DNA of 39,182 bases from a bacterium (GTDB taxonomy: Bacteria > Bacillota > Clostridia > Lachnospirales > Lachnospiraceae). Position 1 is the stretch's first letter. Each line of letters starts with the position of its first letter. The translations under genes and the position numbers were made by a program. The notes beneath the pieces are model-generated. The model saw only the letters and a list, made by a program, of their open reading frames with translations. It made no database searches and was not told the origin of the DNA. This document shows positions 1 through 39,182 of this stretch, piece by piece. Where the stretch lies: positions 1 to 39,182 of the forward strand of contig JAMPCE010000020.1 in assembly GCA_023666335.1 (NCBI GenBank), in the 5' to 3' direction.

Positions 1-2
1 GC

Positions 3-65
3 CGTTATCGGCGCGGGGATTTTCTGCGTTTAGCGGAAGATCATAAAGAGAGGAGTGACTTATAG
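3..65 (+). CDS. Possible C-terminal tail of an unidentified gene (partial)
   Basis: One frame is open from the window edge to a TAG at 63-65, five bases before a strong terminator hairpin, which is where a gene end is expected. The short tail is charged and ends in Asp-Leu. Another frame also stays open to a TAG at 31-33, so the reading frame is uncertain. No family can be recognised from so short a piece. Confidence 0.25.
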   Translation, partial: RYRRGDFLRLAEDHKERSDL

Positions 66-69
66 TGGT

Positions 70-97
70 AAGAGCAGAGAAATCTGCTCTTCTTTTA
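70..97 (+). terminator. Rho-independent terminator
   Basis: A perfect 9-bp stem (AAGAGCAGA / TCTGCTCTT) closes a GAAA tetraloop and is followed by CTTTTAATTT. It would end transcription from a gene left of the window and insulate the restriction-modification pseudogene that follows. Confidence 0.85.
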
Positions 98-242
98 ATT
101 TAACAATACACGAGAAAATTGTTTTAAATACAAATTATACTGTCTTTTAGGATAATTTGTGTTATCATATTATAGAAAATATGTAAGTATATAATGACCA
201 AAGAGCATGGAGTTTGCGTTAAGTATATTTGGAGGTAGTATT

Positions 243-3031
243 ATGGCTGAAGCGGAACAGAGAGCAGCAGCTACAAAATTTTATAATGATTGGCATGGCA
301 TTGGCGATGAAAAAAGTGATTGCCAACGATTCTAGATTGAATTTTGTGGCAATGTACTAGGAATTGAGAATGTGACGCAAAAGTTAGTCTTTGAAAAGAG
401 AGTAATCATAGATGGTCAAACTAAATTTATTGATGTTTACATACCAGAAACCAGAGTGCTGATTGAACAAAAGAGTATTGATAAAAATTTGAACAAGAAA
501 ACGCAACAGTCTGATGGTTCTATGCGTACACCTTTTGAGCAGGGACGAAATTATGCACAATGGATGATTCCCAACGAAACACCATTATGGATAGTTGCCT
601 GCAATTTTAGAACTTTCGAAATACATGATATGAATAAGCCTAATGAAGCGCCAATTGTTATTATGTTGGAGGAAGTAAGAAATAAACTACCGCTGTTTGA
701 TTTTATGTTCAAAAAAGAGGTCAAAGAGTTATCTCATGAAATGGAGATATCCGTAGAGGCGGGTAAAATTGTTGGAATATTGTATGACAAGCTGATAGAG
801 CAATATAAAGAGCCGGATGAAGCATCATTTAAAAGTTTAAATGCACTTTGTGTAAGGCTTGTATTTTGTTTATACGCTGAGGATGCAGGGGTTTTTGGTT
901 CACATATGATGTTCCATGACTATCTCAAAGATATACCTGTAAATGGCTTTCGGAAGGCACTAGTGGAGTTGTTTAAGATACTTGATACCAAAATAGAAAA
1001 TAGGGACAAATATTTAGCTGAAGATAATCCTAAACTTGCCGCATTTCCGTATGTGAATGGTGGATTATTTGCTGACGAAAATATTGAAATACCGCCTTTT
1101 ACCGAAGAAATCAAGGAATTGTTGCTTTCAAAGGCAAGCGAAAATTTTAATTGGTCTGATATTAGTCCCACTATTTTTGGTGCAGTTTTTGAAAGTACAT
1201 TAAATCCGGAAACAAGAAGAAGTGGTGGTATGCACTATACTTCTATTGAGAATATTCATAAAGTAATTGATCCACTGTTTATGTATGAACTGAGAGCAGA
1301 ACTAAATGAAATAAAGCAGATTGCAGTAGAGCGTACAAAAAAATCAAAGTTAAGTGCATTTCAAAGAAAGCTTGCACAGTTAAAGTTTCTTGATCCGGCG
1401 TGCGGTTCCGGTAATTTTCTTACAGAAACATATATTTCTTTGAGAAGACTGGAAAATGAGATTTTAGATGAATTACAAAATGGGCAGATTGTATTAGGAG
1501 AAGCAATTGATCCGATTCAAGTATCTATTAGTCAGTTTTATGGGATTGAAATAAATGATTTTGCTGTTACAGTGGCAAAAACTGCCCTTTGGATAGCAGA
1601 GAGTCAGATGATGAAGGAAACAGAGGATATAGTACATGTGAACTTAAATTTCCTTCCGCTAAAGTCATATGTTAATATCATTGAAGGTAATGCTTTGGCG
1701 CTTGAGTGGGAAAGGGTTGCACCAAAACATGAATTGAATTTTATTATGGGTAATCCCCCGTTTGTGGGGTATTCCTTGCAGAGCAAAGTCCAAAAAGAGG
1801 ACATTCTTTCCATCTATGTGGATGAGAATGGTAAACCATATAAAACGGCGGGCAAAATCGACTATGTGGCCGGGTGGTATTTCAAGGCCGCGCAGTTTAT
1901 GCAGGGGACAAGTGTTCGTACCGCATTTGTGTCCACCAACTCCATCACTCAAGGGGAGCAAGTAGCTGGCGCATGGAAACCTTTGTATGACCGCTTCAAT
2001 ATTCATATTGACTTTGCTTACCGGACTTTCCGTTGGGATAGTGAAGCCAGTTTGAAAGCTCATGTCCATTGTGTAATCATCGGATTTAGTTCTGCCTACA
2101 ACTTGAAAGAAAAACGGATTTACACAGCTGACAAATTCCATACAGCAGAAAATATTAACGCATATCTGCTTGATGCCCCGATGTTTTTATTGACAGTCGC
2201 TCTACTGCCCTTTGTGATATTCCTCAAATGGTGTACGGAAATAAGCCTACTGATGGTGGCTTTTTGTTCCTTACTAGTGAGGAGTGTGATGAAATTTTGT
2301 TAAAAGAGCCTGATGTGGCAAAATTTATTAGACAGATATATGGCGCAACTGAGTATATCAATAATAAAGCCCGCTACTGTTTATGGCTTGTCGGTGCTTC
2401 TCCTGCTGAATTGAGAAAGTCTGCCTTTATCATGAATCGTGTAGAAAAGGTCAAACAGTTTCGATTGAGCAGTACAAAGGGTGCAACGCAGAAAAGTGCA
2501 GATACACCAACTCTGTTTCAGGAGATTCGGCACTCTGATAGTGAGTATATTATCATTCCACGCCATTCGTCCGAAACACGCCGATACATTCCCTTTGGAT
2601 TTGTTTCCCCTCAAATCGTGGTCAATGATGCGGTGCAAATTATTCCAGGTGCAGAAATTTATCACTTTGGTATTCTGATGTCAAATGTGCATATGGCTTG
2701 GACGAGAGCCGTTTGTGGGCGTATCAAAAATGACTATCGCTATTCTAAGGATGTTGTTTATAACAACTTTCCTTGGTCCACGCCCACAGACGAGCAGAAG
2801 ACCAAAATCGAGCAGACTGCCCAAGCCATTTTGGATGCCCGCGCACTCTATCCCGATTGTAGCCTTGCGGATCTATATGATGAAATGCTTATGCCGCAAG
2901 AATTGCGAAAAGCTCATTTACAAAATGATAAAGCAGTTATGCAGGCATACGGTTTTTCAATAAAGGATACTACGGAGGAAAGATGCGTGGCAGAACTCAT
3001 GAAAATGTATCAGGAACTATGTTCCGGTTAG
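243..3031 (+). pseudogene. MmeI-like type IIL restriction-modification enzyme, broken by an amber codon and a frameshift
   Basis: Read through, this is about 929 codons, close to the ~920 residues of MmeI-like single-chain enzymes that join a nuclease, an N6-adenine methyltransferase and a target-recognition region. The start at 243 has GGAGG at 231-235. A D-x10-E-x-K pattern (codons 64, 75, 77) fits a PD-(D/E)xK nuclease. Methyltransferase motif I (DPACGSGNF) starts at codon 384 and motif IV (NPPF) at codon 504. Codon 31 is TAG (333-335) where the family usually has tryptophan, as from TGG to TAG. Near 2181 one base is missing: the expected frame continues as VFIDSRSTALCDIPQMVYGN from 2183 and runs to the stop at 3031. 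A GTG at 372 could restart translation but would remove the conserved N-terminus, and the frameshift would still drop about 280 C-terminal residues. It is probably inactive unless the lesions are sequencing errors. Confidence 0.88.
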
Positions 3032-3078
3032 CGTGGCATAGTAATAAAGAATATTAAATTGAAAGGTGTAAAGGTAAT

Positions 3079-3810
3079 ATGTTGAAAGATGTATTTGGTG
3101 AATCAGAATTTGATATTCAGTATCAAGAGATAATGGAAAATTTTTATAGAGACATTATTGGAAACGATAATGAATTAAATGAATTCTTTAAAAGAGTTTT
3201 TGAGCATGATGAAACAGATAAAACTCCGAGGCGGATTATGAATCATATTCAGCAATTAGTATCATTGGCAGATGATATTGATACAATACGTCCCAAAAGA
3301 GATCCTCTTAGAATTTTCTTTTTGAGAACATGTAATGAAGCTGTTTATAGGTTATATAATGAGGGCGCAGCAACAATGAGTGAAAAATCAATAGGTAATT
3401 TCTTTAAAGAGTATTTGCCAGAAGAAGGACAAAATTATATATTAGAAAATTTTAAATTTACAGAGGTAGATTACCATGCACATGCTGACTTTCAATCAGG
3501 ACAGTACATTGATAATAAGGAAGGATATTCACTGACAATCGCAGATTTTGCATTACTTTTCTTTAAAACAAGAGGTATGGTTACGCATGAAGGAGACTAT
3601 TGGTCGCTCCAATATTTTTCTAGAAGTAATGATGATACAATTTGGTGTACCCATATTGAAACTGATGAAAAAATACTGACGTGTGTTGAAAGGGAAAAAA
3701 ATAAGAAATATACATATTATTTTGAAACAACTATGAATTATGAGCAGTTCAGAAAATATTTTGTTCTTGGATGTCTTAGGGTGTTGGATGAATATATTTC
3801 CTTGTTGTGA
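3079..3810 (+). CDS. Hypothetical protein with a HEPN-like R-x4-H motif
   Basis: This 243-residue protein is not a family I can name. It looks mostly alpha-helical and acidic, with no signal peptide or membrane segment. Residues 165-170 read R-G-M-V-T-H, followed by EGDYW. This matches the R-x(4-6)-H active-site pattern of HEPN ribonuclease domains, where the His is often followed by a small or acidic residue. HEPN proteins are common in restriction and abortive-infection loci, and this gene starts 47 bases after the restriction-modification pseudogene. The start has AAAGG-like pairing a few bases upstream. The HEPN assignment rests on this motif and the helical character, so it is inference. 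It could also be an unrelated helical protein. Confidence 0.75.
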   Translation: MLKDVFGESEFDIQYQEIMENFYRDIIGNDNELNEFFKRVFEHDETDKTPRRIMNHIQQLVSLADDIDTIRPKRDPLRIFFLRTCNEAVYRLYNEGAATMSEKSIGNFFKEYLPEEGQNYILENFKFTEVDYHAHADFQSGQYIDNKEGYSLTIADFALLFFKTRGMVTHEGDYWSLQYFSRSNDDTIWCTHIETDEKILTCVEREKNKKYTYYFETTMNYEQFRKYFVLGCLRVLDEYISLL

Positions 3811-3880
3811 TGCACAGAGATATTAAGGTGGAATGGTTATAGATATGTAGGTATTTTAGAGAGTTAGTTTGGAGGAATCT

Positions 3881-4903
3881 ATGGATATAGAAAAGATGGG
3901 TGGAAGTGTTGTATATGCAAAATATATAGCTCTCACATCAAAAGATTATACATTAGCACCCCTTAAAAATAAATATAAATCAGCACTTGATTACTATGCG
4001 ATAGATGGAGCAGGAAATTGGGGAAATGAACTTTTTCACTATTGTTCCATAAATACACTGAAGAGCATTACACAGAATATGCAGTTACGATTTACAGATG
4101 TTCAGAGTTTAAAAGATACAACAGAATTTGTGAATGCAATTCATCTATTAAAACTGGTGATAGAAGAACAAGAAAATTTTATGGATGAGAAATTATATAA
4201 TATTTTAAATGACGGCGAAATATTTACAAAATTGGAAGATTATTCTCAACGATATCCGTTTTATTCGCCTATAAATAATAAAAGAGATATAGATGGAATA
4301 AAGCCAATTTGCAAAGTATATACATGCTCTTTAGGGCTACATGGCGATTTACCTAATATGTGGAATGAATATGCGAAAGGTGGCGGAGTATCTATTGGTT
4401 TTAAAGAGTTGGAACGATGTATGAAGGCAGGAGAACAAGTAAAGATAATATTTGGAAAGGTATGGTATCAAGAAGATGATAAAAAGCAATGCATAAATGC
4501 ACTTCTGAAAGATGTTTGTGAGATTTTTTCTTTGATTCCAGATGAGGGGTGTAGAAAGGATATGATACAAACTATTTTGGTTAGTGCAATGAATCATATG
4601 CGAATTTTTATGAAGGATGAAATTTACTCACCGGAAGATGAGTATAGAGCAGTATTGATAGTTCCTGAAGAGATTATTAGGAGCAATCAATTACCAGAAA
4701 AATTTGATAATGGAGATTTTGTTAAGGAAAATAGAACGATTCCTTATATTGATGTACCATTTACTTCGGAAAGTATTAGTCATATTATAGTGGGTTCAGG
4801 AATAAAAGAGGGATTTTCGCGAGTAAAAATAGATATAGAAGACTGGCTTTTGAAACAGAATTTAAGCAATATAAATATTTATGAGTCTAATTTATATCTA
4901 TGA
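3881..4903 (+). CDS. DUF2971 family protein
   Basis: The 340-residue protein has the DUF2971 layout. An N-terminal block (HYCSINTLKSI ... LRFTDVQSLKDTTEF) corresponds to the family's HY-(T/C)S ... LR(L/F)T ... SLND-(P/T)-(F/E) signature, and a central block (VYTCSLG ... MWNEYAKGGGVSIGF) matches its C-(F/S)-S ... (L/M)W-x-x-Y-(A/G) ... G-(V/I)-x-I-G-F signature. The biochemical role of the family is not settled; members often lie in genomic islands and near defence genes. I chose the ATG at 3881 because GGAGG (3871-3875) sits five bases upstream. An in-frame TTG at 3869 would overlap that ribosome-binding site. No membrane segments are seen. It is the third gene after the broken restriction-modification gene and may share its transcript. 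Confidence 0.85.
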   Translation: MDIEKMGGSVVYAKYIALTSKDYTLAPLKNKYKSALDYYAIDGAGNWGNELFHYCSINTLKSITQNMQLRFTDVQSLKDTTEFVNAIHLLKLVIEEQENFMDEKLYNILNDGEIFTKLEDYSQRYPFYSPINNKRDIDGIKPICKVYTCSLGLHGDLPNMWNEYAKGGGVSIGFKELERCMKAGEQVKIIFGKVWYQEDDKKQCINALLKDVCEIFSLIPDEGCRKDMIQTILVSAMNHMRIFMKDEIYSPEDEYRAVLIVPEEIIRSNQLPEKFDNGDFVKENRTIPYIDVPFTSESISHIIVGSGIKEGFSRVKIDIEDWLLKQNLSNINIYESNLYL

Positions 4904-4944
4904 GAAAAAGGGCTAAATAATAGAAATTGAATGAAGACGTTTGA

Positions 4945-5067
4945 AAAAGAGGAGACAAAAGTGAAAGAAAAGGTATCCCCTATGTTGGTGTTATCAGGGA
5001 TAAAGAAAAATATTGGATGATTGAATGTCCGCATTTATGTAAAAAGTGTATATCATCAAGTAATTAA
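4945..5067 (+). pseudogene. Possible gene remnant in a 258-base spacer
   Basis: The spacer between the DUF2971 and DUF3800 genes has one frame open from 4945 to a TAA at 5065-5067, with protein-like composition (for example YVGVIRDKEKYWMIECPHLC) but no start codon and no ribosome-binding site. A separate short frame from the ATG at 4931 is closed after 29 codons. It looks like a decayed gene end, but it is too short to identify or to be sure of. Confidence 0.2.
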
Positions 5068-5111
5068 TTGTTGAGAAAACAGTACATATAAAATATGTAA
5101 TATATTATCTG

Positions 5112-5141
5112 TTGGAAACATTATAAGTCATAAAGTATAGT
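5112..5141 (+). promoter_or_regulatory. Putative sigma-A promoter for the DUF3800 gene
   Basis: TTGGAA (5112-5117) and TATAGT (5136-5141) are separated by 18 bases, just upstream of the GCGAGG ribosome-binding region and the ATG at 5162. The region is AT-rich, so chance matches are fairly likely. Confidence 0.4.
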
Positions 5142-5161
5142 AATGAAAGCGAGGTAGAAAA

Positions 5162-5875
5162 ATGATAAATATATATTGTGATGAAAGTTGTCACTTGCAG
5201 TATGATGATTCAGAAATCATGCTTCTTGGTAGTATTGCATGCGATAAAAAGAATGTAAAGCGAATATCACGAGAAATAAGAAAAATGAAAAAGGATTATG
5301 GCTTTAATTCTAATTTTGAAGTTAAATGGACTAAAATATCCCCAGGAAAAGTAGATTTTTATTTAGGATTATTAGATTTTTTTGTTAAAGAGGAAATTGA
5401 TTTTAGGTGTATTATTGCTAGAGGTAAAAAGCAGTTGGATAATGATGCCTTTAATCAAACATATGATGATTGGTATTATAAGATGTATTATTTACTTCTA
5501 AGAGAAGTTTTAGATCCAATGAAAGAGTATTCAGTTTATATTGATATAAAAGATACAAATGGGGGTAAAAAGGCAAAAAAACTTAAGGAAATTTTAAATA
5601 ATTTTCTATTTAGTTTTCAACAGACTTGCCTGCAAAATTTGCAAATTGTAAAATCAGATGAGATAGAATTACTTCAGCTATGTGATTTGTTGGTTGGATG
5701 TGTTGGTTATAAGAATCGCTTTTTAAATTCGTCAGTGGAAGCAGAACAAACATTGTCTACAGCAAAAATTCAAATGTGTCAGCATTTAGAAAAACTGATA
5801 AAAAAACCGTTAACTGTTACAACTTTAAAACATGAAACAAAATTTAATATTTTTATATGGGAGCCAAGAAAATAA
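5162..5875 (+). CDS. DUF3800 domain protein
   Basis: The 237-residue protein carries the DUF3800 hallmarks: an N-terminal Y-C-D-E-S strand (residues 5-9, with the conserved acidic D7/E8), a central EVKWTKISPGKVDFYLGLLD block, the DWYYKMYYLLL helix and a late LLQLCDLLVGCVGY segment with another conserved aspartate. From memory, Pfam places this family in the RNase H-like clan, which makes the acidic residues candidate metal ligands; no activity is firmly established. Its stop overlaps the next gene by 19 bases, so the two are probably translated together. DUF3800 genes are frequent on prophages and islands. The 5' promoter is plausible but not strong. Confidence 0.88.
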   Translation: MINIYCDESCHLQYDDSEIMLLGSIACDKKNVKRISREIRKMKKDYGFNSNFEVKWTKISPGKVDFYLGLLDFFVKEEIDFRCIIARGKKQLDNDAFNQTYDDWYYKMYYLLLREVLDPMKEYSVYIDIKDTNGGKKAKKLKEILNNFLFSFQQTCLQNLQIVKSDEIELLQLCDLLVGCVGYKNRFLNSSVEAEQTLSTAKIQMCQHLEKLIKKPLTVTTLKHETKFNIFIWEPRK

Positions 5876-6402
5876 TTATGGATGAAAATGATTGTAAGTT
5901 ACAGAAAGAGAATTCGCTTAGAGTTTGCAATGATTTTGGAGAGTATGCTCAGTATGAAGAAAAATTATATGAAATCTTTCTTTGTTTATATGAGCATAAT
6001 TCCTTAGTATATGCAGGAAAAAATGTTTGTATGAAACATTATCCGCCTGATTATGGGGAAAAAACAGGATTTTATCATATGATATGCGAAGACTATCAAC
6101 ATACAAAAAATGAAGAGGATCGAAAACCAAATATTAGGCGTTGTGAGCGTATAGAGTGGGCAAAAGAGCTTATAGAAGGATGCCCGCATCTATGCGATAA
6201 AATAATGATTTGGGAAAATGAAAGACATGGAAAAAGAAATATTTTACTTTTTTGTCCAGATTTAGATTATTTGGTGGTGCTAGGAAAAAGAAAGGATTAT
6301 TTTCTATTAACGACAGCATATCCAGTGGATTATCCAAATAGGAGAAATGACCTAATTAGTGAGTACAATGCTTACATAAGCAAACAACGCACCATGGACT
6401 AG
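5857..6402 (+). CDS. Unrecognised protein, partner of the DUF3800 gene
   Basis: This 181-residue soluble protein overlaps the DUF3800 gene by 19 bases if the ATG at 5857 is used. A second in-frame ATG at 5878 lies two bases after the DUF3800 stop and is also possible. Neither has a good ribosome-binding site, which fits translational coupling. Features seen are several Cys and His residues in the middle (for example CEDYQHT, CPHLCDK), a basic run RRCERIEWAK, and a C-terminal half of alternating strands (ILLFCPDLDYLVVLGKR, DYFLLTTAYPVDYP) ending in R-x5-L-x-x-EY-x-x-Y. That end is loosely like small RNase toxins of the RelE/BECR type, but the likeness is weak and I assign no function. The stop codon lies in the middle of a 30-base palindrome. 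Confidence 0.75.
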   Translation: MGAKKIIMDENDCKLQKENSLRVCNDFGEYAQYEEKLYEIFLCLYEHNSLVYAGKNVCMKHYPPDYGEKTGFYHMICEDYQHTKNEEDRKPNIRRCERIEWAKELIEGCPHLCDKIMIWENERHGKRNILLFCPDLDYLVVLGKRKDYFLLTTAYPVDYPNRRNDLISEYNAYISKQRTMD

Positions 6403-6415
6403 TCCATAGTGCGTT
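6386..6415. terminator. 30-base near-perfect palindrome at the end of the island operon
   Basis: Arms AACGCAC and ATGGACT pair with AGTCCAT and GTGCGTT around a single C/A mismatch, with almost no loop. The TAG of the upstream gene sits at its centre (6400-6402). It probably forms a hairpin at the 3' end of the transcript. It has no clear U-tract, so it may be an mRNA-stabilising or bidirectional element, or a protein-binding site, rather than a classical terminator. Confidence 0.45.
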
Positions 6416-6549
6416 ATCGAATGCTCCTTCTACTCATGGCAGATGAGCTAAAATACCTATGCTTCTTTCTGAATATATTATATGCTATATTTCGAAGAAT
6501 ATCAATAATTTTTTCTATTTAATATGAAAATATATTGATAAAGGTTCAT

Positions 6550-6570
6550 GGCTACAAAACGGCTACAAAA
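6550..6570 (+). repeat. Direct repeat near the island end (possible recombinase arm sites)
   Basis: GGCTACAAAA occurs twice in tandem (6550-6559 and 6561-6570) separated by one base, about 100 bases inside the presumed junction with tuf. Short direct repeats in this position are typical of arm-type binding sites for tyrosine recombinases. The rest of 6416-6660 is AT-rich and contains no gene that I can support. Confidence 0.4.
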
Positions 6571-6660
6571 ATTTTGAAAGCACAGAGAAAATCAATATTT
6601 TAAGAAAATCTAACGACATAAAAGCCCGAAAATACGCCATTTGTCACACAAGATTCTCCC

Positions 6661-6723
6661 AACCTAATCCGTGAGGGTGGACGTACGGTAGGTTCAGGCA
6701 GGGTTGCGTCTATTATTGAATAA
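6661..6723 (+). pseudogene. tuf: 3' end of tuf (elongation factor Tu), detached fragment
   Basis: The frame reads ...IREGGRTVGSGRVASIIE and stops at TAA 6721-6723. This is the very conserved C-terminus of EF-Tu. The matching part begins around 6667. The upstream codons do not resemble EF-Tu, and the frame is closed by a TAA at 6619-6621. The remaining ~380 residues are absent from the window. Position supports identity: in Clostridia tuf normally lies upstream of the S10 operon. The fragment is followed by a strong hairpin that would be the native tuf terminator. Either an element integrated into the 3' end of tuf and left this copy behind, or a rearrangement removed the gene body. Confidence 0.88.
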
Positions 6724-6745
6724 TCAGTAAAAAGCTAGAGTTTAT

Positions 6746-6773
6746 GGGGCTTTCCGAAGTTTCGGGAAGCCCC
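6746..6773 (+). terminator. Hairpin after the tuf tail
   Basis: GGGGCTT (6746-6752) pairs with AAGCCCC (6767-6773), extended inward by GAA/TTC around a short loop, and is followed by TTATATG. It lies 23 bases after the tuf stop and 33 bases before the 3' end of the convergent ABC gene, so it may work in both directions. Confidence 0.65.
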
Positions 6774-6805
6774 TTATATGTTACAGGATCTACGGTGCTT
6801 TGCCA

Positions 6806-8596
6806 TCAGTTATAATACTGCGCCTGCGCAGCAAACATTTCCGCATAAATACCGCCGCTTACGCCCACCAGCTCATCGTGCGTACCGTATTCCCTGATCC
6901 GCCCTTCGGAGAAGACGGCGATCCGGTCGCAGAATTTGCAGCTGGAAAGGCGGTGAGAAATGTAGACTGCTGTTTTTTTGCCTACCAGGCTGTCAAACTG
7001 CCGATAGATGTCATATTCCGCCACGGGATCCAAAGCGGCTGTAGGCTCGTCCAGAATGACGATCGGGGATTTTTTAAAAAGCGCTCTGGCGATAGCGATT
7101 TTCTGCTGTTCGCCGCCGGAGGGTTCTATGCCGTCTTCGTCAAAGAATTTGAACAGCATGGTATCCGTTCCCTTTTCCAGCGAATCCGTTTTTTCTTTCA
7201 GCCCGGTCTGTTCTATGAGCGTATCCAGTTCCGCTTCATCGCAGGCATGGTCCAGAAGAATGTTGTCTCTGATCGAAAAGGCGAGCAGCTTAAAATCCTG
7301 GAATACCGGAGAGAACAGCGCCATGTATTCGTCGTAGGCATAGTCCTTGATGTTGACGCCGTCCAATAAGATCTCGCCCTCTGTCGGATCGTAGAGGCGG
7401 CACAGGAGTTTGATGAAAGTGGTCTTGCCTGCGCCGTTTAATCCCACGACGGACAGATGCTCTCCGGGATGGAGCGTGAGGTTCACGCCGTCCAGCACCT
7501 TTACGTCCGTATGCGGATAGGTAAAGGAAACATTTCTAAATTCTATGGTATGCGGCTTCTCTTCCACGGGATGTTCGCCCTTTGCTATGGCGGGCGGGTA
7601 GTTCATGAATTTTACATATTCATAAGCATAGTTTGTCCGCTTTACCAGTTCCTGCACATTCAGGATCAATCCCTGCATGGAGGAGTGGAACGTGGAGCCT
7701 GCGCTCAACATCTGGGAAAAAATGCCGATCGTAATCTTCCCGGTGATGACCAGTGTGCCTAGATACAGGTAGGTGCAGAAATCCCTTACAGCATCGCAGA
7801 CTGTATTCATGGAATTCAGGGGAAGATGTTGGTCTGCCTCCCACTTCCAGTTTCCAAGAGCATCATTGGTATAGGCATTCCATTTCTCCACCATCATATC
7901 TTTGGCGTCGTAAAGGCGGATGTCCTTGCCGTAGCGGAAATCGACAAGGTGAAAGGCGAGATAGCTGAAAGCGCGGTTGGATTTGGAGAGCCTGTTAAAG
8001 GCTTCAATCTCGATCAGGTTTCCCTTGTGGTTGAGCACCGTGTTGATGACGAGCAGGAAAGCGGTTACGGCAAACAAGACAGGGGCATGGAGGAGGATCA
8101 GGGCAACCACGCCTATGATTTTTATGACGTTGGAGATAAACTGAAATACTTGCAGGGAGATGCCGTGCACACCGCCGGAATACCAGTCCATGCCGGTCCT
8201 TGCTTTCTCGATCTGATCCAGCGCCTCTTTGTCTTCGGTAAGCTGAAAGTCCAGTTCCATCACGCGCAGACTCATTTCTTCGGTAAAATAATTTTCCATT
8301 TTTTCGCTGTACTTTTCCATCACGACGTCGGTTATGGAGATCAGCAGGGAAAGAAAGGTGCCGCCCACGGCGATCGCGGCAGCGTAAGCGAAAAGTTTCC
8401 GAAGATCCCTGCCGCCCAGCAGTTCGTCCAGAATCAGGGGCGTCATCAGAATGGATACAAAGGGCTGCACGGCGCGCAGGATCGTATTAAACGCGCCGCA
8501 GAAGAAAAAGCCCTTATAGTGTTTCCATGCAATGGGCATAAAGTAAGCCAAAGTCTTTCCGACGACATTGCCTGTTTTTTCTTTCGTTTCAGCCAA
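6806..8596 (-). CDS. ABC exporter half-transporter (membrane domain plus ATPase), second gene of a pair
   Basis: The 596-residue protein has a type I exporter layout: an N-terminal domain with about six membrane segments (residues ~30-310) and a C-terminal ATPase. The ATPase has Walker A (GLNGAGKT, ~385-392), the signature SGGEQ (~493-497) and Walker B followed by the catalytic Glu (VILDEPTAALD, ~513-523). It most likely forms a heterodimer with the product of the upstream gene, which it overlaps by eight bases. The start chosen is TTG at 8596, nine bases after GGAGG. The longer in-frame ATG at 8641 lies well inside the upstream gene. The substrate cannot be told from sequence; peptides, lipids or drugs are usual for this group. 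Confidence 0.9.
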   Translation of the reverse strand: MAETKEKTGNVVGKTLAYFMPIAWKHYKGFFFCGAFNTILRAVQPFVSILMTPLILDELLGGRDLRKLFAYAAAIAVGGTFLSLLISITDVVMEKYSEKMENYFTEEMSLRVMELDFQLTEDKEALDQIEKARTGMDWYSGGVHGISLQVFQFISNVIKIIGVVALILLHAPVLFAVTAFLLVINTVLNHKGNLIEIEAFNRLSKSNRAFSYLAFHLVDFRYGKDIRLYDAKDMMVEKWNAYTNDALGNWKWEADQHLPLNSMNTVCDAVRDFCTYLYLGTLVITGKITIGIFSQMLSAGSTFHSSMQGLILNVQELVKRTNYAYEYVKFMNYPPAIAKGEHPVEEKPHTIEFRNVSFTYPHTDVKVLDGVNLTLHPGEHLSVVGLNGAGKTTFIKLLCRLYDPTEGEILLDGVNIKDYAYDEYMALFSPVFQDFKLLAFSIRDNILLDHACDEAELDTLIEQTGLKEKTDSLEKGTDTMLFKFFDEDGIEPSGGEQQKIAIARALFKKSPIVILDEPTAALDPVAEYDIYRQFDSLVGKKTAVYISHRLSSCKFCDRIAVFSEGRIREYGTHDELVGVSGGIYAEMFAAQAQYYN

Positions 8597-10454
8597 CGGA
8601 ACGCACCTCCTCGTCTTTATAATACTGCGCTTGGATCTCAAACATTTCGGCGTAAGCGCCGCCTGCCTGTAACAGTTCGTCGTGCGTGCCGTATTCTACC
8701 ATTTCGCCTGCCTGAAACATGGCGATACTGTCGCAGAAGCGTGTGGAGGAGAGGCGGTGGGAGATATAAACGGCGGATCGATCCCCAATTATCTCGTTAA
8801 AGTTCCGATACAGCTCATATTCCGCCAGCGCGTCCAGCGCGGCGGTAGGCTCGTCGAGGACAAGGACGGGAGCGTTCTTATAAAGCGCCCGCGCCAACGC
8901 CAGCTTCTGCTTCTCCCCGCCGGAGAGATCGACGCCGTCATCGTGGAGGACTTTTAATAACTGCGTGTCTATGCCTTCTGAAAGGCTGTCCAGTTTTTCC
9001 TGCATCCCTGCTTTGACAAGGCAGGCTTTGGCAAACGCTTTATCCGTGTCATCGGGGCGTTTCATGGAAACGTTTTCCGCGATGGGAAAGGCAAACAGTT
9101 CCACATTCTGAAAGACGGGAGAAAACAGGCGGTAATATTCCTCGCGCCGAAACTTCCGGATATCTGTACCGTTTAAGAGGATCGCGCCTTCCGTGACGTC
9201 ATAGAGCCGCAGCAGGAGTTTGATAAACGTGGTCTTGCCTGCGCCGTTTAATCCGACGACCGCCAGTTTTTTTCCGGCTTCGAGTGTGAGGGTGAGATGT
9301 TTTATGGCGTAATCTTCGGCGCCCTCATAGCGGAAGGAAACATCCTGAAATACAAAGGTATAGCGGTCGGCTTTCGGCACGGGGATGCAGTCTGTTTCGT
9401 CATCGGTCTCTAAGTTCATGAAAGAGCGGAAATCGTCCACCTGCATGGAACGCTCCTTAAAAGTCCCCATCGTATTTAAGAATTCTCCCAGGGCGGAGGA
9501 GAAAGTCATGGAAAGCCCGAGATAGAGCGTAAAGTTACCGATGGACATATTTTTGTCAATGACGCTGTAGATCAGGACGCCGTACACGCAGGCCTGTGTG
9601 AGCATGGAGATCCCGTGGGCAAAGATGGAATTGTAGATCCATAAATTCCTGCTGTAGAGCATCTTCTCCTGTTTTTCCAGCAGGATATCGTGATGTTTTC
9701 CGACAAGCCAGCGTTTCATAGCAAAAAGCCGGATATCCTTTGCGTAGGAAAAATCCTGCGTCAACTGCGTCATATATTCGATCTTGCGCCAAGTAGGAGC
9801 CAGCTTCTCCCACACGTTCTTTCTGTCCTTTTTTACGGTATAGCGGAAAAACAGATATTGCAGGACGGAAAGGACTGCCAAGATCAGGATGATGCGCGGA
9901 TCCAGTACCGCGACCGCCACGACCGTGGCGAGCATGAGCAGAAGCTGGACGCCGAAATCGCTGATGGAGTGCATAAGACCTTCCACGCCGCTCGTATTGT
10001 TGTTGGTAGCGACACATGCCTTTGTATGCATATCGAGGATCTTTGGCTGTTCCAGCATCTGATAGTTCATGGAAAGGCTCTTTGCCACCCGTTCCGAAAT
10101 GATGTGCATGCGCGCATTGATCATGTTGTACCAGCATCTGTTGTTGGCAATGGTATTCAAAAACAAAACGAATAGTTCGATCAGGGTCGTGACGATCACC
10201 AATCGGAGCAGCGGTCCGGTATCCTTTTCCGGAGAGGCGGCCTGCGCCTGCGCGATGTCGATGACGAATTTTCCGATAAAGCTCCACAGATACTGCGTAA
10301 GCGAATTTGTGACCATGCCGATCCCCATAAAGCATAAAAGCGCAGGGCGGTACCGTTTTATCTTTCCGAGGATGTAAAGGGAATTGCTGAGGATGCCGTA
10401 TTCTGTGTGGAGCGGGTTGTCGTCTTTCTTTTTCTTTTGTCTTGTCCCGAACAA
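8589..10454 (-). CDS. ABC exporter half-transporter, first gene of a pair
   Basis: The 621-residue protein has a membrane domain (~residues 35-330) and an ATPase with Walker A (GLNGAGKT, 401-408), an LSGGEKQK signature and Walker B (LVLDEPTAALD). Unlike many heterodimeric exporters, both partners keep a recognisable signature and catalytic glutamate. The N-terminus is strongly basic (residues 5-10). The start is TTG at 10454, eight bases after AAGGAG. Its promoter region faces that of the EAL-domain gene and contains a run of ten C on the coding strand. It is paired with the overlapping downstream ABC gene. The substrate is unknown. Confidence 0.9.
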   Translation of the reverse strand: MFGTRQKKKKDDNPLHTEYGILSNSLYILGKIKRYRPALLCFMGIGMVTNSLTQYLWSFIGKFVIDIAQAQAASPEKDTGPLLRLVIVTTLIELFVLFLNTIANNRCWYNMINARMHIISERVAKSLSMNYQMLEQPKILDMHTKACVATNNNTSGVEGLMHSISDFGVQLLLMLATVVAVAVLDPRIILILAVLSVLQYLFFRYTVKKDRKNVWEKLAPTWRKIEYMTQLTQDFSYAKDIRLFAMKRWLVGKHHDILLEKQEKMLYSRNLWIYNSIFAHGISMLTQACVYGVLIYSVIDKNMSIGNFTLYLGLSMTFSSALGEFLNTMGTFKERSMQVDDFRSFMNLETDDETDCIPVPKADRYTFVFQDVSFRYEGAEDYAIKHLTLTLEAGKKLAVVGLNGAGKTTFIKLLLRLYDVTEGAILLNGTDIRKFRREEYYRLFSPVFQNVELFAFPIAENVSMKRPDDTDKAFAKACLVKAGMQEKLDSLSEGIDTQLLKVLHDDGVDLSGGEKQKLALARALYKNAPVLVLDEPTAALDALAEYELYRNFNEIIGDRSAVYISHRLSSTRFCDSIAMFQAGEMVEYGTHDELLQAGGAYAEMFEIQAQYYKDEEVRSVG

Positions 10455-10487
10455 TGTGAGGTCTCCTTATTCATTGGGTTTACGTTT

Positions 10488-10518
10488 ATTGTAACATATT
10501 TTTCTGGGGGGGGGGCAA
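10488..10518 (-). promoter_or_regulatory. ABC exporter promoter with a homopolymeric spacer
   Basis: Read on the minus strand, TTGCCC (10518-10513) and TACAAT (10493-10488) are 19 bases apart. The spacer begins with seven C that continue the -35 element into a run of ten C (10506-10515 as G on the plus strand). The spacing is two bases over the 17-base optimum, so slippage in the run could tune the promoter. Confidence 0.5.
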
Positions 10519-10547
10519 GAAATAGGCTTTCTTTTTTTGACTTTATT

Positions 10548-10556
10548 TGGTATACT
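10548..10556 (+). promoter_or_regulatory. Putative extended -10 promoter for the EAL gene
   Basis: TGG followed by TATACT (10551-10556) forms an extended -10 element. No good -35 lies 17 bases upstream. It sits 89 bases before the chosen start codon and is divergent from the ABC promoter. Confidence 0.45.
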
Positions 10557-10644
10557 ATAAATTATCACATAAAGAACAATGAGCGGTACAGAGTTTCCGG
10601 CGGGTCTGGGAAGCAGGGCGCGGTCCGCTTACAATAGGAAAATT

Positions 10645-12573
10645 ATGGGAAAAAGTCTTAGCTATGACATAGCTGCCATTTTAATATTGACAGTCCTCCT
10701 GCTGTCGTGCGTTGTGAGGAAACTGACAAACGGGACGCCGAATCGGTTGTTTCTGCTGTTTATTTCCGTCAACTGGATCGCCGCGCTGTTTGATATCTGG
10801 GCGGTGTCGCTCGACAATGCGGGCAGTACGAGCAGGTTTGCTCTATATCTGGCGCATTCCGGATATCTGATCGTACATAATTTTACGGTGCCGGTGTACG
10901 TCCTGTTTTTGATCAGCCTCACGGACACCTGGCATAAGATCAGAAGAAATTTTCTGATACAGCTTATCTTATGGGTGCCTTTTCTGGCGGTCTTTGTGTC
11001 TCTTTTGGCAAATCCGTTTACAAAGAAAATGTTTCTGGTGGACGGGGGATACCAGCGTGGCGAGTGGTTTTCTCTGATCTATATGACGATCGCGGTCTAT
11101 ATCGTTTTCGGAGTCACCTATATGATCTGGTATCGGAAAGTGGTGGAATTTTCCAAGGTCTGCGCGGTCATGTCGTACATACCGATCGGGCTGGTCACGA
11201 TGCTGATCCAGATGAAGTCTCCGACGACGCTCGTGGAGATGTTCGGCGCAGCCATCAGTATGCTCCTGATCAGCGTCGGTGCGCAGAGACCGGAAAAGAT
11301 CGTGGATTCGGATACGCAGCTTATGAAGTACAGCGCTTATGCGACGGACATGAAGCGGAATTACTACAATAAAAAGAATGTGGATGTAGTCATGCTGAAT
11401 CTCGGAAATTTCTCCGCGATCAATGCCCTGATGGGGTATGATTTTGCCATGCAGGTGCTGGCGGACGTGGTTGAGCGGATCCACAGGGCGAATATGATCA
11501 CAGGCGGGAAAGCGGATCTCTATTATCTGGACAGGGGCCGTTTTCGCATGGTATTTGAAGAAAAAGACAGGGAACTGGCGAAGCAGACAGCGGATATGCT
11601 GGTGGATATCCTGATGGAGAAGCGCGATTACAATGATCTGGACGTCACATTGCAGCCTTTCGTGGTGCTGGCGCGCTGTCCGGAGGAGATCAAGGATTTC
11701 AAGATGCTGATGACGTTCGGCATGGACTTCCATGAGAAACTGAAATTTGAACCGCGTGTCATGCATGTGGAAGATGCTTTCCATAAAGGGCTGGTCGAGA
11801 TTCAGGGCAACATCGACGAGATTATCGAGGAAGCGCTTGAGTTTAAACGTTTTCAAGTCTATTATCAGCCGATTTATTCGGTGGAAAAGGGAAAATTCGT
11901 GTCGGCGGAGGCGCTGCTTCGCCTCTTTGATCCGAAGTACGGTTTTATTTCGCCGGAGATTTTGGTCACGGCGGCGGAACGCAGCGGCGCGATCCACAGG
12001 ATCGGAGACTATGTGCTGGAGGAGGTCTGCCGCTTTATTTCCGAGGGCGAGTTCCATTCGCTGGGGTTGGAGTACATCGAGGTCAATCTCTCGGTGGCAC
12101 AGTGTATGCGGGTCAATCTGGCGGATAAGATACTCGGTATCATGGCGAAACACCGCGTTTCCGCAGAATATATCAATCTGGAGATCACGGAGACGGCGGC
12201 AAGCCACACGCAGGAGGTCATGGCGGAAAATCTGCAAAAGCTGAATCGGGCGGGTATTTCTCTGTCGCTGGATGATTACGGAACGGGCTATTCCAATATC
12301 AAGCGCGTGATCCAGCTTCCGCTTAAGATCATCAAGCTGGATAAGACCTTTGTGGACGAACAGGAAAATCCCAAGATGCGGGTCGTGCTCAAAAATACGG
12401 TGGCGATGCTCAAAGACATGAATATGGAGATCGTGGTGGAGGGAATCGAAACGCAGGAGATGCTGGACTTTTTTGCGGAGCTGCAATGTGATTTCATTCA
12501 GGGATATTTCTTCTCGAAACCGATCCCGAAGCCGGAATTTATCAATTTTATCAAAGAGCGGGCTGCGGAATAA
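10645..12573 (+). CDS. Membrane EAL-domain protein with degenerate GGDEF, probable c-di-GMP phosphodiesterase
   Basis: The N-terminal ~215 residues hold about six or seven hydrophobic segments, likely a membrane sensor. The next ~150 residues resemble a GGDEF fold that has lost its active site: where GG(D/E)EF is expected the chain reads RGRF, so it should not make c-di-GMP. The C-terminal EAL domain (~390-640) keeps the catalytic set: EALLRL (~422), N in EVNLS (~481), E in LEITET, DD in LDDYGTG (~543-544), K in IKLDK (~565), E in VVEGIE and Q in IQGYFF. Hydrolysis of c-di-GMP to pGpG is therefore likely, and the degenerate GGDEF may be regulatory. In a flagellated organism this would favour motility. 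The start at 10645 follows AGGA (10636-10639); a longer frame from 10579 has weaker support. Confidence 0.9.
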   Translation: MGKSLSYDIAAILILTVLLLSCVVRKLTNGTPNRLFLLFISVNWIAALFDIWAVSLDNAGSTSRFALYLAHSGYLIVHNFTVPVYVLFLISLTDTWHKIRRNFLIQLILWVPFLAVFVSLLANPFTKKMFLVDGGYQRGEWFSLIYMTIAVYIVFGVTYMIWYRKVVEFSKVCAVMSYIPIGLVTMLIQMKSPTTLVEMFGAAISMLLISVGAQRPEKIVDSDTQLMKYSAYATDMKRNYYNKKNVDVVMLNLGNFSAINALMGYDFAMQVLADVVERIHRANMITGGKADLYYLDRGRFRMVFEEKDRELAKQTADMLVDILMEKRDYNDLDVTLQPFVVLARCPEEIKDFKMLMTFGMDFHEKLKFEPRVMHVEDAFHKGLVEIQGNIDEIIEEALEFKRFQVYYQPIYSVEKGKFVSAEALLRLFDPKYGFISPEILVTAAERSGAIHRIGDYVLEEVCRFISEGEFHSLGLEYIEVNLSVAQCMRVNLADKILGIMAKHRVSAEYINLEITETAASHTQEVMAENLQKLNRAGISLSLDDYGTGYSNIKRVIQLPLKIIKLDKTFVDEQENPKMRVVLKNTVAMLKDMNMEIVVEGIETQEMLDFFAELQCDFIQGYFFSKPIPKPEFINFIKERAAE

Positions 12574-12582
12574 AACAATTCG

Positions 12583-12611
12583 TTGCATTTTTCGGGACAT
12601 GAGAGTAAGAT
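12583..12611 (+). promoter_or_regulatory. Promoter of the nucleoside transporter operon
   Basis: TTGCAT (12583-12588) and TAAGAT (12606-12611) are separated by exactly 17 bases, about 45 bases before the ATG of the lipoprotein gene. No purine riboswitch or obvious operator palindrome is visible in the short leader. Confidence 0.6.
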
Positions 12612-12656
12612 AGATGCGTAGTTTGGAAATATTGTCTTTACAGAACGGAGGAGATT

Positions 12657-13847
12657 ATGAAAAAGAGAGTAATTGCAATGATGCTTTCTGCGGCTATGGC
12701 GGTTTCTTTGGCAGCCTGCGGCGGTGGTGACACGACAGCGCCTGCAAGCGATACGGCGGCGGAGAGCGCAGATGAAGAAGCGTCTGCGGCAGCGGAGGAT
12801 GCCGGAAGCGATGCGGCGGCTGGACTTAAGATCGCGATCGTATCCAGTCCTTCCGGTGTGGACGACGGTTCCTTTAATCAGGATAATTATAACGGGATCC
12901 TTTCCTTTATCGAGAGTCATCCCGACAGCACGGTGACGCCCGTGCAGGAGACGACGGGCGATGTGGCGGCGGCAGTACAGGCAGTTGCCGATATCGTGGC
13001 GGATTATGATGTGATCGTTTGCTGCGGCTTCCAGTTTGCGGGCATCACGACCATCGCGCAGGAAAATCCGGATGTAAAGTTCATTCTGGTGGATTCGTAC
13101 CCCTCGGATGCGGACGGCAATGATGCGGAGGTGGACAATATCTATGCGATGTTGTTCGCGGAACAGGAGTCCGGCTTCTTTGCGGGTATGGCGGCGGCTC
13201 TGGAGACAAAGTCGAATAAGGTGTCCGTGGTAAACGGGATCGCTTACCCTTCTAATGTAAACTATCAGTACGGTTTTGAATGCGGCGTGAAATACATCAA
13301 TGAGACTGAGGGGAAATCCGTAGAGATCGTGGAACTTCCCTCCTATGCGGGAACGGATGTGACGGGCGCCGATGTGGGCGGCAATTACGTCGGCTCTTTC
13401 GCGGACGAGGCGACCGGTAAGGTGATCGGCAACGCGCTGATCGCAGAGGGCGTGGATATCATCTTTGTGGCGGCAGGCGCATCCGGCAACGGCGTTCTTA
13501 CGGCGGTGAAAGAGGCTTCCGGCGTTTACTTTATCGGCTGCGACGTAGATCAGTATGACGACGGCGCAAACGGCGATGCGAACGTGGTATTGACTTCTGC
13601 GGTCAAAGTAATGCACCTGAATGTAGAGCGTGCGCTGAATACAGTAGCGGACGGCAGCTTCAAGGGCGGTAACGTAACGTTGCAGGCAGATACGGATTCC
13701 ACCGGTTACATCAACGCGGACGGCAGATGCCAGTTATCCGCGGATTCCATTTCCAAGATCGACGCGGCTTACGAGGCGGTCAAGGGCGGCACGATCGTGC
13801 CGGCGGCGAACTTTAACGGGGTTACGCCGGAGACCTTTACATGGTAA
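12657..13847 (+). CDS. BMP-family nucleoside-binding lipoprotein of an ABC importer
   Basis: The protein starts with a basic and hydrophobic signal followed by the lipobox LAAC (lipidated Cys21) and a low-complexity Ala/Glu/Asp linker. The mature part is a two-lobed periplasmic-binding fold of the BMP/PnrA type (VDDGSFNQDNYNGI, CCGFQFAG, VDSYPSD, FFAGMAAAL, GCDVDQYDDG). BMP proteins bind purine nucleosides, as in PnrA of Treponema and BmpA of Lactococcus. It is the first gene of an operon with a double ATPase and two permeases, the composition of the NupNOPQ-type nucleoside importer. A GGAGG ribosome-binding site lies just upstream. A hairpin after the gene probably keeps binding-protein mRNA more abundant than the rest. 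Confidence 0.93.
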   Translation: MKKRVIAMMLSAAMAVSLAACGGGDTTAPASDTAAESADEEASAAAEDAGSDAAAGLKIAIVSSPSGVDDGSFNQDNYNGILSFIESHPDSTVTPVQETTGDVAAAVQAVADIVADYDVIVCCGFQFAGITTIAQENPDVKFILVDSYPSDADGNDAEVDNIYAMLFAEQESGFFAGMAAALETKSNKVSVVNGIAYPSNVNYQYGFECGVKYINETEGKSVEIVELPSYAGTDVTGADVGGNYVGSFADEATGKVIGNALIAEGVDIIFVAAGASGNGVLTAVKEASGVYFIGCDVDQYDDGANGDANVVLTSAVKVMHLNVERALNTVADGSFKGGNVTLQADTDSTGYINADGRCQLSADSISKIDAAYEAVKGGTIVPAANFNGVTPETFTW

Positions 13848-13875
13848 GCGATTAAGCACTGACGTGTTCAATCCA

Positions 13876-13950
13876 GAGAATACTTCGTATTCTCCACAGA
13901 TAAATATGTTGAAGAATGAGCCGTAAGGGAAAAATCTTTGCGGCTCTTCT
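13876..13950 (+). promoter_or_regulatory. Two intercistronic hairpins (probable attenuator or mRNA stabiliser)
   Basis: The first is a perfect 8-bp stem GAGAATAC/GTATTCTC with a TTC loop (13876-13894). The second pairs GAGCCG (13918-13923) with CGGCTC (13941-13946), extends inward, and is followed by TTCTCTT. Placed between the binding-protein gene and the ATPase gene, they would protect the upstream message or reduce read-through, giving an excess of binding protein. Confidence 0.6.
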
Positions 13951-13970
13951 CTTACATGGGGAGGCTGTGT

Positions 13971-15515
13971 ATGTCTGACTACATTATCGAGATGAATCAT
14001 ATCACAAAGCGTTTTCCGGGCATTGTGGCGAACGACGACGTATCCATCCGGGTAAAGAAAGGCGAGATCTACGCCCTGCTGGGGGAGAACGGTGCGGGCA
14101 AATCCACGCTGATGAGTATGCTGTTTGGGATGTACGAGCCGGACGAGGGAGAGATCATCATTCGAGGCGAAAAGGTAAAGATCGAGTCGCCAAACCACGC
14201 AACACGGTTGAACATCGGCATGGTGCACCAGCATTTTAAGCTGGTCAGCAACTATACCATAGCGGAAAATATCGTGATGGGCATGGAGCCGATAAAGAAA
14301 GCGCTGGGAATCTTTAAGACCGTGGATATGAAAAAGGCGAATGAGGATATTCGGGCGTTGTCGGAAAAATTCGGACTGGAAGTGGATCCCACAAAGGTCA
14401 TTGAGAATATCAATGTCTCCATGCAGCAGCGGGTAGAGATCTTGAAGATGCTGTATCGGGAGGCGGAGATCCTGATCTTTGACGAGCCGACGGCGGTGCT
14501 GACGCCTCAGGAGATCGAATTTCTCTTAGAGATCATAGAGGGGCTGCGAAAGGATGGCAAGACGATCATCCTGATCACCCATAAGCTGGAGGAGATCAAA
14601 AAGATCGCGGACCGCTGTGCGATCCTCTGTCGGGGAAAGCTGGTCGATGTGCTGAATGTGAGAGAGACGGATGCAAAGGTCATGGCGAACCTGATGGTGG
14701 GACGCGAGGTGAATTTCTCCGTGGACAAGCCGGAAGCGGAGTATGGCGGAGAAGTCCTGAAAGTGGAACATCTGACAGTGCGGAATGCCGATAAATTCGA
14801 GGTGGTAAAGGATGTCAGCTTCTCGATCCGAGGCGGCGAGATCTTTGCGGTGGCGGGTGTTTCCGGCAACGGTCAGGTGGAGCTTGCGGATGCGGTCGCG
14901 GGCTTGCTGAAACCTTATAGCGGTCATATCACCTTAAACGGAAAGGATATTACGGAAACTTCGATTCGGGAGCGGAATCGGGAGGGCATTTCCTACATAC
15001 CGGAGGACCGGCAGAATGTGGGGCTGGTGATGGACTTAAGCCTGTCGGACAATCTTGCCTTGAAAACTTATTTCGAGAGCCCTTTTTCGAAAGGCTCTGT
15101 GATTCGGGGAGAAGAATTTCTGAAGTACAGCGGGGAGCTGATCGAGAAGTACGATATCCGCAGCGGACAGGGCAGCGACACCATCGTGCGCTCCATGAGC
15201 GGCGGCAACCAGCAGAAAGCGATCATTGCCAGAGAGATCGAGCTGGATTCGTCCCTGCTGATCTTTGTGCAGCCGACAAGAGGGCTGGACATCGGGGCGA
15301 TCGAGAACATCCACAAACAGATCGTGGCGGAACGCGACAAAGGCAAGGCGGTGCTTTTGATCTCGCTGGAACTGGACGAGGTGATGAATCTGGCGGATAC
15401 GATCGGCGTGATCTATAACGGAAAGATTGATAAGATTGCGGATGCGAAGACCCTGACGCCGGGTGAAGTGGGAGAATTTATGATGGGGGTAGGAGGAAAG
15501 CATGAAAAAGTTTAA
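13971..15515 (+). CDS. Nucleoside ABC importer ATPase with two nucleotide-binding domains
   Basis: The 514-residue protein has two ATPase halves in the sugar/nucleoside importer style (RbsA/NupO type). The first has Walker A GENGAGKST (~residue 38) and Walker B LIFDEPTAVLTP. The second has the usual relaxed P-loop (GVSGNGQVELAD), a good signature SGGNQQK and FVQPTRGLD. It powers uptake with the two permeases that follow. I chose ATG 13971 because GGAGG (13959-13964 region) sits about six bases upstream. The in-frame ATG at 13938 lies within the leader hairpin. The 3' end overlaps the first permease gene by 14 bases. Confidence 0.94.
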   Translation: MSDYIIEMNHITKRFPGIVANDDVSIRVKKGEIYALLGENGAGKSTLMSMLFGMYEPDEGEIIIRGEKVKIESPNHATRLNIGMVHQHFKLVSNYTIAENIVMGMEPIKKALGIFKTVDMKKANEDIRALSEKFGLEVDPTKVIENINVSMQQRVEILKMLYREAEILIFDEPTAVLTPQEIEFLLEIIEGLRKDGKTIILITHKLEEIKKIADRCAILCRGKLVDVLNVRETDAKVMANLMVGREVNFSVDKPEAEYGGEVLKVEHLTVRNADKFEVVKDVSFSIRGGEIFAVAGVSGNGQVELADAVAGLLKPYSGHITLNGKDITETSIRERNREGISYIPEDRQNVGLVMDLSLSDNLALKTYFESPFSKGSVIRGEEFLKYSGELIEKYDIRSGQGSDTIVRSMSGGNQQKAIIAREIELDSSLLIFVQPTRGLDIGAIENIHKQIVAERDKGKAVLLISLELDEVMNLADTIGVIYNGKIDKIADAKTLTPGEVGEFMMGVGGKHEKV

Positions 15516-16566
15516 CTGGATTCCGCTTTTTACCGTTTTATTAAGTCTTCTTCTGGGGCTCGTGGTGATCGCCCTGCTGGGGAAGAATCCTTTCCTTGCC
15601 TACTATAACCTTTTGCAGGGATCGGGACTTGCGCCGAAAGCTTCCTATGCCGGACATAAGGGGATGATCACGGATTTCACCAGTTTCCTGAACGCTATGA
15701 CGCCGATGCTTTTGGCGGCGCTGTCGGTGCTGATCGCCCTGCGGGCAGGATTGTTTAATATCGGCGTATCGGGGCAGATGCTGGCGGCGGGTTTTGTATC
15801 GACCGTATTGATCGGCTACTCGGATCTCCCCGCTGTCGCGGCAAAGCCGCTGGTCATCCTGATCGGATTTACGGTGGGGGCGTTTGTGGGCGCACTGGTA
15901 GGTTTTTTGCGGCACCGTTTCAATATCAATGAAGTGGTTTCCACGATTATGTGCAACTATATAATTCAATATGTTGTGAGTTTTTTTATCAATGTGTTTT
16001 TTGTGGATCCCGTATCACGGCAGTCGAAGAACGTGGGCGCGGCAAGTCGCCTGACCCTGATCGATGTGGCGGTGGGCGATTATAAGATGGACATCCCACT
16101 GGGGATCCTGCTGGCGGCGGTGTGTGTTGCGGCGGCGGTGTTTCTGCTGGGAAAGACGACGCTCGGTTTTGAGATCAAGGCGGTTGGTTTAAGCAGCCGG
16201 GCGGCGGAATATGCGGGCATCCGCGTCGGACGGACGAGGGTGCTGGCGATGTTTTTTTCCGGCGGCGCGGCGGGGCTTGCAGGCGTGACTTACTATCTGG
16301 GTTATTTTGCGTCCATCCAGCCGAGGGTGCTTGTCAGTACGGGCTATGATGCGATCGCGGTAGCGCTTTTGGGAAACAGTTCTCCCATCGGCATTATCTT
16401 TTCTTCTTTCCTGATCACGGTGATCTCCAAGGGGAGCACCTATATGAGTTCCACGGCGGGCGTGCAGGCGGAGATGGCTTCCGCACTCACGGGACTGATC
16501 CTGTTGTTTAGCGCCTGCGGCGCTTATGTCAGAGAAGTTGTAGACAGACGGAAGGAGGCGCGGTGA
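15502..16566 (+). CDS. Nucleoside ABC importer permease 1
   Basis: The 354-residue membrane protein belongs to the branched-chain/ribose-type permease family (BPD_transp_2). It has about eight to ten hydrophobic segments and the family's central motif region (LIALRAGLFNIGVSGQMLAAG). Its start overlaps the ATPase gene by 14 bases, and the next permease begins one base after its stop, so the genes are tightly coupled. It corresponds to NupP/NupB-type proteins, the longer of the two permeases with an extra loop after the first membrane segment. It should act in the cytoplasmic membrane with the second permease as a heterodimer. Confidence 0.93.
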   Translation: MKKFNWIPLFTVLLSLLLGLVVIALLGKNPFLAYYNLLQGSGLAPKASYAGHKGMITDFTSFLNAMTPMLLAALSVLIALRAGLFNIGVSGQMLAAGFVSTVLIGYSDLPAVAAKPLVILIGFTVGAFVGALVGFLRHRFNINEVVSTIMCNYIIQYVVSFFINVFFVDPVSRQSKNVGAASRLTLIDVAVGDYKMDIPLGILLAAVCVAAAVFLLGKTTLGFEIKAVGLSSRAAEYAGIRVGRTRVLAMFFSGGAAGLAGVTYYLGYFASIQPRVLVSTGYDAIAVALLGNSSPIGIIFSSFLITVISKGSTYMSSTAGVQAEMASALTGLILLFSACGAYVREVVDRRKEAR

Positions 16567-16567
16567 T

Positions 16568-17527
16568 ATGAATACGATCATTATTGACGGTTTATCGTTT
16601 GCACTTCCGCTGTTTATCATGGCAATCGGCGGCATTTACTGCGAGCGCAGCGGTGTGACGAATCTGGCAATCGAGGGATTACAGGGCTTCGGCGCTTTCT
16701 GCGGCGCGCTGTTTGCGGTCTGCATCGCGCCTGCCTTTGCGGGCAATTCGCCGATTCCTTTTTATCTGGCGATGGTGTTTGCGTTTCTTGGCGGAATGTT
16801 GTTTTCTCTGCTGCATGCCTTGCTCTGCATCCGCTTCAAGGCAAATCAGGTCATCAGCGGTGTGGTCATCAATATTCTGGCGATGTCGCTGACGGAGTTT
16901 ATGACGAAACAGATCAATGCCAGCGTGTTCGGCGCGCCCTCCAATAAGTTCGTGCTGGGGGTATCCTCCCGCCTGACGGTGCCGGGACTTTCCCGCATTC
17001 CGGTTCTGGGCGCGGTATTTACGAACCTGTATCCCTTTGAGCCGGTGATCGTTTTGATTGCGGCGGCCGCCTGGTTTGTGCTTTACAAGACGCCCTTTGG
17101 TCTGCATCTTCGGGCATGCGGCGACAATCCCCACGCGGTGGACGCGGCGGGCATCGAGGTGGGACGGGTGCGCCTGGCAGCAGTCATGGTGTCGGGCGCG
17201 CTGTCGGGACTGGGCGGTATCTGTTTTGCCTACTCGATCTCGGCAAACTTTTCTTCTAATATCTATTCGGGCTACGGGTATCTGGCGATCGCGGCGCTGA
17301 TCTTCGGCAATTGGAAGATCATGCCGACATTGGGCGCCTGTCTGTTGTTCGGGCTTGCGCGGTCGGGCGGCTATGAGCTGGTAAAGATTTTGGAGATGCC
17401 CAGCAGTTATCAGGATCTCGTGATGGTGCTGCCCTATGTGCTGACTTTGCTGATGCTCGTCTTTTTCGGAAAGAAGAATCATTCGCCCAGGGCGCTGGGA
17501 GAGATTTACGACAAAGGGGCACGCTAA
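16568..17527 (+). CDS. Nucleoside ABC importer permease 2
   Basis: The 319-residue membrane protein is of the same BPD_transp_2 family (GIYCERSGVTNLAIEGLQGF; later VDAAGIEVGRVRLAAVMVSG) and corresponds to NupQ/NupC-type permeases. It starts at ATG 16568, one base after the stop of permease 1, and ends the transporter operon. About eight to nine hydrophobic segments are visible. Partner and substrate follow from the operon: purine or other nucleosides delivered by the BMP lipoprotein. Confidence 0.93.
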   Translation: MNTIIIDGLSFALPLFIMAIGGIYCERSGVTNLAIEGLQGFGAFCGALFAVCIAPAFAGNSPIPFYLAMVFAFLGGMLFSLLHALLCIRFKANQVISGVVINILAMSLTEFMTKQINASVFGAPSNKFVLGVSSRLTVPGLSRIPVLGAVFTNLYPFEPVIVLIAAAAWFVLYKTPFGLHLRACGDNPHAVDAAGIEVGRVRLAAVMVSGALSGLGGICFAYSISANFSSNIYSGYGYLAIAALIFGNWKIMPTLGACLLFGLARSGGYELVKILEMPSSYQDLVMVLPYVLTLLMLVFFGKKNHSPRALGEIYDKGAR

Positions 17528-17529
17528 AG

Positions 17530-17552
17530 ATCTCTCCCATAATGGTAGAGAT
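17530..17552 (+). terminator. Hairpin at the end of the nucleoside operon
   Basis: ATCTCT-C-CCAT pairs with ATGG-T-AGAGAT around a short loop, directly after the last permease stop. There is no U-tract, so it may stabilise the 3' end rather than terminate. Confidence 0.4.
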
Positions 17553-17598
17553 TGTGAATCCGAAAGGCAATAAGGTCAGCAACGATACCTGATGTACC

Positions 17599-17626
17599 TA
17601 AATTATCCTGCATGAAATGCCGATAT
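17599..17626 (+). promoter_or_regulatory. Sigma-28 (SigD/FliA)-type motility promoter
   Basis: TAAA (17599-17602), 16 bases, then GCCGATAT (17619-17626) matches the flagellar sigma-28 consensus TAAA-N14-16-GCCGATAT closely. It lies about 75 bases before the coiled-coil gene and places that gene in the motility regulon. Confidence 0.85.
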
Positions 17627-17652
17627 AATAGTCAAAGAGAAACATAAGCGAA

Positions 17653-17672
17653 GCGGCAAACGGATTTGCCGC
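17653..17672 (+). promoter_or_regulatory. Hairpin with ACGGA loop, candidate CsrA binding site
   Basis: GCGGCAAA pairs perfectly with TTTGCCGC around CGGA, so the loop region reads ACGGAT, an A-N-GGA motif in a hairpin loop as preferred by CsrA. It ends 14 bases before the GGAGG of the next gene, which offers a second GGA. Almost the same hairpin precedes the flagellin gene at 39,083. Confidence 0.6.
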
Positions 17673-17699
17673 CTTGACAGCATCATGGAGGATATTTGT

Positions 17700-18575
17700 A
17701 TGGGCATGGAAATCGGAACCAATCCGGCGGCAGCGACGGATCCGTATAAGCAGCGGACTGCGCAGGATATCAAGAATGAGTGCGCCGGAACAGCGGCGAA
17801 AGCGCTGGCAAAGTCGATTCGGATACAGAAGGCGAAATCGACAAAGAAGAAAAAACTCAATTATAATTATAAAAAAATCTCAAAGCAGATCACGATGAAC
17901 AATACTTCCGCCGGCGCGCGCAGGGTGATCACGAAAGCGCGCGAAGAGGTGGTCTCCCTTTTGCGGAAGCAGATGAGCGGTAAATACGACGAGACTGACC
18001 TTCGCCATGCGATCATCCATGCCAGAAAGATGGAGCGGATCGCCCGCAGGAAGAAAAAGCATCTGGAGGAAGAGGAAAAGGCGGCAGCGACCGGAAAGGG
18101 TCTGGTTGAGGAGGGCGCAGGCTCCGGTGAAGATGAGGAGCTGAAAAAGCTGGAAGAGTCTATGGAGAATCTCAGCGATGAACAAAAGGAACAACTGGAG
18201 AAACTCTTAGAGGAATATGAAGAACTTATGCAGGAGATGGAGGCAGCGGGCGGCGTCAATGACCTGATGAAAGAATACATGGGGGCGTCGGTGGAGGAGA
18301 TGTCTCCGGAAGAAGTGGACCAACTTCGAAAGAAACACCGCGCAGACGAGATGAAAGATATCGTGGAAGCGGACATGAAGTACCTGAAATCGCTGTTCAA
18401 TAAATTGGAGCGGGAAAAACAGGCGGGCGTCCAGCAGGCGCTGGAAGCTTTTGAACAGGATACGAATCCGGCGGTATCACTCGAACTGAACGGCGTGGAT
18501 ATTCCGGTTCCGGCAGAAGTCGGACAGTCGGCGGCGGATCTCGTTGCAGGTGGAAGTGTGGACGCGCTGGCGTAA
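17700..18575 (+). CDS. Coiled-coil protein of the motility regulon, function unknown
   Basis: The 291-residue protein is highly charged. It has a basic N-terminal third (KSTKKKKLNYNYKKISKQI), a middle with heptad-like Glu/Lys/Leu stretches (~residues 120-200, for example EELKKLEESMENL) that should form coiled coil, and an Ala/Val-rich tail. There is no signal peptide or membrane segment. I do not recognise the family. The start at 17700 has GGAGG (17687-17691) eight bases upstream; an ATG at 17685 overlaps that site. A sigma-28 promoter and a CsrA-type hairpin upstream point to a role connected with flagella or motility, expressed late with flagellin. That role is inference from regulation only. 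Confidence 0.85.
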   Translation: MGMEIGTNPAAATDPYKQRTAQDIKNECAGTAAKALAKSIRIQKAKSTKKKKLNYNYKKISKQITMNNTSAGARRVITKAREEVVSLLRKQMSGKYDETDLRHAIIHARKMERIARRKKKHLEEEEKAAATGKGLVEEGAGSGEDEELKKLEESMENLSDEQKEQLEKLLEEYEELMQEMEAAGGVNDLMKEYMGASVEEMSPEEVDQLRKKHRADEMKDIVEADMKYLKSLFNKLEREKQAGVQQALEAFEQDTNPAVSLELNGVDIPVPAEVGQSAADLVAGGSVDALA

Positions 18576-18645
18576 ATGAGAGGACAAGGCGGGCTTTTGC
18601 TGGAGACACAGCGGGGGCTCGTTTTGATTTGGAGAAGACAGATTT

Positions 18646-19452
18646 ATGTTGCGGGAGAAGAACAGCGCGCCGTTCTCCGGAGCGGCGCTGAAAAACATTG
18701 CATATATCACGATGTTCATCGATCATTTTTTTGCGGTTCTGTTTTTGAATTATATGCGGCTCCATTTGGTAGACGGCGGCTGGGACCCGCGTTTGATGCC
18801 GGTTTACCGTGCGGGCAGGGCGGTGGGGCGGATCGCTTTCATCCTGTTTGCTTTTTTGATCGTGGAAGGATTTATTCGGACGAGAAGCAGAGCGCGGTTT
18901 CTGCTGCGGCTCTTTCTGTTTGCGCTGCTTTCGGAAATTCCCTTTGATCTGGCTTTTTCGGGAAAGCTGGTCGAGTGGAAGAGCCAGAACGTATACTGGA
19001 CGTTGTTTTTGGGCGTGCTGCTGTTGGCGGCATGGGAATATCTCTCCTACAATAGGAGAGTTTTGACCGTGGTTGTAAGGATGCTGATTTTGGCGGCAGT
19101 CTGTGCGGCGGCGTTCGTCGGGGCGACGGATTACCGTTTTATGGGCATCCTGCTGATCCTGGCTTTCTATCTGACGCGCGGAAAGAACGCGGGCATACAG
19201 TTCGCGGCGGTGGCTCTGGTCATGCTGCTTGGGACTTGGGGACAAAATGTGATCCGCTATGCGGGAACCTATACGGCGGGTTATCTGTTTCTTACTTCCC
19301 GGCGGGAGATGTACGGGCTGTTTGCCTTTGTGCCGATCTTCCTCTATAACGGGAAGCGGGGGAAGCAGCTTCCGAAGCCATTCTATTACGGATTTTATCC
19401 GCTGCATCTGCTGGCGCTTTACGGAATCGCACGGATGACCGGAGTTATGTAA
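18646..19452 (+). CDS. TraX-family membrane protein
   Basis: The 268-residue protein has about seven to eight hydrophobic segments and the TraX pattern: LKNIAYITMFIDHFFAV near the N-terminus, RAVGRIAFILFAFLIVEGF, a central LLSEIPFDLAF, and the C-terminal FYYGFYPLHLLALY. TraX acetylates F-pilin in plasmid F. Chromosomal Firmicute homologues are taken to be membrane acyltransferase-like proteins of unknown substrate; nothing here suggests conjugation. GGAG lies upstream at a slightly long distance. The gene follows the coiled-coil gene by 70 bases without a terminator, so it may share its sigma-28 transcript. Its last eight bases overlap the end of the convergent methyltransferase gene. Confidence 0.85.
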   Translation: MLREKNSAPFSGAALKNIAYITMFIDHFFAVLFLNYMRLHLVDGGWDPRLMPVYRAGRAVGRIAFILFAFLIVEGFIRTRSRARFLLRLFLFALLSEIPFDLAFSGKLVEWKSQNVYWTLFLGVLLLAAWEYLSYNRRVLTVVVRMLILAAVCAAAFVGATDYRFMGILLILAFYLTRGKNAGIQFAAVALVMLLGTWGQNVIRYAGTYTAGYLFLTSRREMYGLFAFVPIFLYNGKRGKQLPKPFYYGFYPLHLLALYGIARMTGVM

Positions 19453-20326
19453 ACCATCTGCCGGATGCGCCGCAGGGCAGCACGAGTCCGCTTCCGGAGA
19501 CGGGCAGCCCGATCTCCGAGGATTCTACGCGCCCGCCGTGTCCCTGCACGAGCGCGGTGTGCATCATGTAGGTGAGCACCGCGGGCTGTAACCCTGTGGT
19601 GTAGGAGTTGACGAGGAAGAACAGGGCGTTTTCGGACAGGAGCTTTTCGGCAAGGCAGATCAGGGGGAACACATTCTCCTCGATCTTCCAGATCTCGCCC
19701 TTGGGACCGCGCCCGTAGGAGGGCGGATCCATGATGATGCCGTCGTAGCTGTTGCCGCGGCGGATCTCCCGTTCCACGAATTTGACGCAGTCGTCGATGA
19801 GCCACCGGATCGGCGCATCGGAAAGCCCTGAGGCGGCGGCGTTTTCTTTCGCCCAGGAGACCATGCCCTTGGAGGCGTCCACATGTGTGACTGCCGCGCC
19901 TGCGGAAGCGGCGGCAAGCGTTGCGCCGCCTGTGTACGCGAAAAGGTTTAAGACCTTAAGCGGTCGGTCGGGTCGGTTTTGCTTTGCATTCTTTATTATA
20001 GAAGAAACCCAATCCCAGTTGACAGCCTGCTCGGGAAAAAGCCCCGTATGTTTGAAGCTGAAAGGCTTTAAGCGGAACGTGAGGGAAAGCGGCTGGTAGC
20101 GGATACTCCACTCCTCGGGGAGATCGAAAAATTCCCACTCGCCCCCGCCTTTGGCGCTGCGGTGATAGTGACCGTTTTTCTGCTTCCAGCCTTTATTCGT
20201 CTTCGGCGTATCCCAGATGACCTGCGGGTCCGGGCGCACGAGGAGATAATCGCCCCAGCGTTCGAGTTTTTCTCCTTTCGAGCAGTCCAGTACCGCATAG
20301 TCTTCCCAATGATCAGCGATCCACAT
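19445..20326 (-). CDS. Class I SAM-dependent methyltransferase, RlmI/RlmK-like
   Basis: The 293-residue protein has the Rossmann methyltransferase motif I (LNLFAYTGGATLAAASAGA), a motif II/III aspartate (VDASKGMVSWAKEN) and the DPPSYGRG active-site loop typical of the RlmI/RlmK/YccW group, which methylates 23S rRNA. The N-terminal ~110 residues are not the usual PUA domain of RlmI, so the exact target is uncertain. I chose ATG 20326 (MWIADHW...) because an AAGGA lies about 11 bases upstream and a promoter lies just before it. A longer in-frame ATG at 20428 would run back through the promoter and into palindromic DNA. The 3' end overlaps TraX tail-to-tail by eight bases. Confidence 0.87.
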   Translation of the reverse strand: MWIADHWEDYAVLDCSKGEKLERWGDYLLVRPDPQVIWDTPKTNKGWKQKNGHYHRSAKGGGEWEFFDLPEEWSIRYQPLSLTFRLKPFSFKHTGLFPEQAVNWDWVSSIIKNAKQNRPDRPLKVLNLFAYTGGATLAAASAGAAVTHVDASKGMVSWAKENAAASGLSDAPIRWLIDDCVKFVEREIRRGNSYDGIIMDPPSYGRGPKGEIWKIEENVFPLICLAEKLLSENALFFLVNSYTTGLQPAVLTYMMHTALVQGHGGRVESSEIGLPVSGSGLVLPCGASGRWFT

Positions 20327-20344
20327 GATTTTTCCCGTCCTTGT

Positions 20345-20373
20345 AAAATAATCTGTAATGACAAGTGTGCCAA
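20345..20373 (-). promoter_or_regulatory. Putative promoter of the methyltransferase gene
   Basis: On the minus strand TTGGCA (20373-20368) and TATTTT (20350-20345) are 17 bases apart, about 20 bases before the chosen ATG. It supports the shorter start but leaves a very short leader. Confidence 0.4.
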
Positions 20374-20384
20374 AAACTGCATAT

Positions 20385-20640
20385 AAAAATTTTAGTGACA
20401 GATTGCACAAAATGTTCTCTTGTGTCATGTTTCGTCATATGGATTTTCTAAATATTCCATATATGTTATGATACCGGACGAAACCGCCCTCTACGAGCCA
20501 TCCGGGCTCGCTTCGGGCTTTTCGTGACATCCATGTCCCGAAATTTCTGGATATTGTATGGAATATTAAGAAAATCTCATATTCCTGCACAATGACAACT
20601 TCGAGATCATTTTGTGTAATCTGCCATTTCAGCTTTTTAA
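20385..20640. repeat. Large nested palindrome 1
   Basis: The inner arms 20442-20461 (GATTTTCTAAATATTCCATA) and 20557-20576 are complementary except for one base. Outside them the pairing resumes: CAGATTGCACAAAATG near 20397-20413 faces CATTTTGTGTAATCTG near 20616-20631, with weaker pairing beyond. The ~95-base centre contains smaller hairpins with GGGCTCGCTTCGGGC. No convincing gene lies in it. It looks like a dispersed intergenic palindromic or MITE-like element, or the DNA for a long RNA hairpin. Confidence 0.6.
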
Positions 20641-20665
20641 TGTCATGGTTATGTGGCAGCATTAC

Positions 20666-20780
20666 GGAGCAGATTTTGCATATAATCTGCCGTCCCGAAG
20701 CACTGTCTGAGCACCGGGCTCGCGAAGCGAGGCGGGTGCGAGTTTGCGCAGGGACAAAGATTATATGCAAAATCTGCTCC
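20666..20780. repeat. Large palindrome 2 (23-bp perfect arms)
   Basis: The arms 20666-20688 and 20758-20780 are perfect reverse complements over 23 bases (outer end GGAGCAGATTTTGCAT), with GTCCC/GGGAC pairing further in. The ~70-base centre includes CGGGCTCGCGAAGCGAGGCGGG, split here only by its own short hairpins, and shares the GGGCTCGC word with palindrome 1. It lies directly upstream of the ribosomal operon promoter. Confidence 0.7.
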
Positions 20781-20842
20781 CAATACACTGGTTTAGTATA
20801 TCATTGTATGAAAAAAAATACAATCCGTCCGGAAAAATTTTC

Positions 20843-20871
20843 TTGCAATTCTTTCAAACATCCGATATACT
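20843..20871 (+). promoter_or_regulatory. Main promoter of the S10-spc-alpha operon
   Basis: TTGCAA (20843-20848), 17 bases, TATACT (20866-20871) is a good sigma-A promoter. Transcription should start near 20878, leaving a leader of about 238 bases before rpsJ. Confidence 0.75.
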
Positions 20872-20877
20872 AATCAG

Positions 20878-21110
20878 TGCTGTGACATGATAGCTGTGAA
20901 GCGTGAGGTTGCTGCCCGCGTGGCAGGTTTTCCGTGGAGCGAATGTCAAGTTAGGAAACTGACGACAAGTCACTGTACAGACAAAATGTCCGGTCAGACC
21001 GGAAACGACGTGTAGTGATTCGATGCGTAAGCATTTAGGACACACACGGGAGAGTGTACAGTCACCGCTTGTCGTACTTAAGAAGTAAAAGTGCGAAAAG
21101 GAGGCGACTT
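20878..21110 (+). ncRNA. Structured 5' leader of the ribosomal operon (candidate autoregulatory element)
   Basis: The leader folds into a closed multi-helix form. ACGACAAG (20961-20968) pairs with CTTGTCGT (21068-21075), then after a bulge CTGTACA (20972-20978) pairs with TGTACAG (21055-21061). Inside are TCCGGT-CAG-ACCGGA (20988-21002) and ATGC-GTAA-GCAT with a GNRA loop (21023-21034). A separate CTGCC/GGCAG hairpin lies upstream near 20911-20925. E. coli regulates its S10 operon through an L4-binding leader; whether this unrelated-looking structure has a similar role is inference. No terminator is evident inside it. Confidence 0.5.
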
Positions 21111-21115
21111 TTTTT

Positions 21116-21433
21116 ATGGCAAGTCAAGTAATGAGAATCACCCTGAAAGCTTATGATCATCAGTTGGTGGATGCATCGGCAAAGAAGATCATCGAAACGG
21201 TAAAAAAGAACGGATCCCAGGTGAGCGGTCCCGTACCTCTTCCCACGAAGAAAGAGGTCATCACGATCCTGCGTGCGGTGCATAAGTATAAGGATTCCAG
21301 AGAGCAGTTCGAGCAGAGAACGCATAAGAGACTCATCGATATCATCACCCCTACCCCCAAGACGGTAGATGCGCTCCAGAGACTGGAGATGCCTGCGGGT
21401 GTCTATATCGACATTAAGATGAAGAACAAATAA
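21116..21433 (+). CDS. rpsJ: 30S ribosomal protein S10
   Basis: This 105-residue protein is full-length S10 ([46 protein letters not shown]). S10 sits in the 30S head and also acts with NusB in antitermination. It is the first gene of the superoperon. The ribosome-binding site AAGGAGG is followed by an unusually long 11-base spacer that ends in seven T, before the ATG. It follows the structured leader, so translation or transcription control of the whole operon could act here. Confidence 0.97.
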
Positions 21434-21493
21434 GACCCCTACTAGGATGGTCCCCCGGGACCCGCTGTAGAAGACAGGAGGTAAAGAAAGGAA

Positions 21494-22183
21494 ATGAAGA
21501 AAGCAATCTTAGCAACCAAAGTCGGCATGACGCAGATCTTTGCGGAAGACGGGACGCTGACGCCCGTTACCGTACTGCAGGCAGGCCCTTGCGCGGTCAC
21601 GCAGATCAAGACGGTCGAGAATGACGGTTACAGCGCAGTACAGGTCGGCTTTGTGGACAAGAAAGAAAGAATCGTCAACAAAGACAAGGCGGGCAACAAG
21701 GAAGTGGTACACCGCCACGGCGCGAATAAGGCGCAGAAAGGCCATTTCGATAAGGCAGGGGTTTCCTGCAAGAGATTCATCAGAGAGTTTAAGCTTGAGA
21801 ATGCGGACGAGTACGCACTCGGAAGCGAGATCAAGGCAGATATCTTCGAAGCTGGTGACAGAGTGGACGCGACGGCGATCTCCAAAGGTAAGGGATTTCA
21901 GGGCGCGATCAAGAGACACGGCCAGCATAGAGGACCTATGACACACGGTTCCAAGTTCCATCGCCATCAGGGTTCCAACGGCGCATGTTCCTCACCCAGC
22001 AAAGTATTCAAGGGTAAGGGGATGCCGGGACACATGGGCTGCGTCAGAGTGACCGTACAGAATCTTACGATCGTGAGAGTCGATGCAGAGAAGAATCTCA
22101 TTCTGGTCAAGGGCGCGGTACCCGGACCCAGAAAAGCCTTAGTAACCATCAAAGAGACCACTAAGGTTGATGCGGCAAAATAG
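21494..22183 (+). CDS. rplC: 50S ribosomal protein L3
   Basis: The 229-residue protein is a complete L3, a primary assembly protein that reaches toward the peptidyl-transferase centre. Typical blocks are [15 protein letters not shown] at the start and [20 protein letters not shown] in the central extension, where the glutamine that other bacteria methylate lies. It follows rpsJ by 60 bases with GGAGG and a further AAAGG upstream. Length and order are normal. Confidence 0.97.
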
Positions 22184-22218
22184 TGGCTTAAGCCACGGAT
22201 GAAAGGAGGACCATTCAG

Positions 22219-22839
22219 ATGGCAAACGTATCTGTTTATAATATGGAAGGCAAAGAAGTCGGCAAGATGGACTTAAACGATGCGGTGTTCGGTGTCGAGA
22301 TCAACGAGCATCTGGTACACATGGCAGTCGTTCAGAATCTTGCGAATAAGCGTCAGGGCACACAGAAAGCAAAGACACGCTCGGAGGTGAGCGGCGGCGG
22401 CAGAAAGCCCTGGAGACAAAAGGGAACCGGTCACGCGAGACAGGGATCGACCAGATCGCCCCAGTGGAAAGGCGGCGGCGTTGTGTTTGCTCCTACGCCG
22501 AGAGATTATTCTTTCAAGCTGAATAAGAAAGAAAAGAGAGCGGCGCTCAAGTCGGTGCTGACCAGCAGAGTGCAGGACAACAAGCTGATCGTGCTTGACG
22601 AGCTGAAACTCGACGCGATCAAGACGAAAGATTTCAAGAAAGTAATGGACAACTTAAAGGTTGATAAGGCAATGGTGGTGATCGGCGAGCAGGACGAAAA
22701 CGTGATCCTCTCCGCGAGAAACCTTCCCAAAGTCAACACGGCAGTAGCCGAGAACATCAATGTATACGACATTTTGAAAGGCGATACGCTGGTGCTCACC
22801 AAGGATGCCGTAGCCAAGATCGAGGAGGTGTTTGCATAA
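22219..22839 (+). CDS. rplD: 50S ribosomal protein L4
   Basis: The 206-residue protein is complete L4. It shows the long loop that lines the peptide exit tunnel ([20 protein letters not shown]), where macrolide-resistance changes occur in other bacteria; the loop looks normal. In enterobacteria L4 represses its own operon by binding the leader, which makes it the first candidate ligand for the leader before rpsJ. GAAAGGAGG precedes the start. The stop overlaps the rplW start by one base. Confidence 0.97.
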
Positions 22840-23138
22840 TGGCAGCGATTCAGTATTATGACGTGATCCTGAAACCGGTCATCACAGAAAAAAGTATGGC
22901 AGGCATGGGTGAAAAGAAGTATACTTTTTTGGTTCATCCGGAAGCAAATAAGACAATGATCAAAGAAGCGGTTGAGAAGATGTTCGAGGGCACAAAAGTC
23001 CTGAAAGTCAACACCATGAATCAGGTGGGCAAGACCAAGAGACGCGGCATGGTATACGGCAAGACAGCCAAGACCAAGAAAGCTATCGTGCAGCTCACCG
23101 AGGACAGCAAGGATATCGAGATCTTTGCAGGATTATGA
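22839..23138 (+). CDS. rplW: 50S ribosomal protein L23
   Basis: The 99-residue protein is complete L23 ([17 protein letters not shown] at the start, then [14 protein letters not shown]). L23 sits at the exit of the peptide tunnel and docks trigger factor and SRP. The ATG shares its A with the last base of the rplD stop (TAATG), so the pair is translationally coupled. Confidence 0.97.
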
Positions 23139-23159
23139 TAAAGAAAAGGAGATAAGATC

Positions 23160-24002
23160 ATGGGAATTAAGACCTATAACCCATATACACCGTCAAGACG
23201 TAACATGACAGGCTCTGATTTCAGTGAGATCACCAAGAAGACGCCGGAGAAATCTCTCTGCACTTCCTTGAAGAAGAACGCCGGCCGCAACAATCAGGGC
23301 AAGATCACCGTCAGACATCACGGCGGCGGGAACAGAAGATTATACAGAAACATTGATTTCAAGAGAAATAAGGACGGCATCAGCGCGAAGGTGATCGGCA
23401 TCGAGTACGATCCCAACAGAACGGCAAACATCGCGCTGATCTGCTACGAGGATGGCGAGAAAGCATACATCCTTGCACCGGAAGGTTTAACGGACGGCAT
23501 GAAAGTCATGAACGGTCCGGAAGCGGAAATCAGAGTCGGCAACTGCCTGCCTCTTTCCGAGATTCCGATAGGTACACTGGTCCACAACATTGAATTAAAA
23601 CCCGGCAAGGGCGGCCAGATGGTGCGTTCCGCCGGAAACAGCGCGCAGTTGATGGCAAAAGAGGGCAAGTATGCGACACTGCGTCTTCCCTCCGGCGAAA
23701 TGAGAATGGTGCCGATCGTTTGCAGGGCGAGCATCGGCACGGTAGGCAACACCGACCACAACCTGATCAAGATCGGTAAGGCGGGACGGAAACGTCATAT
23801 GGGTATCCGTCCTACGGTCCGCGGTTCCGTTATGAACCCGAACGATCACCCGCACGGCGGCGGTGAGGGACGCGCTCCGATCGGACGCCCGGGTCCGTGT
23901 ACACCCTGGGGCAAGCCCGCACTCGGACTGAAAACCCGTAAGAAAAAGAAAGCTTCTAATAAGCTGATCGTGAGAAGAAGAGACGGCAGAGCCATTAAGT
24001 GA
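23160..24002 (+). CDS. rplB: 50S ribosomal protein L2
   Basis: The 280-residue protein is complete L2. It ends with the conserved [20 protein letters not shown] region carrying the histidine near the peptidyl-transferase centre, and a basic tail. It bridges the two subunits and is needed for their association. It follows rplW by 21 bases with AAAGGAG upstream. Confidence 0.97.
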
Positions 24003-24022
24003 TTAGATTAGGAGGATAGATC

Positions 24023-24304
24023 ATGGCAAGATCATTGAAAAAAGGACCATTTGCGGATGCGAGCTTACTGAAAAAAGTAGATGCGATGAATGCGTCGGGA
24101 CAGAAGCAGGTAATCAAGACCTGGTCCCGCCGGTCTACGATTTTCCCTTCCTTTGTGGGACACACCTTTGCGGTGCATGACGGGAGAAAGCACGTACCGG
24201 TATATGTTACAGAGGATATGGTCGGACACAAGCTCGGCGAGTTCGTGGCGACCAGGACTTATAGAGGACATGATAAGGACGAGAGAAAGTCCAAAGTTCG
24301 CTAA
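24023..24304 (+). CDS. rpsS: 30S ribosomal protein S19
   Basis: The 93-residue protein is complete S19 ([37 protein letters not shown]). It lies in the 30S head next to S13. AGGAGG lies upstream at normal spacing, 20 bases after rplB. Confidence 0.97.
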
Positions 24305-24325
24305 TTTGAAAGGAGGCTTCAATCT

Positions 24326-24730
24326 ATGGCTAAAGGACATAGATCCCAGATAAAGAGAGAGAGAAATGCGAACAAGGATGTCAGACCCTCCGCGAAGCTG
24401 TCTTATGCGCGCGTGTCTGTACAGAAAGCTTGTTTCGTGTTGGATGCCATCAGAGGGAAGGACGTCGAGACAGCGCTCGGAATCCTTGCATATAATCCCA
24501 GATACGCGTCCGGCGTCATTAAAAAACTGCTGGAGTCGGCGATCGCAAACGCTGAGTACAAATACAGTCAGGATCCCACGAAGTACCCGAATCCGGAGAA
24601 CCTTTACATCGCAGAGTGCTACGCGAACAAGGGGCCTACCATGAAGCGGATTCAGCCCAGAGCACAGGGCAGAGCTTACAGGATTGAGAAGAGAATGAGC
24701 CATATCACGATCGTTCTCGACGCAAGATAG
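24326..24730 (+). CDS. rplV: 50S ribosomal protein L22
   Basis: The 134-residue protein is L22 with a slightly long N-terminal extension (MAKGHRSQIKRERNANKD) before the usual ARVSVQKACFVLDAIRGK. Its beta-hairpin (near residues 100-115, KRIQPRAQGRAYRI) lines the exit tunnel. AAAGGAGG precedes the start. Confidence 0.96.
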   Translation: MAKGHRSQIKRERNANKDVRPSAKLSYARVSVQKACFVLDAIRGKDVETALGILAYNPRYASGVIKKLLESAIANAEYKYSQDPTKYPNPENLYIAECYANKGPTMKRIQPRAQGRAYRIEKRMSHITIVLDAR

Positions 24731-24754
24731 GATCAGATTAGGAAGGAGAACAAC

Positions 24755-25411
24755 ATGGGACAGAAAGTTAATCCACACGGATTGAGAGTCGGCATCATCA
24801 AGGATTGGGATTCCAAATGGTATGCGGATGGCGAGTTTGCCGACTTTTTGGTAGAAGACTACAATATCAGAAAGTATTTGAAGAAGAAACTGTACAGCGC
24901 AGGTATCGCAAAGATCGAGATCGAGAGAGCGTCTGACCGCGTGAAAGTCATCATCTACACGGCGAAGCCCGGTGTCGTGATCGGCAAAGGCGGCGCGGAG
25001 ATCGAGATCACAAAGAAAGAACTTTCCAAGATGACAGGCAAGAAAGTTCTGGTAGACATCAAGGAGATCAAGAGACCCGATAAGGATGCGCAGCTTGTAG
25101 CGGAGAACATTGCGCAGCAGCTGGAGAACCGTGTGTCTTTCCGGCGTGCGATGAAGTCCTGCATGGGCAGGACCATGAAAGCGGGCGCAGAGGGCATCAA
25201 GGCAGCCGTTTCCGGACGTCTCGGCGGCGCGGATATCGCCAGAAGCGAGTTCTACAGCGAGGGGACCATCCCGCTGCAGACCCTGAGAGCGGATATTGAT
25301 TATGGTTTTGCCGAGGCGGACACCACTTATGGAAAACTCGGCGTAAAAGTATGGATCTACAAAGGCGAGGTACTTCCGACTAAATCTGACAAGGAAGGGA
25401 GCGATAAATAA
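24755..25411 (+). CDS. rpsC: 30S ribosomal protein S3
   Basis: The 218-residue protein is complete S3: the N-terminal [20 protein letters not shown], a KH domain with the VIGKGGAEI loop and a C-terminal domain that contacts mRNA at the entry channel. Its stop overlaps the rplP start by one base. AAGGAG lies upstream of the ATG. Confidence 0.97.
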
Positions 25412-25851
25412 TGTTAATGCCAAAAAGAGTAAAACGTCGTAAACAGTTCCGTGGTTCTATGGCGGGGAAAGCGACCCGCGGCAACACGATCACCTACGGT
25501 GAGTACGGTATCGTTGCGATGGAGCCTTGTTGGATCAAGTCCAATCAGATAGAGGCAGCCCGTATCGCCATGACCAGACACATCAAGCGTGGCGGTAAAG
25601 TTTGGATCAAGATCTTCCCGGATAAGCCGGTAACGGCGAAACCCGCAGAGACGCGTATGGGTTCCGGTAAGGGCACGTTGGAATACTGGGTGGCAGTCGT
25701 GAAGCCGGGCCGTGTGATGTTCGAGATCGCCGGTGTGGCTGAGGATGTGGCAAAAGAGGCGCTGCGTCTTGCGACCCATAAGCTTCCGTGCAAGTGTAAG
25801 ATCGTTTCTAAAGCAGATTTGGAAGGCGGTGTGGCGAATGAAAACAAATAA
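25411..25851 (+). CDS. rplP: 50S ribosomal protein L16
   Basis: The 146-residue protein is complete L16 ([33 protein letters not shown]), which helps place tRNA in the A site. The start uses the A of the rpsC stop (TAATG), with GGGAG upstream. Its 3' end overlaps rpmC by 14 bases. Confidence 0.97.
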
Positions 25852-26047
25852 GTATGTGGAAGATTTGAATAAAAAATCAGATGCAGAATTAGCGCAGGAG
25901 CTGGTGAACGCTAAAAAAGAGCTTTTCAATTTAAGATTCCAGAACGCAACGAACCAGTTGGACAATACAGCCAGGATCAAGGACGTGAGAAGAAACATCG
26001 CGAGGATCCAGACCGTGATCACACAGAAATCTAAGGCTGCAAACTAG
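25838..26047 (+). CDS. rpmC: 50S ribosomal protein L29
   Basis: The 69-residue protein is L29 ([36 protein letters not shown]), a small helical hairpin near the tunnel exit. I start it at ATG 25838, inside the end of rplP, with GGAAGGCGG upstream. A longer in-frame reading from 25733 is just an upstream extension without homology. Confidence 0.95.
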
Positions 26048-26065
26048 GTGGAGAGGAGAGCAATC

Positions 26066-26320
26066 GTGGAAAGAAATCTGAGAAAAACCCGTGTTGGTAA
26101 AGTGACCAGCAATAAGATGGATAAGACCATCGTTGTAGCAATCGAGGATCATGTAAAGCATCCGCTTTACAAGAAGATCGTGAAGAAGACCTATAAGTTA
26201 AAGGCGCATGATGAGAACAACGAGTGCGGCATCGGCGACACCGTCAAAGTGATGGAGACCAGACCTTTATCCAAGGATAAGAGATGGAGACTTGTCGAGA
26301 TCGTTGAGAAAGCAAAATAA
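26066..26320 (+). CDS. rpsQ: 30S ribosomal protein S17
   Basis: The 84-residue protein is S17 ([40 protein letters not shown]), a primary binder of 16S rRNA. I place the start at GTG 26066, seven bases after GAGAGGAG. The GTG at 26048 would put that ribosome-binding site inside the gene. The stop lies within a small perfect palindrome (AGCAAAATAATTTTGCT, 26311-26327). Confidence 0.95.
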
Positions 26321-26374
26321 TTTTGCTTCGCAGCCTCGGTCAGCCAGAGAAATAAGAAAGAAGGAGAAGATAGC

Positions 26375-26743
26375 ATGATTCAACAGGAAAGCAGACTCAA
26401 AGTCGCAGATAACACCGGTGCGAAAGAGCTGTTGTGCATCAGGGTTATGGGCGGTTCCACAAGAAGATATGCACGGATCGGCGATACGATCGTTGCTACG
26501 GTCAAAGATGCAACACCAGGCGGCGTTGTAAAGAAAGGCGATGTGGTGAAGGCTGTCGTTGTGCGTACCGTAAAGGGCGCAAGACGCAAGGACGGATCCT
26601 ACATCAGATTCGACGAAAATGCCGCTGTGATCATCAAGGATGACAAGACGCCGAGAGGAACCCGTATTTTTGGACCGGTAGCAAGAGAGCTTCGTGACAA
26701 ACAGTTTATGAAAATTGTTTCACTGGCTCCGGAAGTATTATAG
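26375..26743 (+). CDS. rplN: 50S ribosomal protein L14
   Basis: The 122-residue protein is complete L14 ([36 protein letters not shown]), which forms an intersubunit bridge and binds RsfS. AGAAGGAGA precedes it. It follows rpsQ after a 54-base spacer. Confidence 0.97.
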
Positions 26744-26754
26744 GAGGTGCCGCT

Positions 26755-27066
26755 ATGTCAATGGCAAAGATTAAGAAAGGCGATACGGTCAAAGTCATCG
26801 CCGGCAAAGATAAGGACAAAGAAGGCAAGGTTATTTCCGTAGATAAGAAGAACCACAAAGTGCTCGTAGAGGGAATCAACAAGATCACAAAGCACGAGAA
26901 ACCCTCGGCGGCGAACCAGAACGGCGGTATTGTTCAGAAAGAGGCGCCCATCGACGTATCCAACGTGATGTATGTGCACAAAGGCAAAGCGACCAGAATC
27001 GGCTTCAAGATCGAGAAGGGCAAGAAGGTCCGTTTTGCAAAGTCTACGGGTGATATCGTAGACTAA
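26755..27066 (+). CDS. rplX: 50S ribosomal protein L24
   Basis: The 103-residue protein is L24, with the KOW motif near the start ([20 protein letters not shown]) and the conserved [16 protein letters not shown] block. It starts 50S assembly. AGGAGG lies seven bases before the ATG; an ATG six bases further in is the alternative start. Confidence 0.96.
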
Positions 27067-27090
27067 ATGTGAGAAAGGAGATCCTTAAGC

Positions 27091-27633
27091 GTGAGCAGCA
27101 GACTGAAAGAGATGTATAAAAATGAGATCGTAGATGCTATGGTCAAAAAGTTTGGATATAAAAACACTATGGAAGTGCCGAAGCTCGACAAGATCGTGGT
27201 CAACATGGGCGTCGGCGAAGCGAAAGAGAACGCGAAAGTGCTGGAGTCGGCAGTAAGCGATATGGAGACGATCACCGGACAGAAAGCGGTCGTCACAAAA
27301 GCAAAGCACTCCATCGCGAATTTCAAGATCAGAGAGGGACAGTCCATCGGCTGCAAGACCACCCTGCGCGGCGACAAGATGTATGAGTTTTTGGACAGAC
27401 TCGTAAACCTTGCGCTTCCCCGTGTGCGTGACTTTAGAGGCGTGAGCGCAAACTCCTTTGACGGCAGGGGCAACTACGCGCTCGGCATCAAGGAGCAGAT
27501 CATCTTCCCGGAGATCGAGTACGATAAGGTAGACAAGGTAAGAGGGATGGACGTCATCTTTGTCACAACGGCAAAGACCGACGAGGAAGCACGAGAATTG
27601 TTGAGATTGTTTAATATGCCATTCGCCAAATAA
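27091..27633 (+). CDS. rplE: 50S ribosomal protein L5
   Basis: The 180-residue protein is complete L5 ([40 protein letters not shown]), which binds 5S rRNA and contacts P-site tRNA. It starts with GTG, preceded by AAAGGAG. Order and length are normal. Confidence 0.97.
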
Positions 27634-27647
27634 AAGGAGGTAAGTTC

Positions 27648-27833
27648 ATGGCTAAGACAGCAATGAAGATCAAACAGCAGCGCAAACCCAAATTCGCTGT
27701 GAGAGCGTACAACCGTTGCAGAATCTGCGGTCGTCCGCATGCTTATCTGAGAAAGTACGGAATCTGCAGAATCTGCTTCCGTGAGTTAGCATATAAGGGA
27801 CAGATTCCCGGCGTGAAAAAAGCAAGCTGGTAG
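27648..27833 (+). CDS. rpsZ: 30S ribosomal protein S14, zinc-binding type
   Basis: The 61-residue protein is the short S14 with an intact zinc ribbon: C-x2-C (CRICGR) and C-x2-C (CRICFR). This C+ form is the usual one in Gram-positive bacteria. AAAGGAGG precedes the start. Two strong hairpins follow before rpsH. Confidence 0.96.
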
Positions 27834-27834
27834 T

Positions 27835-27876
27835 GACCGAGCAAGCTCGGTCTGAAGAATGACTGCGTCATTCTTC
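27835..27876 (+). repeat. Two intercistronic hairpins, rpsZ-rpsH
   Basis: GACCGAG-CAAG-CTCGGTC (27835-27852) is followed directly by GAAGAATGAC-TGC-GTCATTCTTC (27854-27876). Both stems are perfect. There is no U-tract, so they should not terminate. The second has the GAAGAAT/ATTCTTC outer stem shared in kind with other hairpins in this window. Confidence 0.75.
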
Positions 27877-27918
27877 CGGGCTGAGAAAAGCTTATCAAGA
27901 TTTTAAGGAGGAAAAATC

Positions 27919-28320
27919 ATGACAATGAGCGATCCGATCGCAGATATGCTTACGAGAATCCGTAACGCAAATACTGCAAAGCATGATACAGTAGATGTTC
28001 CCTCTTCCAAGATGAAGCTGGCGATTGCCCAGATTCTCTTAGAGGAAGGTTATATCAGAAAATATGATGTGATCGAGAATGGCAGCTTCAAGACCATCCA
28101 CATCACGTTGAAGTATGGCGAGGACAAGAACGACAAGATCATCTCCGGCATCAAGAGGATCTCGAAGCCGGGCTTGCGTGTGTATGCCGGCAAGGAAGAT
28201 CTTCCCAGAGTGCTCGGGGGCCTCGGCGTAGCGATCATCTCCACCAATCAGGGGGTTGTGACCGACAAAAAGGCAAGAGAGCTGAATGTAGGCGGCGAAG
28301 TGTTAGCCTTCGTCTGGTAA
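27919..28320 (+). CDS. rpsH: 30S ribosomal protein S8
   Basis: The 133-residue protein is complete S8 ([40 protein letters not shown]). In E. coli S8 is the translational repressor of the spc operon, so the hairpins just upstream deserve comparison with 16S helix 21, though no clear likeness is visible. AAGGAGG precedes the start. Confidence 0.97.
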
Positions 28321-28347
28321 ATTATTGAGAAAACAGGAGGTACGGGC

Positions 28348-28890
28348 ATGTCACGAGTAGGAAGAATGCCAATCGCGGTTCCCGCAGGTGTGACTGTGGA
28401 GATCGCAGAAAATAACAAAGTGACTGTAAAAGGTCCCAAGGGAACGCTGGAGAGAGTGCTCCCGGCGGAGATGATTATCAAGATGGAAGATGGGCAGATC
28501 GTTGTGGAAAGACCCAATGATCTAAAGAAGAACAAAGCGTTTCACGGTCTGACAAGGACTTTGATCAACAACATGGTGGTCGGCGTCACAGAGGGCTATG
28601 AGAAGAAACTTGAGGTAAACGGCGTAGGTTACAGAGCGGCGAAATCCGGCAAGAAGCTGACACTGAACTTAGGATACTCCCACCCGGTAGAGATGACAGA
28701 TCCCGAGGGCATTGAGACGGTTGTAGAAGGTCAGAATCTGATCATCGTCAAGGGGATAGATAACGAGAAGGTTGGCCAGTTTGCGGCTGAGATCAGAGAC
28801 AAGAGACGGCCTGAGCCTTATAAGGGCAAGGGTATCAAGTATGCCGATGAGACGATCAGACGTAAGGTTGGTAAGACCGGTAAGAAATAA
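28348..28890 (+). CDS. rplF: 50S ribosomal protein L6
   Basis: The 180-residue protein is complete L6 ([15 protein letters not shown]; the C-terminal [12 protein letters not shown]). It lies near the factor-binding site of the 50S subunit. ACAGGAGG precedes the start. Confidence 0.97.
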
Positions 28891-28910
28891 CAGATAAGGA
28901 GAGTATGGGA

Positions 28911-29279
28911 ATGGTTAAGAAAGAATCGAGACAAAAAGTTCGTGTAAAGAAGCACAACAGAATGCGTAACCGTTTCAGCGGTACGGCTGAGAGGCCCCGT
29001 CTGGCTGTGTTCAGAAGCAATAATCATATGTATGCTCAAATTATTGACGATACGGTTGGCAACACTCTGGTTTCCGCTTCCACCCTTGAGAAGAGCGTGG
29101 GGAGCGAACTGAAGAAGACCAACGACGTGGAAGCGGCGGCATATGTTGGAACTGTGATCGCGAAACGGGCAATCGAAAAAGGCATCAAGACCGTGGTCTT
29201 TGACAGAGGCGGCTTCATTTACCAGGGCAAGATTGCGGCGTTAGCTGACGCAGCCAGAGAAGCTGGCTTGGAATTCTAG
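28911..29279 (+). CDS. rplR: 50S ribosomal protein L18
   Basis: The 122-residue protein is L18 ([40 protein letters not shown]), which binds 5S rRNA. I use ATG 28911 because AAGGAG lies at about nine bases. The ATG at 28905 is only three bases from that site. Confidence 0.94.
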
Positions 29280-29297
29280 GAAGGGAGAAAAGATCAC

Positions 29298-29807
29298 ATG
29301 AGACGTACAATCATTGACGTAAGTCAGTTAGAACTCACCGAAAAAGTCGTGACGATCAAGCGTGTTACCAAGGTTGTCAAGGGTGGTCGTAATATGCGTT
29401 TCACAGCGCTTGTCGTAGTCGGCGACGGAAACGGTCATGTCGGCGCAGGCCTGGGGAAAGCGACGGAGATTCCGGAAGCGATCCGTAAGGGGAAAGAAGA
29501 CGCGATCAAGAATCTGGTCACGGTCGCGCTGGATGAAAAGAGCAGTATCACACATGACTTTGTCGGAGAATTTGGTTCCGCGTCCGTTCTCTTGAAGAGA
29601 GCTGCGGAAGGTACCGGTATCATCGCAGGCGGTCCTGCGCGTGTGGTGTGCGAGCTTGCGGGCATCAAGAATATCCGTACCAAGTCCCTCGGCTCCAACA
29701 ACAAGCAGAACGTAGTGCTTGCTACGATCAAGGGCTTAAGCCAGTTGAAGACGCCCGAGGAAGTGGCGAAAAACCGCGGTAAGTCTGTAGAGGAGATTCG
29801 CGCATAA
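29298..29807 (+). CDS. rpsE: 30S ribosomal protein S5
   Basis: The 169-residue protein is complete S5 ([39 protein letters not shown]), important for decoding fidelity and the mRNA helicase site. GGAAGGGAG lies upstream. A 131-base spacer with two long hairpins separates it from rpmD, which is unusual for this pair. Confidence 0.97.
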
Positions 29808-29809
29808 GT

Positions 29810-29903
29810 GTGTGAAAAGATGTTCTAATGCTCGCAGCAAAGGCTGCTTCGCAAAGAACATCTATGTTTCACACTAGAGAATGCCCAAAAGGCGGCATTC
29901 TCT
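29810..29903 (+). repeat. Two long intercistronic hairpins, rpsE-rpmD
   Basis: GTGTGAAA-A-GATGTTCT (29810-29826) pairs with AGAACATC-TATG-TTTCACAC (29855-29874), with an inner GCAGC/GCTGC hairpin. Then AGAGAATGCC (29876-29885) pairs perfectly with GGCATTCTCT (29894-29903). There is no U-tract. They are too large to be chance. Confidence 0.75.
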
Positions 29904-29938
29904 GTGCAACGGAATTTCGGAAATCAGGAGGAATTGAA

Positions 29939-30139
29939 ATGGCAGCGAAGAAGGAAGCAGCTAAAATGTTAAAGATCACGCTGGTCAGATCTACGATCGG
30001 CCAGGTGCCCAAGGCGCGCGCGACAGCGAAAGCGATGGGATTTAAGAAGCTCAATCAGACAGTGGAACTGCCCGACAATGCTTCGACCAGGGGACAGATC
30101 CAGAGAATCAGACATATGGTCAAGGTAGAAGAGGCATAA
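29939..30139 (+). CDS. rpmD: 50S ribosomal protein L30
   Basis: The 66-residue protein is L30 (KITLVRSTIGQVPKARATAK; GQIQRIRHMVKVEE) with a short Lys/Ala-rich extension in front. I start it at ATG 29939, eight bases after AGGAGG. A longer in-frame reading from 29828 would translate the hairpins and has no homology. Confidence 0.95.
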   Translation: MAAKKEAAKMLKITLVRSTIGQVPKARATAKAMGFKKLNQTVELPDNASTRGQIQRIRHMVKVEEA

Positions 30140-30164
30140 GAAGAATAAGAAGGAGGTGTGATAG

Positions 30165-30605
30165 ATGGAATTATCGAATTTAAGACCTGCAAAGGGTTCT
30201 GTACACAGCGATAATTTTAGAAGAGGCCGCGGGCACGGTTCCGGCAACGGTAAGACAGCCGGTAAGGGTCACAAGGGTCAGAAAGCGCGTTCCGGCGCAC
30301 CCAGAGTCGGCTTTGAGGGCGGTCAGATGCCCCTGTACAGACGTCTCCCCAAGAGAGGCTTTACGAACAGAAATACGAAAGAGATCGTGGCGGTCAGTTT
30401 AGGCAAACTGGAAGTGTTTGACAACGGCGCGACGGTGGATGTCGAGGCTCTGATCGAAAAGGGAATCGTAAAGAATCCTCGTGACGGCGTAAAGATCCTT
30501 GGAAACGGAGAACTTACTAAGAAGCTCGACGTGAAGGTAAATGCCTTCAGCGCGTCTGCGAAAGAAAAGATCGAGGCACTTGGTGGAACTGCAGAGGTGA
30601 TCTAA
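30165..30605 (+). CDS. rplO: 50S ribosomal protein L15
   Basis: The 146-residue protein is complete L15 ([32 protein letters not shown], the Gly/Lys-rich extension). AAGGAGG precedes the start. The stop overlaps the secY start by one base (TAATG). Confidence 0.97.
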
Positions 30606-31918
30606 TGTTTACAACCTTAAAAAATGCTTTTAAGATCAAAGAGATCAGAAATAAAATTTTTTTCACGTTCCTCATGCTGGTTGTGATCCGTCTCGGGTCG
30701 CAGCTTCCCGTGCCGGGCGTGGACAGGACTTATTTTGCGAGATGGTTTGAGAGCCAGACCGGGGACGCATTCAACTTCTTTGACGCGTTCACGGGCGGTT
30801 CTTTCCTGAATATGTCCATTTTGGCGCTGAACATCACGCCGTATATCACATCTTCCATCATCATGCAGCTGATGACGATCGCGATCCCGAAGCTGGAGGA
30901 GATGCAGAGAGACGGTGCGGACGGGCGTAAGAAGATCGCTTCCATCACGCGGTATGTGACGGTCGCGCTGGCGCTGTTGGAAGCCGGGGTTATGGCGATC
31001 GGTTTTGGCAGACAGGGTCTGCTTGCGACTTATAACGCGATGAATGTGATCACGGTCATTGCGGCGCTCACAGCGGGCAGCGCGTTCCTGATGTGGATCG
31101 GCGAGCGGATTACGGAGAACGGCGTCGGCAACGGTATCTCCATCGTGCTGACCATCAATATCCTCTCCCGTATGCCGCAGGATATCGCGCAGCTCTTCGA
31201 GCAGTTTGTGATCGGCAAATCCATCGCGAAAGGAGTTGTGGCAGCGATCATCATCATTGCGATCATCGTTCTGATGGTGGTGCTGGTCATTATCTTAAAC
31301 GACGGTGTGCGCAAGATTCCGGTGCAGTACGCGAAAAAAGTACAGGGCAGAAAGATGGTAGGCGGACAGACCACGAATATCCCGCTCAAGGTCAATACCT
31401 CGGGCGTGATTCCGGTCATCTTTGCCTCTTCCCTGATGCAGCTTCCGGTAGTGGTCTGTTCCATGTTCAATATCAACGGCAGCGGCGTGTGGGGCGAGAT
31501 CCTGCGGGGCTTAAACTCTAACTACTGGTGCAATCCGGATCATCTGGAGTATTCGATCGGATTGGTGGTTTATATCTTACTGGTGGTGTTCTTCGCGTAC
31601 TTCTATACCTCCATCACGTTTAACCCGATGGAGATCGCGGATAACATGAAACGGCAGGGCGGCTTTATTCCGGGGATCAGACCCGGCAAGCCCACCAGCG
31701 AGTATCTGTCGAACCTGCTGAACTACATCGTGTTCATCGGTGCGATCGGTCTGACGATCGTGTGCGTCGTGCCGTACTTCTTTAACGGCGTGTTCGGCGC
31801 GAGCGTATCGTTCGGCGGAACCAGCCTGATCATTATTGTCAGCGTGGTGCTGGAGACGATCAAGCAGATCGAATCACAGATGCTTGTGCGTAATTATAAA
31901 GGATTCTTAAATGACTAA
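30605..31918 (+). CDS. secY: Preprotein translocase channel subunit SecY
   Basis: The 437-residue protein has ten predicted membrane segments and SecY hallmarks: RLGSQLPVPGVD, ALNITPYITSSIIMQLM, the cytoplasmic YAKKVQGRKMVGGQTTNIPL loop and PGIRPGKPTSEYL. It forms the channel for Sec export with SecE and SecG. The start is coupled to rplO. A 122-base spacer with two hairpins follows before adk. Confidence 0.97.
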   Translation: MFTTLKNAFKIKEIRNKIFFTFLMLVVIRLGSQLPVPGVDRTYFARWFESQTGDAFNFFDAFTGGSFLNMSILALNITPYITSSIIMQLMTIAIPKLEEMQRDGADGRKKIASITRYVTVALALLEAGVMAIGFGRQGLLATYNAMNVITVIAALTAGSAFLMWIGERITENGVGNGISIVLTINILSRMPQDIAQLFEQFVIGKSIAKGVVAAIIIIAIIVLMVVLVIILNDGVRKIPVQYAKKVQGRKMVGGQTTNIPLKVNTSGVIPVIFASSLMQLPVVVCSMFNINGSGVWGEILRGLNSNYWCNPDHLEYSIGLVVYILLVVFFAYFYTSITFNPMEIADNMKRQGGFIPGIRPGKPTSEYLSNLLNYIVFIGAIGLTIVCVVPYFFNGVFGASVSFGGTSLIIIVSVVLETIKQIESQMLVRNYKGFLND

Positions 31919-31932
31919 AGTGTCATAGACGG

Positions 31933-32003
31933 GCAAGGGACGACGGGAAAACCGATGCGTCCCTAGCCTTGCGTTTTCAGCGGGGCTTCCCTTTCGGGAA
32001 GTC
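31933..32003 (+). repeat. Two intercistronic hairpins, secY-adk
   Basis: GCAAGG-GACG (31933-31942) pairs with CGTC (31958-31961) and, past a five-base bulge, CCTTGC (31967-31972). A second hairpin GGCTTCCC-TTTC-GGGAAGTC (31984-32003) contains one G-U pair. No U-tract follows. Confidence 0.6.
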
Positions 32004-32040
32004 TGTGCAGTTATTTTCGGATTGGAAGGGAAAGATTACT

Positions 32041-32682
32041 ATGAAGATCATAATGCTCGGCGCACCCGGCGCGGGAAAAGGAACGCAGGCGAAGATGATC
32101 GCCGATACTTACGGGATTCCCCATGTTTCCACGGGTGATATCTTCCGCATGAATATCAAGAACGGCACGCAGCTTGGCATGGAGGCTAAGACCTACATGG
32201 ATCAGGGGCTTCTGGTGCCGGATGAACTGACCGTGCGCATCCTGCTTGACAGAGTGGCGCAGGACGACTGCAAAAACGGTTATGTACTGGACGGCTTTCC
32301 GCGGACGATCCCCCAGGCGGAGGTGCTGGAGGACGCGCTGACAAAATTGGGCGACCGGATCGACTATGCCATCAATGTGGAAATTCCGGATGAAAATATC
32401 ATTCGGAGAATGGGCGGCAGACGCGCCTGCCTTTCCTGCGGCGCGACCTATCACATCGAACATGTGCCGCCGAAGAAAGAGGGCGTCTGCGATCAGTGCG
32501 GGCAGGAACTGGTGCTGCGCGACGACGACAAGCCGGAGACGGTCAAAAACCGTCTGAACGTATATCATGAACAGACGCAGCCGCTGATCGACTTTTACGC
32601 GAAAAAAGGCGTGTTGAAGAGCGTGGACGGCACACAGGATATGCAGGACGTCTTTGGCGCGATCAAAGAGATCTTACAATGA
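32041..32682 (+). CDS. adk: Adenylate kinase
   Basis: The 213-residue enzyme (ATP + AMP = 2 ADP) has the P-loop GAPGAGKGTQ at residues 7-16, the AMP site (STGDIFR) and DGFPRT. It also has the long LID with a zinc ribbon (C-LSC ... C-DQC: four Cys), typical of Gram-positive forms. The start at 32041 has AAGGGAAAG upstream; an in-frame extension back to 31969 runs through the hairpins. The stop overlaps map by four bases (ATGA). Confidence 0.97.
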   Translation: MKIIMLGAPGAGKGTQAKMIADTYGIPHVSTGDIFRMNIKNGTQLGMEAKTYMDQGLLVPDELTVRILLDRVAQDDCKNGYVLDGFPRTIPQAEVLEDALTKLGDRIDYAINVEIPDENIIRRMGGRRACLSCGATYHIEHVPPKKEGVCDQCGQELVLRDDDKPETVKNRLNVYHEQTQPLIDFYAKKGVLKSVDGTQDMQDVFGAIKEILQ

Positions 32683-33431
32683 GAACAGTCACGATCAAGA
32701 CGGCGGAAGAAATCGAACGCATGCGGGAGGCGGGAAAGAGACTTGCCCGCGTGCACGAGAAGCTGAAAGAGAGCATCCGCCCCGGCGTCTCCACAAAGGA
32801 GATCGACAGGGTGTGCGAGGATCTGATCCGAAGCTGCGGCGGCACGCCGAACTTTTTGCACTATGAGGGGTTTCCTGCCAGTGTGTGCGTCTCGGTCAAC
32901 GATGAGGTCGTGCACGGGATTCCCAGAGAGGATCGTTTCCTGCGGGAGGGCGATATCGTAAGCCTCGACACGGGATTGAGCTACCGGGGATATCACGCGG
33001 ACGCAGCCAGGACTTACGGTGTGGGGCGTATCAGCGCGGAAGCCGAAAAGCTGATCGAAGTGACCAGAGAGTGCTTTTTCCGGGGCATTGAGTATGCCCG
33101 GAGCGGAAAACATCTGCACGATATCTCCAATGCGGTCGCGGATCATGCGATCGCGCATGACTACGGCATCGTGTATGAACTGGTGGGACACGGCATCGGC
33201 AGAAATCTCCACGAAGCGCCGCATATCCCGAATTTTCCGCAGAGGCGGCGGGGGATCCGGCTGAAAGCGGGCATGACGCTGGCGATCGAGCCGATGATCA
33301 ACATTGGCACCGGAGAGGTCGAATGGCAGGACGACGGCTGGACTGTGGTGACGGCGGATCATCAGCTTTCGGCGCACTATGAGAACACCGTGCTGGTGAC
33401 GGACGGAGAACCTGAAATACTGACATTGTAA
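32679..33431 (+). CDS. map: Methionine aminopeptidase, type I
   Basis: The 250-residue enzyme removes the initiator methionine from nascent proteins. The metal ligands are visible in order: D in SLDTGL, D in YHADAAR, H in GHGIGRNLHE, E in LAIEPMI and E in HYENTVL. The start overlaps adk by four bases, so the two are coupled. It is followed by 187 bases holding three hairpins. Confidence 0.96.
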   Translation: MRTVTIKTAEEIERMREAGKRLARVHEKLKESIRPGVSTKEIDRVCEDLIRSCGGTPNFLHYEGFPASVCVSVNDEVVHGIPREDRFLREGDIVSLDTGLSYRGYHADAARTYGVGRISAEAEKLIEVTRECFFRGIEYARSGKHLHDISNAVADHAIAHDYGIVYELVGHGIGRNLHEAPHIPNFPQRRRGIRLKAGMTLAIEPMINIGTGEVEWQDDGWTVVTADHQLSAHYENTVLVTDGEPEILTL

Positions 33432-33459
33432 CATTATATATAGAAGAAACGGGAATGAT

Positions 33460-33578
33460 GGTTGAAAAAAATCTCTGATGAGTATTTTTTTCAACCGGGA
33501 ATTTGTGCAGAAGCGTCACAAATTCCCCTGATCGCAGAGTCAGAATCGGAGTATTCCTTCGGAAAACTCCAGATTCTG
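33460..33578 (+). repeat. Three consecutive intercistronic hairpins after map
   Basis: GGTTGAAAAAAAT (33460-33472) pairs perfectly with 33484-33496. GGGAATTTGTG (33497-33507) pairs perfectly with 33517-33527. AGAATC-GGAGT (from 33542) pairs with ACTCC-A-GATTCT (to 33578). On the plus strand the first has T-rich DNA only inside its right arm, so a normal terminator is unlikely. Confidence 0.75.
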
Positions 33579-33618
33579 CTCGCGTCCTCAGCGTAAAGCG
33601 CTTCGGAATGAGGGAAAA

Positions 33619-33903
33619 ATGGAAGAGAGCATGGCAGGGCTGCTTGCAACATCGAAAGCGGGGCATGATAAGGATTCCGTGTACGTCATCCTCAGAGAGG
33701 AAGGCGAGTACGCCTACATTGCTGACGGGGAGGGCAGGACAGTACAAAAGCCCAAGCGGAAGAACAAAAAGCACCTGCAACTCATTAAGAAAAAGAGACT
33801 GCCCGAAACAGAGGGCGGTTTTACCGATATAGAGATCAAGAGGTTTATCAAAGCGTATCTGTGTGAGAGAAAGGAAAGAGAGGAAAGAAATGTCAAAGGC
33901 TGA
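33619..33903 (+). CDS. KOW-domain RNA-binding protein (L14e-like)
   Basis: The 94-residue basic protein has a KOW-like N-terminal half ([20 protein letters not shown], with the G-x-D-K-x-x-x-Y/V-V pattern) and a Lys-rich C-terminus. Similar small genes lie between map and infA in many Clostridia, where they are called KOW-domain or L14e-like proteins. An RNA or ribosome role is likely but not proven. GAGGG lies four bases before the ATG. Its end overlaps infA by 14 bases. Confidence 0.88.
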
Positions 33904-34108
33904 TGTGATCGAAATCGAAGGGACTGTCATTGAGAAGCTGCCGAACACGATGTTCCAGGTGGAGTTAGAGAACGGGCATGTGGTGCTTGCGCATATCAGC
34001 GGCAAGCTGCGCCAGAATTTTATCCGGATCCTCCCCGGCGACAAGGTGACGCTGGAGCTGTCGCCCTACGATCTGTCAAAGGGCAGAATCATCTGGCGGG
34101 ACAAATGA
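33890..34108 (+). CDS. infA: Translation initiation factor IF-1
   Basis: The 72-residue protein is complete IF-1 ([36 protein letters not shown]), an OB-fold factor that binds the 30S A site. I start it at ATG 33890, eight bases after AGGAAAG. The frame is also open upstream to 33863 but without homology. The stop overlaps a hairpin, GATTGAGC-AA-GCTCGATC (34107-34124). Confidence 0.96.
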
Positions 34109-34145
34109 TTGAGCAAGCTCGATCAGAAAAAGTTAAGTTTATGTC

Positions 34146-34174
34146 TTGCCAATGGCAGGATTTGGTGTTATAAT
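34146..34174 (+). promoter_or_regulatory. Internal promoter before rpmJ
   Basis: TTGCCA (34146-34151), 17 bases, TATAAT (34169-34174) is the best sigma-A promoter in the ribosomal region. It would give the rpmJ-rpsM-rpsK-rpsD-rpoA-rplQ block its own transcript. Confidence 0.8.
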
Positions 34175-34207
34175 GTAAAACGGTCTTTTTTGAAAGGAGG
34201 GTTTGAG

Positions 34208-34321
34208 ATGAAGGTCAGATCATCAGTAAAACCGATTTGCGAGAAGTGCAAGATCATCAAGCGAAAGGGAAAGATCAGAGTTATTTGTGAAAATCCGAAA
34301 CATAAGCAGGTACAAGGCTGA
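34208..34321 (+). CDS. rpmJ: 50S ribosomal protein L36, zinc-binding form
   Basis: This very short gene encodes 37 residues, [20 protein letters not shown] and onward, with the zinc ligands C-x2-C, then C and H (CENPKH). AAAGGAGG lies just upstream. A longer in-frame reading from 34109 crosses the promoter and is not real. Confidence 0.96.
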
Positions 34322-34446
34322 TAGATAGAGAGCCCACTTTTTGATACCAAATATGTTTGGAAAGATCGGATACCTGATCCGGTTGGGCAAAAGGACTTGC
34401 CCCAATCAATTAGTGCTAAATGCAGAGGAAATGGAGGAAATGGTAA

Positions 34447-34815
34447 ATGGCTCGTATTGCAGGTGTTGACTTACCCAGAGAGAAGCGTGTAGAGATCGGC
34501 TTGACCTATATCTACGGGATCGGCAGATCCAGCTCGAATAAGATTCTGGCGGCGGCAAACGTAAATCCTGACACTCGTGTCAGAGAACTGACGGACGACG
34601 AAGTGAAGAGACTGGCTGAGGTCATCGAGAAAGACTACATGGTGGAAGGCGACTTGAGAAGAGAAGTTGCGCTGAACATCAAGCGTCTTCAGGAGATCGG
34701 CTGCTACAGAGGCATCCGTCACAGAAAGGGTCTTCCTGTCCGCGGTCAGAAGACAAAGACGAACGCCAGGACGAGAAAAGGTCCGAAGAGAACCGTTGCA
34801 AACAAGAAGAAGTAA
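34447..34815 (+). CDS. rpsM: 30S ribosomal protein S13
   Basis: The 122-residue protein is complete S13 ([40 protein letters not shown]). It contacts the P-site tRNA and forms bridges to the 50S subunit. GGAGG lies upstream. It follows rpmJ by 125 bases, which hold only a weak GGAT/ATCC hairpin. Confidence 0.97.
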
Positions 34816-34861
34816 TCGGATAACAGGAAACTTAGAATTGGAGAAAGTAGGTTAGTTTATT

Positions 34862-35257
34862 ATGGCAAAGAAAGTTACCAAGAAAGTGACAAAGAAGCGT
34901 GTCAAGAAAAACGTTGAACATGGACAGGCGCATATTCAGTCCTCCTTTAACAATACCATCGTGACCCTGACGGACAACGAAGGTAACGCGTTAAGCTGGG
35001 CGAGTGCGGGCGGTCTTGGCTTTAGAGGTTCAAGGAAATCTACTCCCTACGCTGCACAGATGGCAGCAGAGATAGCGACAAAAGCTGCGCTCATCCACGG
35101 CTTAAAGACTGTGGACGTTATGGTAAAAGGTCCCGGCTCGGGTCGTGAGGCGGCAATCCGCGCTTTGCAGGCATGCGGTCTGGAAGTGACCAGCATCCGC
35201 GACGTGACGCCCGTTCCCCACAACGGATGCCGGCCGCCTAAGAGAAGAAGAGTCTAA
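34862..35257 (+). CDS. rpsK: 30S ribosomal protein S11
   Basis: The 131-residue protein is complete S11 ([36 protein letters not shown] at the end) on the 30S platform. GGAGAAAG lies upstream at long spacing, so translation may be moderate. Confidence 0.97.
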
Positions 35258-35259
35258 TT

Positions 35260-35318
35260 GACTTAAATTTTGCTACGCAAAATTAAAGTCTGGAGAATCG
35301 TAAAAAGCACGATTCTCC
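35260..35318 (+). repeat. Two intercistronic hairpins, rpsK-rpsD
   Basis: GACTTAAATTTTGC (35260-35273) pairs, with one mismatch, with GCAAAATTAAAGTC (35277-35290). Then GGAGAATCGT (35292-35301) pairs perfectly with ACGATTCTCC (35309-35318). The arrangement, a locus-specific stem followed by a GAGAAT stem, repeats that of rpsZ-rpsH. Confidence 0.75.
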
Positions 35319-35388
35319 GCATGAAATGGTTTAATCTTTGGAAGAAGGTACTTTCGTACTGTAAACAAAAACAGAAAGGAGCCACATC

Positions 35389-35982
35389 ATGGCAGTAAAC
35401 AGAGTTCCGGTGTTAAAGAGATGCAGATCTTTAGATCTCGATCCCACGTTTTTGGGATATGATAAGAAATCCAACAGAACTTCCCCGAGAGCGGGCAAGA
35501 AAGTCAGCGAGTACGGCTTACAGCTTCGGGAAAAACAGAAAGCGAAATTCATCTACGGCGTTCTGGAGAAGCCTTTCAGAAATTATTATGAAAAGGCGGA
35601 CAGAATGAAAGGTCAGACGGGTGAGAACCTGATGACGATGCTGGAGAGCAGACTTGACAGCGTAGTGTTCCGGATGGGTCTTGCGCGTACCAGGCGTGAG
35701 GCGAGACAGGTCGTAGGCCACAAGCATTTTCTGGTAAACGGCAAGCCTGTGCAGATTCCGTCTTATCTGGTGAAAGCGGGAGACGTGATCGAAGTGAGAG
35801 AAAAGGCGAGATCCCTGCAGCGCTATAAGGATATCCTTGAGGTGACAGGCGGCAGGCTCGTTCCCGAGTGGATTGACATGGATCAGGAGGCAATGCGGGG
35901 AACCGTGAAGTATCTTCCCACAAGGGAGATGATCGATGTGCCTGTGAATGAGATGCTTATCGTCGAGTTGTACTCCAAGTAG
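35389..35982 (+). CDS. rpsD: 30S ribosomal protein S4
   Basis: The 197-residue protein is S4 ([19 protein letters not shown]; the S4 RNA-binding domain [20 protein letters not shown]). It starts 30S assembly and in several bacteria represses its own operon. The N-terminus lacks the four-cysteine zinc motif of other forms (a C- type). It lies between rpsK and rpoA, as in Clostridia and unlike Bacillus. AAAGGAG precedes the start. Confidence 0.97.
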
Positions 35983-36000
35983 GAATAAGGAGGTGTCCGG

Positions 36001-36960
36001 GTGTTTGAATTTGAAAGGCCGAATATTGAAGTAGTTGAGATCTCCGAAGATAAAAAGTATGGCAGATTTGTGGTGGAACCGTTAGAGAGAGGTTACGGCA
36101 TTACCCTCGGCAATTCACTCAGGAGGATCATGTTGTCTTCCCTGCCCGGTGTGGCGGTGAGCCAGGTCAAGATCGAGGGCGTTCTCCACGAGTTCAGTTC
36201 CGTTCCCGGTATCAAGGAGGACGTGACTGAGATCATTATGAACGTCAAGAGCCTTGCGATCAAGAACAACAGCGATTCCAATGAAGTGAAGACCGCCTAC
36301 ATCGAGTATGAGGGCGAGGGCGTCGTACGGGCTTCCGACATTCAGGTGGATCAGGACATTGAGATCCTGAATCCCGATCTGGTGATCGCGACCCTCAGCG
36401 GCAAGGACACAAAGCTTTACATGGAACTGACCATCACGAGGGGCAGGGGCTATGTGGGCGCTGATAAGAATAAGACGGAGGATCTTCCCATCGGCGTGAT
36501 CGCGGTGGATTCCATTTACACGCCGGTAGAGAGGGTCAATGTGACCGTGGAGAATACCCGTGTGGGTCAGATCACGGATTTTGATAAGCTGACGCTCGAT
36601 GTGTATACGAACGGTACGCTGGTGCCCGATGAGGCGGTCAGCCTTGCGGCAAAGGTGCTCAGCGAGCATTTGAGCCTCTTCATTGATCTGTCCGAGAACG
36701 CGAAGACCGCAGAGGTCATGGTGGAGAAAGAGGACGACGAGAAAGAGAAAGTGCTTGAGATGAGCATCGACGAACTGGAGCTTTCCGTTCGTTCCTACAA
36801 CTGCTTAAAGCGTGCAGGCATCAATACCGTGGAGGAACTGACAAACAAGACTTCCGAAGACATGATGAAAGTCAGAAATCTGGGCAGAAAGTCTCTGGAG
36901 GAAGTGCTTGCAAAGTTAAAAGAATTAGGATTACAGCTGAATCCCAGCGATGAGGCGTAA
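36001..36960 (+). CDS. rpoA: RNA polymerase alpha subunit
   Basis: The 319-residue protein has both domains: the N-terminal assembly domain ([20 protein letters not shown]) and the C-terminal DNA- and activator-binding domain with helix-hairpin-helix ([35 protein letters not shown]). The start is GTG at 36001, preceded by AAGGAGG. Length is normal. Confidence 0.97.
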
Positions 36961-37001
36961 TATAGAGGTAAGCCCGAAGTGCACTCAGAAAGGAGCCGAT
37001 C

Positions 37002-37607
37002 ATGGCAAAATACAGAAAGCTGGGTAGAAGGTCCGATCAGAGAAAAGCGCTGATCAGAAGCCAGGTAACTGCCCTTTTATACAATGGAAAGATCGTGACC
37101 ACGGAAGCGAGAGCGAAGGAAGTCCGCAAGTTTGTGGAACCCCTGATCACGCTGGCTGTGAAGGAGAAAGATAATTACGAGACCGTCAAAGTGACCGCGA
37201 AGGTTCCCCGCAAGGACAAGGACGGCAAGAGAGTGAAGCAGATCGTGGATAAAGACACGAAGAAAGTGCTCTCTGAGACGCACCGCGACAAGGACGGCAA
37301 GATCCTGCGCATCGAGAACGGCGTGACCGTGACCGTGTATGACGAAGTGGAGAAAGAGATCAAAAAGGATCTGCCCTCCAGACTTCATGCGAGAAGCCAG
37401 ATGATGAAAGTCCTCTATCCCGTAAAGGAAGTGCCGGATGCACCCGCAGGCAGAAAGAAGAATACCAAAGAGGTCAATCTCGTGGATAAGCTGTTCGACG
37501 AGTACGGTCCCAAGTATGCGAACCGCAACGGCGGCTATACCAGGATCATCAAGATCGGTCCCCGTAAGGGCGATGCAGCGATGGAAGTCGTTCTGGAATT
37601 GGTTTGA
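37002..37607 (+). CDS. rplQ: 50S ribosomal protein L17 with a large insertion
   Basis: L17 is usually about 115-130 residues; this one is 201. The N-terminal part ([40 protein letters not shown]) and the C-terminal part ([20 protein letters not shown]) are normal. Between them, roughly residues 60-150, lies a charged insertion rich in Lys, Asp and Val ([20 protein letters not shown] and onward) that includes two KDGK repeats. AAAGGAG precedes the start. It is the last gene of the operon. Confidence 0.95.
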
Positions 37608-37636
37608 TCAGCATCATGAATTGTTACAACAAAGGG

Positions 37637-37668
37637 AAAAGCTGAGTGTATAGGCACTCAGCTTTTTT
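37637..37668 (+). terminator. Terminator of the ribosomal superoperon
   Basis: AAAAGCTGAGTG and CACTCAGCTTTT form a perfect 12-bp stem around TATAGG, and the right arm continues into six T. It lies 30 bases after rplQ. Confidence 0.93.
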
Positions 37669-37687
37669 GGTATGCTAAAATAAAAAT

Positions 37688-37722
37688 AAGACACAACATT
37701 CTGTAATAAAATGTTGTGTCTT
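37688..37722 (-). terminator. Terminator for the minus-strand recombinase gene
   Basis: A perfect 13-bp stem AAGACACAACATT/AATGTTGTGTCTT has a 9-base loop. On the minus strand it is followed by ATTTTTATTTT, so it should stop transcription coming from the recombinase gene that ends at 37842. Confidence 0.8.
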
Positions 37723-37841
37723 ACTGTGTTCATATTATATATCGGAGCGTGCGGCGAATACTTAACCCCATTTCATAAAATTCTTTGAAAAAATCTCATT
37801 ACTAAAAAATTTGCAAATGCAAAGAAAATAGGAATGAACCA

Positions 37842-38420
37842 TCATAGGTCGATCTGTAAATACACCTGATCCCGTTCGTCCTGTGTGATGCCGAGATAGC
37901 GTTTTGTGATCTGATAGGAAGAATGGTTGTAGAGATCCATCAGCATGGCGGGCGGCGTGCCCTGTTTCCATGCGTGGTAGCCGAAAGTCTTGCGCAGGGA
38001 GTGGCAGCTGATGTGTTCGGACAGTCCGCATTGTTCGGCGGCATTGCGGATCAGGCGGTATGTCTGATAGCGGGAGAGCGGCTGCGTTTTATAGCGCGTG
38101 CTGGGGAAAAGCCAGGAATGCGGCTGTGCCGTTTTGCATTGACTATAGTAGTCAAAGAGCGCCTGCCGCAACGAGGCGTTTATGGGGACGATATGAGATT
38201 TTCCGGTTTTCTGCTCAGTCATGCGGATATGGGTGCGGAGGTCGCCGTCTTCCGTGCAGACGTCCTGCCAGCGGAGGCTCAACAGGTCGCTGATGCGGAA
38301 AGCCGTGTTGAGTCCCATGACGATCAGAGTGTAGTTGCGGGGGTTGGGACGGACGTCTTTGTAATAATTCTTGAAACGGGATAAAGCCTCTTTGTTCTTG
38401 ATCGGTTCTGTTGTGCTCAT
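37842..38420 (-). CDS. Minimal tyrosine recombinase (integrase family)
   Basis: The 192-residue protein is little more than the catalytic domain of a tyrosine recombinase. The conserved residues appear in order: Arg in NTAFRISDLLSLRW, Lys in KTGKSHIVPI, H-x-x-R in HSLRKTFGYHA, a later His in LYNHSS and the Tyr in TKRYLGI. The usual N-terminal core-binding (SAM-like) domain is reduced to about 25 residues. The start at ATG 38420 has AAGGAGGAG upstream; a longer in-frame ATG at 38480 lies before it. It sits between the ribosomal operon and csrA-flagellin. Local inversion or phase variation is possible but no paired sites were found. Confidence 0.88.
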   Translation of the reverse strand: MSTTEPIKNKEALSRFKNYYKDVRPNPRNYTLIVMGLNTAFRISDLLSLRWQDVCTEDGDLRTHIRMTEQKTGKSHIVPINASLRQALFDYYSQCKTAQPHSWLFPSTRYKTQPLSRYQTYRLIRNAAEQCGLSEHISCHSLRKTFGYHAWKQGTPPAMLMDLYNHSSYQITKRYLGITQDERDQVYLQIDL

Positions 38421-38612
38421 AAAATCTCCTCCTTGCTGTCTGAATGGTTTGCGATACAGTTCAGCACACGCCATGCGCAAAATCGCGCTTACAGCGCTCT
38501 CCGCTGCTTTGCAGCTACTTTTGCTTATAAACGGGCGTTCCCTCAGAACATCATGTGTTCGTCAAATTTGTGCGAGCACAATTTACCGTACACATTCGTT
38601 CTGGCTGAACTG

Positions 38613-38645
38613 TTATGCAACATTGTATTACAAAAAGTTGCATAA
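38613..38645. repeat. Inverted repeat between the recombinase and csrA
   Basis: TTATGCAAC (38613-38621) and GTTGCATAA (38637-38645) are perfect complements 15 bases apart, upstream of csrA. It could be an operator, a leader hairpin or a recombinase site. The rest of 38421-38696 shows small GC-rich hairpins and nothing else. Confidence 0.45.
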
Positions 38646-38696
38646 GGGAAATCGCAAGGCGGCGCCCTCGAAAGAGGAGAAGGCAGGGAGGCTCAT

Positions 38697-38969
38697 ATGT
38701 TAAGAATGACGGTCAACACAGAAGAATATATCCAGATCGGAGACGATATCCGCATCGTATTTTTGGGCGGCAGCAGAAACCACACGAAGGTGATGCTGGA
38801 TGTCCCGAAAGAAATCAATATCGTGCGGAGCAGGGCGCTTGAGAATCACGCCGAGACGGAAGAAGAGCGGGAGAAGATCGCAAAGTATCACGCGGCGCCG
38901 GAACTGGATGAGAAGTATCGGAAAAAGAAGATCGTCATGAGTGACGGGGCGCGGAAAGCGTCTCAGTAA
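38697..38969 (+). CDS. csrA: CsrA-family RNA-binding regulator, divergent
   Basis: The 90-residue protein aligns with CsrA: EEYIQIGDDIRIVFLGGSRN matches the GE-x-I-x-IGDDI-x-I-x-VLG strand pair, and KVMLDVPKEINIVRSRALE matches VRLGI-x-AP-x-x-I-x-V-x-R-x-E, including the arginine used for RNA binding. It departs from the norm in lacking the usual MLVLTRK start (here MLRMTVNT) and carrying an extra ~30-residue charged tail (PELDEKYRKKKIVM). In Bacillus and Clostridia CsrA blocks flagellin translation and is itself held by FliW. It sits just before a flagellin gene whose leader has a CsrA-type hairpin. GGGAGG lies five bases before ATG 38697. Confidence 0.85.
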   Translation: MLRMTVNTEEYIQIGDDIRIVFLGGSRNHTKVMLDVPKEINIVRSRALENHAETEEEREKIAKYHAAPELDEKYRKKKIVMSDGARKASQ

Positions 38970-38989
38970 AGCGGTAATAGCCCGGGGCT

Positions 38990-39062
38990 AACCTAGGGGT
39001 CTCGGGATTACACGAGGTAAATCCCTGTGAGATTAACCTCACGAGTTCCGCTTCGCGGACTC
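38990..39062 (+). promoter_or_regulatory. Structured csrA-flagellin spacer
   Basis: The spacer holds short hairpins: GGGATT/AATCCC (~39004-39027), GTGAG/CTCAC (~39027-39042) and GAGTTCCGC/GCGGACTC (~39042-39062). No clear sigma-28 promoter is visible, so flagellin may be read from csrA or use a weak promoter in this GC-rich part. Confidence 0.45.
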
Positions 39063-39082
39063 AGCAACCATAAATCAAAAAA

Positions 39083-39106
39083 CGGCGGTAAACGGATTTA
39101 CCGTCG
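39083..39106 (+). promoter_or_regulatory. Flagellin leader hairpin with ACGGA loop, candidate CsrA site
   Basis: CGGTAAA (39086-39092) pairs with TTTACCG (39097-39103) around CGGA, extended outward by CGG/(T)CGG pairs, so the loop region reads ACGGAT. It ends about 10 bases before the AAGGAGG ribosome-binding site, which itself holds a GGA. This is the arrangement of the CsrA sites on hag mRNA in Bacillus, and nearly a copy of the hairpin at 17653. Confidence 0.7.
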
Positions 39107-39128
39107 GCAACCACAAGGAGGTAACACT

Positions 39129-39182
39129 ATGATCGTAAAACACAATATCACAGCAATGAACTCTAACAGAATGTTGGGTCTC
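39129..39182 (+). CDS. Flagellin, N-terminal fragment (cut by the window edge)
   Basis: The 18 visible codons read MIVKHNITAMNSNRMLGL, the start of a Lachnospiraceae-type flagellin (compare M-x-V-x-HN-x-x-A-x-N-(A/S)-NR-x-L). These residues fold into the D0 region of the filament core. AAGGAGG (39115-39121) precedes the ATG. The rest of the gene lies right of the window. Confidence 0.88.
   Translation, partial: MIVKHNITAMNSNRMLGL

Follow-up and report, generated by a model that had tools for sequence, protein, structure and literature searches.

The question raised by this locus is why an AT-rich stretch of DNA runs directly into the last codons of tuf, the gene for EF-Tu, with the remainder of the gene missing. 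The window, that is, the whole stretch of 39,182 nucleotides analysed in this study, comes from a Lachnospiraceae genome assembled in 117 contigs. We propose, with a probability of roughly 90%, that the window contains the right attachment site (attR) of an element that a tyrosine integrase directs to the 3' end of tuf, and that this element has decayed here to a CIME-like island. The integrase would have inserted the element at an 11-base core, CGTGAGGGTGG, within the last tuf codons. The element would have brought its own last 17 codons and terminator, which keep tuf whole; by analogy with the relatives, the copy adjoining tuf would be that of the element, and the copy in the window the native end, pushed to the far side. 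The integrase would bind tandem 11-base arm repeats, which lie about 120 bases in from the right end and, in the typical case, 138 bases in from the left.

Positions 6667-6723 of the window encode the last 18 residues of EF-Tu (translation IREGGRTVGSGRVASIIE, followed by the stop codon). As read in the initial annotation, a terminator follows at the edge of the island, a hairpin at 6743-6776 on the + strand (inverted repeat with arms 88% complementary). Translation and alignment to the complete tuf gene of the same genome delimit a displaced 3' end of 17 codons plus stop (6670-6723, + strand). Identity of both tuf ends begins exactly at 6670, where the first 17 bases are the same and the preceding base is different. 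The end-to-end comparison thereby places the core at 6670-6686 (+ strand), exactly identical to the end of the complete gene and beginning with the 11 bases CGTGAGGGTGG; the exact stretch common to both ends is CGTGAGGGTGGACGTAC, and the adjacent base leftward differs. Over about 110 bases (window 6667-6775), the sequence shares 81% identity with the end of the complete tuf and its terminator. Allowing up to 3 mismatches, the 17-base core occurs once in the window, versus 0.07 occurrences expected. No tuf body was found in the window.

The locus itself had been taken for the native tuf position upstream of the S10 operon. In the window, rpsJ starts at 21116, 14.4 kb downstream of the tuf end fragment. 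In a relative assembled as a single contig (G454), rpsJ likewise comes after tuf, in the same orientation and about 22 kb past a tuf-end fragment, and a homologue (76%) of window 19445-20428 lies just before rpsJ. Among the other compared stretches the order from tuf to rpsJ is partial in G436, and elsewhere the stretch ends before rpsJ. The position of the S10 operon in the window and the order in G454 therefore support the native locus. Further along, downstream of the ribosomal protein genes, the window encodes a tyrosine recombinase of 212 amino acids with a catalytic domain only (37842-38480, - strand), homologues of which (54-57%) are located near tuf in G096 and G021.

A complete tuf with the same last codons was predicted to lie to the left of the window. 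The genome possesses one full EF-Tu gene, on contig C85 (12750-13937) directly after fusA, and C85 stops 250 bases past it. The last 55 bases of C85 overlap exactly with window 1-55 (+ strand), and when up to 3 mismatches are allowed, a 39-base piece taken from it is found nowhere else in the genome. On the basis of the 55-base overlap, the plain reading is that C85 would continue into the window in the order tuf, island, second tuf end. The rest of tuf would thus lie to the left, reached through the contig overlap. The two cores are 6918 bases apart when the C85 part is counted, which gives an island of about 6.9 kb that occupies window 1-6669 in addition to the C85 part. Its AT-richness is confirmed, with 34.1% GC in window 1-6666 versus 52.8% in fusA-tuf and 52.2% in window 6724-20428.

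The right end of the island can be assigned to a class. Its inner part (6549-6669, + strand) aligns to the right ends of elements in relatives: from 6549 to 6723-6780, the window shares 82-85% identity with GGCTAC-class right ends in G036, G022, G023 and G018. This part contains the tandem 11-base repeat GGCTACAAAA-C-GGCTACAAAA (6550-6570, + strand; copies at 6550-6559 and 6561-6570), which matches once in the window and not at all in 100 shuffles. The repeat is offset by -121 bases from the start of the core (counted from 6549), as in all six right-end matches. A search of 77 genomes of the genus with the pattern TGGCTACAAANNGGCTAC gave 14 matches in 10 genomes, and the reversed pattern gave none in the same 77 genomes. 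Each of the 14 tandem GGCTAC repeats has the same strand as a tuf-end core and starts at a distance of exactly +138 or -121 bases from it. This fixed spacing supports the earlier suggestion that the tandem repeats are recombinase arm sites, and from the sequence pattern we infer that the integrases of the relatives bind them.

Other elements bear different arm words at about the same places. After duplicates and shorter flanks were dropped, 42 distinct displaced ends remained that have 700 bases or more upstream. A period-11 repeat begins between -118 and -125 in 37 of them, versus 19 of 3276 control placements. With a looser limit of 135 bases the count is 38 of 43, the five ends without such a repeat within that limit being L216, L224, L043, L047 and L049. 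The arm word follows the integrase: GGCTAC pairs with integrases 79-100% identical to class A, and GGTGCC with relatives of class C (83-100%) where the left arm was called. In L206, L210 and L211 (80-81% to class C) the right arms are GGTGCC, and GGCTCT, GATAAC, GCTTCT and GGTACC pair with more distant integrases. The core is nearly constant. Displaced tuf-end copies in the genus start with CGTGAGGGTGG in 24 of 26 cases and with a one-base variant in 2, and the base preceding it is variable among these 26 copies. Likewise, the 11 bases are invariant in 14 loci of the GGCTAC class, with variable neighbouring positions.

At the left end of the island, on the C85 side, core and tuf end are present, and we found neither a left end of the GGCTAC class (class A) nor a period-11 repeat. 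Thus, attR is recognised on the right, and attL as such is not demonstrated. Since the two ends differ in kind, the island might be a composite of tandem elements that has kept a GGCTAC-class right end and received its left end from another element or by later rearrangement. Tandem elements of different classes at tuf in L080, G021, G064 and G332 make this a serious possibility, to which we give somewhat less than even odds, and the left end lacks an arm repeat of any class that would name its source. This reading is a variant of the decayed tuf-end element proposed above, not its opposite. Sequence at the left end also resembles DNA elsewhere. C85 14069-14170 is similar to intergenic DNA of the genus, for example in G017 before a gene that we take to be uvrB-like. 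Copies of about 100 bases of hairpin-bearing intergenic sequence (window 1-55; L012 14069-14187) are located beside other genes, with 92% identity in G017, 89% in G080 and weaker matches in a further 11 genomes of the genus. C85 downstream of tuf is similar to the outer flank in G018 and may, judging from this similarity, be undisturbed native flank.

The island contains six open reading frames of at least 100 amino acids, all on the + strand. An MmeI-like type IIG restriction gene is broken into an N-terminal and methyltransferase part (372-2303; PF20473, PF20464, PF20465; PADLOC REase_MTase_IIG) and a target-recognition and C-terminal part in another frame (2228-3031; PF20466, PF20467); read from 243, it has an in-frame stop at codon 31 in addition to the later frame change. 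It is followed by an open reading frame of 243 amino acids without a match in Pfam, PADLOC or NCBIfam (3079-3810) and a DUF2971 protein (3884-4903; PF11185, E 6.9e-6). A DUF3800 protein (5162-5875; PF12686; PDLC04353, E 3.2e-80) and its partner (5857-6402; PDLC04357, E 5.3e-43) match the candidate defence genes PDC-M04A and PDC-M04B. Provided that the contig join is right, none of the six encodes an integrase or relaxase according to Pfam, PADLOC and NCBIfam, and the same databases gave no phage structural or replication genes among them. The integrase expected beside the duplicated tuf end is thus absent from the assembled stretch between tuf and the displaced end. Its absence fits decay, or a piece missing between the contigs.

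In the latter case, the element would be intact, with its integrase in an assembly gap between C85 and the window. The contigs do break exactly at this point, and the sequence at the break is like intergenic DNA elsewhere in the genus, so that a repeat could hide a gap. However, the 55-base overlap was found just at these two contig ends, the 5 candidates scored, of 11 in the own genome, included no class C integrase match at E 1e-90, the restriction gene is broken and the left arm site is absent. We therefore consider an intact element unlikely. Decay to a CIME-like island would have left the right core and the right arm site in place, together with defence-type genes and the broken restriction gene; integrase, mobilization gene and left arm site were not found and would have been lost. 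That the fragment is instead what remains of a second tuf gene after deletion of its body, the island having arrived independently, is highly improbable: second tuf genes occur in many bacteria, but EF-Tu matches over the cut-off were obtained in 43 of the 77 genomes of the genus, one in each, and the displaced ends share their start base and arm repeats at fixed distances, which is not expected from random deletion.

The integrases of the relatives are tied to this site. A first search with the class A integrase (from G036) against named bacterial genomes gave 78 loci. At 79% identity or more, a tuf end is located upstream in 18 of 20 loci; in at least three of the 18 (L071, L080, L142) this upstream tuf end is itself displaced and the element is second in a row. 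The two exceptions are L067, with just 300 bases upstream, and L083, which is the second half of a split gene with its first half at tuf. At 51% identity or less, the pattern was seen in none of 58 loci, 15 of which have less than 6 kb upstream. In CAJTEN010000007.1, a class A integrase at tuf lies in two halves about 117 kb apart (L081 at about 44.5 kb, L083 at about 161.8 kb), as if a very large element had inserted inside the integrase gene. In seven loci the integrase is 96-98% identical, and the EF-Tu proteins of these loci are 86-92% identical to that of the own genome. An integrase conserved above EF-Tu speaks for transfer between lineages.

A second search used the class C integrase (from G013) against 392 genomes of the order, with at most 5 candidates scored per genome, and gave at least 64 matches at E 1e-90 or better in 46 genomes. 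Among the matches listed, all 22 at 51% identity or more were fetched: 18 are accompanied by tuf or a tuf end, and the 4 others have 0.3, 0.6, 0.9 and 4.1 kb of contig left upstream. In G428, a distance of 7.9 kb separates the integrase from tuf. At 46% identity or less, 18 of the 42 listed matches were fetched, in 17 stretches (three with less than 1 kb upstream), and none of the 18 is accompanied by tuf or a tuf end. Two relatives on single contigs, G454 and G332 (the latter from another family, with EF-Tu 79% identical to that of the own genome), have tuf, integrase and tuf end in a row with no contig gap.

Among viral records, IMG/VR gave one relative of the class A integrase at 43% and none of class C, and all integrase matches in plasmid records were below 60%. 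Phage records gave three short unannotated human faecal entries at 55-59%. In one of these a junction resembles attP, but a tandem junction would look the same. In L201 (MT839393.1, human faecal), positions 1-310 include the core with a tuf end; the non-tuf sequence before it has an arm repeat at -121 and an integrase gene comes after, an arrangement expected of either a circular form or a tandem junction.

Within the genus, a degenerate REGGRTVG pattern detected more than one tuf end (two to four) in 22 of 77 genomes, a single one in 34 genomes and none in the remaining 21; these counts are rough, given the strictness of the pattern and the incompleteness of many assemblies. In G013 (L043), the 9.9 kb from tuf to a further tuf end contain an HTH gene, then genes for a tyrosine integrase and a Mob_Pre protein, and finally an AbiE pair. 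In G022 and G070, stretches of 19.5 kb and 16.2 kb between tuf ends contain an integrase and a relaxase. Relaxase or mobilization domains (PF03432 in G022 and G070; PF01076 in G013 and G454) were called in these four genomes, though not in every element, and would allow excised elements to be transferred by mobilization. Intact relatives at tuf thus carry their own integrase, with att sites at the fixed site. Tandem elements behind tuf, parted by displaced ends with different arm words, are present in L046 (6568-13320), L080 (920-7976) and L208 (6863-16249). For a direct comparison of interrupted and uninterrupted sites we used G021 and G007, leaving out other rows with tandem elements or full tuf copies. 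The 1471 bases past one displaced tuf end in G021 directly follow the complete tuf in G007 (95.8% identity, joined at the core); therefore, this flank is found both next to the extra element and in its absence. A relative with an uninterrupted tuf followed by the ABC exporter genes, as the initial annotation had envisaged, was not found; the best DNA matches in the genus to window 6724-10600 reach 68-69%, so no empty site flanked on the right as in the window was obtained, and the G013 match to this stretch is on a different contig from the G013 tuf. The duplicated end, the integrases of relatives at tuf and the fixed-distance repeats together uphold site-specific integration at the tuf 3' end.

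As cargo, the tuf islands gave model matches to AbiE, type I and type II restriction, NsnA/PD-T4-2, PDC-S02 (DUF1016), an RloB-like protein and a Schlafen-type protein. Because these neighbours were picked by hand, no enrichment of defence genes is claimed.

It is tempting to speculate that the tuf end is the fixed site of a clade of tyrosine integrases in at least two families of one order, a generalisation to which we give an even chance. Core specificity would have stayed constant, and the arm repeats would have radiated into at least eight words (GGCTAC, GGTGCC, GATAAC, GGCTCT, GCTTCT, GGTTCT, GGTAAC, GGTACC) at constant distances, which could allow tandem stacking without mutual excision. 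Each integration would swap the last 17 EF-Tu codons and the terminator. If so, mobile DNA would repeatedly supply the end of an essential gene that ranks among the most highly conserved and expressed in bacteria. The clade would provide a natural attB in many gut bacteria for which engineering is difficult, the site would mark a place with restriction and other defence genes, and one core with many arm words would form a natural integrase series for testing arm recognition and element insulation. For annotation, an additional tuf end in an assembly may mark the end of an element and not a copy of the gene.

Among known systems, the integrases of the relatives are close to those of the Tn916/Tn1549 type. 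The four that were analysed possess arm-binding (PF14657), SAM-like (PF14659) and catalytic (PF00589) domains in the same order, and the sequence matches the solved 'Int protein' chains 6emy/6en0, which presumably originate from Tn1549. Tn916 also has 11-base direct arm repeats. However, Tn916 and Tn1549 insert with low specificity, whereas the elements of the relatives use one chromosomal core in tuf.

In the initial annotation tuf was not known as a common target, and this agrees with the searched literature, in the parts available, where tuf was not found as a regular integration site. TIGER/Islander, with about 1.75 million islands, 43.4% of them in coding sequences (PMC12424338), could hold the site undescribed, and in the text seen of PMC5126054 tuf appears just in a reference title. 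In E. faecium U0317, the esp island has one end downstream of tuf, away from the rpsI site that it usually occupies (PMC2858755); as described there, this is an rpsI-site island whose parts later separated, not a tuf-targeting element. The kind of element is known, and the target, the clade and the series of arm repeats at fixed distances appear undescribed in the literature searched. Elements with tyrosine integrases in the 3' ends of rpsI, rpmG, rplL, lysS, guaA and other genes are established (PMC4701971, PMC5704250). Streptococcal ICEs at rplL, rpsI, lysS, rpmG and guaA likewise use tyrosine integrases at the 3' ends of housekeeping genes, in other genes and hosts, and the available text mentions neither tuf nor 'elongation factor' (PMC4701971). 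CIMEs, as presented in the accessible part of PMC5704250, lack integration and transfer genes and have att sites in common with intact relatives, like the island in the window; they are defined by retaining attL and attR, whereas here the right end alone is recognisable. The intact relatives are best compared with IMESag-rpsI, IME_SSalJIM777_rpmG and SGI1 in trmE, which, according to the same excerpted source, also combine a tyrosine integrase, the 3' end of a conserved gene, a relaxase without full transfer apparatus and tandem stacking with decayed elements (PMC5704250). From these, the elements described in this study differ in their target, tuf, and in arm repeats that vary between classes at constant distances from one core.
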